Shown here: piece by piece, positions 1 through 64,000 of the stretch
Layout: every line of letters starts with the position of its first letter
Position numbering within the stretch: position 1 is the stretch's first letter
Assembly: GCA_030068145.1 (NCBI GenBank)
Contig: JAPJBO010000062.1
Span: 310,001-374,000 of the forward strand
Source of the DNA: Diplonema papillatum
Taxonomy: Eukaryota; Euglenozoa; Diplonemea; Diplonemida; Diplonemidae
Direction of reading: 5' to 3'
DNA: 64,000 nucleotides
The notes under the pieces: model-generated
The model's input: the letters and a program-made list of their open reading frames with translations, nothing else
The model's database searches: none
Told to the model about the DNA's origin: nothing
Translations under genes and position numbers: made by a program

Positions 1-819
1 CAGAACACCGCTCCCCATGCGCAACGCGGATCCCGAGTGGAGCGAAGACGTTGCGTGGTCGGACGCGTCTGCTACGCACGCCTTGACCAGGAGGCGGCGT
101 AGCACCCAGCGTTCAACCAGATCTTGCACGTGCTTTCCCGTTACAGACCGGTTCACGCTGCAGGGACCTCGAAGAATTCGTCTTGAACGAACCACAGTTC
201 CCTCTTGACGCCCCTGTGCCGTTCGTCCTCAACCATGCTGCAGTGCACGGGCAACGTTGCCGCGGCGCACATGCTATTCCAAGCTTTTCAAAAGCAGCAG
301 CATCAAGACACGTTGTTGGTGCTGGAATTACCGCGGGTGCTGGCACCAAACTCGTCCATCAATTGTGTTCATTGACACGTGTATCATCCATTGTTTGACG
401 TACTTTTCGACCGTGTGCAGAGAAATGCCTGGTTCCCCGTCCTTTCGGACTCGGCGGTTCGGAAGGACGGAGAGTGGGGCGAAGTTGCAATTGCTGTGCC
501 CGCCGCACTTCCGCGCGTGCAGGGGGGTTTATCGCGTCTCGTCTTGAAGACGTGGGTCAGTCCCACAACTTCATCTGCCGTGGCCGTTCAGCTGAGCTCG
601 CAGGATGGGCAGTAGCGGAATCTCGATAAAAAGCGCAGCATACTGAATTGCTGCGTCTTGTTTTGATCCTGAATGTGGCTGTTTGGAAAGGCAGTTGCAC
701 AAAGCTGCCAAGCACTCTATTCCAAATTCCATCCTTGGGAACGAACGAGCAGCAGCTGCGAATGAAACCCTCGCCTCCTGTAAATATCGCGTGCGGCATG
801 CCATGTGGTTGCTTGCACT
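1..819. other. spacer with no supported gene
   Basis: Several short overlapping open frames exist on both strands, but none shows a recognisable domain, consistent codon bias or plausible splice structure. I see no RNA gene here. Confidence 0.4.
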
Positions 820-1120
820 TCATCTACTTGGTAGCATTACCCCAGCTCGCCACATACCATGTAGTACCACATGTAGTGTGTGTAGTAGCACAGCACGTAG
901 ATGCATAGCACCACGTAGCCGTACAACATACCACATACCTAGGTGTACATACGTAGTAGCACCAGCACGAGATGCATAGCACCACGTAGCAGTACAAATA
1001 CCACATACCATGTACTAGGTGTACATACGTAGTAGCACCAGCACGTAGATGCATAGCACGTAGCAGTACGACTACCACATACCTGTACATACGTAGTTGC
1101 ACCAGCACGAAGATGCATAG
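820..1120. repeat. degenerate tandem repeat, about 80-90 bp unit
   Basis: About three imperfect copies of a unit containing 'ccacataccatgta', 'ggtgtacatacgtagtagca' and 'gatgcatagcaccacgtag'. The unit is rich in short palindromes (tacgta, atgcat). Open frames crossing it are low-complexity Tyr/Val/Cys strings and are repeat artefacts. Confidence 0.7.
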
Positions 1121-1493
1121 CTTTCAGCCGGCGGAATGTTTCTAGAGTTACTGATTATCATTTCTGCTGAGAGCGAAGAAATGTGAAAACGGGAAAAAGC
1201 TTGAATACTCTCGGAACTCGGGGATCTTAGCTAAAAGCTTGAAAAACTCGGAACTCTCGGGGATCTCAGCTGAAAGCGGATCGGGAGAGAAGGCATATAA
1301 TGATCCGATGATCATTTGAACGATGGGAGGAAGCGGCGCATGCGCCAGTCGCAATAAAAATAAACCAATGAACGTGAACTGTCAGAAATGGATTCAGCAC
1401 AAATCAATGCGTGTTTCCTTGTTTAAAAAAAAGCGGGCGGCCTCGCAGGATTCGAAGACGAGACTTATATGCGTCCGCAAAACAAGAGCGCCC
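1121..1493. other. 3' flank of the secreted-protein gene
   Basis: AT-richer sequence downstream (minus-strand sense) of the secreted protein. It holds a short internal duplication ('ctcggaactcggggatctta' at about 1210 and a close copy at about 1250). No gene seen. Confidence 0.4.
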
Positions 1494-2432
1494 TCATCCG
1501 CACTCGCTGGCCTCGGCCTGGGTGTCGAAGCAGACGTCGCAGCCCAGGAACTGGCCGGCCGGACACGAGGGCGGGGGTGGGGGTACGGCGCAAGCCACCG
1601 TAGCTGCGGCCGCCGAGACGTGGCACTTGTCGCAGCGGAAGACCGGGATGTGTGAGGGGCAGCCGTCGGCGGCGCAGTGGAAGGCGTCTTCTTCGTTGTC
1701 GAAGCACGAGTCGCAGCCGGGGAAGGACGCGCCGGCAGCGTCGCAGACGCACGCGTTGGCAGCGGCCTGCGTGACGTGGCAAGTGGCGCACCCTTTAAAC
1801 GGCTGCGCCGGCGGGCACACCGCGGGCGGGAACAAGCCCGGGCTCGTCGGCGGAAGGCAGGTGGACGCTTCTTCTTCGGTCGCCCAGCACTTGCCGCATC
1901 CGGAAACCAGTCTGTGCGGCGGGCAAATGCCACCCGCGGGTGGCGTCGGGGGAACTGGTTCACCGGACGGCGGCGGCGTCGTAACGGGCCCAGGAGGAGG
2001 CGACGCCGGCGGGTAGGTTCCGGTAGGCGGCACGGGGGTCCACGGCCACCACGGCCACCACGGCCAGGTCGGCGTTGTCGGCGGTGTGGTCGGCGGCTCA
2101 ACAGGCGTATTCGGGACTTGCGGGTATGTCGGCCACCACGGCCAGAACGGCCAGTACGGAGTCGTCGGCGGCACTGGCACCGGCGGCGACGGCGGCGGCG
2201 GCACCGGGTACGTCGGCCACGTGGGCCAAGTCGGCCACGTCGGCGGGTTCTTCGGCGGATTCGTCGGCGGCGGCGCGTTGCTCTTCGAGTTGCTCTTGGA
2301 GTTGCTCTTGTCGTTGCCCTTAGAGTCACTCTTCGAGTTACTTTTGGAGTTACTCTTGTCGTTGCTCTTACTCGAGCCGGCCGATGCGCTCGTGGCGCAC
2401 AGCACCAGCACCACCCATGCTGCCGTTCTCAT
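1494..2432 (-). CDS. secreted Ser/Lys/Asn- and Pro/Trp-rich protein with Cys repeats
   Basis: A 312-residue protein with an apparent signal peptide (MRTAAWVVLVLCATSASA). Next comes a hydrophilic S-K-S-N/D-K repeat (about residues 19-51), then a Pro/Trp/Thr-rich stretch with repeats such as 'PTWPTWPTWPTYP' and 'WPWWPWWPW'. The C-terminal half carries about five Cys repeats of the form CP-x(5-8)-GC-x2-C-x(8-10)-C, for example CPPHRLVSGCGKCWATEEEA. These suggest small disulphide-bonded modules. The start is the only Met that gives a signal peptide. It is a single exon and GC-rich. I do not recognise the family. An extracellular matrix, cell-wall or surface-coat role is inferred from composition only. 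The 5' flank (2433 onward) is AT-rich. Confidence 0.75.
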   Translation of the reverse strand: MRTAAWVVLVLCATSASAGSSKSNDKSNSKSNSKSDSKGNDKSNSKSNSKSNAPPPTNPPKNPPTWPTWPTWPTYPVPPPPSPPVPVPPTTPYWPFWPWWPTYPQVPNTPVEPPTTPPTTPTWPWWPWWPWTPVPPTGTYPPASPPPGPVTTPPPSGEPVPPTPPAGGICPPHRLVSGCGKCWATEEEASTCLPPTSPGLFPPAVCPPAQPFKGCATCHVTQAAANACVCDAAGASFPGCDSCFDNEEDAFHCAADGCPSHIPVFRCDKCHVSAAAATVACAVPPPPPSCPAGQFLGCDVCFDTQAEASECG

Positions 2433-3429
2433 GTTTTCTTATTCGTGAGCTTTCGTGAATGTGTCAATGACCTGCGGGTGGGGAGTTGAATGTGTCTGCG
2501 AAGGTGTGATTCTCAAACGATGTCCAGTGTCAGCGTCTTACAGATGTGAATTCGGTGGGCACACCCAGTCAACGTGCCTGGACTTCGGCCATTTGCATGG
2601 CGTGTCGCGTGTTGAGGCCTCACCTTGAGGTCGTTGGCGCAGACTCTGAAGAGGCTTAGCTGGTTCATTCTCTAAAAACTTTAGTATGGCGCTTTATTTT
2701 GTTTGTGCGCACTTGCGGAACTCACCTGCTTTGGTAAGTATCATGTAGTACGCTGCCAACTACTAAGTTTTAGTGCCAACAAAGCATTGTCAGCCCAAAA
2801 AAAGTCAAGGCGAACCTGAAACCATCAAGGTTCGCTATTCATTCACTCGGAGAACTGAAGGAAAGCGAGAAGTTTTGAAGCATCGACGCCAGGACGTTAT
2901 GATGACATGTCGACGGACGGTCAGAACGAGGCGATGGTTCGAGAAAAAAAGAACGCAAACGAAACAAAAAAAAAAAAACACAGGGACCGCGACAGAGGGA
3001 AAGCAGAAGAAAAAAGCAAAGCTGCGAAGAGAAGGAATTGAAAAAGAAGGGGGAGGGCACAGTGGCAGCCGTGGAAGGGAAAAAAAAGGAAACAGCCATC
3101 GGGCATTTGGCAAATGCAGAACTTGGTGGTCGTAGGATTCCGGTATGGCCACTTGCTCTCGACAGCACTCCATTTGCACGGTGCGTTCCACCAAAAAGTA
3201 TGGGACAACTCAAGGTCGTGCAGGGCATACGCTCCGTTTTCGGTCTCAGAGGAAATACGTGTGGTCCACGTGTGGGCGCTTATGGTTCGAGGGGGAAAAA
3301 AAAACCTTTCCCCCCTATGTGCGACGGCAAAAAAAAAAAAAAAAATAGCGTCGCTACTGGACTTGGCGACACCTGGGCTGTGCGGCCTTGACCGCTAGTG
3401 GGCCTAGACTCCCCTGCATGAGGACCAAT

Positions 3430-3535
3430 AAATCAAAATCCGCATGTGGTACATGTGGATCCACACGTGGGGGAACAAAATCCAAAAAGAATTAACGTGT
3501 GGAAATCCACACGTTCCACACGTGGAGCGTAAGCC
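3430..3535. repeat. dispersed repeat C, copy 1 (palindrome-rich)
   Basis: About 100 bp shared with 51385-51475, inside a phosphodiesterase intron. Both contain 'tggatccacacgtgggggaa' and 'aaatccacacgttccaca'. A perfect 10-bp inverted repeat (aacgtgtgga / tccacacgtt) lies at 3494-3515. Confidence 0.75.
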
Positions 3536-3633
3536 CTGAGGTCGTGGGGGAGAGTCCTGCGGTAGTCAGACAAAGAACGCGTCGACGCTCACTGCACGGT
3601 GATTTGAATCTGATCGTTAACAAAAAAAAAAAA

Positions 3634-3870
3634 AAAAAAGAGCGTGCGCAGCACGGAGACACCTCCTCCTTTTTTCTGACCTTGCTGAGAGGAAGAAAGT
3701 TGAAGTATGGCTAAAGATAAAGTGGTGCCACCTGAGGGGGTAATCTCAGGGCCGCCCACGTGATAAACCGTTAAGCATTGAGTTCTTTTAAGTACATGAA
3801 CCATGGATTAGCATGCACTGTACCGTTAAGCAGCGGCTGCCGGCTTATCCCGTGACACCTTCAATCCAAC
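3634..3870. repeat. dispersed repeat B, copy 1
   Basis: It begins after an A-run with 'gagcgtgcgcagcacggaga' and continues through 'ggctaaagataaagtggtgc' to 'gcagcggctgccggcttatc'. The first 65 bp recur at 4141-4200. The rest recurs at 40915-41275, where it is split by about 200 bp of extra sequence. Confidence 0.75.
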
Positions 3871-4140
3871 ATCCAAAAATATGCCTTCGCTCTTTCGCTT
3901 TCCTTTCAAAAACTGTTGCGTTGACGCATCCACACTTTTTTTTTTTGAGCAGGCCGAGTTCCAGGCCTCTTTTCAGGTTGTTCTTCTTCTTTTTCACCTG
4001 GTATGTCTTGCGTTAGGGATCTCCATGTGAAGCACGGACATGTAAACCGTGACAGTGACATGATCTTCAGTTTGGTGTTGGTTCGCTCATTGCTCAGGCT
4101 TACATTTTTGGAACACATTGCAATGTCTCGAAAAAAAAAA

Positions 4141-4200
4141 AGAGCGTGCGCAGCACGGAGACACCTCCTTTTTTCTGACCTTGCTGAGAGGAAGAAACAC
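4141..4200. repeat. dispersed repeat B, partial copy 2
   Basis: Near-identical to 3639-3700 ('gagcgtgcgcagcacggaga', then 'ctgaccttgctgagaggaag'), again directly after an A-run. It is followed by 'aatccaacatccacaaaaaa', resembling 'aatccaacatccaaaaatat' at about 3865. Confidence 0.75.
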
Positions 4201-5052
4201 GTAGCAATCCAACATCCACAAAAAAAAGCATGTGCCACACCCGCTTCCGTTCGCGTTTTTGTCCTCGCTCCATCTTTTTGTGGCTGGGGAACCCGAGTGC
4301 ACAAAGAGCAGCGTGTTTATTCGTGGCACCCAGGATCCCGTTAGCCAACAAGCTGAGCATTGAAAACGATGTCAATAGGGCAAGGGCGATGTTTGTGTGT
4401 AACAAAATCAAAGTAGACGGAGCTAACGTTTTATACCTACTATTTTTTTTTTTTATTTTTATTCTTCGTGTTTTTTTCAGTCCCTGCCCGGGGCACGTTG
4501 CTGTTGTGGAAGGGAGGGGGGCGCAGGTAGGGATGGCTCTAGGGGTATCAGGGGCGAGGGGAGGCGTTCGCTTACTTGATCCAAGGTTTCAAGACTTAAA
4601 GGAGAGGTACAGCGTTGATAGCTGTTGGGACTGAGGTGGGGGAAGGGCGGGCAGAACACGCAAGACGATGACAGGGGTCCCAGGTGAATTTGAGCAGGGG
4701 GGGCGCCTTTCCTTGCTGCTGCGGTTGATACCGCCCACCGGCGACCCGAAGAGGTCCCAGACGCCTCAAACGTACGCCCCGGTGACTGCGAGCTGCTCAA
4801 CAATCTCCCCAGCTCTTGGGGAGGTCACTTGCCAACTGTCTTTCACGATTCAGGAACGGGCCCTCCTTTCCCGGCCGCGACGGATCAGGGGGGGGGGCCG
4901 TTGTTATTGGTGCTGGTTTGTGGGATAAGGTGAGGGAAAAAGGGGGGGGTTTCTTTTTTGCGGTGGTCTCCGCTGGTCTGGTAGTCCGTACCTCCTTTCT
5001 TTTACACTCAAAGTTTGCGCTGTTGAAAATCGGCTGATTCTGCCAATAAAAA

Positions 5053-5107
5053 GGTCACACGGAGACCCTAAACCCCCGGAATTTCAAGCGAACTTTAACT
5101 CTAAAAA
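5053..5107 (+). repeat. intron-associated repeat II, inverted copy
   Basis: It reads 'ggagaccctaaacccccgga' then 'atttcaagcgaactttaact' on the plus strand. It is almost base-for-base the reverse complement of 6318-6372 in the Alba intron, so the pair brackets Alba exon 2 in inverted orientation. It is the only clear copy here that is antisense to the gene cluster. Confidence 0.8.
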
Positions 5108-5121
5108 AAGGCTTGAAATGA

Positions 5122-5145
5122 AATCAGCCGGCAAGCCGGCTGATC
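5122..5145. repeat. short perfect hairpin
   Basis: Inverted repeat 'atcagccggc aa gccggctgat': a 10-bp stem with a 2-nt loop, just downstream of repeat II. Related 'cagccggcaagccg' occurs near 12238. Confidence 0.6.
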
Positions 5146-5756
5146 GCGCACTGGTTCTCTTTCTACTCACTACTGTACGTCCTCTTTCACTCTTTTACTC
5201 TCTTTGGCTAGCCAAAAAAAAAAAGGGACTCCTGCGACCGACACCACGAACACATTCGCAATGAATGTGGCCCTGGGCCCCCCACGTGCGTACATGTTGA
5301 GCAGGGGTTGCCATGTAGCCCGTATCGGGGGGGGGGGGGTCTTCCTACGATCTAAGAATTTCCCTCTGACGTAGGAGTACGTACGACCCCGGCAGTCCCT
5401 ATTGATCCCGCGCAACGAGGCCTTAGACGAAACTCAAAAGAGAACCGCTAAGAACTTCGTTTTGATTACTCCTTCTCGGGTTAAGAGACCAACAAAAAGA
5501 GTCGAGAGAATCGATCCCTTGTTATTCCATGCTTTATCATTCACGGCGAACGCCTGCTTTGGGCACGCTGGTTTGCTCACAGGGCGCAGTTTTGCGACAC
5601 CCGCCCGATCGCGAGCGGCAACGAGCCGAAAGGGGATCGATCGACGATCCCCCGTAGCGGCACTCGCCTTCTTCCAAAAAAGAACGTCTCCTCAGCGCCG
5701 CCCCCCCCCCCCCCCCCCCCGCCTTGTGGTTTGGGTTCACGCCAACTCGTGTCCCC

Positions 5757-6782
5757 TTAACGAGCGTCGCCGCCGCGGCCCCCCTTGGCGCCACCGCGGC
5801 CACCCTTGGAGGAACCTTTCGAGCCCTTGGCTCCCTTGCCGCTGCTGCCCCGACCAGCGGGGGCACCCCTGCCGGCAGCGGCCGTCGCACCCCGTCCGCC
5901 GCCACGTCCACCTTTGCTGGCAGCGCCGCCTCTGCCGCCCGCTCCCCTGCCGCCGGAGCCTCCCTTGGGGCCACCCTTCGAGGCGCCTTTCCCGCCCTTC
6001 TTCTCGTCTCTCTCGTCCTCAACCTCATGCTCGGGCAGCGGCTCCTGGTACCCGATGTGCGTCTTGTCAAGCTCGTCGAGGGACAGGCACAGCTCGATCC
6101 CAGTCACGAACTTGGTCTTCGAGATCTCAGGTTCGCCTGTCTCGCCTTCCTTAAGCTTGTACGTCTGGGTCATCTCGCCGCAGTCGAGCTTCACGATCTG
6201 GTGCAAGCCCGGAACGCGTCTCTTCACGATTTCCGCGATGGCAACAGCCTTCGACACCGCTTGGCCGCGCGCCTTCATCACGATGCTTCGCACGTCATCT
6301 TCCTTCGTCTGTAGCAGTTTTTAGAGTTAAAGTTCGCTTGAAATTCCGGGGGTTTAGGGTCTCCGTATGACCGTTCATGAATGGGTTCTCCTAGAGCAAG
6401 AAAGGGCTGTATTTTTATGGTTGTTTGCGGTAGACCCCCGAGTGGAGAGGCTGGGGACGTTGACAGTTTCGCCGATGCCAAAAGACGCCCTGCAACGACA
6501 CGCCCACCTATTTAAGGGTCGAGATCTCGTTCGTTAAGGATTTTCCTGGGTCTCCTCACAGGAAGAGTTGCTGAGATAAGCATAAGCCCAGAACGAACTC
6601 TCCAAATATTGCGAAAGGAAAAGCCAGCATACCAAGAGGTGGATGGTCTGAGAAATCACGGCCCGAGTGGCGCTCGTCTTGCGCACCATGACTTCGCCCT
6701 TCTTGACTTCATCCTTGTTCTCCTTCTCAGGCTCAACGCGGGTGTACTTCGACAGGTCGACATCCGACTTTTCGACAGGCAT
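5757..6782 (-). CDS. Alba-domain DNA/RNA-binding protein with RGG tail
   Basis: Two exons: 6633-6782 (50 codons) and 5757-6308 (183 codons plus stop), 233 residues. Exon 1 starts MPVEKSDVDLSKYTRV and ends TIHLL before donor gtatgc. Exon 2 starts TKEDDVRSIVMKARGQ after acceptor ctacag. Across the junction the protein matches the plant/protist Alba pattern: a first strand, then KARGQAVSKAV, EIVKRRVPGLHQ and a conserved IGYQEPLP end. The C-terminal third (about 150-233) is a Lys/Gly/Arg RGG/KGG tract, as in Alba proteins that bind mRNA. The family binds RNA or DNA as dimers in translation control or chromatin. Upstream frame without Met support is taken as 5' leader. The 324-bp intron carries repeat II ending about 6 nt from the acceptor. 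Confidence 0.88.
6309..6632 (-). other. Alba intron
   Basis: Minus-strand donor is gtatgctgg and acceptor ctgctacag. Repeat II occupies 6318-6400, directly upstream of the acceptor in sense orientation. Confidence 0.8.
6318..6400 (-). repeat. intron-associated repeat II, Alba copy
   Basis: Minus-strand core 'atttcaagcgaactttaact' preceded by 'ggagaccctaaacccccgga' and 'cctttcttgctctaggagaa'. Closely matched at 52009-52110 (phosphodiesterase intron 2) and inverted at 5053-5107. More diverged copies are at 11980, 16881, 48163, 51884, 61677 and 62177. Confidence 0.8.
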
Positions 6783-6881
6783 GATTTCAGCGTGTGGTGT
6801 CCACTTTTTTTGCCTGGGGATTTCTAGTTTCAAGGTAGTTTGGTTGCCAGGCCACAGCACAAGCACGACTCGGCATTCCAA

Positions 6882-7183
6882 TCCCACTATCAGCGGCCGA
6901 ATTCCTCCCAGATTGGCTCGACCAATTTATCCTATCGTTTTTTAACAAGCTAACCTGGATGCGGATGAGCGAGATGATCGACACGATCCCAGATGTGCTT
7001 GCCTGCCAATAACGCGTGGCCACGACCTCCCCACTATCAGCGGCCGAATTCCTCCCCACCAATTTATCCTATCGCTTTTTAACAAGCTAACCTGGATGTC
7101 AGCCTCGTGTTGATGCGGATGATCGAGATGATCGACACGATCCCAGCTATGCTTGCCTGCCAACAACGCGTGGCCACGACCTC
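6882..7183. repeat. tandem duplication, about 150-bp unit, two copies
   Basis: Units start at about 6882 and 7031 with 'cccactatcagcggccgaat' and run through 'aacaagctaacctggatg' to 'aacgcgtggccacgacctc'. Copy 2 lacks 'agattggctcg' and gains 'tcagcctcgtgttgatg'. It lies upstream of Alba on the minus strand. Confidence 0.85.
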
Positions 7184-7383
7184 ATTTATAATCAAACAGG
7201 CAGTCGTCCTCTCTCGTGCCAGTCGGATTGCTAGGTGGACCCCTTCCTGGCCAAGTGTGTAAAGTGACCTCCAGAAAATGAGAACCGGGCAGGCTTCTGA
7301 CAGATCTGCCCATCGCGGTATGGAAATCGAAGTTTTTGCCCGTAACGATTCCACACTTCCTGTGTGGATTTTGGGTCCTTACT

Positions 7384-7520
7384 TTGGTCGAAGTTTTGGG
7401 TCCAAGTTCTGGCCAAACTTGTGCCACGACCCAAACTTGGACCCACAGTCTTGTGGGTCCAAGTTTGGGTCCAAGTATTGGGTAAGTTTTGAGTCCAAGT
7501 TTTGAGTCCAAGTTGATCTA
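7384..7520. repeat. 'gggtccaagtt' repeat with perfect 19-bp hairpin
   Basis: At least six degenerate copies of 'ttgggtccaagtt'. Within it 7429-7447 and 7452-7470 are perfect reverse complements with a 4-nt loop (gtct). Confidence 0.8.
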
Positions 7521-7769
7521 GCCGCACACCTGCAAGCACGGATACTTTTCATTCGTGCTTTCACCGTGTAAAACGAACAGCTGCAAAAACGAGGAACGAA
7601 GCGCGCGGCTTTTTGTTACGGATTCAATCTAAGCCAAGCCGCGTGCTCGGCGAAACTACTGTTAATTGAAGGAGAGGGCTAGGGGCGCCGAGCGACGGTT
7701 GTCCACGGGCACTTTCGGCGGTCGTTGCATTGTGGGTCCGGACGAGTCTTCACGGGCTCATCAGCCTCC

Positions 7770-8070
7770 CGTTCAAGCCGTCGAGAACGGAAGGCAGGGC
7801 GTTGCAGAACATCCGGGATGTCAAGACGCCAGGCTGGGAGTTGCAGAGAGCAGAACGCCAACAAGACGGCAGGCAGCAGAACAATCAGAACGTCAACAAG
7901 ACGGCAGGCTGCAGAACACCCCGAACGTCAACGAGGCGACAGGCTGCGGATCATCCAAGCCTTCGACGGAGGGCTGTGAGTGGCAGAACATTCAAAACGC
8001 CAAGGTGAAGGGCTGGATTGGCCGTTCAGGACGTGAAAACGGAAGGCTGTGAAATGCAGACTTTTTCGAA
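7770..8070. repeat. degenerate 30-40 bp tandem repeat
   Basis: Repeated 'gcagaacatcc/ccgaacgtcaacaagacggcaggctg'-like units. All three forward frames are open across part of it. I treat those frames as repeat artefacts rather than a gene. Confidence 0.6.
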
Positions 8071-8104
8071 CGTGGTAGGCGGTTGCAGGTCAGTATGGAC
8101 GCGA

Positions 8105-8255
8105 GAACCGAAGGCTGGGGGGGGCTTTTCGATGATCCGATCCACAGAGTCGCCCTTGCGGCCGTCCAGCAGCCGGGCGCAGACGCCTTCTGGAAGAATG
8201 CGTGGTGTTGATCGTGCCTGCATTTCAGGAGGCACCCCCTGCCTGCTCGAAGAGC
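8105..8255 (-). pseudogene. degenerate fragment of the PIH gene
   Basis: Resembles 9022-9180 of the PIH coding sequence ('gcggccgtccagcagccggg' against 'gcggccgtccagcaaccggg'; 'catttcaggaggcacccc' against 'catctcggggggcacccc'). It has many substitutions and small deletions, so it looks like an old partial copy. Confidence 0.7.
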
Positions 8256-8417
8256 CTTCGCCGTCCCGACCAGGCTGTTGCGGCGATCAGAGGTGGAATT
8301 CGTAGACCGTTGGAAGACGAGCTTCTGCGAAAGCATTCGACAAGGATGTCTTCAATGTCGAATGAAGAATTAGAGCGTGGGGATCCAAGACGATCATCAG
8401 CCGGTCTTTCCTTCCTC

Positions 8418-8717
8418 TTTCGTCCTCACATGGAGTTGCAGGAAGGAACACCCACCATCGGTCGTCCGGGCGAGGCCGACCGTGTCGTCAATCGAATCAG
8501 AGGTCAAGCCCGAACACGAAACGGTTGTGCAGCTGCACACCGAACAGCCGTTTTGACAGCTTGTCGTTTCCATACGATGCATCGTAGAGCTCGTCTTCAG
8601 CTTCAGCTTCCGTCTGCACCGGCTTAGTAGCAGCTGGCTCTGTCGGGTTTGCCTTCGGCTGTTCGGGTTCAGCCAGGCCCAGCTTTGACCGCAAAGCGGA
8701 GATCAGGGCTTCGATGC
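8418..8717 (-). pseudogene. tandem duplicate of the PIH gene 3' end
   Basis: About 298 bp, almost identical to 8718-9015. It covers the last ~75 codons of the PIH protein, its stop and the 3' flank. It is joined head-to-tail with the functional 3' end and has no upstream PIH sequence in frame. Few differences suggest it is recent. Confidence 0.85.
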
Positions 8718-8794
8718 TTTCGTCCTCACATGGAATTGCAGGAAGGAACCCACCATCGGTCGTCCGGGCGAGGCCGGCCGTGTCGCCAATCGAA

Positions 8795-10675
8795 TCAGAG
8801 GTCAAGCCCGAACACGAAACGGTTGTGCAGCTGCACACCGAACAGCCGTTTTGACAGCTTGTCGTTTCCATACGATGCATCGTAGAGCTCGTCTTCAGCT
8901 TCAGCTTCCGTCTGCACCGGCTTAGTAGTAGCTGGCTCTGTCGGGTTTGCCTTCGGCTGTTCGGGTTCAGCCAGGCCCAGCTTTGACCGCAAAGCGGAGA
9001 TCAAGGCTTCGATGCTTGGCCGCGGGAGTTTTTCGAGGATCTGGTCGACCGAGTCCCCCTTCATGCGGCCGTCCAGCAACCGGGCGTAGAGGCCCTGCGC
9101 TTCCGACGGCGGCATGCTGTCGATCATGCCCTGCATCTCGGGGGGCACCCCGCCCGCTTGCAGGGCCTTCGCGGTCTCGACCAGCTGCTTGTTGAACGAC
9201 TGCTGCTCGTCCTCCTCCTTCTTCGTCCGCTCGTACCGCGCGCGGGCTGCGTCTGCTTCGCGCTTGGCAGCCGCGTCCTTCTCGGCCTGCGCGTCCAGCT
9301 CCACCTGCTCCTCGCGCTTTGTAGCGTCGACGACGGCTTGGCGCTGCTGGAGTTCGTCGGGGAGGTCGACGGTAAGCTCGAGGGTCAGGTGCTTCTTTTT
9401 CTTCGAGAACTTCGCCCGCGCCGTGTCCGGGTCCACCGGGAACTGCAAAGGCACCCTGCAGTATGGGGCTGCCAGCTCCTCGTCGTCGACGGCGTAGACG
9501 ACGATTTCGCTCGGCTGCACGTCCACGTTGCACTCAGCGACCGTGGCTTGCACTTCGGGCAGGTGGATGGTCGCGACGGTCGTCTCCGGCACGTTCACCC
9601 GCGAGCGCCAATACGCGTTGAGCTCCGGCTTGCGGTGCTTCGCCCAGTCGTAGTCCCCTCGGTGCGAGACCTGCGTGAAGCGGGCGGGGGCCTCCGGCTG
9701 CGCGTCCGACGCGTCGCCTTCGTCTTCCGCCAGCTTCGTGCTGCGGTACAGCGCTTCCACACCTTCCCCCGGCGCCAGGTGTTGCGACACAGGACGCCCG
9801 TCTTCCCCAAGCTCTTGGATCAGAGGCGCAGTGGGCTTCGACGCCCCGTTGCTGCCGCCGCCGCCGCCGCTGTTCGGCAGCTGGTCGGGTGCGGCTTCGT
9901 CGTCCGGCGCTCCGACCCCGGGGATTCTGATGCCAGGCGCAGCGCTCCCGCCGGTCATTGTGCCGGGGGCCGCGGCGGTGCCGAGGTTGATCTCGTTGTT
10001 GAACGCGTTCTTGCTCGACGACGCGGTGACGCGCACCCGCTGCATGACGGGGGTGCCCTTGCACTTCAGGTTGGGGGTTTTGTACTGGTCTTGGTTGAGG
10101 TCCGGCTCATGCTTTTGCTTGAGGCCGTACAGGCACATCGCGCAGACCAAGCGTTTGAACTCCGCGTCCTTCCCGCACTTGTCGAGGGTGAGGGGGTTGA
10201 CGGCGATGTCGTACACCATGGCTTGCTTCCCGGCCTTGTCGACGTCGACCCGGGGGGGTCCGATGCTAATGGGAACCCGGAACTGCAGGGCTTCGTTCTG
10301 CATGCCTGAGGATTCGACCTCCGTTTGGGTCATCGGCTGGGGTTCCGCGATCGACGGGCTGCTGCAGATGTTGATGAAGACCTTCTTCGCACCCGATTCG
10401 TCGCCGGCTTTGATGCAGAACTCGGGGCGGGGGAGCGTGAAGCACCAGCTCGTGCCGTCCTTGTCTTCGAAGACTTCGCCCTCCTTCTCCCGCATCGCGG
10501 CTTCGGCCATCCGCTCCTGCACCCGGCGCATGAACTGCGTGTGCTTCTCCGGATCCTTCGCAGGATCCGGAATGGGCTCGTCGCCAACCGCTTGTTGGAA
10601 CCGCGTGATGAACTCGCCGTCGCCGAGGCATTCCTCCGCCATCTTCTTCACCTCTGCGTCCGTCATGTTCGCCAT
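8795..10675 (-). CDS. PIH-family axonemal dynein assembly factor
   Basis: A 626-residue single-exon protein. The start MANMTDAEVKK is chosen because homology begins there; 38 upstream in-frame residues look like leader. Residues about 20-215 form a PIH1 domain: FITRFQQAV near the start, SWCFTLPRPEFCIK, VFINIC, then PISIGPPRVDVDKAG and VYDIAVNP. The middle is low-complexity Gly/Ser/Ala. A CS/p23-like beta domain follows (PYCRVPLQFPVDPDTARAKFSKKKKHLTLE is split over about 395-440), then a charged coiled coil (about 445-510) and an acidic tail. PIH proteins (kintoun/PF13, MOT48, PIH1D) work with HSP90 and R2TP to preassemble dynein arms in the cytoplasm, so the organism is probably flagellated. 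I cannot assign the exact paralogue. The 3' end is duplicated downstream. Confidence 0.85.
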   Translation of the reverse strand: MANMTDAEVKKMAEECLGDGEFITRFQQAVGDEPIPDPAKDPEKHTQFMRRVQERMAEAAMREKEGEVFEDKDGTSWCFTLPRPEFCIKAGDESGAKKVFINICSSPSIAEPQPMTQTEVESSGMQNEALQFRVPISIGPPRVDVDKAGKQAMVYDIAVNPLTLDKCGKDAEFKRLVCAMCLYGLKQKHEPDLNQDQYKTPNLKCKGTPVMQRVRVTASSSKNAFNNEINLGTAAAPGTMTGGSAAPGIRIPGVGAPDDEAAPDQLPNSGGGGGSNGASKPTAPLIQELGEDGRPVSQHLAPGEGVEALYRSTKLAEDEGDASDAQPEAPARFTQVSHRGDYDWAKHRKPELNAYWRSRVNVPETTVATIHLPEVQATVAECNVDVQPSEIVVYAVDDEELAAPYCRVPLQFPVDPDTARAKFSKKKKHLTLELTVDLPDELQQRQAVVDATKREEQVELDAQAEKDAAAKREADAARARYERTKKEEDEQQSFNKQLVETAKALQAGGVPPEMQGMIDSMPPSEAQGLYARLLDGRMKGDSVDQILEKLPRPSIEALISALRSKLGLAEPEQPKANPTEPATTKPVQTEAEAEDELYDASYGNDKLSKRLFGVQLHNRFVFGLDL

Positions 10676-13342
10676 GACGCGCGGGTTCCTTTGCGTTGGC
10701 GCTTCTTTTTGATCCTGGTGAAGGGTAGTTTTGGGGGCACAGAACGTAATCGAAGGAAAGGAGGTAGCGGCGAGTGCTACTACTACCACTACAAACTGTG
10801 CAGCCTACCGTCAGGAGTGTGATGGAGTGAACTCGATAATGGATTCCGACGAGAGTTCTACCTGTATGAACGAACCATCGCTGTTCTGTACCTACTAAGC
10901 CGGGCCATCCCCTCGTGTTAGACAACGATGTACGTCGCTAGATGAGGTTGGAATGCAGAATATCTGTAGCGATGGCCTGCATTAGCCTACCTCTTGTACC
11001 GTGTCGTGCTTGCGGCGTTTGCACTCATTCGAATCATCGTCTTCACGCGGTTGCTTTGCGACTCTTCCCTTCCTTGCCGGTTTGCATGCTTCTGCGGCCG
11101 TTGCTATCGCTTTCACGAGCGGCGCTGGGCACTTCTTCCTCCATTGGGGGGTCGTCGTCTCTAGCCTTCGCTTTGCCGGCGCTGCTGCCTTCCTTGAAGG
11201 TGGCGGCGTAATTGGCGGGGCCGGCGTCCGCCCGTCCGCGTTCCGGGGTGGAGTAGGCTGCACTGTCGTGTGTTCTCCTCGAGGCGTGGTTGGGCTTTGC
11301 ACTGTGGTCGCTGCCGGTCTCGCTGCTTTGCTGCGGCGTCCTAGTGGCGCTCGTCCGACGCTTTCTGCGTCGTTAGAGTGCACAGAAATCGGTGGCAACG
11401 GTCTGCATTTGCCGTCAAAGAGACAGCTCCAATTTATTCGATGCGGCCCCAGGGGACAGGCTCGGGTTTAAACAAATCGCTTCTTCAATTTTCTGCGTCC
11501 GGCTGCGTATAAGTCGATCTTTGAGTGCGTGAGCCCCTCCGAAGAAAGGTCCATCACACTACTTAGCCCGGGTCTCTGGGTCACGTCCCCCTCCTTCTCT
11601 TGGTCGCCTGATCTTGCTTCTTGTTGGTCCGTTCGGGCTGGTCGCTTCGCGCTTCCCCTTCGTTTTGCATCACCTCGTCTCCACTCCCTGCCGCACGGGC
11701 TTCTCCGGTTTGTGCCACCTGCGACGCGGACCGCTTAACTGCTCCTCTGCGTCCGGCTGCGGCGACAACGTCCGTCCTTAACCGGCCCATCTCCTATAGA
11801 CCAGCTTCCTCACGGAATCTACGCTCAAGAAAGAAATGGAAGCTGAAAGTTGGAGCCCCGTGGCGGCGTAGTAGCCGCCTGACAGATAGCCACGCTGCAA
11901 GCTCCAGGTACGGACGTGAGTGCGCTGAGCGCCCGCCTGCGGGGAAGTTGAACATGATAAGCCTTGCACCCTCACCTTCTAGAGTGAAAGTCTTTTGAAA
12001 AATCCCGGGATCAACTACAAGACGCTCAAAGTCTCCAGAGTGGGGTGACCAGTCGCCAAAAAATGCTCGGAGGCGCCGCCGGTGCTTAGAAGACTGGAGG
12101 GGCTGGAGAAACCGCTGTGACGCAACGACTGCTGAATGCCTTCACCCAGCGCTATAAAAGCTTGATTGTCCATCGTGTGGGGGTTCTGGCGCATGATCTC
12201 TCTACCTATCCTGGTCGATCCGAGCAAAACTGAGGCAGCCGGCAAGCCGTCTCGCAACAGAAGCTTGGGACGATCCGAATAGGTCCAGACGTCTCAACCA
12301 TAAACCCCAGTGAAGGAGCAATGATTAAGATTTGAACGCATCTTCAACTCTTACCACTCATCGGTTGCAGGGACTTCTAACCCTCTTTTCAAAGTTCTTT
12401 GCATCTTTCCATCACTGTACTTGTTCTCTTGTTCTCCGGGAGATGTTTAGCCTTAGCAGAAGGTGATCCGGGGTACGCGTGGCGTCCGTTGACAGAGAGT
12501 GAAATCTCGTCTCACCTTCCGCATACGTAGCGCCCGACGTTGTGCAAAGCGTGTCGGAGCCGTTGGGTTTGTTGACGAGCACCAGACGCTGCTCATGTTG
12601 CGTTCGTGGGTCCAGCATGGCTACCCTGTGAGTACCACACGAACTAAGCTCTCGGTTGTAGTTCGCAGCTGGGCAGCCTCCTCTCGAGGAATTCATCCAA
12701 ATCAGTTAAATTTCGTTGTTCGTGGAGTTGTGCAGCGGTGGGGCGAGGACGAGCGAACTGCGCAGCCCTGTCCACAAAGCAGAGAAAACAGTCCGGGGGG
12801 CAGCGGAAAAAGCAACGGGTGACACAATGGCTGCTGGGCTACGGATACCTTCTTCCCCTTCTTCACTTCGGCCTTCAATGTTCTCCCTTGAACATTCGCT
12901 ACTACACAACCAAGATCTGCACTCACCTACGCTCCATCTGAGGGCACATGTCGTCGTCGAGTCGGTCTGGCTGGTCCGGGAGCCTCCACATCGCTCACCC
13001 TACCTCAAAGACTTGTATGGCTCAATCTTTGGAACAGCATATGATTACTGGTGGGACCAACCAGGCTTCTTGTCGCTCAAACCAGACTGGACCGAGGAAA
13101 CTCCGACGAACCAGGCACCCCGATACCAGAGTTTGTATCGTGTCAGGCCTTGATTGATGAAGGATCATTCCATGCATTTTTCAGATTTCGGAGGGACTGT
13201 CGGTGTACGCGACACTTCACCTGCTGTTCATTGACAGAGTGGTCCTTGAGCTTTCCGCGGGTCGGGATGCTGGCGGGTACGACGGGCCGTGTTGGGTGAG
13301 GGCAAACCCCAGGGCCACAGGCTTCCTTCCCCACCCAACAGA
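10676..13342. other. spacer between PIH and RPB3 genes
   Basis: No gene with family support. A minus-strand frame at 10982-11398 is a Pro/Lys/Arg-rich basic peptide ending REDDDSNECKRRKHDTV. That ending recurs at 59319-59376, which suggests the 3' end of a mobile-element frame. The 12412-12696 (minus) and 12716-13153 (plus) frames show nothing recognisable. A diverged repeat II core is at 11980-12050. Confidence 0.45.
10936..11060 (-). repeat. dispersed repeat D, copy 1
   Basis: The reverse complement matches 59319-59440 and, in part, 59645-59730. Shared blocks include 'gaagacgatgattcgaatg', 'aagcacgacacggta' and 'aatgcaggccatc..ctacagatattc'. Two copies keep the same open frame across the shared block, so they may come from one coding element. 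Confidence 0.7.
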
Positions 13343-16300
13343 CTACGCCCAAGGGATGTCGTCGCTTGCCCCCGAGTACGCGGCTGAGGCAGCAGCAGAA
13401 ACATGCGACGACAGGGCCGACGTCACCTGACTGAAGTTGCCGGGGCTGTTTGGGGGTTTTGTGATGATTGGTAAGACGGAATGTCGTTCAAAGTTTCTAC
13501 TTCTTCTGGGAAGCGAGACGAACAGTTGTTTTCTACTCATGCTTTCTACGACCCCAATGTTGGACAGCCTGTTGTAGCTCTTTTCGCAAGCGAACGAAAC
13601 ACACTCATGCCATAACAAGGGTTGCTCGTCGTGCTCGTCGGGACAAGAACACTGACGAATGCAGTAACGGGGTGTACAGTAAATTTTCATGTGCAACCGG
13701 CGTCAACCTGAAGTGCAAATGTACACCCCGGACCATCACTCCGGATTGCGGGAGTGGTTTTGCGGTCGTTTGCGCGGTCGGCCTCACTCCCTCAATGCGG
13801 GAGACCCCCTCAGTGCGGGAGTGGGACCCCCAATGCGGGAGTGGGACCCCCTCAATGCGGGAGTGGGTCCCCCTCAATGCGGGAGTGGGTCCCCCTCAAT
13901 GCGGGAGTGGGTCCCCCTCAATGCGGGAGTGGGACCCCCTCAATGCGGGAGTGGGACCCCCTCAATGCGGGAGTGGGTCCCCCTCAATGCGGAAGTGGGA
14001 CCCCCTCAATGCGGGAGTGGGACCCCCTCAATGCGGGAGTGGGACCCCCTCAATGCGGGAGTGGGACCCCCTCAATGCGGGAGTGGGTCCCCCTCAATGC
14101 GGGAGTGGGTCCCCCTCAATGCGGGAGTGGGACCCCCTCAATGCGGGAGTGGGACCCCCTCAATGCGGGAGTGGGACCCCCTCAATGCGGGAGTGGGACC
14201 CCCTCAATGCGGGAGTGGGACCCCCTCAATGCGGGAGTGGGACCCCCTCAATGCGGGAGTGGGAACCCCACTGCGGGAGTAATACCTGCTTGCGCTCACC
14301 GGCGACCCGGTAGGCGTCACGCCCAAGCTGCCGCCGTCGCCCTTCTGCTGGATTTCGGCAGCTCTTCCTTGGTTCTTCAGGTTGTTGTGCAGCGAGTCGC
14401 GCGCGTCGGCGATCTTTTCGTACAGCACCCGCACCGACTCTGTGACCAGCTCCGGCGGCGTCATCGTGCCCGTCGTCTCGATCGTGAACAAGAACTCGTA
14501 CCTGTATCGAGCGTTGCCATACAAGTCGTGGGTGCAGTAGCTGGTCCATCACCTTCCTGATAGACTGTGAAATGAGCAGCACGAAGCAATCATATGCAGT
14601 TCCAAGGTATAGGGGTGTATGTTCTGTAGTAGCACACGAAGCAATCATATGCAGTACCAAGGTAAAGGGGTGTATGTTCTGTAGTAGCACACGAAGCAAT
14701 CATATGGTACGATGCCAAAAGGGGGGGGGGGGTTTGGGCGGAAAAATCCCCGCATAGTTCACCAGGGTCTGACGGGTACTGAGGCCCCATACCCTTCCTA
14801 AAACATCATTCTGCGTTCAAATACGCCCTCAGAAGCCTCCGGAGAGCCTTCTATGATGTCCCAAATGCGATTTTGTGGGTTTTTAGGGGGTCCCCCCGTC
14901 TGCTGGCCGTAAACCGCCATAGTAGAAACATATGCAACCTGAAGCTGGGTCGCTTCTCCGTGCAAGATCCCAGCCCAAACACACGTTTTCGGCGTTCTCT
15001 AGCACTCTCCAGGCGCATTCGACCCTCGGGCTTCGTGGTTTCTTTCACTCACAGGTGTTCCGGGACGTGCAAAGATAAGGAGAATGGCCCCCTGCATTGG
15101 GGACAGACCGAACTACGCCCTGCCTGTCTATACAGGCTTTGGGGTCAAATTGCACCGGCTTTGGCGCCACATCCACCGTTTCGGGCTTCGGTTGTGCTGC
15201 TTTGGGGTCCATTAAGAACTCTGGTCTGATTTGCGGGACGCTTTCCTCGGTTTTGGCGCCCACTTTCACTGTTCTAAGGCCTGTTCAGGCTTCTACCTGC
15301 ATCATGTTATGCTATTCTGGTGATTCTGCAAGGCTTGGTGAACGAAGTAGGACAAGCGTTAAGTAACAGGCGATCATCAGCCGTTCTCAATCGTCGTCGA
15401 AGCGGTTGACTACGACGCGTTCACTTCATGATTTTGAAGCAGGCTTCACCGCTTTCAGGGCAGGCTTTCAGAGCTTTCCTGGCAATGTCTTCCCTTCTGG
15501 CACCTTTCTCACCCATGGCTGCAAAGTGCTTCTCGCTGGATGACTTTGCACAGGCGGCACATGACCCGAGGGATGTGTGGCAAGCTCCTGTGCAGTGAGC
15601 TTGGTCAGACAAACTGTGTGGCGCACACACCCGCCATGGTCGGCAGTATCACCTGGGCCAGTTTGAGTCCTGTTCCGAGACCCGCTCACGGTGAAGTGGC
15701 GCCTACTGGGTCGCTTCCTCTCCAGCTTCGGCGCAAAGTCTTCACCACTGGATGCACTTTGAACGGTGAAAGTGGGCACCAAAACCGAGCAAAGCGTCCC
15801 GCAAATCAGACCAGAGTTCTTAGTGGATCCCAAAGCAGCACAAACGAGACCAAAACGGTGCACATGGCGCCAAGGCGGCGCAATTCGACCCCAAAGCCTG
15901 TATAGACAGGCAGGGCGTGGTACGGTCTGTAGGGTCCATTCGCCTTGTTTTTGCACACCCCGGAACACCTGTAAGCGAGATAATTTATGAAGTCCGAGGG
16001 TCGAATGCACCTGGAGAATGATAGAGAACGCCGAAAACGTGTGTTTAGGCCGAGATTTTGCTCCGAGGAGCGACCCAGCATCAGGTTGCATATGTGTCTT
16101 CTATGGCGGTTTACGGCCAGCAGACGGGGGGACCCCCTAAAAACCCACAAAATCGCATTTGGGACATCATAGAAGGCTCTCCGGAGGCTTCTGAGGGCGT
16201 ATTTGAACGCAGAATGATGTTGTAGGAAGGGTATGGGGCCTCAGTACCCGTCAGACCCTGGTGAACTATGCGGGGATTTTTCCGCCCAAACCCCCCCCCC

Positions 16301-18300
16301 CCCCCCTTTTGGCATCGACTCATATGCAGTTCCAAGGTATAGGGGTGTATGTTCTGTAGTAGCACACGAAGCAATCATATGCAGTTCCAAGGTATAGGGG
16401 TGTATGTTCTGTAGTAGCACACGAAGCAATCATATGCAGTTCCAAGGTATAGGGGTGTATGTTCTGCAGTAGCACAAAGGAAGCACGAGGTGGAGAGGAA
16501 TCAAGAAAAAGTGAGCTCCAGCAGCGACTGATGGCAAGTCTCCCGGCTAAGCGGCAACAAAGCCCAAAAGACCCCGACACCTAACACACGCGCACGGAGA
16601 AGTGCTGATCAAAGGCGCCCCTTGGGACACGCGAAGCAACGAGTCCACTTGAGTGTCGGGTCTCCTGGCTAAGCGGAAAAAAAAAGCCCAAGGACCTCGA
16701 CACACAACACGCACGCACGGAGAATTTGCTTCATGTGTCCTAAGAGGCTCCTTGACCAGCACGAGTCCGCTTGAGTGTTCGGTTTAACCCCTCGTTTCAA
16801 CTACGACACGCGCTGTACACCGCGCCTGGCAGGGGACGAGCACGGCGTCTGTTGGGAGTCGATAAAGTGAAGCAACGAGACTAGAGTGAAAGTTCGCTTT
16901 TTAAACTCCGGGGTTTTAAAGTCTCCGGGTGACCTTCGTCGTTATGGGAAGATATCCTTTGTGCTCTGAGCGTCGTAAGAGTGGTGGTTTGACAACAGTT
17001 TCAAATTCAGGTTCCTTTGGGCTGGCTGGCGGGGGAAATCTTTTTCACAGGTCTGGTGGAGTGACCTCCTGGGTTAGCCTATTCTCTCACACATGGTGGC
17101 TATCTCGGGGGGCCCTTTGTTTTCCCCCTTTTCTGTATTCCAGTGAAACTTGCTGTAGCAGCATTCTTCTAATGCAGGAGTGAGTAGCCGACGGAGAATT
17201 CTCCTCCGCGAGACAGAAAGCGGGACAGACCTGCCCAGCGGGTCCTTCTTCCGCCGAACGGAGACAAGCTGCTTCTTGCCCTTGAACGCGCCGAAGGGCT
17301 CGGTCGCCACCTGCGTGCACTCGTCGCAGAAGAAGCAAGCGTTGACGTTCTCGGCGTTGACCTCGACCTTGTTGCGGGCCTTGTCGAAGGAGTACACCTT
17401 CCTCGGGCAGAACCGGATCCACCGCGCCTTGTCCGAAGCGGCGAGCTCCGCGAACGCCCGCTCGTTGAGGTTGATCTCGGGGACGAACTGCATGGCAACC
17501 GTGCACGCCGGGTTCCAGCGGCCGTGTTCCTTGCCGATCCCCTTCCGTGCGATACACCGCACTTTGATCTCCTGACCACGGGCAAGCTCAACGATCACAA
17601 TGGGGTACGTATCCTGCGAGTTCGGCGTGTGTACGGGTTGCACTTGACTCCCGATCAACACATCCTGCACGTCGGCGTCGGCCTCGCGGGACACCACGTT
17701 GACGAAGTCGTGTGTGGTGACTGTGCGGCGCGTTGAATCGACGCACCGGACGTGGAGGTCGAAGGTGATCGAGCACTTGTGGCAGTAGGAGCTGCAGCTG
17801 CAGTCGCGGGGGTAGACCAGCTTCCGCGCGACGTTGACCCTGTTGTCGGGGGGTCCGATGATCGTTTGGATCGGGCAGAGTCCCAGCCGGTGCACGAGCA
17901 TCTCGTCGTGCAGCACCGAATCATTGCAGAACACCTCGACCGTGTCGATGGCGATGGTGGGCACCTCAGCGAGCATTACGCGGCGGAGCGCATTCGCGAA
18001 GGAAGACTCGATGTGGCTCATCTTGATCCTCAGGACGTCTTTCGCGTTCTCGATCACGTGGATCGTCAGGTCCTGGGCGTCCTGGTTCGCGATCTCGCCT
18101 GCCTCCTCGCCTTCCTTGTCCCTCTCCCAGGGCTCGCCTCCGTGACTACCCCCGGGACTCGCCCCCCCGAGCCCAGGGCTCACCCCGCTACGCGACCTGC
18201 TTCCGTGGGACCGGCTGCGGGTGCCCGCGCCCGACACGCTGGGCAGCGGGTTGCTGCTGTGCTTGCTCGTGGCGTGGCTTCGGCTGCGCGACGCCGACAT
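13343..18300 (-). CDS. RPB3: RNA polymerase II subunit RPB3
   Basis: Three exons: 17231-18300, 14300-14501 and 13343-13426, giving 451 residues. Exon 1 has a Ser/Arg/Gly-rich extension of about 77 residues, then the RPB3/alpha-like core: MSHIESSFANALRRVMLAEVPTIAID, HRLGLCPI and a zinc loop C-x-C-x3-C-x2-C (CSCSSYCHKC). Exon 2 supplies the second dimerisation segment, YEFLFTIETTGTMTPPELV. Exon 3 ends SDDIPWA. Phases fit: exon 1 ends in phase 2, the acceptor completes Arg, and exon 2 ends in phase 0. All four splice sites are GT/AG. The last exon is the least certain. The protein pairs with RPB11 to nucleate Pol II assembly. Its subunit identity (II rather than the I/III paralogue) rests on the core and the zinc loop. 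Confidence 0.88.
13427..14299 (-). other. RPB3 intron 2
   Basis: Donor gtgagcgc, acceptor cttcagtcag (minus strand). More than half of its length is the 22-bp minisatellite. Confidence 0.65.
13790..14278. repeat. 22-bp minisatellite, about 21 copies
   Basis: Tandem copies of 'tcaatgcgggagtgggaccc' plus two bases. The main variant has 'gggtcc' in place of 'gggacc', and one has 'ggaagt' in place of 'gggagt'. Because 22 is not a multiple of three, all forward frames stay open across it, giving long Gly/Ser/Pro-rich open frames that are not genes. Confidence 0.95.
14580..14699. repeat. 55-bp tandem repeat, left part of a split array
   Basis: Two copies of a unit containing 'gaagcaatcatatgcagttc' and 'ataggggtgtatgttctgta'. 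The array resumes at 16320 after the foldback element, so the element inserted into a pre-existing array. Confidence 0.9.
14707..16319. mobile_element. foldback element, copy 1 (long terminal inverted repeats)
   Basis: It begins 'gtacgatgccaaaag' followed by a G-run, and ends with a C-run followed by 'cttttggcatcgac'. The left arm (14707-about 15275) and right arm (about 15763-16319) are diverged reverse complements of about 560 bp around a spacer of about 490 bp. The flanks carry a 7-bp direct repeat, tcatatg (14700-14706 and 16320-16326), consistent with a target-site duplication. No frame looks like a transposase, so it is probably non-autonomous. A near-identical copy is at 41282-43327, and a left-arm fragment is at 23168-23305. 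Confidence 0.88.
16320..16478. repeat. 55-bp tandem repeat, right part of a split array
   Basis: Nearly three further copies of the unit at 14580-14699, directly abutting the right end of the foldback element. Confidence 0.9.
16881..16935 (-). repeat. intron-associated repeat II, RPB3 intron copy
   Basis: Plus strand reads 'tagagtgaaagttcgctttt', then 'ctccggggttttaaagtctc'. It has the same orientation relative to the host gene as the Alba copy. Confidence 0.7.
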
Positions 18301-19098
18301 CACGACGGGATAACGCCTGCCCCGCCTTTTCTCTCCGGTTGCTCTGGCTTCAACTGTGGTGCAAGGACCCGGCGTCCCGAGGCCCTCCCCGCCCCTGTCC
18401 CGTTGGGCAGAGTCCTGTTTGGTTGGGTTGTGTGTTTTTGCCGACAAACCGGCCGACTCCTCACCGATGTTCAGTCTTTCGATTTTGTTCCTGTTCAATA
18501 CTTCTTCTACTTCTTCTTTTTCTTTCTTCTTGTTTGCGTCTAACAAATGCAATTTGTCAAGAACAAAAACAGAGAGAGAGAGAGAGACGAGTTAGAGTGC
18601 AGGGACCATCTCTCCGGGGAGTATCCGATCGCCCCACTTCTGTCCCGTACTACTACGGCGGGCGTATGTCGTTACGTCGTGGGCGCGTTGCGACAGATAG
18701 ATGGCAGCGTACTATCCTCACTCCCGTTAGATGAACAAAACAGGTTTGAAGGAAGTGCGCAAACAAAGGAAGCGCCAGATCCGTTTGTTGAATGTTGTCG
18801 TCCTACCGACTACAGGCTGATGTGCAGCCTTTCGATTTGTGTCACCGTCGATCCCGAGGGATTTTTTCCTGGTATCCTTCCCTCGTGCGGCGATAGTTCT
18901 GCTATCCAACCTTTTTCGCTTCCTCCGATTCTCCGCTGGCTTTTTGACCATGCTCTCCGCCGTCTCGATCGTCCGAGAGATCACTCAGAGAGTCAGTCGA
19001 CCGCACAAAAGCAAAAGGGACCCTGTTCACGGTTTCTTTTTCAGCCAAGCCCGCGCAGCCACGAGGCTGCCGGCAGATTGCACTGCCAGTAGATGGTG
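18301..19098. other. spacer upstream of RPB3
   Basis: Open minus-strand sequence continues 84 codons upstream of the RPB3 ATG but shows no domain, so it is treated as leader or spacer. A repeat I copy sits at 18532-18768. Nothing else is seen. Confidence 0.45.
18532..18768 (+). repeat. intron-associated repeat I, copy with internal insertion
   Basis: Starts 'cttgtttgcgtctaacaaat', then 'gcaatttgtcaagaacaaaa'. After about 115 bp of extra sequence beginning with a (ga)n tract, it resumes 'atggcagcgtactatcctca' and ends 'aagtgcgcaaacaaagg'. The uninterrupted form is at 55182-55298. Here it is antisense to RPB3. Confidence 0.8.
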
Positions 19099-20337
19099 TT
19101 ATGTGTTAGACATGACGTACGCAGCCAACATCTCAAATTCGCGCGCAGGGATGCAATCCCAGCGTTGTACTTGATTGATCTTCCTACCGAAGACCGAAAC
19201 AGGAACAAAGGCCGGATAGAGCACCCAGCGCGCTGCCCGTGGAATGGCGATGGAGGCACTTTGTTCGCCTTCGCTGAAGATGAGGCGTGTGATGCGCCGT
19301 GGACCGAAGTTTACGACATCTTCATGACGTAACGTGGCGAGAGGCAGCGACATCACCGGGAGACTGCACTCAGTCCATTCCTTCCGCGGAGCCGTGAAGT
19401 TCGTGCTGCACCCACACTGGTTTTGAATCCAGTAGAACGTTGCCACCTCCTCCTTTCCAAGTGTCGCTTGCATGAAGTCGGTCAGCTGAGGTCCGTCTTT
19501 CTTGCCGCGTGTGTCACTGTGAAAGCAGTCGTTTATCATTTCACCATAGGTCTTGATTCCATCTTCTGTCACCTGTTGTTGAATGTAAACGACTCGGGGC
19601 CCATCAGCTCCGACAATCCACGTGGAAAGCCGCTGGCCACGGAGAAATTGGAGATGACCAAGATCGACACTCGGAAGAGCCGGTCGTCCTGGTAGCATCT
19701 CAAGCGGAGCAAGTCGGTGGACGAAAATATTCCCATCTCTAACGACGACGCCACGAGCACGAATTGCAAGTGAGCGAAGCCCTATCTCAGCCCCCGACCA
19801 AATTATGACTGTCCGGAATCTTGGTTGATCCCGGTAGTCAGACTCGTTGAACAAGCGCTTGCCAAACAACGTCTTCCAAGCAAGGTCGACGTCGCCCGTC
19901 TTTACGATTTCGCACTCTTCTGCGTCGCAACAGCTGGCGCGTTCAACGAATACATTGCGGCCTACGAGTCGCGCAATGATATGTTTAGTTGGCCCGATGA
20001 CCAACGTAGAACCTACGTCCTCCCTCAGCTGGCGGTCGAACCAGGTTTCTGCGAGCTTAGCGGTAATGGCGGCCAAGTCACCTCGCTTGTGACTGACCTC
20101 CTTGTCTACAGCTTTAGTGAGCTGGACACTGCTACACCCCTGGAGGAGAGCCAACGTTGATTCGTCAACACTCCAAGGGCATTTCCAGGCAGAGGCTTGT
20201 GAACTGCGGACGGATTTTTTTTTCGCTTTTGGGGTGTGTGTTGTTGATAATGTTTTTTTTGGTTGCTGTTTTCGCACGACGCACGACGTTTTCGGGTTAC
20301 TTTGCTCCTGAGAGGGTGTAGAGTCAGATTTCGGCAC
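19099..20337 (-). CDS. unrecognised protein, 5' end uncertain
   Basis: An open frame of about 412 codons ending AAYVMSNT. The N-terminal part is basic and Lys/Ser/Gln-rich (PKAKKKSVRSSQ), and the rest looks globular. There is no in-frame ATG at the N-terminus: the frame opens near 20385 and the codon at 20335-20337 is GTG. A good minus-strand acceptor (pyrimidine-rich, ending ctctcag at about 20314) suggests this is the last exon of a spliced gene. In that case the first residues may be EQSNPKTS. Codon use is less GC-biased than in the neighbours. I recognise no domain, and a mobile-element origin is possible. Confidence 0.55.
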   Translation of the reverse strand: MPKSDSTPSQEQSNPKTSCVVRKQQPKKTLSTTHTPKAKKKSVRSSQASAWKCPWSVDESTLALLQGCSSVQLTKAVDKEVSHKRGDLAAITAKLAETWFDRQLREDVGSTLVIGPTKHIIARLVGRNVFVERASCCDAEECEIVKTGDVDLAWKTLFGKRLFNESDYRDQPRFRTVIIWSGAEIGLRSLAIRARGVVVRDGNIFVHRLAPLEMLPGRPALPSVDLGHLQFLRGQRLSTWIVGADGPRVVYIQQQVTEDGIKTYGEMINDCFHSDTRGKKDGPQLTDFMQATLGKEEVATFYWIQNQCGCSTNFTAPRKEWTECSLPVMSLPLATLRHEDVVNFGPRRITRLIFSEGEQSASIAIPRAARWVLYPAFVPVSVFGRKINQVQRWDCIPAREFEMLAAYVMSNT

Positions 20338-20742
20338 TCTTTTGTGTCTCGCAGGGTCAACACACGGGTGTCGACGTTTTCAGATTTCAAATCGCACGGA
20401 TCAAATAGAGAACAGAGGCACTGCCCGGTGCATAGTTCGACGGAGGGCATGTGGACATGGTCAACAGGATCGTCAATGTGCGACCACTTCCGATCTCTGC
20501 ATCCGGGTTGCGGAATGAAAAATGCGCAACAACTCAACGGCGAAGACATGTTGAGCACTCGAGGCATCAAGAGCGAGAAGGCGAACGAGGCTAGGGAGGG
20601 AGGGACAAACAAAAGTCGCCCATCTTATTTCGTCCGTATCCATCCACTGTGGAGACTAGTCACAAGCCCGACGTAGTACGCGCGCACCGACTGGAAGAAG
20701 AAGTGGATGAGAGGCAGACGGAAGTTGGAGAAGGTGCCGTCC
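20338..20742. other. upstream region of the unrecognised gene
   Basis: A minus-strand frame (20612 downward) with a Cys-rich peptide (MPRVLNMSSPLSCCAF) overlaps this region in a different frame. It could be an upstream exon of the 19099-20337 gene, but I cannot prove it. Confidence 0.3.
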
Positions 20743-21590
20743 TCAAGTGTGTGCCGGTTGCTTCGGTGCAGGAAAAATGGGCGACGAAATCCGCCGTATC
20801 TGCACAACTCCATCGCTGCCGTTACCGCCAGAGAGGCCTGGTCGTGTGCTTGTTGCAGAGGCGGGAGCGGTGCCCCCCGAGCCGCCCTGGGCTTGGATGA
20901 TACCATTGTTGTTGTACTCGATCGATGTAGCAATCCGTATGAAGCCGCCCGACCCGCCGCCGCCGCCGGACGTGCCATAAGTTGGCCCGTTCTCACCGTC
21001 CCGGCCGTTGCACGAGATAACACCCGAGTTGTAGAACGACTGGCACACGATGAGGAGGACGCCTCCACCGTTTCCCCCACGCACGCATGCCTCGTGGCCC
21101 TCGTTGACGGTGTCCTCGAATGAATTCGAGACATTCGCGGTTATAGGCGTCGTGCTCCTCAAATCCACCCTCGACGACACGTCCGACTCCTCCTCCGTCG
21201 TCTCGCTGTCACTGTCCAAACAAGGCGCAAACGTGTGTCCCCCGCCCCCGCCGGTCCCCAACGACGGGCTTTCCTCCATCGCAGACAGCGGCAGCGCGTT
21301 GCCCCCTTTCCCACCCCTCGCGAACGGCCGCCCCGCCGACCCGTCTTTCGCGTATCCACCCCCGCCGCCTCCCGAGGACCCTTTGCCTCTATCCGCGTAC
21401 CCGCCGCCCCCTCCGGCTTCGTTGGGGAGCGTGTTGAAGCCGCCGACCGCCTCGATGCCTTCCCCTTGCTGCGCCTGCTTCACGTCCGCTTTGGACAGCG
21501 ACCTCCCGCCGGAATACCCGACGCCCGTCAGGTCGATCGCGCCCAGGTCGTGCACGACGATCCGCTCGGCCATGGTATGCAAGCCGGGGC
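20743..21590 (-). CDS. glycine-rich repeat protein fragment
   Basis: Minus-strand coding sequence for about 280 residues, ending at a stop at 20743. It carries repeated glycine-rich segments: IDLTGVGYSGG, then GGGGGYADRGKGSSGGGG, ISCNGRDGENGPTYG, GGGGSGGFIRI and a second IIQAQGGSGG. The spacing of I-x-G-x-G and GGGG-S-G-G-x-I resembles glycine-rich beta-structured surface proteins. A middle acidic stretch (DSDSETTEEESD) separates two halves. The 5' side is not a normal start: the frame runs into mobile-element-like sequence near 21590. It is a 3' gene fragment, an exon, or a gene broken by insertion. I cannot name the family. Confidence 0.55.
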
Positions 21591-22016
21591 CTCGTGAGAC
21601 CACCTGTAGGACCTCCTCTTTGGATGGGGTCCGCCCGGCATCGCGGGTACTCGGTCCTCGAACTGATCCATGTTCAGCCTGACCGAGCGCCGGTATGCGC
21701 TCATCCAGGTCACCCGAGACATCCGGAAGTAGATCACGTACTGGAGAGCCGACTCGGCCTTGATGTCGCCAGCCGTCACCTTCCGATTCACCCACATCAG
21801 GAAGGCTTCCTCGTCGGATAATGTGGGGCGAAAGCGTCGGGCCTCCTCCGCGTATCTCTGAGCGCGGCTCACCACTGACAGCATGGCAGGGGTGCTCTTG
21901 TAGCACTTCTGCACGGCGAGGAGGAGTGCCTCCTGATCCCTTCGGAACCGATCTTGATCGGGACACCCGAAGTCTTGTTTCCGAGGTAGTGACCTCTTTA
22001 CCACCTCTGCCCACAA
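21591..22016 (-). pseudogene. second frame of a two-frame element, truncated
   Basis: Starts just downstream of the 22053-22985 frame and encodes WAEVVKRSLPRKQDF, then a helical stretch (QKCYKSTPAMLSVVSRAQRYAEE; DEEAFLMWVNRKVTAGDIKAES). It loses homologous-looking sequence at about 21600, where glycine-rich coding sequence begins in another frame. The helical region could be the start of a recombinase or polymerase polyprotein, but I see no catalytic motif. Confidence 0.4.
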
Positions 22017-22052
22017 ACCCGCGGTAGGCAGGCCTGCGGGACTCGCCGACCC

Positions 22053-22985
22053 TCACCTTCGAGGCCTCTTCAGGGAGGGCTCCTTCTTCTCCTCCTTGTT
22101 GTCTGCCTTTTTTGCCAGCTCGGCCATGGCCTTCTGGGCTTGGATCAAGGCCGCCTTCGTGAAGTCGGCATAGTCCATGGACCCGAAGCGAGTCTCCCAG
22201 GAAACCTGGAACTCAGTGCCGTTCGAGTGGAGGCATTTAAGGCGAAGGGCTTCGAGGCGGACCATGATCTGGTGCAAAACCTGGAGGACAGGCGGGGAGC
22301 TGTGTGCCAGGGGCATCAGAGCCGTGAGCGTGGAGAAATGCATCCTCCGCTCATGATCCAGGGAGCTTCCCGCATCGTGGGGGTGCTCTGGCACCAGGTG
22401 GTACGTGTACCGTGCCTTAACCTCCGACAGAATCATCTGTCGCCCCTGTCCGCTCGCCAATCCTTCCAGCCAAGTAGTGACTCGACGAGGATCCACCGCT
22501 TCGGTAGTGACCGGTGCGGCTGGCACTGGAGCGAGCTGAGCCCGCATGGCAGACTGTGCAAACAATGCAAGAAAGGCAGTCTTGACTGGCCCCTCTTCGA
22601 GAGCAGCGAGCAGGGAGCATGGGTCCAAGCTCGGGGGGACGGCCGGATCGTGATCACGGGTCCCCCTCGCGTTCTGTTCTTCTTTTAGGCTGCTGCCGGC
22701 CTGGTGTAGTGACACCAGGCACTGGGGACAGACCCAGCCGTCCTCGGACAAGTGTTCGAGGAACAGGGGCGCGACCTCCTTCGGCAGGGATGCCTTCAGG
22801 CATGACGGGAACCCCCGTTTGCCGCACCGGGCGCAGAAGGCACCCGAGTTGTGGGTCTTGCCACAGTCGACGCAGCAGTCCACGTCCTCGTCGGCGGCCT
22901 CCCAACCGTCGACGACCTCGTTCTTTTTAGCTGTAACAAATACTGTCTCCAGGGAAGCAGAAATTGGTTGCCGCAAAAAGTTCAC
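22053..22985 (-). CDS. zinc-finger protein, gag-like first frame of an element
   Basis: 310 residues. The N-terminal third has paired cysteines: CCVDCGKTHNSGAFCARCGKRG, then WVCPQCLVSLH, which suggests a double zinc-binding module. The middle is helical (DPCSLLAALEEGPVKTAFLALFAQSAM). The C-terminus is very basic and ends EEKKEPSLKRPRR, like a nuclear-localisation or nucleic-acid-binding tail. A second frame follows within 40 bp on the same strand, the layout of gag/pol-type elements (for example DIRS-like or LINE). No family motif is decisive. A cellular zinc-finger protein is the alternative. Confidence 0.5.
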   Translation of the reverse strand: MNFLRQPISASLETVFVTAKKNEVVDGWEAADEDVDCCVDCGKTHNSGAFCARCGKRGFPSCLKASLPKEVAPLFLEHLSEDGWVCPQCLVSLHQAGSSLKEEQNARGTRDHDPAVPPSLDPCSLLAALEEGPVKTAFLALFAQSAMRAQLAPVPAAPVTTEAVDPRRVTTWLEGLASGQGRQMILSEVKARYTYHLVPEHPHDAGSSLDHERRMHFSTLTALMPLAHSSPPVLQVLHQIMVRLEALRLKCLHSNGTEFQVSWETRFGSMDYADFTKAALIQAQKAMAELAKKADNKEEKKEPSLKRPRR

Positions 22986-24590
22986 CGCGGAATCGCAGCA
23001 TCAGGCTATTGAAGATTGCCTGGCAGCATTGGCACCCGTGTCGCCTTCTTGGTCATGACAGGTTCTTGGCTAACCTTTGTCGGCTTGCATTACTTGGACG
23101 ACGGATCTTGGTGTACTGCCTTGGCCACGCCATCAACACCGGTTGAAGGATTGGGTTTGCTGTTTAAGAACGATAAGATTCCAGCCTAAACACACGTTTT
23201 CGGCGTTCTCTAGCACTCTCCAGGTGCATTCGACCTCGGGCATCGTGGTTTCTTCCACTCGCAGGTGTTCCGCGACGTGCAAAGATAAGGAGAATGGCCC
23301 CCTGCCTTTTGCCTCAAGTTTCACCACGAGAAGTTCACTGATTCGAAGACGGTACCCTCAGGCAGCAGCTACTTCGGCGGCATCTTCACTCGGTTTCTTG
23401 GGTTCTTCCACTTTGTGTTTGCTTCAAGCTCTTCTACACGTGGCATCACCAGGCGTGCGAGCTACCGTTTAAGACTTGACAGACTTCAGCGAGTTTGCTC
23501 GGCTTGCTTGCAAATTGCGCAGCGGCCGTTCAGTGCCTACTGTGTGAGGCCCTACACCAGGTTTTCTGTTTACAGGAGAAGCAGCTTGCAACTTGAAGTG
23601 GCAGCTGTTACACTCGTTTCAAGCAGTGCCCGAAAAAGTTCATGGAGTCAAAGAACGGAGTATCTCACTCGTCTACAAATTTCTACCAGTAGGCTCCGCC
23701 ACGCCGGTGGCTACGCCGCTGGGTCCCCCGAACCTGGGACCTGTGCCGGCACTGAAGGGGTGGGCTGCGCCCCGACGCCGCGACGGCGTCGGGAGGCTCC
23801 GGTTGGCGGAGTCCCGTGCAGGCGTCGCGGGGGAGTTATTGGCGGACCTCGTCTGTCAGACTGTCGCCTCCGAGCAACGTGCCGGTGAGCAATATCCGCC
23901 GTGCTCTATCCCGCATCTAGCGGCGTCTGCGACGCAACTGTCCGCGGTTGTGTGCGACCGGAACTTTGACTAGTAAAACCACTAGTCGAAGTCAAATCAA
24001 CGTGCGCCGATAAAGACCGGCGCCCAGCGAGACTAGAGGCAGCAGCTTTCTGGTGAAGCAAGTTCGGGATGACTCAGATTACCCAGGGTGACCCAAAACC
24101 GCGAGATATTGAGAAACTCTGCAAAAAAAAAAAAAGCGCTAATGCCACATCAGCCCCCGAATTCTCGTTTCAGTGAAGCGGCGTTTCCTCTTCGACTGGT
24201 CCGGGGGCCGGTCCACCCCTGTCCCTCCGGTCGGACCGCGGTCCGTCCGGCCCTCCGCCACTCGGCATCACTCCGTGGGGAGGCCCGCCTGGCTGGCGGC
24301 TGCGAGTCCGGCCTGTTCGACCTCACCCCTTGCGGTGACGAAGCCGGCCTGGACGGCGAGCGGGGTCCGAGTCAGACAGCCGTCTGACTTTTTTCTGACT
24401 CGGAAAAAAGTACGAAAAACCGGTCCGAGTCGGTCAGAGTCAGACCGACTGCGAAGTGCGAAATGCTGCTCGAAAAGGAGAGGAGGCGGAGAGGGAGCAG
24501 CGTGCCTGCGGAAGGATCACGTTTGCCGCGCATTCTGCGTGGTGCAATTCGTGGTCTGAAGTTTACAGCTTGCAACTTGATGTGGCAGCT
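22986..24590. other. spacer with repeat fragments
   Basis: Contains a left-arm fragment of the foldback element at 23168-23305. It also has a block at 23600-23700 ('gagtcaaagaacggagtatctcactcgtct' type) that recurs at 24600-24680. No gene supported. Plus-strand frames at 23415-24559 show no domain. Confidence 0.45.
23168..23305. repeat. foldback element left-arm fragment
   Basis: Matches 14963-15098 and 41628-41755 ('aaacacacgttttcggcgtt', 'aaagataaggagaatggccc'). It has several substitutions, so it is older than the two full copies. Confidence 0.85.
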
Positions 24591-24690
24591 GTCACCCTTG
24601 TGCAAGCGTCCGAAAAAGTTCGAGGAGGAGTCAAAGAACGGAGTATCTCACTCGTCTGGAAACTTCTACAACAAGTAGGTTCCGCCAGCC
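23595..24690. repeat. dispersed pair of a ~110-bp block
   Basis: 23588-23705 and 24568-24690 share 'cgaaaaagttc', 'agtcaaagaacggagtatct' and 'cactcgtct', with aligned flanks ('gcagctgt' before, 'gtaggctccgcca' / 'gtaggttccgcca' after). Confidence 0.7.
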
Positions 24691-24779
24691 TGGGCACCAG
24701 GGGAAATGGCACCCCTGCCATGCGCCCTGGCGACGCCGGCTATTCCAGTCTCTCTCTCAGCCTGCCAGCCTGCGATATC

Positions 24780-24900
24780 GGCATTACTCAGGCTCAGCGC
24801 GCGGAGATGGGCGTGAGCGCAGTAGATGAACGTTTTGAGCAAGAGGTTCAGCCTAGCCGGCCAGCCGCGCTTTGACGGCGTCGAGCTGCCGGGTACCTTT
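24780..24900 (-). pseudogene. duplicated 3' fragment of the FAM20-like kinase gene
   Basis: 24792-24890 matches 25041-25205 in two blocks. 'gtgaacgttttgagcaagag' and the preceding 'gatgggcgtgagcgcagta' are near-identical. 'gccagccgcgcttgacggcgtcgag' follows after a deletion of about 60 bp relative to the gene. It lies immediately downstream of the intact gene, in the same orientation. Confidence 0.75.
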
Positions 24901-25035
24901 GGGCACGGACGACGGCCAGAGTACCACACGACGCCTGCTTCCCACATGACTGCGTTCACGCTTTCGGCGTGGTGCAACTCGTGGTCTAAAGTCTTCACGC
25001 ATCACGTCTTATCACGTAAGGGGATGGACCGCATG

Positions 25036-26799
25036 TCACAGGCTCGGCGCATGGGGATGGGCGTGAGCGCAGTAGGTGAACGTTTTGAGCAAGAGGTTGA
25101 GCCTGGCCTGCGCCCTCGACAGCTGCGACGGCCGGGCGAAGCCCCAGAGCCCCGGCGTGCCGGCCAGCCGCGCGTTGACGGCGTCGAGCAGCCGGGTTCC
25201 CTTGCTTGCGCGGACGGCGGCCAGCGTCGCCTTCCGGAAGATGCACATCGAGGCGTTGTGCCGCGACGTGATCTTCATCGGATGCCCCTTCGGCGGATCC
25301 GTTCCGTAGAACGACGACCCGTTGTCGAGCCACACAAGCTGCCCCGGCAGCGCGAACGTGTTCTTGTCGCTCCGGTCGTTGTTTCCGACGATGAAGTCGA
25401 AGACCATCAAGTCGGAAAACTCGCCCAAGGCGTACGCCACCCCCGGCTCGCCTTCAATAGAGCGGGCTGAGCTGGACCCACTCAGCAGGGTCTTCGCGTG
25501 CTTGACCTTCAACGGCGATTTCGCGTAGCTCCCGACGTTGGCGACCCACAGCTGCACCGACACGTAAATGGTCGGCGCCGGGGCGAACGGACACCGCGGC
25601 CTGATCGTCTTCCTCACCGAAACCTGGTCGAACACGAACTTTTGCACCCACTGGCAGTACATGGCAGGCATCCGGGCGGACGCGCTTTGCAGCCAGACGG
25701 TGGGGATCGCAACCCACGCCACAGGGGGGACCCGGCTGAAGTTCAGCGCTCGGTCGACGTGGAACGCGAAGAGCTCGGAGTACGGCTCGTAGAGGAACTT
25801 GTACTGGGATACTTTGAGCATCGCGCGCACGCCGCCCAAGAGCTCGACTTGGTACTTGATGGTGCGCGACTTCGCCAGGATGGAGGCGAGCGGTTTGACT
25901 GCAACCCAGTTGCGGACGTCACCCAGGAACGCGAGGCATGCCTCTTCGTTGCCGAAGGTAACGTCCGTCGGATCGCAGGGCGGCGCGTCGTTCGGGGAAA
26001 CGTGCTCTTTCAGCGCGGGCAGCAGCCACCCGGGGCCGTCTGGCGCCGTGAAGTCGGTGAACTTCGCGCTGCTCTGCTCGATCTCTTCGTCGAGGGGGAC
26101 GTTCAGCTTGTCACGGTAGGCCTGCACCGACGCTTCGTCTGCTCCTGCGTGCTCACGGTCTCCATTCTGCCACGCAATTTCACCCTCGCAAGGTGTGCCA
26201 GGGGCCTCCCCTTGTTGGTGTGCTTGCTGTGAGGCAATACCACCAGTGCGCTCCCCTTTAGAGGAGTCGGTAGCGGCGCCCCTTCGTACGTTATCGGATA
26301 GCGACGATGCCTCGTCGGACTCCGCTGCCTCTCCTTCTTCCCCGCCTTCTTCGTGTTGGCTGAATTGTCCCACGTGTCTACCAGACTCCACTGCTTCGCC
26401 TTCTTCCGTGCCTGCTGCGTGCCGGTCGGCGAACCACCTTTTGTGGCTGTCTGACTCTGCAGTCTCTCGTTCTTCTCCCCTGCCGTCTTCACGTCGGTCT
26501 CTATAGGACTCTGCCTGTTCGCTGCGCTGCTTCACCGTCGCGTGATCATCGCTCCCTGCATCGCGAGCGTGGATCTTCTCGCTTTCGCCCGCTTTCCGTC
26601 CAGTGTCGTGTCGTACTCGGTGACTGTCCCGCGTGCGCTTCTCGTCGCTGCCTTTCGGCTCGTGTTGCCGAACCTGGGAGGCTCGTCGGCCTGGCCCCCG
26701 GAGCACGCGTCCGACGGGCATCGCGTAGAAGGTGGCGACCACCGCCAGCAGCAACAGCATCAGCACCGGCCGCCAGGCTCGCCTGATTCTCCTGCCCAT
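25036..26799 (-). CDS. FAM20/four-jointed-like secretory-pathway kinase
   Basis: 587 residues, single exon. Residues about 11-30 are a membrane anchor (PVLMLLLLAVVATFYAM) after a basic MGRRIRRAWR, giving type II topology. Residues 35-250 are a charged Glu/Arg/His/Asp stem. The C-terminal half resembles the FAM20/Fj kinase fold: AMLKV (Lys329, candidate ATP-binding lysine), YEPYSELFAFHVDRAL helix, DLMVFDFIVGNNDRSDKN (Asp475 as candidate catalytic base) and LDNGSSF (Asp492, metal site). Paired cysteines (about 275 and 288, 382 and 403) fit a lumenal protein. Family members phosphorylate secreted proteins or proteoglycan sugars in the Golgi. The substrate here is unknown. It could instead be a pseudokinase, but the key residues look present. 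A 3' fragment is duplicated downstream. Confidence 0.8.
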   Translation of the reverse strand: MGRRIRRAWRPVLMLLLLAVVATFYAMPVGRVLRGPGRRASQVRQHEPKGSDEKRTRDSHRVRHDTGRKAGESEKIHARDAGSDDHATVKQRSEQAESYRDRREDGRGEERETAESDSHKRWFADRHAAGTEEGEAVESGRHVGQFSQHEEGGEEGEAAESDEASSLSDNVRRGAATDSSKGERTGGIASQQAHQQGEAPGTPCEGEIAWQNGDREHAGADEASVQAYRDKLNVPLDEEIEQSSAKFTDFTAPDGPGWLLPALKEHVSPNDAPPCDPTDVTFGNEEACLAFLGDVRNWVAVKPLASILAKSRTIKYQVELLGGVRAMLKVSQYKFLYEPYSELFAFHVDRALNFSRVPPVAWVAIPTVWLQSASARMPAMYCQWVQKFVFDQVSVRKTIRPRCPFAPAPTIYVSVQLWVANVGSYAKSPLKVKHAKTLLSGSSSARSIEGEPGVAYALGEFSDLMVFDFIVGNNDRSDKNTFALPGQLVWLDNGSSFYGTDPPKGHPMKITSRHNASMCIFRKATLAAVRASKGTRLLDAVNARLAGTPGLWGFARPSQLSRAQARLNLLLKTFTYCAHAHPHAPSL

Positions 26800-28473
26800 G
26801 TTCTCACATTTGAGGGGTTCCGGGGCAGGCGGGTGTAGGCTGCGTGTGGTGCTTTTGCAGGCTGGTCGGCGCGGGAATATGGGTTTTTCCAGCCGCCTTC
26901 AGCCCCCAGGTGCAGGTACGACTAAACTTGAGCTCTTCTTCGGCTGCACTGGTTCAATTGAAGATGTTCACATGTTCACATCGTAGTAGAACACTGGCTC
27001 AAGCTGGGCACCACTCCCTTCGCTCGCCGTTTCGTCCAAGCACCGCAATCGGATTTGCTCGTTTGGGTTAGAATGAAACTGCCGTCTACTCTGCCCATCT
27101 GGCTTGCCATCAAAACTCTATATGGAGCCGGTCCGTCCCTATCTCTTGAAACTACATCGAAGTGCGTGCCGCTGTTTCTCACAGTGAATCACGGTCCACC
27201 ACGGTCTATCAGGTCCATCCCTAGTCCTTAGAGCTGCATCGAATTGCCCGGTGCTGTATTCTTCCGTCGATCACGGTCTATCAAAAGGGGATGGACCGGC
27301 TCATACATTCTCTCACTCTCCACTCTCAAACAGCAGCTCGCCTTCCTGGCATGGGGGAAGGGAATCTGTGGCGATAATCTGCATCGATTTGCTCGAACTA
27401 ACTCTTGATCATGCACCGTCTTATCACAGGTGCTGACCCGACGTCGGTTACTGCAGGGCATCGCTGGTGCTCTCCTTTCTTTCGCTCCGGGGGAGCGACA
27501 GCTTGGGTCGGAGGTAACGCCGTACACTCTGCCTTCGGCTTTTGTCCAGCGCAAGTGTCACGCTCCAAGTACGATACGGTTTGATGCGGAAAGTACGGAA
27601 AGTACGGAAAGTACGCTACGGTTTGACGCTTTGGATAATCGGTAGCGACTCGAATGCCAATGACTCTGCAGTATCGCCGGGCACGTGACCCTCGACGTAT
27701 AGCGGGCGGGCGGTATGCTAGATCCAGAGTCCCGGAAACATGAGCAGCACAGACTCGAGGAGGTCTCATCAACCGTTTCCCTGCAGACTTTCGAGAACAG
27801 AAAAAGAACGACAAGGGCTTAGTTACTTTCTCTACTTTGTAAACCAGCGGAGGGCGGCAGGAAAGGCGGCCCCCCTCTCACCTGAAAAGGGGGAGGGGCG
27901 CGTCGTTCCCTTCGGTCAGTCTGGAAGAGCTTGGCAGGAGGCGCAGAAGCGCCACCCACAGGGGCTGGGGCAAGAACGGACAACTATCTTCACTTGCACC
28001 CCAAGCGCACGGACGGAAGGGAGAATCTTAGTGTTTGGGCACACTGTCGCCTCTCCTGTATGTTGACGACGGCATTTCTTTCGCGGGAATGCAGAGTTTT
28101 GTATTATTTGCTTCACCTTTATTGGCCCACAGGCGGTTGCCTCGTTCATATGGAGTATCGAACATCCACACATTGGATACTGCGGGATCCAAGGGTCCGC
28201 AGCCACGTGCGTGCGTCTGGCAACGCAAATCGGTTCCCGCTGATGACATGACAGCAGCACAAAAACTCAGAAATAGTTGGGTACAAGAGGGTTTATCTGC
28301 GCCTTTCTGACGAAAGGAGGAGTCGCCTGCTTTGGGTTACGTTAGGTTCGCCGACTCCCGCAGTCGTGGTAGCAGCACATCATCAAGAGTTCCAGCCAAC
28401 TACTCCCTGCAGGATTGGCAAGCTGGCTGGCGAGAGAGCCACAAACAACCAAGGGGCTGTGAGGGGGTTGCCA
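26800..28473. other. spacer between giant-protein and kinase genes
   Basis: No supported gene. A short triple repeat of 'ggaaagtac' lies at 27587-27615. Two imperfect blocks around 27165-27300 share 'tcacggtctatca', 'catcgaa' and 'gatggacc', and partly recur at 49805-49860. Confidence 0.4.
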
Positions 28474-31400
28474 TCACGTCGCAAGCAGCGCTGCAAACCA
28501 GACGATGGCGGGTCCAAGCCACGACACCTCGCAATGATGCGCGGCGGACATGGGAGCTACCCCATACGGATCGCCGTCATCAGGTTCGCCGTCCGGGGAC
28601 CGGGGGGCCGTGAAGTTCTCGTTGACGGGTACCGGCACGAACGTGATGGGCGGAAGCGTCGGGGGCGCCGGGGAGACAGGCTGCGGTGCGATCGGCGCCT
28701 CGAAATGGGCGGCAGCGGCGAGGCCGGGGAAGCTGGCGCGGACCAGCGACGACGACGCTGAAAGCAACGACGAGACGGCCGCCTGCACGGCGGACACGTT
28801 GCTCTGCGAGATCACTTGGAACTCGACCGTGAGCACGTCGGCCTCCAACGGGCGACCCCGGGCAAGCCGAACAGAGCGCGACGAGATCGCACGGAACCTC
28901 TTACACCTCGTGGTGTTCGACCGATCAACAACAGACACCGGGCCCAAGACAGGGTCCGGAAGGCGACACAAGGACACGATGCGCGCATAGCCCTGGCGCA
29001 CCACAGTCAGGAGGTCGACGGTCATTTTCCCTTCGAACTCCCCCGCATCGAACGAGTCGAACCCGACACCGGAGCACAGAACGGTGATAACCGGGTACAC
29101 CTGCGCGGGAGCCGGAGTGGCCGGCGGCGCGTCGGTCGCGTTGCCATCCGGGCCGAAGGAAAACGGAGCGACCAGCGCCGCCCGGCCGCAGCTCCGCAGC
29201 GTGTCGCTGAGCCCCGGGTAGGCCCCCGTCAACACGGCGCACCGCGCTTCGAGGACCGCGGCCCGGCACGCCCCGCGCAGGACCGCCCTGCCGACGGCGC
29301 CGGCGCCTTTGCGAATCGGCACTCCCACCCACTCCTCCGTTTGCTCCTCGATGCCCCCCAGCCCACCGACGACCGCCAAGTGCCCGTCGCCCGGGGTGCT
29401 GTTGCACGAGACCCGGACGCGCACTTCCGAGTAGCTGTCGCCCTCGACCGTGGCGTTGTCCCCGTCGAGCAACCGCACGGAAAGCTCGAACTCCCGATCG
29501 GACGCGACGGGCCGTCCCAAAGCGAATTCGCAGGGGCCCGCGCCGGCGCCGTTGTAGCGGCAGGTCACCTCCACGCGCCGGATGCTCTGCAGCTCGAAAT
29601 TGAGCACAGCCAGCGCGCGCCCCGCCGTGACCCGAATCCCGGTGACCGACACGTCATCCTCACGCCGGTACACCACCGACACGACGGCCGACGACCCGCT
29701 GGGCGACCCCGCGTCCACGAAGATAGTCTGCAGCCCCCAGTGGCTATCCACGCACCCACCCCCGGCATCCTTCGGCTGCGCGCCCGCGTCGCACAGGCCC
29801 AGCAGCACGCCGTCAACTGACGCGCAGGAGTACCGAAACGCGGCGCGCTGGTCTTCGACGCACGGGATCGTGTGCGACTGGATGGTCACGGGGTACGTTG
29901 CGTTGCCGGCGGCCCGCAAGGCGGGCGGGATGAAGAAAGGAGCCCCCGCGCCGTCCAGCAGGCGCACCCGCAAGAGTACCGGGTAGCCGGCGACCCACCG
30001 CGTGCCCTCCACGTGCGCGGAGAACGCGCCGATTTCGTGGTCGTACCGCTCGACCCGTATCGTCTCGACGGTCGGGACGACGACTAAGTCGTCGTCCACG
30101 TCGAGACGATACGGGTCGGCGTCGTGATACGGCGCCCCCCAGACGAGAACGGCGCACCGGTGGACCCCCGCGGCCGCGGCTGTGAACGCGAACTCCCACG
30201 CGTCGGTCGCCCCGGCGATCCTCGAAGGGGCGGCGGCGCGGCCGCCGCCGCCGCAGTCGAGCGTCGCCCGCAGGTCCCACGGCAGCGGCGGGGTCCCGAC
30301 GGCCACGCGCACCCGGCCGCCGACGACGGCCGCGTCTCGAAGGACGTGCGCGACGAATTGCGTCCCCCGAAAGGCGGTCCCCCCCTGCTTCACGACCGAG
30401 AGCCACCCCGTTCCGCTAACAGCGAGCCCCGCCTCCGTCTCGTTGATCGTCCGCACCACGAACGACTGGTTCGCAACTTCGAGCCCTGCGACTCCCGTCA
30501 CAACGCACACAGATGTGGTAGCACCACTGCTGTTGCTGCTGCTGCTGCTGTTGCTGCTTCCCCAAGCGTTGCGGAAGACGCCGGTGATGAGCAAGACGCC
30601 CCGGTCGTCGGCCCGCCAGTCGCACCCTTCGGATATCGTGCTGTCCGGCGCCGCGAGCAGCTCGAGGCGGGAGCACGCGAAGCAGCCGGGCGGACGCGCC
30701 TCGACCGCGACCGCAACCGGCGGGCGCAGGTACGGCCGCAGCGGCGCGCCGCTGCCGGTCTCCGACACCGCCAGCTCCAACGCGAACGACGCGTTCGGCG
30801 CCGCGACCGGGACGGGCGGTTCGAGCCACGTCCAAGTCAACCCGGCAGGCCTGGCCACCTGCACGGGGATCGTGACGGACAACCCCGTGTCGCCGTGTGT
30901 CAAAGTCACGGTGCAGACGCACGGGTCCACGTCGAAATCGATGACGGTGAGGGCAACGGACGATGCACCGCGGGTAGTCGGAGTGCTGGATGCAGTGAGA
31001 AGAGCCGGGATTTGCGCGTTGCAAGCGGGTGTCGCGCAAGTGACAGACTGCAGGGACACGGTGGCGTCGACGTCGCAGACGTGCAAGTCGGAATCGAGGA
31101 CAAACGCGCTGAACCCCGCAGTCCCGCCCCCCGCGATGGAGAACCCCGCCTCGACTGCGGACGCGGCGAGGACAGCCGGCTGCCCTCCCACACCCACGAC
31201 GACCCCGGCGGGCCGCAGCCCGGCGCCGCCCAACTCGACGTCGACGGCGCCGCCCGCGCCGCCGACGCCGATCGCCAGCGACCCCACCCCCTCCGCCCGC
31301 GCGCCCTGCACGGCGGTCCCGTCCCAGAACACAACCGCCTCCGCGTCCGGAAACGACGCTCGCCCGACGAAATCCGTCACCCACCCCCCCCGGGCACCCC

Positions 31401-34400
31401 CCAGCGGATCGTGAAACCCGACGGATTGCCCCTGGCGCCGGCCCGGGACCAGCGTGAACGGACGCCCCTCCACGCCCCCTTCCTTCGCGCCCGAAAACGC
31501 GGGCTGAGCGGAAGGCTCGGTCGGACCGCCGAGGAGGTGCCCCCTGTTGTGCTCGTCGTCCGCGGCGTACACGTCGAGGTTGACGGTCGCCGCCGCTTGC
31601 GCCCCCGCCTGCTTCCGAAGGACCGTCGGGCCTCGGGGGATGGCGACGACCTGCGTGGGACGGGAGAAAATAGGAAAAGTCAGCGTTTGGGCTTCGCCGA
31701 CGGCGATGGTGACCTGGGGGCAGGACGTGAAGCAGGTGAAGGTCGCGAACATGAACCCGGGGAGAGAGGTTTTCAGCTGGATGGTCCGGGAAAAAGTGTC
31801 CGCCGACAGATTCGCGTTCGGAACAGGCTCGAACGCGCCCGCCGGGCTCTGCAAGACGAGCTCCCCACACCCGCGAGATCCCGCGGCGGGCAGCGTGAGG
31901 GAGAGAGGTGTCCGCTGGCTGTCGCCGTCGAAGCTCGGTTGACCGTTCACGTCGACCCGCAGCGCCGCGACCGTGAACGGCCGCCGCGCCCACTTCGCGC
32001 CCCAGCCGCCCCCGACCACTCCCCACCGCACCCCGCAGGCGGCTACGCGGACCGTCGCCGGCTCCCGCGTCGCCCAGTCCCGCACCCGGAAGGCCACCCA
32101 ATCGCCCCCAGCCCGCCCGACCCTATACCGCACCCACACCTCACACGCCCCGCACGGCCGCGTGAACGCGAACCGCAGGGCCAGTCGAGAGGTGTCCGAC
32201 CGTGAGAGGTCAACCCCACGAGCTTCACCCCGTTCACCACCGGACCCGCACGCAAACCCCGGATTGTCAGGGTCGAGTCCTGCGATGAACCCCCCGACGC
32301 CGTATTTCAGGTGTGCGCCTCCCCTGACATACCGGGACGACACGACGGCGGCGAGCACTTCGTGCTCCAGCGGCGGCGACGCCCACCGGCGCGGGCCGAA
32401 GAGTTTGACGGCCGCCAGCTCGAGGTCGAACGGCTCCCCGACGACAGCCGTCGACCGCGCGCCGGGCAGCGCCTGGGAGGTGACGTGCGCCGTGTCGGCG
32501 CCGAGGGCGGGTTTGATGGAGAACGGCTTCGTGAACTTGACGCGCTTCGCGGTGAACGGGTCGCGGCCGGCGTCGGTCGGGACCAAGCAGCCGTCGGGCG
32601 CGCTGCGCGCGGAGTAGCAGAAGTCGAAGCGGAGAGTGCAACGCTCGCACGGAGCGTGGTACATGACCCACGCAGTCGCGATCCCGTCGACGAACGGGAT
32701 CGTCGCGCCGCCTGTTTCCCGCAGGTCAGACTCCGGCTCCGCACGCGTCAACACCGTCACGTTCGCGGCTGCTCCGCAGCCTGAGAACTCCGCGGGCACC
32801 ACACGGAGGCTTCCCTCGTTGTACCCCCACGCCCGGGTCCCCGCCGCGTTCTTCACCACCGCTTGCACCGGGAAAGCGATCGACGCGTACCCGCCGGCGG
32901 CGTATTCCCACCCCACTGGATACCCGGCGGCCTCCTCCGCGTAGTGGTCCGCCGACGACGGGCCGGCGGACCACTCGTTCTTCCCCGCGCACGGGCCGTG
33001 GGAAACGGCGTCCAGCACGTCCCAATCCGAGCACACCTCCGCCTCGCCGAGAACCCACTGGTACACCGCGCTCGACTCCGCCGGCGCCACAGCAAACCCA
33101 GTCCGCATCGGCGCGGACGCGCGCACAATGAACCGAGCAGGGACCTCGGTTGGATGCAGCCCTGTGAACACGAATTCGACCGCCCCGTCGGATGTATCCT
33201 CGCCGTCCTTCACGAGGGACCCATCCAGTTGCTCGGAAGCGTCCGATTCCGTAGCCTCGAGGACCTGGCCCTCGACGGATAGAGTGTACCGGAGAGGCAC
33301 GCCGTACGACTGGTACTTGACGACGATGCCTTGGCTGTTGATGACTGGGTGGTAGGCGGATACAGCAAGGCGGAGCACCGACGGGTTGGTGCGGCAACTC
33401 CTGCCGCCTGGGTGCAGGGATGTGGGCGGGTCTGAGGGTGTTACCGGTGGAAGTACGAAGTAGGCCGCGGTGCCGGCAACGGAGGCCGGCGCCACGGTGA
33501 GGGACGCTAGCCCGCAGACGGTGCGGTTGGCTGGCGACGAAATGGTCGCGCAGACCGAGAACAACGCATCCCGGACCACCGCTTCGTCGGCGGACAGCAC
33601 CAGCACGGCACCCGCCGCACTCGACGACGCTTCAGAAACACCCAACGCAACAGCGCCGTATGTCACATCCGGGTGCAGCTGCCGGTCCGCCCACGACGAC
33701 GCAACCACCACCCGGACGGGCAACGCACGCTCCGCGGTGCCTTCCCCCGCAACAACCCGCAGCGACCCCTGCACAAGCTGCGCCGTGCCCGCCACGTTGA
33801 CGTGCAGGCGAACGGACGATTGCAGCGCGTTCGTCGTCGTTTGGAAGGAATACCGCCCGGCTTGGCCCGGATCCAGCGCCATGTCAGGGCTTGACAGCCC
33901 AAGCGCGCTGCTCGGCGCGGCGTCGTCGCAGGTGTACGTCCGCTGGACTGCAGCGGTGCCTGTGTACGTCAGAAGTCCGACCGTTTCGGTGGAGCGCACG
34001 GTCGCGTTGACAACGAGGGTCAACTCGGACAGATTCGCCACGACGGGGCAGGAAGGGGCGAGCTGGGCCATGAACGCGTCGCCGAACAACAGAGCGGACA
34101 CGGAAACGACTCCTTTCGGTCCGAGGCTCGCCGTGTACGTAGCGCTGGAGACCTGGCTGGGGGCCCCCCAGTGCAGCGTGAACGTCACCGGCCACCGGGG
34201 GAAAAGCACAGGCTCAGCCGTCGCTGTCGACACGGCAAACGCCTGCGCGACGGCATTCGAAGGGTCGCCTGCCGGCGTTTCGAAGGCGCACTGCAGGGTG
34301 ATTCCGCCGTCGGTTAAAGTGAAGGTGAGCATCCCGGAGGTTTCAGACGGAGAAGCGCCCCACGTCGTGTGGACGGACAGCTCGCAGGCGTGGCACGAGC

Positions 34401-37400
34401 GAGACCCGCGGAGCGTGAATCGCGCGGCCCACTGCGAAGTCGCCTGCCGCCATGAGAACGGGTGGTACGTCCTTTCCAGCGGCGAGTCCGCGTCCTCAGC
34501 CGTCACGAGGCGAAACCCGCCGCTCGTCGCGATCCCGTCGTCGGCCCAAGGCCGGCGGAGGACGGTGAACACGTCGCCGAAATGGTACTCGTCCGACAGC
34601 CAACACCCCGCCCCGCAGTGTTCGCCTACTTCGACCAGCAGCGGCAGCCCCTCCGCGTTCGTGCCCGCCGCCGCGGCCCCCCCTTCGACCGACACTTGCG
34701 TGGTGGTCCCTACTACCCGCGCCGTGAACCGCACGGTCACAGCGGCGACGGTCCCGGCAGCCGCATCTGACCACTCGAACACCAACCGGCACCCGCCCAC
34801 CACCCTCGTGCACCCCGCGTTGCTCCGGACGGCGAACGAGACGCCGAGAGCCCCTCCGCCGCCCGTTCCGAAGAGCGCGGCCTCCACCCCGTTTCGCGGG
34901 GCGTCCGCCGGCAACAGGTCGAGGCGCGCCGAAAACGCCACGCCGCCGGGCAGCGGCCAAGGCAGCGGGACCCCCCGCGGGTCTGAGAGGCGGTACGACA
35001 GGTTGTACCGCTCGCCCGCATGTAGAGGCGCCTCGTCGCCGTATTCGAGTGTGACGCCGAGGGCGTCACGGCTCATTGTGTACGGGTAGAGCGGCACGGA
35101 GGGATCGTGCGGCACCAGCGACAGCGCGTCGACGTGCGCCGGTGTCGGCTCGGTGACTACCACCTCCGCCGACCCCCAGCTGGAGGAGCTCAGGGCGAGG
35201 CGAAGGCGGGCCCTGCCCTCCGCGTCCGGATGCGCGAGGGTGAACAACGGCGAAAGCGTGACCACGCCGTGCTTGTCCCAAGAGACAGCTGCGGACGACG
35301 GCCGGTTTGCGAACAGCGCTCCGTCTTCAAACGACCACTCCGCGCGAACGGATCCTTCCACAGCCGCCAACGGAAACGAGCCACGCATGGCTTGCGCTAC
35401 AACCACACACACGACACCACTCGTGCACCTCAATACAACGCACACTGCTTGATCGCCGCCACACGATGCAGACTGGCCGTGGACCAGCGACGACAGCGTG
35501 GTGCCGTTAATAGATAGCCCCGTGGGTTGGAGCCGCTGAACGGTATGGAAATAAGGAGCCGTTGTGTACACCGCTGGAGAACCTACCGTGAACCGCACGC
35601 CACAACCCTGTTCCGGACAAGCTGTGCGCGCTGACAAAACGAACGCAACTTCTCCGGCGGAGTCCACACGAGCAGCCAACCCATGAGCCGGTGATTCCCA
35701 GTCAGTGGACAACGGGCACGCAGCATCGTCATTGTGCAGCTCGAACGAAGCCTCGGATTCGGGCGGGTCGTACTGAAGGCACTCCGTGTCAAGTTCGGAT
35801 GACGAATCCACATATTCCCTGCACCTTTGCACGAACACCACATCGCCCAGGCGGGAATTGACCACCTTGACCACGTACGTCACGGCAGCGTCACTTGCGA
35901 TCACAGGTATATTGTGCCCAGCCACGGTGGAGGTGTTGATTTGCAACAGTATTTGCCGCACTTCCACGGCGCGCGTGTATGTCTCGTCGTCGACCCACAC
36001 GTCGTTGAAGGTGTCGATGAGTGGCACCTGATACATGCCGGGTTCAATGCTGCCGTTGCTGCCGTGCAACTTGAAGACGCAAATTCTGAATTCGACGTCG
36101 TCGACGCCGGCTGGGGGAAGAACAACCCGAGACAGGGTGGAGGTGACCTCTGGGATACTGGGACTCCCACGAAGCAGGTACCAGTCGGGCTCGCCCACGT
36201 TGCTTCCTAGTGGAGCAGACGTGGGGGGCAAGCAGAGGGTGCGCTTGGGGCGGACGGACAGAAGGTCGTGCGTGTACCCTTCGTGGCTGCAGTTCTTGGT
36301 CGGCGGAGCACACCAAGCCGCGGCGCGCCAGTCGAAAAGCTGGACGACGGCGTCCCTGGCGCCGGCGGGTTTCCTCACTCCGCTGTAGAGCAGCGGGGAG
36401 GCCACCGACAGCACGTAGCCAGCGGCGTCGCTCGCCAGCTGCACCCACGACGTCGACGACACGTGTTCACGGACGCAGACCAGGTAGTCACCCGGCTCCG
36501 TGGGGAGGTGCGTCGTGATATGCATTTCCAGCGACGCGAGGGCGTATTGGGCGGTAAATACAGTTGGATGCCCTGGAGAAGCGCATCCGAGCGAATTGTT
36601 CTTGGAAGCGAATCGGAAGTCCAACGACCGCGCGTTCCAGAGACTCGGGAAAGATGCAGCAGTTTGCAGCGTGAACGAGGCGACCGGCGGCGTCAACAAA
36701 GAACCCACGGACAAAGTTAGTTTCCCGGCAGCCAGCGCGGGTGACTGACTGGACAGGCGCAAGTCATCCGAGACGTGCCACGTTAGAACCGGGCTGACGT
36801 GCGTCATGAACCCCGGTAGTCCAGAAGCGTCCGTCACGGTGCCGACACCGCTGGTCGCCACCGTGTGCTCCGCAGGGGAGAGCTGCTGGATTTCGGCCCA
36901 ACGAGAGCTTCCACCAAGGAAGTGCGACCGCAGGCACACTTTATACTGGACCCGCACCCGCCCCTCGCTCGGCGGCAGCCGAGCCTGGATGCTTGCCGCT
37001 CTCACGAAACCTTGCCTCGGTCCCAATCCCGTGACGATGGCGGCGGACTCGCTGGTTTCGCAGGTCTGCGTGGTAAGCACCAGCTTCACCTCGTCGTCCG
37101 CCGTGTTCAGCGTGGCTTCCCGTGATGTAGCCGCGAAGTGTATCTGCACGGTGCCGTCGTTGTACGGGACGTTCAAGGCGGCGACCCACCATCGGATCCC
37201 TGCATCCGTGACTTCGTACGTGTACTGCTTGCTCCCTGACCGCGGCACGTACCACGACATCGCCACGGACGAGCGGAGGCAGAGGAGGTACGCCCCCGGG
37301 GCAGCCGGGGCCAGCAGCGTGAACGCCAGTCCGCCGGCCGCCGTGACCTCCGCGCGCGAGGCGTTCGCGTCGCGCGATGCCGCGCGGGCGCCCTCGGTGC

Positions 37401-40400
37401 CCGCGCCGGGGCCCAAGCAGTTGTTGTTGGCCAGCGCCGGGCGGTGCGCGACGAACTTGGCGACGAACCGGTCGAGCCCGCCTGGCGGCCAGCTCCCCGT
37501 CGTCGCGAAGCTGCCCTCGGCGCCGGCGAGGAGCGGCCGCGCGCGCAGCTCGCCCGCCTCCGACGGCCGCGCCATGCGGACCGACGGCCACGCACCGGGC
37601 GCCAACGTCTCGTTGAAGACAATCCAACTCAGCGACCACGCCTGCCGGTAGCACAGTTGGTACGTGGTGGTTCCGCCCCGCGGGAGCCGGATGACAGCCG
37701 CCGTCCCCTTTAAATCAGACGCGTACGCGTCGTACGGGACTATGTCGTCGTAGTAGTCGGGGGTGACCGCGGCGGCATCGCGGGCGAACGCCAAGTTGCC
37801 GCGCACCCACGCGTCGAACACGCACGGCGGCTGGAACAGCCCGGAGTGCGTGCGGTTGCCGCAGTACGGCGAAAGATGCGCGTCGGCGAGCGCCGGGTCC
37901 CAGCCGCGCGGGTGCACGTCGCACGCTCCGCCGGCGGGGACCAGGCGGAAGACGTCGCCGCCGTCTCGCCTCGCGCCGGCGGCCAGCCGCCCCTGCCGGT
38001 CTTCGACCAGGAACAGCGCCTCGGCGCCCCCGCGGGTCTCCTCGTGCGTGACCGTCACCGACTCCAGTGCGTCCTCGTCGACCCGCAGGAAATAGCCGTT
38101 GCCGCGCAGCGCGGCGACTATGGAGGGAAGCCCCACGGCACTGCTCCCTGCGAAGGGAACTTCGCGCCAGTTCCACGCTCTGTCCCGGTGGCAAACGCGG
38201 TACTCGCCGGGGCGCGCGAACCCGAAATAGTACGCCACGGAAAACAAGTCCGTCGAGTCGCTCGCACTACCCACGCACTGCGGCGCGTCTGCGTAGTCAG
38301 AACCGTCGTCGCACTCTGCGAGGCCGCCGTCTGTGTTCTCCAAGAACGAAGGGGGGCTCTCTTCTGCGTACCCGAGCCAGTCGCACGGTGACCCGACGGG
38401 CACCAGCCTCAAGGCCGACCCGGTTGTGTCCTCGACGACGTCGCCTTCGACGCCCTCGTCAGCGTCGGCCGCCGCGTACTCGCGGGCGAAGTTCCACGGG
38501 CGCGCGTCCATCACGCCGCCCGACTCGCCCGTGCCGTTGCCCGTCTCGACGAGCAGCGGGCCGTGCGTGTGCAGCCGCGTGTCGTTCATCGCCCACCGCA
38601 GCCGCGGCGGCGGGTACGCCGGCTCGCCGGCGCCCGTCGGCAGCTCGTAGTGCTCGGACGGGACCAATACCCCGGCCGCACCAGCCTGCTCGATTGCGTA
38701 CCCACTCCCCGCGTGGTACCGCCGGTGCTCCCACTTGCCCCGCGCCTCCCGGAAAGGCAGCACCCGCAACCCGCTATTCCCCGGGCAGGTTGCGGTCGGA
38801 GACCCGCAAGACCGGCGGTAGCACACATACCACGCGGTGCCAGCTCTCGGGATCCACAGAGAGGAAAACGCGAGGTCCACCCCTTCCCTGTCATCCGACC
38901 CATCCCCCGCCCGCCCAGCAGCCGCTGGGTCCCCGTGCAGATCGCGCGAGCCCGCTGGATACGGGACGCCCCCCTCGGCCAGCCCCCCGTGGCCGCCATC
39001 CCCCAGCTGCCCGTCGAGCCCCCGCCACCAGCAGCCCGCCCGCGGCAGCGACCCGACGGCTTCGCCGGCGGCCGACACCCCGGCTGATTCACGCAGGTGC
39101 TCGGCCGGGACGAGCCGGAAGTAGTCCCCGCCGGGTGCGTCTCCCCAGTACCCGGCCCACGAGGCGTTCGCGGGGCGCGTGTCGAGCTGCGCGTCCGCAT
39201 CGTGCACGGAAAGGGTGCCCCAGGTCTCGGGCGTGAGGTCGAACAGCGACCAATGCACGGCCTCCGCCTTCACCTCGAAGGCCGTCCCCGCGCCGGAGCT
39301 GGCAGCGCACTCCCCCGGGGCGTCCGAGACGCACGGGCGCAGCTTCCGCCAGAACGGAACCGACTGTATTGTGCGGTTCGACTCGCCAGACACGGCGGCC
39401 CGCTGCATGCGCGACGAGAAGCAAACGTCGTACATGTTCGAGGAACCCGGCAGGTACTCGGGGAGCTTGACGTACACAACCGGGGGTTCCGAGGGGGAGT
39501 ACACCCCAGGATCGGTCCACTGGTCAACCAACGGGTTGCCCAGGCGGGTCCCGAACAGCCCGACGCCCCCCGGCGTACTCCCTTCGACCAGGGTGTCTGC
39601 CGCGGCGGCGAGCCAGCCGCCGTCCGATGCCAGGTGCTGGGAACCGTAGTACGGCAGCGGGCTGCGCTGCCGCCGTTCGGATGTGCACGGGCGCCCGGCC
39701 GGCACCAGCTTGAGCGCGTCGCCCAGCCCGCAGCCCGCGAGGCTCTGCACGCTCGCCCCGCACGCCGCGGACGCGGCGTGCGTGAAGTTCCACCCAACCT
39801 CCCCGGAGACCAGCCGCACTACGGCGTACTGCCGCGCAGACGCGTCCGGCAAGTGGTACCACACCCGGCTCTCCCGTGACCGCAACACGGCCATCTCCCC
39901 CCCGCCGCTGCTGACCCGAAGCAGCTCCCACAGTCCCAGCCCCCCGACGTCCCACGCTTCGTCGGGGTCTTCCCGGAAGCAAAGGACGAACTCGACCGCG
40001 GCGTGCGGTGCAGTGACGGTGAAATACACCGCGTGCAGCCACGCGTCGGCCGCCGTGCGGTCGGCGTCGCCGACGCCCCAGTCGGTTGTGACGAACAGCG
40101 GGCCGGCCCGCTCTGCGTAGAGGAGGCAGTCGTGCTCGAAGTCGGCGCGGTGCGCGAACGCGGATAGCGAGCGGGCGCTGCTGCCGTTGCCCAGCGCGCG
40201 CTTCTCGTCGCCGCGCAGGTACGCCGAGACCCGGATGCGGACGTCCTGACCTTCGACGAAGTCCGACGGCTCCGCATGGGCGGTGTAGTTGGAAATCGCG
40301 TTGACGGTCTGCGTTGCTGTGAACGTACTCGACTCAGAAAGAGTCGAGGACAACGACGCCGTTTCCGAGGTGGTATGTGAGAAAGTGAAGGTGGCGGTTG

Positions 40401-40722
40401 CAGTCGGAACCGTGACGGAGACGGATAGCGACAGGGATGCCGTCATCGATTCGGTGGCAGTGGGTATCGTAGCAGATATGGAGTTGCTGGCAGTGAACGT
40501 CGTCGTTGCGGTCGGAAGGGTCGGGGAGAACGTGGCGGAGGCGGTCGGCAGGGTGAGACTCCAGGAGCCCGTTTCCGTGGGGAGGGACAGCGACGCCGAA
40601 AGCGACTGCGTCGCTGTCGGCGTCAACGAGGCCGACAGTGACGGAGTCATGGTCACGGTCGGCGTGGCTGGCTGTGCCCTCGTTTCCGCCACCCATAAGC
40701 TGAACAGCACAGCTTTCCACAT
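28474..40722 (-). CDS. giant (4,082-residue) intronless cell-surface protein
   Basis: A single 12.2-kb open frame. Residues 1-17 (MWKAVLFSLWVAETRAQ) form a signal peptide. About 18-160 is a Ser/Thr/Pro stalk with recurring LPTAT/LPTES motifs. From about 165 to 1500 I see some nine diverged modules sharing an 'LVPxGxxC' strand and, about 80-130 residues later, a 'Y-x-V/L-C-x-R ... W' strand (FRLVPAGGACD, YQLCYRQAWSLSW, YRVCHRDRAWNW, YLVCVREHVSSTSW). The rest is beta-rich with many Cys and N-glycosylation sites. A SEA-like segment near the C-terminus (LTVEFQVISQSNVSAVQAAV) precedes a Pro-rich linker and a short hydrophobic tail (WLGPAIVWFAALLAT) with no cytoplasmic part, suggesting a GPI-anchor signal. 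A (CTG)n-type run at about 30527-30556 encodes Ser/Asn. Adhesion or coat function is inferred. Confidence 0.85.
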   Translation of the reverse strand: MWKAVLFSLWVAETRAQPATPTVTMTPSLSASLTPTATQSLSASLSLPTETGSWSLTLPTASATFSPTLPTATTTFTASNSISATIPTATESMTASLSLSVSVTVPTATATFTFSHTTSETASLSSTLSESSTFTATQTVNAISNYTAHAEPSDFVEGQDVRIRVSAYLRGDEKRALGNGSSARSLSAFAHRADFEHDCLLYAERAGPLFVTTDWGVGDADRTAADAWLHAVYFTVTAPHAAVEFVLCFREDPDEAWDVGGLGLWELLRVSSGGGEMAVLRSRESRVWYHLPDASARQYAVVRLVSGEVGWNFTHAASAACGASVQSLAGCGLGDALKLVPAGRPCTSERRQRSPLPYYGSQHLASDGGWLAAAADTLVEGSTPGGVGLFGTRLGNPLVDQWTDPGVYSPSEPPVVYVKLPEYLPGSSNMYDVCFSSRMQRAAVSGESNRTIQSVPFWRKLRPCVSDAPGECAASSGAGTAFEVKAEAVHWSLFDLTPETWGTLSVHDADAQLDTRPANASWAGYWGDAPGGDYFRLVPAEHLRESAGVSAAGEAVGSLPRAGCWWRGLDGQLGDGGHGGLAEGGVPYPAGSRDLHGDPAAAGRAGDGSDDREGVDLAFSSLWIPRAGTAWYVCYRRSCGSPTATCPGNSGLRVLPFREARGKWEHRRYHAGSGYAIEQAGAAGVLVPSEHYELPTGAGEPAYPPPRLRWAMNDTRLHTHGPLLVETGNGTGESGGVMDARPWNFAREYAAADADEGVEGDVVEDTTGSALRLVPVGSPCDWLGYAEESPPSFLENTDGGLAECDDGSDYADAPQCVGSASDSTDLFSVAYYFGFARPGEYRVCHRDRAWNWREVPFAGSSAVGLPSIVAALRGNGYFLRVDEDALESVTVTHEETRGGAEALFLVEDRQGRLAAGARRDGGDVFRLVPAGGACDVHPRGWDPALADAHLSPYCGNRTHSGLFQPPCVFDAWVRGNLAFARDAAAVTPDYYDDIVPYDAYASDLKGTAAVIRLPRGGTTTYQLCYRQAWSLSWIVFNETLAPGAWPSVRMARPSEAGELRARPLLAGAEGSFATTGSWPPGGLDRFVAKFVAHRPALANNNCLGPGAGTEGARAASRDANASRAEVTAAGGLAFTLLAPAAPGAYLLCLRSSVAMSWYVPRSGSKQYTYEVTDAGIRWWVAALNVPYNDGTVQIHFAATSREATLNTADDEVKLVLTTQTCETSESAAIVTGLGPRQGFVRAASIQARLPPSEGRVRVQYKVCLRSHFLGGSSRWAEIQQLSPAEHTVATSGVGTVTDASGLPGFMTHVSPVLTWHVSDDLRLSSQSPALAAGKLTLSVGSLLTPPVASFTLQTAASFPSLWNARSLDFRFASKNNSLGCASPGHPTVFTAQYALASLEMHITTHLPTEPGDYLVCVREHVSSTSWVQLASDAAGYVLSVASPLLYSGVRKPAGARDAVVQLFDWRAAAWCAPPTKNCSHEGYTHDLLSVRPKRTLCLPPTSAPLGSNVGEPDWYLLRGSPSIPEVTSTLSRVVLPPAGVDDVEFRICVFKLHGSNGSIEPGMYQVPLIDTFNDVWVDDETYTRAVEVRQILLQINTSTVAGHNIPVIASDAAVTYVVKVVNSRLGDVVFVQRCREYVDSSSELDTECLQYDPPESEASFELHNDDAACPLSTDWESPAHGLAARVDSAGEVAFVLSARTACPEQGCGVRFTVGSPAVYTTAPYFHTVQRLQPTGLSINGTTLSSLVHGQSASCGGDQAVCVVLRCTSGVVCVVVAQAMRGSFPLAAVEGSVRAEWSFEDGALFANRPSSAAVSWDKHGVVTLSPLFTLAHPDAEGRARLRLALSSSSWGSAEVVVTEPTPAHVDALSLVPHDPSVPLYPYTMSRDALGVTLEYGDEAPLHAGERYNLSYRLSDPRGVPLPWPLPGGVAFSARLDLLPADAPRNGVEAALFGTGGGGALGVSFAVRSNAGCTRVVGGCRLVFEWSDAAAGTVAAVTVRFTARVVGTTTQVSVEGGAAAAGTNAEGLPLLVEVGEHCGAGCWLSDEYHFGDVFTVLRRPWADDGIATSGGFRLVTAEDADSPLERTYHPFSWRQATSQWAARFTLRGSRSCHACELSVHTTWGASPSETSGMLTFTLTDGGITLQCAFETPAGDPSNAVAQAFAVSTATAEPVLFPRWPVTFTLHWGAPSQVSSATYTASLGPKGVVSVSALLFGDAFMAQLAPSCPVVANLSELTLVVNATVRSTETVGLLTYTGTAAVQRTYTCDDAAPSSALGLSSPDMALDPGQAGRYSFQTTTNALQSSVRLHVNVAGTAQLVQGSLRVVAGEGTAERALPVRVVVASSWADRQLHPDVTYGAVALGVSEASSSAAGAVLVLSADEAVVRDALFSVCATISSPANRTVCGLASLTVAPASVAGTAAYFVLPPVTPSDPPTSLHPGGRSCRTNPSVLRLAVSAYHPVINSQGIVVKYQSYGVPLRYTLSVEGQVLEATESDASEQLDGSLVKDGEDTSDGAVEFVFTGLHPTEVPARFIVRASAPMRTGFAVAPAESSAVYQWVLGEAEVCSDWDVLDAVSHGPCAGKNEWSAGPSSADHYAEEAAGYPVGWEYAAGGYASIAFPVQAVVKNAAGTRAWGYNEGSLRVVPAEFSGCGAAANVTVLTRAEPESDLRETGGATIPFVDGIATAWVMYHAPCERCTLRFDFCYSARSAPDGCLVPTDAGRDPFTAKRVKFTKPFSIKPALGADTAHVTSQALPGARSTAVVGEPFDLELAAVKLFGPRRWASPPLEHEVLAAVVSSRYVRGGAHLKYGVGGFIAGLDPDNPGFACGSGGERGEARGVDLSRSDTSRLALRFAFTRPCGACEVWVRYRVGRAGGDWVAFRVRDWATREPATVRVAACGVRWGVVGGGWGAKWARRPFTVAALRVDVNGQPSFDGDSQRTPLSLTLPAAGSRGCGELVLQSPAGAFEPVPNANLSADTFSRTIQLKTSLPGFMFATFTCFTSCPQVTIAVGEAQTLTFPIFSRPTQVVAIPRGPTVLRKQAGAQAAATVNLDVYAADDEHNRGHLLGGPTEPSAQPAFSGAKEGGVEGRPFTLVPGRRQGQSVGFHDPLGGARGGWVTDFVGRASFPDAEAVVFWDGTAVQGARAEGVGSLAIGVGGAGGAVDVELGGAGLRPAGVVVGVGGQPAVLAASAVEAGFSIAGGGTAGFSAFVLDSDLHVCDVDATVSLQSVTCATPACNAQIPALLTASSTPTTRGASSVALTVIDFDVDPCVCTVTLTHGDTGLSVTIPVQVARPAGLTWTWLEPPVPVAAPNASFALELAVSETGSGAPLRPYLRPPVAVAVEARPPGCFACSRLELLAAPDSTISEGCDWRADDRGVLLITGVFRNAWGSSNSSSSSNSSGATTSVCVVTGVAGLEVANQSFVVRTINETEAGLAVSGTGWLSVVKQGGTAFRGTQFVAHVLRDAAVVGGRVRVAVGTPPLPWDLRATLDCGGGGRAAAPSRIAGATDAWEFAFTAAAAGVHRCAVLVWGAPYHDADPYRLDVDDDLVVVPTVETIRVERYDHEIGAFSAHVEGTRWVAGYPVLLRVRLLDGAGAPFFIPPALRAAGNATYPVTIQSHTIPCVEDQRAAFRYSCASVDGVLLGLCDAGAQPKDAGGGCVDSHWGLQTIFVDAGSPSGSSAVVSVVYRREDDVSVTGIRVTAGRALAVLNFELQSIRRVEVTCRYNGAGAGPCEFALGRPVASDREFELSVRLLDGDNATVEGDSYSEVRVRVSCNSTPGDGHLAVVGGLGGIEEQTEEWVGVPIRKGAGAVGRAVLRGACRAAVLEARCAVLTGAYPGLSDTLRSCGRAALVAPFSFGPDGNATDAPPATPAPAQVYPVITVLCSGVGFDSFDAGEFEGKMTVDLLTVVRQGYARIVSLCRLPDPVLGPVSVVDRSNTTRCKRFRAISSRSVRLARGRPLEADVLTVEFQVISQSNVSAVQAAVSSLLSASSSLVRASFPGLAAAAHFEAPIAPQPVSPAPPTLPPITFVPVPVNENFTAPRSPDGEPDDGDPYGVAPMSAAHHCEVSWLGPAIVWFAALLAT

Positions 40723-41281
40723 GATGCGGGGCCGTCCCGCACCACCGGTTCGTCGGACGTCATAAACACCCCCGTTTGGTTTTTACCGCCGTTTGCGCAG
40801 GTGCCCCGCGCATTCCTGCCGGTGTAGTCGGGTGGACAAAAGCTCTCGGAAACGGTAAACAACAGGCTTTCCCTATGGAACAACGGGCACCCGCAGGGCA
40901 AAGAGAGTTGAGTTTTGGCTAAAGATAAAGAGGTGTCACCTGAGGGTGGGTAATCTCAGGGCACCCACGTGATAAAACCGTGGAGCACTGGGAACTTTTA
41001 AGTACACGGGCCACACGGATCAGCATGCACGTTTCTCACGAGCTAGGTTACTTAATGACGTCATCATCGCCTGCCACTGCGTCATCAAGGTCGAGTACTT
41101 GCGGTGTAAACGGGGCTTGGTGATCTGGCGAGCCGGATTCAATGTCCGAGTCCAAGAGCGAGCAGGCACGCTCGTTTCCACCTTTCGAGACCACGGGTGT
41201 GTCTGAGGCCGTCGGAACGGATCAGCATGCACTCTGTTAAGCAGCGGCTGCCGGCTTCTCCCGTGACACACCTTTTATATG
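40723..41281. other. upstream region of the giant gene
   Basis: Short spacer. From 40915 it is occupied by repeat B copy 3, which directly abuts the foldback element starting at 41282. No promoter motif is recognised. Confidence 0.4.
40915..41275. repeat. dispersed repeat B, copy 3, interrupted
   Basis: 40917-41030 matches 3702-3815 ('ggctaaagataaagaggtgt', 'gtaatctcagggcacccacg', 'atcagcatgcac'). 41222-41275 matches 3806-3860 ('gttaagcagcggctgccggc'). About 190 bp between them is absent from copy 1 and begins and ends near 'atcagcatgcac', so it looks like an insertion with a 12-bp direct repeat. Confidence 0.75.
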
Positions 41282-43281
41282 GTACGATGCCAAAAGGGGG
41301 GGGAGGGGGTCGTTGTATAATGGTTTAGCTTGAAGGGAATTGGAAAGGTTGAAAAAGGCTATGGGGGTCACCGTCGGGGGGGGGGGGGGGTTTGGGCGGA
41401 AAAATCCCCGCATAGTTCACCAGGGTCTGACGGGTACTGAGGCCCCATGCCCTTCCTAAAACATCCTTCTGCGTTCAAATACGCCCTCAGAAGCCTCCGG
41501 AGAGCCTTCTATGATGTCCCAAATGCGATTTTGTGGGTTTTTAGGGGGTCCCCCCGCCTGTTGGCCGTAAACCGCCATAGTAGACACATATGCAACCTGA
41601 AGCTGGGTCGCTTCTCTGTGCAAGATCCCAGCCCAAACACACGTTTTCGGCGTTCTCTAGCACTCTCCAGGTGCATTCGACCCTCGGGCTTCGTGGTTTC
41701 TTTCACTCACAGGTGTTCCGGGACGTGCAAAGATAAGGAGAATGGCCCCCTGCATTGGGGACAGACCGAACTACGCCCTGCCTGTCTATACAGGCTTTGG
41801 GGTCAACCTGCACCGGCTTTGGCGCCACATCCACCGTTTCGGGCTTCGTTTGTGCTGCTTTGGGGTCCATTAAGAACTCTGGTCTGATTTGCGGGACGCT
41901 TTCCTCGGTTTTGGCGCCCACTTTCACTGTTCTAAGGCCTGTTCAGGCTTCTACCTGCATCATGTTATGCTATTCTGGTGATTCTGCAAGGCTTGGTGAA
42001 CGAAGTAGGACAAGCGTTAAGTAACAGGCGATCATCAGCCGTTCTCAAGCGGTTGACTACGACGCGTTCACTTCATGATTTTGAAGCAGGCTTCACCGCT
42101 TTCAGGGCAGGCTTTCAGAGCTTTCCTGGCAATGTCTTCCCTTCTGGCATCTTTCTCACCCATGGCTGCAAAGTGCTTCTCGCTGGATGTCTTTGCACAG
42201 GCGGCACATGACCCGAGGGATGTGTGGCAAGCTCCTGTGCAGTGAGCTTGGTCAGACAAACTGTGTGGCGCACACACCCGCCATGGTCGGCAGTATCACC
42301 TGGGCCACAGTTTGAGTCCTGTTCCGAGACCCGCTCACGGTGAAGTGGCGCCTACTGGGTCGCTTCCTCTCCAGCTTCGGCGCAAAGTCTTCACCACTGG
42401 ATGCACTTTGAACGGTGAAAGTGGGCACCAAAACCGAGCAAAGCGTCCCGCAAATCAGACCAGAGTTCTTAGTGGATCCCAAAGCAGCACAAACGAGACC
42501 AAAACGGTGCACATGGCGCCAAGGCGGCGCAATTCGACCCCAAAGCCTGTATAGACAGGCAGGGCGTGGTACGGTCTGTAGGGTCCATTCGCCTTGTTTT
42601 TGCACACCCCGGAACACCTGTAAGCGAGATAATTTATGAAGTCCGAGGGTCGAATGCACCTGGAGAATGATAGAGAACGCCGAAAACGTGTGTTTAGGCC
42701 GAGATTTTGCTCCGAGGAGCGACCCAGCATCAGGTTGCATATGTGTCTTCTATGGCGGTTTACGGCCAGCAGACGGGGGGACCCCCTAAAAACCCACAAA
42801 ATCGCATTTGGGACATCATAGAAGGCTCTCCGGAGGCTTCTGAGGGCGTATTTGAACGCAGAATCATGTTTTAGGAAGGGTATGGGGCCTCAGTACCCGT
42901 CAGACCCTGGTGAACTATGCGGGGATTTTTCCGCCCAAACCCCCCCCCCCCAGGCATCTTGTTAAGAACCATCCATCCATCCATCAGCCGGCTGACCCCC
43001 CCCCCTCAGGCTATTTTCACTGTGGAGGGGGGAGACGCTACCTGTCACACTCTAAGGTGGTCACCACGGTGGGCGGTCAGAAAAAAAAAATTTTTTTTTG
43101 CCCCAAATACCCCAAATACCACACTTTGGAAAATTTTTGTGGGCCCACTTTTGGCAGGGAATTTTGACCATTTCACCTTAGAGAATTTGACCACCCAGCC
43201 TCCAAGGCAACTGCACTGTAGAGGGGGGGGGTCTGGTTTATCCGGCCATCCGGCCAAAGTGGCTGATCCTTAACAAGAGCG

Positions 43282-43315
<34 letters not shown>

Positions 43316-43327
43316 TTTGGCATCGAC
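41282..43327. mobile_element. foldback element, copy 2, with two internal additions
   Basis: Near-identical to copy 1 (14707-16319) across 41383-42950. The terminal homopolymer tracts are interrupted on both sides: about 80 bp of extra sequence at 41299-41380 and about 340 bp at 42952-43290. The ends match copy 1 ('gtacgatgccaaaag' and 'tttggcatcgac'). Flanks are ttatatg and tcatatg, one mismatch from a 7-bp target duplication. Only scattered substitutions separate the copies (for example 41840s 'cgtttgtgct' against 'cggttgtgct'). Confidence 0.85.
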
Positions 43328-43446
43328 TCATATGTAGTTGGTTGTGAATAGACTACATCGAGAAAATGCACCAACCACGGAGGACCATCTGGCTTCCCAG
43401 GAAATTGTCGCGCGCGATTCGAGTTGAGGGGTTGCCATGCGCAGTT

Positions 43447-43635
43447 TGCAGTAAACCCGAAGGAAGAAGCTCCTGGCGATTGCTGGACAGTTCACTACAA
43501 GTGCCGTTCCCTGCTAAACCCGAAGGAAGAAGCTCCTGGCGATTGCTGGACAGTTCACTACAAGTGCCGTTCCCTGCTAAACCCGAAGGAAGAAGCTCCT
43601 GGCGATTGCTGGACAGTTCACTACAAGTGCCCTGC
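43447..43635. repeat. 64-bp tandem repeat, three copies
   Basis: Units begin 'aaacccgaaggaagaagctc' and contain 'ctggacagttcactacaagt'. The copies are identical or nearly so, and the last is truncated after 'caagtgcc'. Confidence 0.95.
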
Positions 43636-44479
43636 TACCTCACAGGTCTGCGTGCTCCACATGTCAAAACGCAGCCTACTTCGCGGGTGCTACGATCGTG
43701 GTGGTACCGCTCTAAACACACTATTCTGTACGACCGCCTACCAGCGTACGCGTAATTTCAAGCACAATTCGACAATCTAGCATCGTTGGATGGGCGTTTG
43801 TGCAGGCTTCAAGTTTTATTTTCTCCGACCTCTACAGCCGACCGACTGGACGCGCAGAGTGTGCGGGGGCGTTCCTGTAAGTTGGCCGAAAGAAAGTGAA
43901 AGGACAGCAAACGCGCTTCACTGCTCCACCGGACTGTGCATCCGCGAGAAAATACTGACCGGAAAAAAAGTATGAAATTGTATTAACAGCAATTTGTTGG
44001 AAGAAAAGAGGAGAAAAAAGAGAAAGAGAAAGAGGAGAAAGAGAGAGCATGGACGGGGACAGAGGCACGTGTAGAGGTTTACGCGACTGAAGGCTGAGAA
44101 GGATGCAATCCTTGGCTGCATGGGGGGGGTGAAGAATCCACGAGCAGAGAGTGGTGCGACTTTGTTGTCGTTCGTTGGTGGCTTCGGCCGGGCTTCCACG
44201 GACTGACTCCGGATGCATCAGTGCGTGGTGTAATTTCTGTGACCCTGCAGAAATTACTCGCGACCCATTTCCCAGCTTAGCGACGGAGGCTTGGCGTCCC
44301 TTTTGCGCGGGAGAGAAAGCAAGCAAGGCACTTGGACAACGACAAAGCCTGAGACGAAGCTAGCTGCAGACAACAGAAACGTCGCCAACCGACCCTTTTT
44401 GTTGAACATCCTCGAATGTGTATGGCGTAGCGGAGCATTCTGGATCAGTTCTGCTATTGCTTCGTTTCTGTCATCCGAT

Positions 44480-44515
44480 GCTCCGGAAATGTTCCCTGCG
44501 TAACATTTCCGGAGC
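44480..44515. repeat. perfect hairpin, 14-bp stem
   Basis: 'gctccggaaatgtt' (44480-44493) and 'aacatttccggagc' (44502-44515) are perfect complements with an 8-nt loop. The flanks show no T-run, so a terminator is not indicated. Confidence 0.7.
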
Positions 44516-46014
44516 GCCCGTGAAAAAATTCTACCGCAGTCAAGTCTCCATTATAACATACGTAGAGTCTCTCTCAAAATCATATTTCCTCACTCCCGCG
44601 CTTCACTGCTGCTTTCGCTTCTTTCCCCCTCTTTCGTGTTTCTTTTTTTCACTTGTGCGCTCATATCTTCGCGTCTCTACAGCGTTTCATTCACCTTTTC
44701 ACTCCCATACTCGATGCGGTCAGTTCTCCTTCCTGCATCCTTCTCTTCGCTCGCCGGCTTCGTGTGGTACTCCCAGCAACGCAATAACAGCCCGAGCTGC
44801 AACAACAGCCCGAGCGTACTACGAAGTGGAGAGCATCCGGTAAAAATCGGATGTGTTTGTCCACACAGCCTGGAGCTCTAGTCGACAGCGACTTTGTCGG
44901 GGGGTGCCAACGCACGTACGATTGACACAGAAAGAGTCACAGCGAAACGGCGGATAGGTTCAATGGATTCCCCCTGCGTTCTAGGCCCTGCGTTCTAGGC
45001 CAGTGCACTGCGGTCGTTGCACGGTTAACCGGGTGGCTACGCCGCTTTCTACGCAGCAACAGACTCAACACGAGGACGCAGCCCTGCTTTGGTGTGCAGT
45101 CAGCCCATCGCAGGGGACCAGATACCTGACACAGCTGTCACGTATGCTACGTATTTACTGCCACAGAAACATTCGCAAGGGGTACAGGGTTGATCCGGAA
45201 GCTGGCAAGGGGGCACCGCTCACAGATGTCGCCCATACGCATACTTCGTCTGGATCGACGATCAGTCGACGGAGCCCCTGTTGATGTCGCCTCTCAAAAC
45301 AGATATATTTCTAGCTCGTTGGTGTGCGTGGCGCGACGAACCAGGTTCCAACTGCTGCCAACCTTTCACTTCTTGTACCGACGTGTCCACGGCGACGTGT
45401 AATGATCCAAAATGTCAGGATACTCTTCGCTTTCACAAAAAGTACCTCTCTCTGGGTGGGGGCGCTGTACCAGCACTTGTTGGTTGCTTCGTTTGACGTT
45501 CTCGTGTCGTGTTCCGGAGAAAGGTTCTCTTCAGCATAACAAAAAACCACTGGGAAAGTTCCCCTGTTGCACGTTCTGGATGCCGTTTCTTTTCGCTCCA
45601 CACACGCTGCGGAGAGTGTGAGTAGAAACCCCCGATTTGCAGATGACATTGGCAGGCGTTCGCCAGTCACATGCAATCCAAGTATCTTCGCTCGGGCGAG
45701 CCCTGCGAACGATGGACTCCAGTCTCGGAATGCCGGAGATAAAGAGAGTGTGCCGGAGTCAGACCCGAAGAGCGGGTGTGTACCACACAAACGCGTGTAA
45801 ATGTACACCCGACACGCAGATTTTTAACTGCAGCTTTAGCTCCAGCATCTTAAGACTGGACTCGACCGTCTGGCAAGTCTGGCGGGGGAGGCGGAGCCCT
45901 GACGCGGACGGTAAGCAGCGCCCGTGCTTTCGAAAAAGCCCGGTTCTTTGTTGATTGTGCGAGGACTTCGGCAAAAATAGCTCGTCCGCTCGATCGACGG
46001 CCGTGCCGCACCAA

Positions 46015-46055
46015 TGATGAGGATACGCTGGGTATCCTCATCAATCAGTTTTTTT
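46015..46055 (+). other. hairpin followed by a T-run
   Basis: 'tgatgaggatac' and 'gtatcctcatca' form a perfect 12-bp stem with a 5-nt loop, followed within 6 nt by nine T residues. It resembles the 3' end of a small structured RNA, but no upstream RNA family is recognised. Confidence 0.35.
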
Positions 46056-46795
46056 TTCTTCGGATTTTGAGGAGTCGTTGTGACGACGACCAAGACTCGG
46101 TTCTTACTCTTCGCTTTTTTGGATGGTCGGTTCTGCGCTCCGACTTCAGGACCCACGAGCAAGAGGGTGAGTCAACCAGTTCACCTGCTGAAGCTGCCTG
46201 CTATTATTGATCAGCCGCCACTTGCGCCGCGTACCCCGCATACGGGAGCTCATCAGCACGGATAACAGGTTCACTGGCCTCATCACACGAGAAGCGCTGC
46301 TGCCATTTCTCACACAAGGAACAGTTGCGGAGTTTTGGGTTGTTGAAGGAAACAACTGTCAGGTCAGTGTTCTGAGCTTTGTCACTCCGAGGTCGAGTCC
46401 AGTTCGACAGTGATTGTTTGTTACTTTGGGTTGGAATGCACAATCTGCGGCAATAACCTCATATATAGCCGGCTTCGTGTAAAAGAGCTGGACAGTGAAA
46501 ACAGGTGTGGACCATTCCCCGCACTACATTGACCCCCCGGCGCACCAAATATTTACCTCACACCCGTTCTTTACCCGCAATTGCGTTGACACTTGAGCAG
46601 GTTCACCCTGCTAGACTGTGATCCACAGCAGCAGTTCCAAGAATTAGGGTGAAACTGGCCCATAGAGCCGGGGAGCAGAACCAGCAAGAATTCGGCGGGC
46701 GCGAAAGATACGGCCGACGGGTCAGCAGCGCGCCGACGACGAGGATGCGGCAGACCGCTTCGCACACCGGCGCCGCTGCGCCGGCGCCCCGGGCG

Positions 46796-47201
46796 GAGAC
46801 TCGACCGGAAAGGGGGTTTATCGCGCTCGCCGGAGTACCTGAAGCTGCTCGGAATCGAGCTCGAAGACTTCGAAGGGGCAGTGGCTTGGTACCGGACCTG
46901 CGCGAGGAAGCTGACGCAGGACAGCACTGGGCTGCTTCTCGCCCTTCTCGCGGTCAGCGAAGCTGCGTGCGGGTCTGTCCTCGTCGACGACAGCCGGAAA
47001 TCAACCCTGCTCGACGTCGTCACGTCCGAGTTCCTCCTCTCCCAGGACAAAGGGTACCGGGACCCCACGCTGTGGGTGGCCACGCTCAACGTCTTCGTCG
47101 CCGCGCGAGACTCGACCGGAAAGGGGGTTTATCGCGGAAAAATCGAGCGCCTTCACGCGCGCGGCACCAAGCCGGCGAGGACTGCACAGCAAGCCGATTG
47201 A
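46796..47201 (+). pseudogene. isolated GC-rich coding island, unrecognised
   Basis: A plus-strand frame of about 125 codons with strong GC3 bias like the real genes. It includes SPEYLKLLGIELEDFEGAV, then AWYRTCARKL and VAARDSTGKGVYRGKIERL, and ends at 47201. It has no convincing start. A 30-bp direct repeat (46796-46825 and 47107-47136, 'actcgaccggaaaggggg' within it) is read in two different frames, so part of the frame is a duplication. It is the only plus-strand candidate here and may be a relic or an internal exon. Function unknown. Confidence 0.4.
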
Positions 47202-50200
47202 GAAGATTTCGTCAACGCCCAGTCTAGGTTGCACGTTCCGCCACGGTAATTGGTGGGCGATTGGCGGGGTGCATTACTTTTTCTTCCTCCCTCAAGGTTT
47301 TGACTCCTCGAACAGCTCTTCGCCCGCCGACCCATCTAAACGCACCCCCCTTCCAGGGCGAGAATTTGCTAAGCAACCCTGCCCGGAGCTTTTAATGCAG
47401 GGTGGTCGTTGTTACTTGAGGAGGCTGCCAGCTGCAAAAGATAGATCAAAGGAGGTAAATGTGCTTTAGCCCACACGAAACACAGGTGAATCCGTGTTTA
47501 CTACCGTTTAGCAACAAAAAAAAAGGCGGCCCTGCTGGTGGTACAGTGAGCCAACCAAGTGGGCCGAAATTGCAGCTTGATACCTTCCAAGAGCCTATCT
47601 AACTGCGTTTGTGGCGATGTCGTGCCTAGGTAGGCATCTTGGGCCGCACTGTACCTTAGGGTTGGCCTGGTCAGCTTGCGCAGTACTGGACTTGCGAAAT
47701 TTCGTATTTTGGGCCATTTTGCCTGTCCGAAAAAAACAGACCCTAAAAAAACACTCTGATTCTGCCCTGAAAAAAAGAAGGCGAAAATATATGATCGAGC
47801 GTTTTCGATCGTGAATGACTTAATCGAGCGCAATCGGCCTCAAAAAGCAGAAAGAGGGGCTGGGTGATATAGCTCAGGAGATGACAAGATCAAATCAAAG
47901 GGAAAATATCGTTGCGCTCCGTACTTGCACTGATTTTCGCCTAACCGCATTAGTTCCGGAAGTTTTTGAGGTTCTCTTCCTGTCACCATCGATCATGCGG
48001 GACAATCATCTTTTTTAGCGTTTATTGTGGTTTCGAGAGATTTTTGTTCAGCACAACCAGTCAATGAGCAGACTGCTTCTAAAATGTTTTCGTGCATTAA
48101 GCCGGTATTTTTCACGTTTCTCCGGTTGACTTAGGACGCGGGGGGGGGGTCTATGCTTTAGAGTAAGAGTTCGCTTGAGTTTTCGGGACTTTTATGTGGT
48201 GAACACATTAAGACCGGTGGAAATTTCTTTTCCACAGCGACACACGAGAAAACTATCTTGGTGTGGGATGACAATACTGGAAGTTCTTTTTTTTAAAGAT
48301 TGTTGCTGGATAGCTCGAAAGCTCGTGAAAACGAGTTTCGCACGGGCAAAAGACAAAGAAAAGGGTGGGGGGGAAGTCAACATGAGACGACCGCCAAAAG
48401 GGGAGGGGAATTGGACAGAAGATTTTTTTCTGCAAAGTACGTTGCTGTGTGCGACCCTTGTAACCAACCGGGATGCTAAACCCAGAGAAACGGTTTCGGT
48501 GTTGCTAAGGCTTCCCGGGTGTGTACTTGGGCCCCCATTTGGCTTGTTGCCAGGATCTTACTGTCCGAACCACCTCTTCCCCTTTCTGCCATCCTTCCAT
48601 ATGACCGACTCTCAGCTGCCTGTTCGGCGTGCGTTGTGTTACCGAGTGATCAACTGGGTTGACATTGAGATTACTTTTTTTTTTTTCCTTACCCGACGAG
48701 GCGGGATGGGGTGCTTTCACCAGAGTTATGGTCGTATCCAAAGCTACCCACCTCAAAGTGGACGGACCCTAACTTCACCCACCTCTGCGACGATTGCTAC
48801 GTCCTTATGACATCCGTCCTCAGTAAGGGCGGCCTTTTGCTTCTTTTCTTCCTAGCTGTCGCGTCCGACCCACCAATGGATGGGTTGTTCCTTCTTCTCC
48901 TCGGTCTTGGATGTTGCTTGGCCACCCTTTGTTATTGAAAAACTGTTTTCGTTGGGGCGGGGGGGGAGTCGTTGTTTTTGTGTTTCCGACGATCTTCGCT
49001 CGGCAGTTGCCCCCAGGTGACGGCGACTCTTTGCCTGGAGCTCGGAGGTGCAGCTCGCCAGCTACGATGCGTAACGAAGGTAGATAACGAGGTTAAAGAC
49101 GTGCCGTCCTTTCTGCGTTTCTGACGATCCTCTGTTTGCTTGTGACGTTCGGCAATAGCCGCGGTTCCCCTGCGCCTCGAGCATACGGGGGTGTTGGAAG
49201 GAACCATCCTGCCTCTCTTCCTTCGACGCCTACCGGAGACTGCCGCGCGCGTGAAACGGAAACGATTCGGAGGTGCAGCTGCTCATCTCTACGCAGGAAT
49301 GTGATCTCTGCAGCGTGTATGTGCGGTGTGCGTGTGTATGCGTTGGATGAAAAAGGGCCGATCTCGACAGCCGAAGCGATTGATGGAGTCGATGGGCTCC
49401 TGAGAGACTCCCGTGCTCGACCGACGGTGAGACTGATTCCAGTTGACGAGAGTGGCTGAGAGTCACTTTGCTTCGACTGCAAGTGGCTCCCACCCGCCCT
49501 GCAAACAAATCCAAGCTCGGACCTCTTTTTGTGTACACAGAAAGACTTTTGGGTGTAAACAAAGGTGCCAACAACAGACTGATGCTGCCTCCCAGCTTTT
49601 GTTGACAAAATATGGCAGCCCATTTCACTGCTTTTTGCCGCGAAAGAGATGAGGGGGCCTGGCGCACGGCCGAAAGTGCTCTAAGCACCATGGATTCAGT
49701 CGAAGCACCAGGCTCGCACACGTTTTTTCTCTCCGCGACCCAAAGAAGACAGACGCTTCGCTTTGTTTGTTCGTGCGTTCCGGTTTGGCCGATTTCCCTT
49801 CGGCTGGAGCTGCGTCGAATTGCCTGGCGCTGCTCTGTCACGGTGCACCAACGCATTGTTTGAATCGAAAATGTGGCGGTGCAAGGATCATTTAACCCGA
49901 TCGATGCTCTGTTTGAAAATTCTGGGTCCGAGAACGAGCATCTCATATCTTCTGGAGTTGAATCGCAGTGTTCAAGAGCCCCGCGCTCCGCAGGACCAAC
50001 GATGCATCGCGGGAGTGCACCACACAGCATAAGTAGTACTGCATGCAAGTGACGACGTTATCAAGTAACACCAGCCTTGACCCATGCAAGCCTACCCCTT
50101 GTGGTACCTGCATTTCAAGTTCACACTACTGCATGCACGTGCTGTATGCGTTGTTTCACCTGCACCTACGGAGTACCACACTGCCTGCCGCCGGCGATCT

Positions 50201-50332
50201 ATCAAGTGTGGATATGGACCGGCTTTCGCGGTGTCACCAAACGAGGGACCCCCCATGCGGACGGGTAGCAAACGGATCCGGAGATCGTGACTACACGAGA
50301 GGGCGCTAACGTCTCCGCCCCCTCCCCCAGGC
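47202..50332. other. spacer downstream of the phosphodiesterase gene
   Basis: AT-rich with many homopolymers. A repeat II core is at 48163-48190 ('gagtaagagttcgcttgagt'). Frames at 49230-50048 and elsewhere show no domains. No gene supported. Confidence 0.45.
48163..48190 (-). repeat. intron-associated repeat II, short diverged copy
   Basis: Only the 'tagagtaagagttcgcttga' core is recognisable. It follows a G9 run at about 48141. Confidence 0.5.
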
Positions 50333-53300
50333 TCAGTAGTCTTCGTGCTCCTGCCAGAAGTACTTGTTCTGCTCGATGAGTTCGGTCGCGTGCTGCATCT
50401 TCGGGAGGAACTCGCCCTGTGGGAACGTTTAATCGTGAAGTCTACGGTGAGTGCTTTGATTCGCAGGGCAAAACGTCGACACGGTCCAGGTGCAGTTCAA
50501 AACGAAACAAGCGTGACGATCGAGTAATAAACAACCCTAGGTACACCGCGTAGCAGTACTGCACAGTGCATGTACCACCCCGTTATTGGGTCCAATACTG
50601 GCATACGAGGATGGATATCCAGACGGGCGCTACGGTGCCCTCGGTAGGGCCACCTGGGACCACATGCTACGTAGTGGAGTGCACCACTGCGTGATTGGGA
50701 TGTTGATGCTGCTACACAGATGTAGAGTATATATACGTAGCCCTATGTGCACCAGCAGGGAGGTCGAAAAGGGCGTGTTGCATACCATGCATTCGAACAG
50801 AGGAACCACGATGTAGTTCATGAAGGCGGTCTGTCCTTTTGAGATGACAGTGGTGTAACGGTCCATGAACGGCGAAACTGCAAGACCCATGAGACGCTCT
50901 CGGTCGCCTTGCATGTAGAACTCGTCGACGATTTGGTGGCACCAGCCGTGGTAGAGCTTCTGAGGGCGGCCGCAGTTGCTGATGTCAGCCATCTTCACTG
51001 CCATGGTGAGGGCGAGCTTCACGTCGTCCCTTGGGTTGCCTTCCAGCTTCTTCTTAAAACGGCTGAGGATCTGCGCGTGGAGACCCATGTCGGTGCCGAG
51101 CACCAACTCAACGATCATTTCGCGGAGTTCGTTCTTCTTTGCGGGATCGAAGCCAGCCAAGATCTGTGGTCGTAGGGCGTGTTTCAAGATTTATATTGTT
51201 TGTGCGCACTTCCTTCGAACCTGTTTTGTTCATCCAACGGGAGTGAAGATAGTACGCTGCCATCGATCTGTTTGTGTTCTTGGCAAATTCTTCTTGCATT
51301 TGTTAGACACAGAAGTCGTTGGACTTTTCTCCTGCAATGTGCTACAACAATTGTGAACACAAGACGAGGGCTTACGCTACCAATACATCAAAATTCACAT
51401 GTACCTGTGGATCCACACGTGGGGGAACAAAATCCAAACAGAATTAATGTGTGGAAATCCACACGTTCCACAAACGGAACAAATGACATACGTTGAAACG
51501 GTCCAACCGCATGAGCTCGAAAACGCTGCTGGCGTGGATGTTTTCGTTGACCGACCGGTCATTCCACAGGATGGCGAGGTAGTTTTGCGTCTTCACGTGG
51601 AACGCGTTGTTGATGCCGGGGTGGTTGTAATCGTGGACGCACGCCGCGAACAGCGTGCAGAACACATTCTCGTCGCTTGCTTTGCACTGTGAGTATGATT
51701 CGAGTTGGATTTTTCACACGCTACAGCAATTGTCATTTTCCTCAAACACGCGGCTTAATCAGGTAGGTCCCCAGGGCTGGCAGGTGCCCAGATCTCAACC
51801 CCGGGGATCTTCAGCAGCCCCGCGGACCGAGGCTCTCCGAGACTGGGAACGGGAGCCAGCCACTGGCTGCTTGCAAGTTTTTAGAGTGCAAGTTCACGTA
51901 CAGATCCGGGGGGTTATAGTCTCCGGGTGTCGAAAATGGTGCCTTTGAGGTACAGTGGTGTGCGTATCGTATCTGCGGTAGTAGCAGTGCCTTGTGCGTG
52001 TGTATTTGTTTTTAGAGTTAAAATTCGCTTGAAATTCCGGGGGTTTAGGGTCCGTGTGACCGTTCGTGAAAGGGTTCTCCCAGAGCAAGAAAGGCTATAT
52101 GGTTACGGGTTGTATATTAGGTGCACGCTTTCGTATGGGTTATAGCCGTATCCGGGACTGTTTGTGACAGACACCATGGGTTATGGCTAGCCATATCCGG
52201 GGCTGTTTGTGACCGACACCATGGGTTATGGCTAGCCATATCCGGGGCTGTTTGTGATCGACACCAAGTACATTTTCCTTCGTGGAGTGTAGTCTTGGGC
52301 CCCCCACGTTCTTGTTTTTCTTCGTAGAAACCCTTTGGGCAACCCAGACTGGTCGCGGCAGATCCGAAGAACCAGCGAGCCTAGATTGCGCTGATGAAAG
52401 CCATTGGTCGGTACTACCCGCTTGCTTTATAGAATGCAAAGTCGCTTTTGTCAGGGTTAAAGTTTTTCGTCGCTTCCCCACTCCCCACTCCTTCGACGAT
52501 TTGACCGTGAGCGCCTTTTAGAAAACGTTTCGTTGACCGCACTACCCTGAGCCCAAATCCTGGACGTGGTTTCAGGGTGGCAAATTTGCAAATGATGGTC
52601 ATGATCAGAAGGCCCTTCTTGGGCGGTTCAGTTTCCTCACACACTGCATGTGGCTAGTAGTAGTAGTAGTAGTTGTCGTCTCATCCCCGCAGATGCGGGA
52701 GTAAAACGGAGCAGTGTTTGCATTCAAACGATTCAAGTGCGGTGGCAGCAGAAATTGTCAAGCCGTGACAGCATTCGGATAAGGTGTACCTTTCGCAAAG
52801 GTGGCATCTCAGTGTGGGGTACAGCGGATTATGGGCTGTCAGCGGAAAATGACAATTGATGCAGTGTTCTGCGCAGGCTTTGACATGGCACCGCGGCGCA
52901 CATTGCATGTGGCTAAAAAGAAAAAGGGTAAGGTGCCTTAGGGGACTAGTCCCAATGTGAAATGTGCCCTTAGGGGACTAGTCCCACTTGGAAATTGTTA
53001 CCTTGACTTTTGTCAGGGAAATGCTCTTAGCAGATTTTGAGCAAATTTTGGAAATTTTCATTTTTTCCAGATTTTTGCAGATTTTGGCCATTTTTGCCCA
53101 TCTTTGCCGATTTTTCCAGATTTTGGCCAATTTTTGCCGATTTTTCCACATTTTGGCCATTTTCGGCCATTTTTGCCGATTTTGGCCGATTTTTCCAGAT
53201 TTTGCCAAATTCTGGAAAAATCGGTAAAAATGGCCGAAAATGGCCAAAAAAATCTGCCAAAATGTGGAAAAATCGGCCAAAATGGCCAAAATCTGCCAAA

Positions 53301-56300
53301 ATCGGCCAAAATCCGAAAATTCCGAAAAATCTGAAAATTTCCGAAAATTTGCTAAAAATTTGCGAAGTACACTTCCCTGGCAAAAAGTCCAATGAAATTG
53401 TTTGCCCTTAGGGGACTAGTCCCGTAAGGGCACATTTTCATTGGGAAGTACTGGGAAATGCACTTAGCAACTTTTTTGCAAATTCTTACCAGGAATTGTA
53501 ATGCAAAATAGGGACTAGTCCCCTAAGGGCACATTTCACATTGGGACTAGTCCCCTAAGGCACTTTTCCCAAAAAAAAAAAGGGGCGAGCGGGAGGTCAG
53601 GCAACCCCCAGTCACAGGAACAAAGCGCGCAAAAGAGCCAGGGAGCAAGTCAGCCCTTGACAGGGGTAGCTCGGAGCGCAGCATCACCATCAGCGAATCA
53701 GATCAGCGGTAGCAAAAACAAACAAACAAACCCAGGAGCAGGAGCGGAGCAGGGAGAGATGGTTGACCTCACTCTCCCTGATGCTGTCGTGACTCGGCCT
53801 GACAAGCCCCCCTCCGGGGGAGTCACGGGGGATGGCCTCCTCAGCAGCAGTCTCTAAGGGCCCCCGGTTGTTTTAGTGGGTAGCGTTCGGCCACCATAGC
53901 TCCACGAACGTAGTCCCACACTCTCCGCTTAGTCCACGGGGGTCGTGCGTAAAGCATTTTTTCCGGTTTACAAAAAAAAAAAAAAAAAAGTCCCAATACC
54001 TTTTCGATGAGCTCTCCGCGTTTCAAGATGTAGTGACTCACGTGAAGCACGTCTGCGGCGTGCATGCTGTTGTGGTACGGGTTCGGGTGATAGCCGGCCT
54101 CTACCATCGACAACCAGTTGATTACCGTCTTCTCGCACATGTTGAATTTCCGCATGAAGCCGTACTGTGGGGTTGGTTGCGAAAGTATGAGACGTTTTCA
54201 CGGATGGGTTTTGTGTGGGGAAAATCTTAGTTTCGTGTTCAGGCGCTACTTGCCTCTAAGTGTTTGATGCTAGCATCAAGTCTTCTTCGCGGAATGCAGA
54301 GTCTTTTTTTCTTCTTTTTTTCTTTTTTTCCGTTTTCTGTTTTTTCTGTTCTTTCTTTCGTTGTCGACAATTTCTTTTTTCTCCTTTTACTTCCAATTTT
54401 GACTTTAATTTTCTTTACCATGGTATTTTTGGACTTTCTGGTGCCGTAGAGTAGTTCTTCTTTCTCTATGCCGCCCACGTCGATGTTCGTTTAGCAGCGG
54501 CTGCCGAATCGAAGTGTGGGGAAGGGGGGTCTGTCTAGCCTTCACAACACATGGCATCCAGCGCGATGCATCCAGCGCGATTGTTCGTGCTGGAGATACG
54601 CAAGGGCCGCCCTGTGCTTTTTTGCGACGGAGGCTAAACAAACGGGGGAACAAGACAACTACAGCAGCACGCTGCCAACTACTCACGTCGGGTCGTCTTT
54701 TTGTTGAGCGCTTACCGCCACCAAACCCAGATTTCCCTGTGTTTCGTGTGGGCTACAACAGAATTACCTGCTTTGAGTCGGATACTGTTGCGGTCGTGGG
54801 GAGTCATCGGCATGCTGATGAGTACCACGCTATTTTTCCTCCTTTGAGATCTCGCAACGGGCAGCCTCCTCAAGTATTTTCTACAAAGCAGGGGTTTTGT
54901 ATGTGCGTGGCAACCCGCAAGTTTCAAACGTAGACTATTGGTAGATGTACTTAATACTCTCCTCCTCGCGTCTCGCTGCTCTTGCTGCTGCGTAGAAAGG
55001 TCATGCAGAGATTCTCGTGTGTATGCCACGAACTTCTCTGTAAAATTGCGGTGTTTTTCTCGGGAGCGACGGGGTAAAAACCTATGTACAAGTGTTAGTT
55101 CTCGGCAATAGTCGGAATAGTATTAGTCTTCTAAGATCTTCGATCGTATACGACAAAAAACGGATCTGGCGCTCCCTTTGTTTGTGCGCACTTCCTTCAA
55201 ACCTGTTTTGTTCATCTAACGGGAGTGAGGATAGTACGCTGCCATCGATCTGTTTTTGTTCTTGACAAATTGCATTTGTTAGACACAAACAAACGAAGCG
55301 CACCTTGTAGAACAGTGCGTAGCACGTGATGAATAGGGATCCTCCGTTTGGCTGATTCGCGAGACCCTCGTGCGTGTAGGACCCGGACATGCACTTTTGG
55401 AGCGCGAAGACGTCGAAGTCCCACTCGTCAATGTTGTTGATGAGCGTCCAGATCTGCTGCCGCTTGTCGTCGCGGAGGGTCTCGGTCACTTGGGCGAACT
55501 CGGACGTGGTGTAGGGCCGGATCGCATTCGCGAAGAGGTGCGTGTCGGGGTCGTATTGCTCGCCTTCCACCCACGGGTCCCACTTCGACTTCACGATTTT
55601 GAACATCTCCTGGTCGATGTCCCGGCAGTCGGGCACCCGCGTCACCCCCACGGGCAGCGGCGCCGCCAGCGGGTTGCGCACGCAGGCGACGATGTCCTCG
55701 CCGGCGACCGACCCGCCGACTTCCCCGAGATCCGACTCCAACCGCACTACCTCCTGCCTCAACTTTCCCTCGCGCTCCTTGCAGAATTCGATGCAGTACC
55801 GGCAGACCCGCAGCTCGTCTTCAAGCTGAACGAGCGTCGGCTTGAGCTTCTGCGCGTGCTTCTGCGCCTCCTCGACCTCGGCGTCGACGTCTTTTTCCTT
55901 GCTGTACCCGCGCAGCCGGATGAACGACTGCGACGCTTTGAGCAGGAACGTGACGTGCGCGGCGGACCCTTTCTCCAAGGTCAGCTTCTTCCCGCCGAGG
56001 TCCAGCGCCAGGCGCCCGTCGTCGGTCGGCGCCAGGTTCGGCGCGGCCGCCATGTCTTCGGCGATGCCGTCGATGATGTCAGACGGGCTGCCGCCGAGAG
56101 CAGTCAGCTGCTCTTCGTCGTACCCGGAGAAATACACTTCCGCTTCGGTAGCCCCGCACAGGTAGATAGAGCTCGTGTCAGGGCTCGCCAACGCGATGAG
56201 CAACGCAGACCCGTCGGCCGTCTCCCCGACCAGCTTCGGGAGCTCGGCGAGAGTCTTCTGCAACGTGGACCGAGTGTGTCCCTGCTGCGAACTGGTCATG

Positions 56301-58180
56301 TCGTTCTGGCTCACCCAGTACCGCCGGTTTTCCTCCGCGCACGCGGCGACAGCCGCGAACTCGGGCAGAATCTGCTGCATCGTCTCCAGGAGGGGAGCCA
56401 CGGCTGTCTCGATGATCTGGACCTGCCCCTTCGGGAAGTCGATCGTGTGCCGGGTGCGGTCGGCCGTCCAGCACGAGTCCATGAACGCCGAGCAGGTGAA
56501 CCCCCGGGACACCTCCACGTCGCCCTGCACGTAAAACTCTTCGACCAGCTTCTCCAACCGCGTCGTGTGGATCTCCTTGTCCTTGGCCCAGATGCTGACG
56601 TCGGCGATCCTCAGCGCCATGGTCAGCGCGAGCCTCACATCGTCCTTCTTCGCCCAGTCGCTCGCGTTGATGCCCTGGCTGAGCTTCTCCTTGAAGTCGA
56701 CCAGTTTTTCGGCCATCGTCTGCATCTTCGCGTTCGCTTTCATGTACAGGATCTCGACGAGGGTGTCTCGCACGTCCTTCTTCAGCTCCGCCTCCAGCGG
56801 AGCCAGCAGGTTCAGGTGCTCGTTCTCAAGCAGCTCGAACGTCGCTGTCAACCTGTTCTGCTCCAAAACGAACAAATCGCTGTAAAAAGTCGACAAGAAT
56901 TCCTTGCCTTTGACCAAGCAGCTGTTGTCGAGCCCGCGGTGGTCGAGGTCGATGATGCCGGCCGCGATGAGCACAGCGAGGAGGTCTTCGGGGGAGAGGG
57001 TCACCTTGCCGTCCTCCTTCCCGGGGAACTTCCCGAAGCCGAGCGTCGAAATGATGCAGTGCGTGGTGATCATCACCTCGATCGCCCGGCTCGAGTTGTG
57101 GAACGCGTTTTCCCTGTACTGCTTCTCGACGGCGCACCAGAAGTTCTTGAATTGCCGGGGGTTCAAGCTGAAGTGATCGACCAGGTTGTAGTGCTGGAAG
57201 AGCGTCCACGCCACGTGGACCAACTTCGTCCCGTAGAGGGGTTTCGCGTCGTAGTTCCACCTGTCCCAGCCGTCCATCGGCAGCATCTCGGGGTCGACGG
57301 CGTCGGTCGGTTCCGGGGCCGCGTACAGCTTGTCGAGAGAGGTCAGGCCGCCTTCCTGGATTTGCGACAGCTGGCGGGTCATCTGCGTGATTTTGCTCTC
57401 CATCTTCTCGACGCGGCCGCGGGCAGCGCGCGCCTCGCGCTCAAACGGGGCGAGCGTCGCCTGCAGCGAGCGGAGCGAAATGTCGAAGGTCAGCGCGGCG
57501 GCCTCGGCGGCGGTGAACGAGGCTTCCTTCTTCAGGAGCTTCGCCTTGACTTCCGGCTCGAGGTCGACGAGCTTAGCGGTCTTCGCTTGGTGGCACTTCA
57601 CGAACGGCTGCGCGAAGTAGCGGAACGTGTGCGACCAGTCCGAGCCCTGCTTTTGGAGTTCAACGGCGAGCGTGGTTGACGCAGAGCTCTTCGACCGGAG
57701 GGAGATTTCGACTTTCGAGCCGTCCTTCGAGACCTTGACGTCTCCGGTTTTCCCCATCGAGGAGGCGAGGGCTCTCCAGAACGCAGCGGGCGTCAGCTTC
57801 TCGATCTTCTTCGACTTCTGCTGCTGCGCGATCATTGCGTCGGTCCACTGGACCGCGTGGACGACGCCGTTTTCATCGCGGGTTGCGATCGTCAGCCCCG
57901 TCAGCGGCGCCGCGAGGTCGCCGAACATCGAGAACAGAAACAGCCGGCCGCCTTCCGCCTTGACCTCCTTCTGCAGCGGGTACCGAAAGTGCTTCTCCCG
58001 CCCCGACGCCGCGTCTGCCGCCACATCCGAGCCGTCCTGCCGATTGTCGGCGAGCGCGCCGTCCTCCTTCTTGTTCCCAACGCCGGCGGCCGCGTCAGCC
58101 TCCAAGCCCTCGTCTCTTCCTGACTTCTTCGGGGACGCCTTGTCAGTCTGCGGCTTCTGCGTGCTGCCCCCACATCCCAT
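50333..58180 (-). CDS. class I cyclic-nucleotide phosphodiesterase, tandem catalytic domains
   Basis: Five exons: 55304-58180, 54000-54164, 51492-51686, 50786-51163 and 50333-50416; all junctions are phase 0 with GT/AG, 1,232 residues. The start MGCGGS carries an N-myristoylation glycine and a palmitoylatable Cys, implying membrane attachment. Order: beta-rich domain (about 65-195), coiled coil (205-275), catalytic-like domain 1 (about 300-620), a second beta-rich domain (about 640-760), coiled coil (760-820), catalytic domain 2 (about 850-1232). Domain 2 is intact: HNSMHA (990-995), HDYNHPGINN (1032-1041), ADIS (1138-1141) and the nucleotide-clamp Gln1190. Domain 1 has HNSSRA (361-366) and IIDLDH (409-414), losing two metal-binding His, so it is probably inactive and regulatory. 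It would hydrolyse cAMP and/or cGMP; specificity is not readable. Confidence 0.92.
50417..50785 (-). other. phosphodiesterase intron 4
   Basis: Donor gtatgcaac, acceptor gttcccacag. No repeat recognised beyond short dyads. Confidence 0.8.
51195..51310 (-). repeat. intron-associated repeat I, intron 3 copy
   Basis: Minus strand begins 'tgtgtctaacaaatgcaaga' and continues 'cagatcgatggcagcgtact' to 'gaaggaagtgcgcacaaaca'. About 90% identical by eye to 55182-55298. Confidence 0.85.
51385..51475. repeat. dispersed repeat C, copy 2
   Basis: Same sequence and orientation as 3440-3530, including 'aaatccacacgttccaca'. Confidence 0.75.
51884..51928 (-). repeat. intron-associated repeat II, diverged copy
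   Basis: Plus strand 'ttagagtgcaagttcacgta', then 'ccggggggttatagtctccg'. About 125 bp from the closer match at 52009. Confidence 0.6.
52009..52110 (-). repeat. intron-associated repeat II, closest match to the Alba copy
   Basis: Plus strand 'ttagagttaaaattcgcttg', then 'ccgggggtttagggtccgtg' and 'gttctcccagagcaagaaag'. Collinear with 6318-6410 over its whole length and in sense orientation in its host intron. Confidence 0.85.
52138..52266. repeat. 43-bp tandem repeat, three copies
   Basis: Unit contains 'ggttatggctagccatatcc' and 'ctgtttgtgaccgacaccat'. The first copy is the most diverged. Confidence 0.9.
52933..53563. mobile_element. foldback element with perfect 53-bp terminal inverted repeats
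   Basis: 52933-52985 and 53511-53563 are exact reverse complements. Each contains two copies of the palindrome 'ggggactagtccc'. Inside, 53040-53215 and 53216-53370 form a second, imperfect inverted repeat of 'gccaaaatggcc'-type sequence, so the whole 631 bp can fold into one hairpin. No open frame of interest and no clear target duplication. All six apparent frames are Phe/Pro/Lys repeats. Confidence 0.9.
54165..55303 (-). other. phosphodiesterase intron 1
   Basis: Donor gtgcgcttc, acceptor accccacag. Repeat I (55182-55298) begins about 5 nt inside the donor. A long T/C-rich tract lies at 54300-54420. Confidence 0.85.
55182..55298 (-). repeat. intron-associated repeat I, intron 1 copy
   Basis: 117 bp. 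Minus strand starts 'tttgtttgtgtctaacaaat' and ends 'aagtgcgcacaaacaaa'. The ends are inverted repeats of TTTGTTTGTG, as in a small MITE. Other copies: 51195-51310 and 18532-18768, with a partial one near 2694. Confidence 0.88.
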
Positions 58181-59318
58181 TTTTTGAAGTGACGACTTGG
58201 TTGGCCGTGTGTAAAACCATCCTGTTTTGCCCCCGTTTTGCAGAATGAGCAACAAGGGATAAGACTCACCCTCGGCGCTCACCTTCTTAGTTCTGTCGGC
58301 CTAAGGGTTTTCGCCTGGGGGACCTCGTGCGAATAACGGCACGGCCCGATGCGGAGAATGCCGATCTCCCCTGCTATTTTCTACGTGCGCGCGCGAAGAA
58401 ATCTGCAGCGTTGCGAGGATAGGTGGCTGCTTCAGCCGGCTGTGGACATGGCCACTCGGCGGCGGGTATATAACGCACTCTCGATAGTGGGTCGGTTTCG
58501 GAATGATGGCAGGTGGTTTCCTGCCGTCCCGAGACAAAGACACGTCCCTGATTCGTTTTCCGAACGACAGTCCCGCGAACCGCGCGTGCAGGCATGCTCG
58601 AAAAAGGGACGAAACAAAAGGAATACTTTTCTCTTGGGAAACGAGAGGGTTTGTTGCCTCAGCGATTGCACGAGGGCAGACGGCCTCCAGCACCGCGGAT
58701 GACCGCGGGAGCGAGAGTGGCGGAGGGGTCTGGGGTACAGAGCGGCTAGCAGGGGTGTTGTGTGAGTGCGTGAGTGAGTGTTGTGATACAGTTTCGTGTA
58801 CTGCTCACCCGCAACATCTCGCTGCGGGTGGCTGAAACGGAGCTGCCTTGCGTTCTGGTCATGTTTTTTGACGACAGAACGAAAGCAAGCGCCCCGATAC
58901 ATGCTAAGTATACGAAGCGAGCCACTTCACCGATCTCTACTGGCGGAATAATCGCGCGTATAAATGTACATAACCCGTGCTCGTTTCAAAAGCCACGAGG
59001 CAGCAGAAAAGCTCTCGTGTGGAGAGCAACTGCCGGGACCACGTGTCAGACTGCGGGGCGTCAAGAGGTGAAGCGTTGCGTCCCATAAACCTGAAAATGC
59101 GATGAAGTGCGCGTGGCAACGTCGCGAAGGCGGACGGTTGCTGCTTCAACTGACCGCCCCTTGTGGCTCCTTGCGCCCAGCAGTGGTCGCTTTGCGCTTG
59201 TTTCCCGACCGAGACAGACACAAGCCGGAAGTGAGACGGTCAACCCCGTATCTCCTTGAACCCTTGAACCGTATCGGCAGGCCTGCTGATACAGCGCGGG
59301 AAAAAAAAACGCGAGGCG

Positions 59319-59440
59319 GCCGCGCGAAGACGATGATTCGAATGCGTGCAAGCGCCTGAAGCACGACACGGTACGATCGAAGAGGTGGTCACCTGTTGAC
59401 TAATGCAGGCCATCACTACAGATATTCCGGGGTCCCGGCC
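59319..59440 (+). repeat. dispersed repeat D, copy 2
   Basis: Matches the reverse complement of 10936-11060. The plus-strand frame reads REDDDSNACKRLKHDTV, parallel to the 11060-10982 minus-strand frame. Confidence 0.7.
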
Positions 59441-59451
59441 GCCAGCCTGGC

Positions 59452-59515
59452 TGGCGCGGGCAGGCCGTGCCACCAGGCAATGAGATGCCGGCTGCAGGCG
59501 TCGAGCCACGTGACT
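59452..59515 (-). pseudogene. lipase gene fragment
   Basis: 'gcgggcaggccgtgccacca' and 'cggctgcaggcgtcgagcca' match 60241-60298 of the lipase coding sequence with a few changes. A 60-bp isolated piece in the same orientation. Confidence 0.8.
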
Positions 59516-59644
59516 CAACTATTACAGTCTATCAGTGTCGGTACCAGCGGAAGAGGCGAAAGCATGATACATCACGTGCGAAGAGAAACCGCGCGCAGAT
59601 GATCGGCGCAGATTATTTGCATTCTAACCCAAACTATCATATCT

Positions 59645-59730
59645 ATCAGCAGGCTATCACGACACGGTACGATCGAAGAGGTAGTCACCTGATGACTGAT
59701 GCAGGTCATCGCTACAGAAACTCTGCATTC
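59645..59730 (+). repeat. dispersed repeat D, copy 3 (partial)
   Basis: 'cacgacacggtacgatcgaa' and 'gatgcaggtcatcgctacag' match 59355-59430. Confidence 0.7.
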
Positions 59731-59789
59731 TCACCTCAACTGACCTCAACTACCGCAGTCTATCTGCAGAGTATTTCCGCTTTCTGCAG

Positions 59790-59965
59790 CTCTGGTGCAG
59801 TCTGTAGGCAGCAGGACGTACGACAAGTTATCCAATGCTACAGGTGTGATGCAGTCTGTAGGTAGCAGGGCATACGACGAGGTATATCCGATTCCGAGTG
59901 TCTCCGTTTCTTCAGATACGATGCAGTCTGTAGGTAGACGGACAAGTGACAAACTATCCGACGCG
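59790..59965. repeat. degenerate 60-75 bp tandem repeat, three copies
   Basis: Each copy contains 'atgcagtctgtaggtagcag' followed by a 'gacgtacgacaagttatcc'-like block. The plus-strand frame reads MQSVGSRTYDKLS three times with changes; it is not supported as a gene. Confidence 0.75.
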
Positions 59966-60010
59966 GTCGCCCACGGTGGCAGTGTGTACCGGCTCACCAG
60001 AAGCACTTGT

Positions 60011-61459
60011 TTAAAGCTTCGCCTGGCTCTCGATGGCCTGCAGCGGCGGCAGCCTGCTGAGGAAGTCGCGCAAAGCGACGCGCTGGGTCGCGATGAAGAG
60101 GTACTGCTTGAGCTGGAACGCGGTGAAGCGCGACGCCTTGTTCTTGACGGTGACGAAGGCGCCGTTGCTGTCGAGCGTCGTCGACCCGAGGACCTTCCGG
60201 TCGAGCTGCGTCAGCGGGGCGCCGGCCGCCAGCCGCGCCTGCGCGGGCAGGCCGTGCCACCAGGCGATGAGGTGCCGGCTGCTGGTGTCGAGCCACGTGA
60301 CGGGGAGGGTCTTCCCGTCGTATTTTTTGGTCGAGTATATCTTGTCGATGAGGCTGTCGTACGCGGCGCGCAGGTGCGGCTCCGACGGCTTGACGTCCTC
60401 GAGCGACTTCCGCGTCGAGTGGTACTCGAAAAACTGCATTAGGTGCGACGGCCAGCGGTCGACGATCTCGCACTCCGGCTCGGAATAGTTCCCCTCGGTA
60501 TCTTCGAAGAGGGGGCGCACGTTGTGGATGCTGTGCTCCTGCTGGGTCCTGTCGAAGAGCTCACGGATTACGGGCTCCAACCGGGCGATGTAGTCGTACA
60601 GTTCGGGGACGGACCGCTCGAGGATTTTCTTCCCCATGAACTCGGAGACGTTCGGGAACGAGAAGGAGGGGAGCATCTGCGCGATTTTGCGCTGCACGTT
60701 TTCTTCTATCTCCGCGGACGCGACCGGGGTGTACTCCTTCGGCGGGAGCTGCACGACGAGGCCGACCTGCGGCTTGAGCGAGTTGATTGTGTTGGGGGGG
60801 CGGAGGTACACAATCACGTCGGCGTCGTCGAAGCGGAAAGGGTGCATCACTTTTTCGACGAACCCCTTGCACCCGGGCGTCTCGAACGCGACACCGAACG
60901 TCTGCTCCGCGACGGCTCGGCAGGTCGCGAGGACCCCGCCGAGGGAGTGTCCCGTGTAGCTCACTGTGAAGTGGTCGTCTGAGCCGAACCGAAGGCTCAG
61001 CTTCAGCCGCACGATTTTCGAAAACTGCTCGGCCAGCGCGAACTGGATCGTCGGCTCGTCGAAGTATACCCAGATTCCGGCCCGGAGACCCGCCGCGTCT
61101 ATCGTGCCGCGCTCTGCGATGACGACGTGCTTCATCTCCGTGTGGATGTACGCGGTCCCCCAGTAGCCCTCTCGGTTCAAGTTGACTTCCGAGCAGTCGA
61201 GGAGGATCCGCCAGCCTTTCGGCACCGGGGTCCCGTCCCCGTACACGTGCTCGCTCATCGCGGCGTAGTCGTAGTGCGGGACGATGGGCAGCTTCCCCAC
61301 CTCTTCTTCGGTCAGCTCCTCGGGCTCGGGCTGCGCCGCCAGAGTGGGCGCGGCAGCTTGCCGGAGCCACCACGGCAGGAACATGCTCCAGCCGCGACGC
61401 CCCCCACCACTCCCCTTCTCCTGTTGAGCATTTGAGTTACTGCTGAGTGCATGACACAT
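60011..61459 (-). CDS. class 3 (fungal-type) lipase / alpha-beta hydrolase
   Basis: 482 residues, single exon. The nucleophile motif GHSLGG is at 170-175 (Ser172), within HFTVSYTGHSLGGVLATCRA. Upstream, HVVIAERGT (about 111-119) is the strand carrying the oxyanion region. Downstream, DADVIVYLRPPNTINSLKPQVG (about 212-233) matches a conserved block of protist class 3 lipases and probably carries the acid residue. A histidine candidate lies in the SHLMQFFEYH region. The C-terminal 150 residues are an extension I do not recognise. No clear signal peptide, though MFLPWWLRQA could be an internal start. The 5' part is duplicated upstream at 61734-62042, which supports a start at MCHALSS. Substrate unknown; acylglycerol or phospholipid is inferred. 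Confidence 0.82.
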   Translation of the reverse strand: MCHALSSNSNAQQEKGSGGGRRGWSMFLPWWLRQAAAPTLAAQPEPEELTEEEVGKLPIVPHYDYAAMSEHVYGDGTPVPKGWRILLDCSEVNLNREGYWGTAYIHTEMKHVVIAERGTIDAAGLRAGIWVYFDEPTIQFALAEQFSKIVRLKLSLRFGSDDHFTVSYTGHSLGGVLATCRAVAEQTFGVAFETPGCKGFVEKVMHPFRFDDADVIVYLRPPNTINSLKPQVGLVVQLPPKEYTPVASAEIEENVQRKIAQMLPSFSFPNVSEFMGKKILERSVPELYDYIARLEPVIRELFDRTQQEHSIHNVRPLFEDTEGNYSEPECEIVDRWPSHLMQFFEYHSTRKSLEDVKPSEPHLRAAYDSLIDKIYSTKKYDGKTLPVTWLDTSSRHLIAWWHGLPAQARLAAGAPLTQLDRKVLGSTTLDSNGAFVTVKNKASRFTAFQLKQYLFIATQRVALRDFLSRLPPLQAIESQAKL

Positions 61460-61636
61460 GGACTAGCATGCACTTTCTGTCCGTAGGTCAGCTAACGGTA
61501 TGACGTCGTCACTTGCCATTGCGTCGTCAAAATCGAGTACACCCTGTTGAGTGTTGAGTTCTGCAAAGTGCAAGTGGAGTATTGTTGCGATAGGAGGGAG
61601 TCATCGGCATGATGTGTACCACACTATCTACCCGTC

Positions 61637-61769
61637 TCCTCCTGCGCCTCAACTTTTTCACAGGAGCGGGATTTTGTAGAGTGAAAGTTCGCTTGAAACT
61701 CTTTTGTCTGCCGACGACGTTCCACACCGGATTTCACGAGAGATCTTCAGAGCCATGGTCAAGTCTGTA
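61637..61769. repeat. 130-bp direct repeat, copy 1
   Basis: 'ctcctgcgcctcaacttttt' to 'catggtcaagtctgta'. Nearly identical to 62140-62269 and includes a repeat II core ('tagagtgaaagttcgcttga' at 61678). Followed directly by lipase-derived sequence, whereas copy 2 is not. Confidence 0.92.
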
Positions 61770-62042
61770 GCCCTCTCGGTTCAAGCAGTCGAGGAGGATC
61801 CGCCAGCCTTTGGGCACCGGGGTCCCGTCCCCGTACACGTGCTCGCTCATCGCGGCGTAGTCGTAGTGCGGGACGATGGGCGGCTTCCCCACCTCTTCTT
61901 CGGTCAGCTCCTCGGGCTCGGGCTGCGCCGCCGAAGTGGGCGCGGCAGCTTGCCGGAACCACCGCGGCAGGAACATGCTCCAGCCGCGACCCCCCACCAC
62001 TCCCCCTTGAGCATTTGAGTTACTGTTGAGTGCATGACACAT
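61734..62042 (-). pseudogene. truncated 5' duplicate of the lipase gene
   Basis: Encodes MCHALNSNSNAQ, then the first ~90 lipase residues with several substitutions. It carries an in-frame loss of four codons (LLDCSEVNLNREGY becomes LLDCLNREGY) and stops soon after, where homology ends at about 61767. It cannot make the GHSLGG core. Same orientation as the intact gene, about 300 bp upstream of it. Confidence 0.88.
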
Positions 62043-62139
62043 GGACTAGGTCTTCTTTCCCCGCTGACAGTTTCAAGTCCGTTCCCTTGACTGCTGTTTC
62101 GCCAGATAGTAGGTAACAGAAGGAATCTCATTGGTCTTC

Positions 62140-62269
62140 TCCTGCGCCTCAACTTTTTCACAGGAGCGGGATTTTGTAGAGTGAAAGTTCGCTTGAAACT
62201 CTTTTGTGTGCCGACGACGTTCCACACCGGATTTCACGAGAGATCTTCATAGCCATGGTCAAGTCTGTA
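62140..62269. repeat. 130-bp direct repeat, copy 2
   Basis: Second copy of 61637-61769. Only two or three bases differ. The offset is 503 bp, so the segment containing the lipase fragment lies between the two copies. Confidence 0.92.
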
Positions 62270-63222
62270 CACGCGCGCACCGCCGTTCCTCCCACTGATT
62301 CTCTTTGCGGATTCGAGGTGAAAGGGAAACGGAGGGGGGAAATAAAAATCATCGAGAAGGAGCCTGGGGAGGGCGGGGAACTTAAAAGACAAAAAGAAGC
62401 AGCAAAAAAAAAAAGAGGAAGAAAAAACGAAGGAATGTTTTTCCGGATATCCGGGACCATAGCCGGACCCGGTGGCCGTGAGTCGGGCCTGCCGTATCTT
62501 CGGTCATTATCATCGACACACTGCTACCGTGGGCGAAAGGGCTGAGCTGGCTTCGAGCGGGGTTGACGGTGCCGATTCATCCAATTTCTTGCATACTCTC
62601 CTTGAAGTTACCTGCTAGCCATTTCTGCAAACGTCTAAAACCCATGAAGGGTCTCAGACTACGACTTCTTGACTCTAGGGGGGGACCCTTTCGAGGATCA
62701 GATTGCCCCCTCCCCCCAGACCACAGCAATTGACAGAAAATGACGGGGGTCTCTTCGGGACCTTTCAGGGGGGAAAATGCATCTTGGGTTTGAAGAGCGC
62801 GTGCACTGAGGTCAGGTTGTTTAACCGCGGATTTAGTGAAGGATTGTTGGGGGGGGGGGGACCCCGACCGCAAACCCGAGCGACCCTTGCAACCAGTGCT
62901 AAAAAAACACCACCGGCCACACTAGTCTGCAGACCCAAACAAGAAAAAAAATGAAAGAAAAGCAGATAGAATCCTCGAGAGAAAAAAAACGGGAGGGTTA
63001 GCAAGCACTGTTCACGATACACTGCCCAGCCTTGAGGGGAGGTGTTCTTTTCCGCAGCTTGAGATTCTGTCAGGGGGGAAAAAAAAAGAGAAGGCAAAAA
63101 ATGAGAGGGGGGGGGGGGGGGGGGGGTGGGGTCAGAAGGAAAAAGGGGGGTAGGCTATCCCTCCTTAATGCTTTTTTTGAACTTTGATGGAGTCTCCCAC
63201 AGGTGGGTCTCGTATCGACGCT

Positions 63223-63760
63223 AGGCGGGCACGGAAAGCAAGGGACCGCTCCAAAGTCACTGGTACAGCATCAACCGGGGGTTTCGTCTACTGAAAAAGC
63301 TACTTTTGCAAGCGTTGCTTTGGCTCTGAGTCACCTTCTTGTTTCTGACGAACACTTTGTTCTTCGCTTACACCACCGTGTGTTGTTTTCTCTCAGGACT
63401 TTGACCTGCTGTGTTGGTGTGATTTGTCGTGTGGGGGTAGACCCGCATGACCTCACGTCCGTTCAACACACGGGGCAGCATCGTCGAGCATTTCCTTCCA
63501 AGCTGGCGCTTATGTAAAACACAAGCGAGTCTCCACTTGTACGGCATTCAACATTAACCGGAGGTTTCACGCCAACAAACAGAGCTACTGTTACAAGTGT
63601 TACTTCGGGTCTGAGCCATATCCTCATTTCTGACGAACGCAGAAAGCAAGGGACGGCTCCAGAGCCCCCTTGCACAGCATCAACGCCTGCAAACAGAGCT
63701 ACTGGTGCCAAGCGCTACGTTGGCGCTGAGCCACCTTCTTGTTTTCTGGCGCAGAAAGGA
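63223..63760. repeat. degenerate 110-130 bp repeat, about three copies
   Basis: Copies at about 63223, 63545 and 63640 share 'aaagcaagggac', 'cagcatcaac', 'agagctact' and 'gagccaccttcttgttt'-type blocks. Degenerate and unevenly spaced. Confidence 0.65.
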
Positions 63761-64000
63761 AGGGCATCGACCCAGAGTCACCAGTCATTCAGGTTGGATC
63801 TGGGGACAACACAGCGTGCACTTTCTTAGCCTGGGGGGTTTCCTTCACGAAACAGTGCACTTTCTGAGACACCTTCTTATGCCTAAAGAGGTAGTCATGA
63901 GCCTGACTGCTGCGTTGTTGCCGCGAGGCTCCAAGATCACGCCCACCTGAGCTTTTCTGTTTTCTTGAGGGATGTGTTCAAGGATCAGAACGAGGATCTG

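Follow-up and report, generated by a model that had tools for sequence, protein, structure and literature searches.

Within a 64,000-nucleotide stretch of the Diplonema papillatum genome (contig JAPJBO010000062.1, positions 310,001 to 374,000 of the forward strand; hereafter the window), we found a gene whose single chain carries two class I phosphodiesterase (PDE) domains, the first lacking two metal-ligand histidines and the second retaining its whole catalytic signature. We consider it probable that the product is a membrane-tethered class I PDE that arose by an ancient fusion of two units, each composed of a head, a coiled coil, and a PDE domain, with the dead first domain (PDE1) acting as partner of the live second domain (PDE2).

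As claimed in a preliminary description of this DNA, the gene comprises five in-phase exons on the minus strand, with clean splice sites and a product starting MGCGGS (Table 1). Each exon length is divisible by 3 in the spliced translation, all four introns run from GT to AG, and CACAG ends all four acceptors. Exon 1 encodes the MGCGGS start, then the whole first unit (head 1, coiled coil 1, and PDE1), and then head 2 and coiled coil 2 of the second unit together with the leading helices of PDE2. Because this uninterrupted exon of 959 codons reaches into the first helices of PDE2, the two halves are inseparable by splicing; they belong to one gene, with no recourse to splicing needed to join them, which agrees with the earlier assignment. 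We found no point in support of the opposing idea that two adjacent genes had been wrongly joined, and the sharing of one open exon by head 1, PDE1, head 2, coiled coil 2, and the PDE2 leading helices makes that idea scarcely credible; two separate genes are ruled out for the window's gene by exon 1. Chance or an annotation error is unlikely because the architecture recurs in two paralogs, C520 and C392 (loci are named for their contigs, the window's gene being C62).

Table 1. Features of the two-unit PDE gene, as positions in the window.
Feature	Position	Strand	Basis and remarks
Whole gene	50333..58180	-	Five phase-0 exons, 1232 aa; spliced translation, GT..CACAG introns
Exon 1	55304..58180	-	2877 nt; single open frame, 959 codons spanning both halves
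Exon 2	54164-54000	-	165 nt
Exon 3	51686-51492	-	195 nt
Exon 4	51163-50786	-	378 nt
Exon 5	50416-50333	-	84 nt
MGCGGS N terminus, myristoylation/palmitoylation-type signal	58163..58180	-	Sequence; MGC start common to 6/6 head-1-type genes seen
Head 1, about aa 65-195	57596..57988	-	Beta-rich, central helix; relatives in C220, C520, C392, C344, C50
Coiled coil 1, aa 210-275	57356..57553	-	Limits by eye; heptad contrast 0.71 vs shuffled mean 0.19
PDE1, PDEase_I domain	56351..57103	-	133.2 bits, E 1.6e-38; metal ligands H164, H200 lost (R, I)
Head 2, about aa 640-765	55886..56263	-	Relatives in C520, C392, C15
Coiled coil 2, about aa 763-838	55667..55894	-	Heptad contrast 0.57 vs shuffled mean 0.16
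PDE2 leading helices	from about aa 946	-	Inside exon 1; by alignment to PDE1
PDE2, intact catalytic PDEase_I domain, aa 989-1216	50384..54077	-	Exons 2-5; 244.6 bits, E 1.5e-72; four metal ligands and clamp Gln

We also observed other features in and around this gene. Intron 2 contains a fold-back element (positions 52926-53570 of the window), possibly a non-autonomous transposon, whose 60-base arms are 97% complementary and flank an AT-rich stretch with nested inverted and tandem repeats. On the minus strand, positions 60011-61462 and 61734-62045 hold an open frame that contains a TGHSLGG motif, looks lipase-like by eye, and had no Pfam match at E 0.01, and, upstream of this frame, a short stretch that partially duplicates its N-terminal end. 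The window additionally holds an RNA polymerase Rpb3-type gene (17074-18591; PF01000, PF01193), an unbroken frame of 4102 codons that is Ser/Thr-rich near its start and had no Pfam match at E 0.01 (28474-40782), and a minisatellite whose repeats of about MREWDPLNAGVGPPQCGSG leave two overlapping frames open (13468-14560).

Both PDE domains scored far above the 24.8-bit cut-off of the Pfam PDEase_I model (PF00233), and their mutual alignment spans 311 columns with 30% identity (E 6e-41). At the metal-ligand columns, which we take to be H164, H200, D201, and D318 in PDE4 numbering, PDE1 reads R, I, D, D and PDE2 reads H, H, D, D. In PDE1 we observed FHNSSRA and IIDLDH where YHNxxHA and HDxxH are expected; the corresponding motifs of PDE2 are YHNSMHA and HDYNHPG. 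The columns of the clamp Gln and the general-acid His160, named by PDE4 numbering, are conserved in both domains. PDE2 therefore unites the domain score, the four ligands, the general-acid His, and the clamp Gln of a class I PDE, whereas PDE1 has the PDEase_I family score without the four ligands of an active enzyme (H164R, H200I) and is also altered at N321, H234, and D272. These domain scores and ligand columns support the dead-plus-live architecture proposed earlier and bear out the loss of two metal-ligand histidines from PDE1. The accompanying statement that PDE2 keeps all motifs and the clamp Gln also stood, with the correction that the clamp column is likewise Gln in PDE1.

To place these domains in the 271-Mb assembly (2910 contigs), we searched for PF00233 matches. 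At least 42 exon-level stretches, spread over 18 contigs, were obtained and grouped into 23 domain copies and one fragment. Three tandem loci (C62, C520, and C392) carry two PDE domains and two heads in the same domain order; the halves of C520 and C392 sit in separate open frames, and we treat these loci as single genes by analogy with the window's gene. H200 is replaced in PDE1 of all three (by I, L, and Y), and PDE1 of C520 alone retains H164, which C62 and C392 have lost. PDE1 of C392 has additionally lost D201 and D318, so that all four ligands are gone. Among the other PDE copies, all four ligand positions could be read in 18 of 20, each of which retains the full set, and the incomplete copies C96b and C1089 retain those that can be read. 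Among the copies read, ligand loss is limited to the first domain of the tandem loci. The idea that PDE1 still works as an enzyme with altered metal ligands could appeal to D201, H204, and D318, which remain in the window's PDE1, but both of its His ligands are now Arg and Ile, and no ligand at all survives in C392. In mammalian PDEs, changes at metal-ligand residues abolish activity. We regard residual catalysis by PDE1 as very improbable. The survey also revealed two adjacent PDE genes that closely resemble each other and have long N-terminal regions (L021, L022; C585). In C522, the single-unit gene is followed by a second, partial PDE fragment (L033:4179-4583), and the PF00233 stretch matching this fragment contains an internal stop.

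The dead domains have diverged much further than their live partners, with pairwise identities among C62, C520, and C392 of 33, 34, and 42% for PDE1 and 69, 70, and 77% for PDE2, and with terminal branches about four to seven times as long for PDE1 as for PDE2. PDE1 frames are open across nearly the whole domain in the tandem loci, and all three share an N209-to-D change. In PDE1 pairs (236 to 241 aligned codons), differences were least at codon position 2 (0.33-0.42 vs 0.72-0.74 for random codon pairing) and amounted to 0.48-0.60 at position 3 (vs 0.59-0.68), figures that are plain per-position differences rather than dN/dS. The codon pairs had been aligned on the similarity of their amino acids, and this itself reduces differences at positions 1 and 2. 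For the pair C62-C392, position 3 (0.48) was no more different than position 1 (0.50). With the caveats of the alignment and of this pair, the pattern points to purifying selection on PDE1. The dead half has outlasted at least two duplications of the gene, which suggests a function for it, and the occurrence in two paralogs of a PDE1 with the same His200 loss and an open frame fits a regulatory or structural role. PDE1 might instead lack any role and be carried along in the fusion while it decays, as its fast evolution and the paralog-specific ligand losses (H164 kept in C520, D201 and D318 additionally lost in C392) would allow, and the long terminal branches could likewise reflect slow decay. 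We consider a passenger quite unlikely, since the frames have stayed open at 33-42% identity, position 2 differs less than by chance (subject to the alignment caveat), and the H200 loss and the N209-to-D change are common to all three PDE1 domains.

Phylogenetic analyses addressed how the two units came to share a chain. In a site-heterogeneous tree of 19 of the 24 rows (C522x, C96b, C1089, C292, and C8 were left out), PDE2 grouped with the single-unit genes C15 and C522 with support of 98/98, and PDE1 grouped with the single-unit genes C220, C344, and C50 with support of 82/86, which is not firm. Under a simpler model covering 23 of the 24 rows, PDE1 fell outside the whole head-bearing family with weak support (89.2/59). 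Forcing PDE1 and PDE2 into one clade was 25.4 log-likelihood units worse (p-AU 0.0013), while a constraint that kept all active domains together was not rejected (p-AU 0.149); long PDE1 branches may mislead both trees and the AU test. Internal duplication of one half was rejected by this test, and the twofold repeat noted earlier thus fails as a case of one half having been copied. We observed an identical branching order in the PDE1 trio and the PDE2 trio, C62 lying outside C520 and C392, with support of 99.1/100 and 99.8/100 under the simpler model and of 100/97 and 100/99 under the site-heterogeneous model. Because both domains branch in the same order, the PDE1-PDE2 pair appears to predate the duplications.

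Identities and head types were compared with this history. PDE1 of C62 is 36-39% identical to the domains of C220, C344, and C50 vs 32% to its own PDE2, and PDE1 of C392 shows no preference (27-30% vs 29%). Head types match the fusion reading, in that head 1 is of the C220/C344/C50 type and head 2 of the C15 type; the C522 head gave a weak partial match to head 2 (E 0.18). The evidence favours an origin of the tandem gene by fusion of two diverged enzyme units, and the simplest history would be that these units came together before the combined gene underwent two or more duplications. Exon 1 had no near match in a plasmid collection, and among viral contigs one stretch matched a pattern and none encoded a relative. 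A search for the dinoflagellate spliced leader gave 0 exact matches.

The head-1 and head-2 types also differ in their starts. We observed an M-G-C start in all six head-1-type genes seen: MGCGGS (C62), MGCGAG (C520, C50), MGCAAS (C392), MGCGAT (C220), and MGCGVS (C344). None was seen in the frames examined of the head-2-type single genes C15 and C522, where an upstream exon is possible. The usual fate of M-G-C starts is myristoylation and palmitoylation, and the window's protein begins as dually acylated proteins do. The recurrence of this signal supports the putative lipid anchor proposed earlier, and the protein is probably membrane anchored.

The two beta-rich domains, which the preliminary description could assign to no family, gave nothing significant in our profile and sequence searches either: the best E values for the heads were 0.017 in a Pfam search with eight head sequences and 0.14 in a PDB sequence search. 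Five single-head searches of the genome returned matches at E < 1e-4 exclusively on contigs with a nearby PDE gene (C62, C520, C392, C220, C344, C50, and C15), the head of C50 being separated by about 12 kb from the first of its listed PDE exons. Weak head matches away from PDE genes (C274, C291, C1978, C21, C44, and C82; E 0.04 to 3) were set aside as chance matches. Chou-Fasman averages for head 1 indicated strands followed by one clear helix, then a stretch of mixed strand/helix character, further strands, and finally a long helix. Both coiled coils of the window's gene passed a heptad test (p 0.000 in 1000 shuffles each), coil 2 having been tested on aa 763-845, which contain 10 Pro/Gly residues; coil 1 of C520 failed it (p 0.173). 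At the sequence level, the claimed twofold repeat is clear for the PDE domains and not for the beta-rich domains, head 1 and head 2 giving no alignment by BLASTP or single-sequence hhalign. Their family profiles were weakly alike (hhalign P 3e-4, probability 39.9%), a likeness that our own profile test did not bear out: 12 of 150 unrelated segments reached the score of the window's head 2 against the head-1 profile and 95 of 150 that of its head 1 against the head-2 profile.

PMC7267773 describes the fold and the PISA motif of the XRCC4/SAS-6/CCDC61 superfamily. For the window's heads this superfamily suggested itself because a beta-rich head is followed by a coiled coil and because an ungapped SAS-6 match falls on the helix-turn-helix/PISA stretch. 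The succession of head and coil is borne out in the window's gene by the heptad test, which both coils passed. In contrast to the members of that superfamily, the window's heads are fused to PDE domains and lack a match to the Pfam SAS-6_N or XRCC4 models, neither of which was matched by any of the eight head sequences at E up to 10, and hhalign of the heads against SAS-6 gave nothing significant. We built profiles A1 and A4 for head 1 and A2 for head 2 and compared them by profile Smith-Waterman with the genome's own XRCC4 candidate, with SAS-6, and with SAS-6-like. The scores were reached by 11, 100, and 20 of 150 unrelated segments, respectively, for A1, by 131, 25, and 131 of 150 for A2, and by 38, 217, and 65 of 400 for A4. 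In an ungapped test of the SAS-6 PISA stretch, chosen post hoc, the scores with A4 and A1 were reached by none of 1000 column shuffles and none of 83 PDE decoy windows. The match fell at the same column in five of six heads, the window's own head 1 being the exception, and for head 2 the score was reached by 98 of 1000 column shuffles; both the stretch and its SAS-6-like row had been picked after an alignment was seen.

Scans of the whole SAS-6 profile were free of this choice. The PISA register won weakly at a width of 39 columns (28 of 300 shuffles for A4, 10 of 300 for A1) and in A4 only at 30 columns (79 of 300), and at 25 columns the best place lay elsewhere. A2 never landed on this register, and the scan with the genome's own XRCC4 had its best match at another place (6/300, 13/300). 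In these unbiased scans, the similarity of the head sequences to SAS-6 is not significant, and the case for the superfamily is reduced because the PISA match occurs in both head-1 profiles at one of the three scan widths only and is absent in head 2. Sequence methods are blunt for XRCC4-type heads, because the genome's own candidate XRCC4 gene (L060:1306-2481; C87) scores 20.6-22.2 bits vs a Pfam cut-off of 26.2 and matched no XRCC4 chain in a PDB sequence search. An XRCC4/SAS-6-like fold of the heads, which would be a barrel of seven strands with a helix-turn-helix between strands 4 and 5, is a guess for which our tests are suggestive at best, and we rate the chance that they share the superfamily fold as somewhat short of even. 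If they do, a scaffold fold of DNA repair and centrioles would be linked to second-messenger breakdown.

In the fusion model that we prefer, acylation of Gly2 and Cys3 would hold the protein at the membrane, and the heads and coiled coils would pair or oligomerise the units, either between the two units of one chain or unit by unit between two chains. PDE1, unable to hold the Zn/Mg pair, would serve as a permanent, non-catalytic partner in positioning or regulating PDE2, and PDE2 would hydrolyse cAMP and/or cGMP. We infer regulation of PDE2 by the dead half from these sequence features. PDE1 could alternatively be a cyclic-nucleotide sensor that binds cAMP or cGMP uncleaved and switches PDE2 on or off. 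GAF domains act as cyclic-nucleotide switches in the PDE families 2, 5, 6, 10, and 11. At columns whose names (I336, F340, N321, and F372) we take from PDE4, PDE1 of C62 and C392 has Leu at I336 and Phe at F340 and keeps the clamp Gln column, and the general-acid His160 is kept in all three PDE1 domains. However, the phosphate-holding metal site is lost, N321 is replaced in all three (by I, C, and A), none has Phe at F372 (I, W, and I), and PDE1 of C520 has Asp at the clamp column, in a stretch at an exon edge, and we consider a sensor unlikely. A more elaborate proposal, in which an obligate fused heterodimer PDE uses SAS-6/XRCC4-like heads and coiled coils to build ordered arrays at the membrane and the dead half senses the level of a cyclic nucleotide or a partner protein to gate the live half, seems unlikely to us.

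Class I PDEs carry an N-terminal regulatory part followed by a C-terminal catalytic domain, one of each per chain, according to PMC10865986. The window's protein resembles them (PF00233) in the whole catalytic signature of PDE2 and in the placement of a catalytic domain C-terminal to an N-terminal part, and differs in adding a ligand-less PDE domain, an acyl-type N terminus, and two beta-rich heads for which neither GAF nor any other Pfam model gave a significant match. In the titles and abstract openings of open-licence literature, we found among the matches listed no class I PDE with two catalytic domains and no head of this kind. Within the same genome, the single-unit genes C220, C344, C50, C15, and C522 have the same order of head, coiled coil, and PDE domain (the C522 head being weakly matched) but consist of one unit with an active domain, those of head-1 type with an MGC start and those of head-2 type with none seen. 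With the two halves joined in a single chain and single-unit genes still present alongside to serve as controls, the dead-live fusion kept in three paralogs offers a natural system for studying the control exerted within a PDE dimer by one half on its partner. Membrane adenylyl cyclases are fused pseudo-heterodimers of C1 and C2 with an active site shared by both halves. Like them, the window's protein has two diverged copies of one catalytic fold per chain, one site being degenerate; unlike them, it is a different enzyme in which PDE2 owns a complete site. If the unlikely array proposal above were correct, its obligate fused heterodimer would represent a new class of PDE, the degradative counterpart of the C1-C2 adenylyl cyclases.
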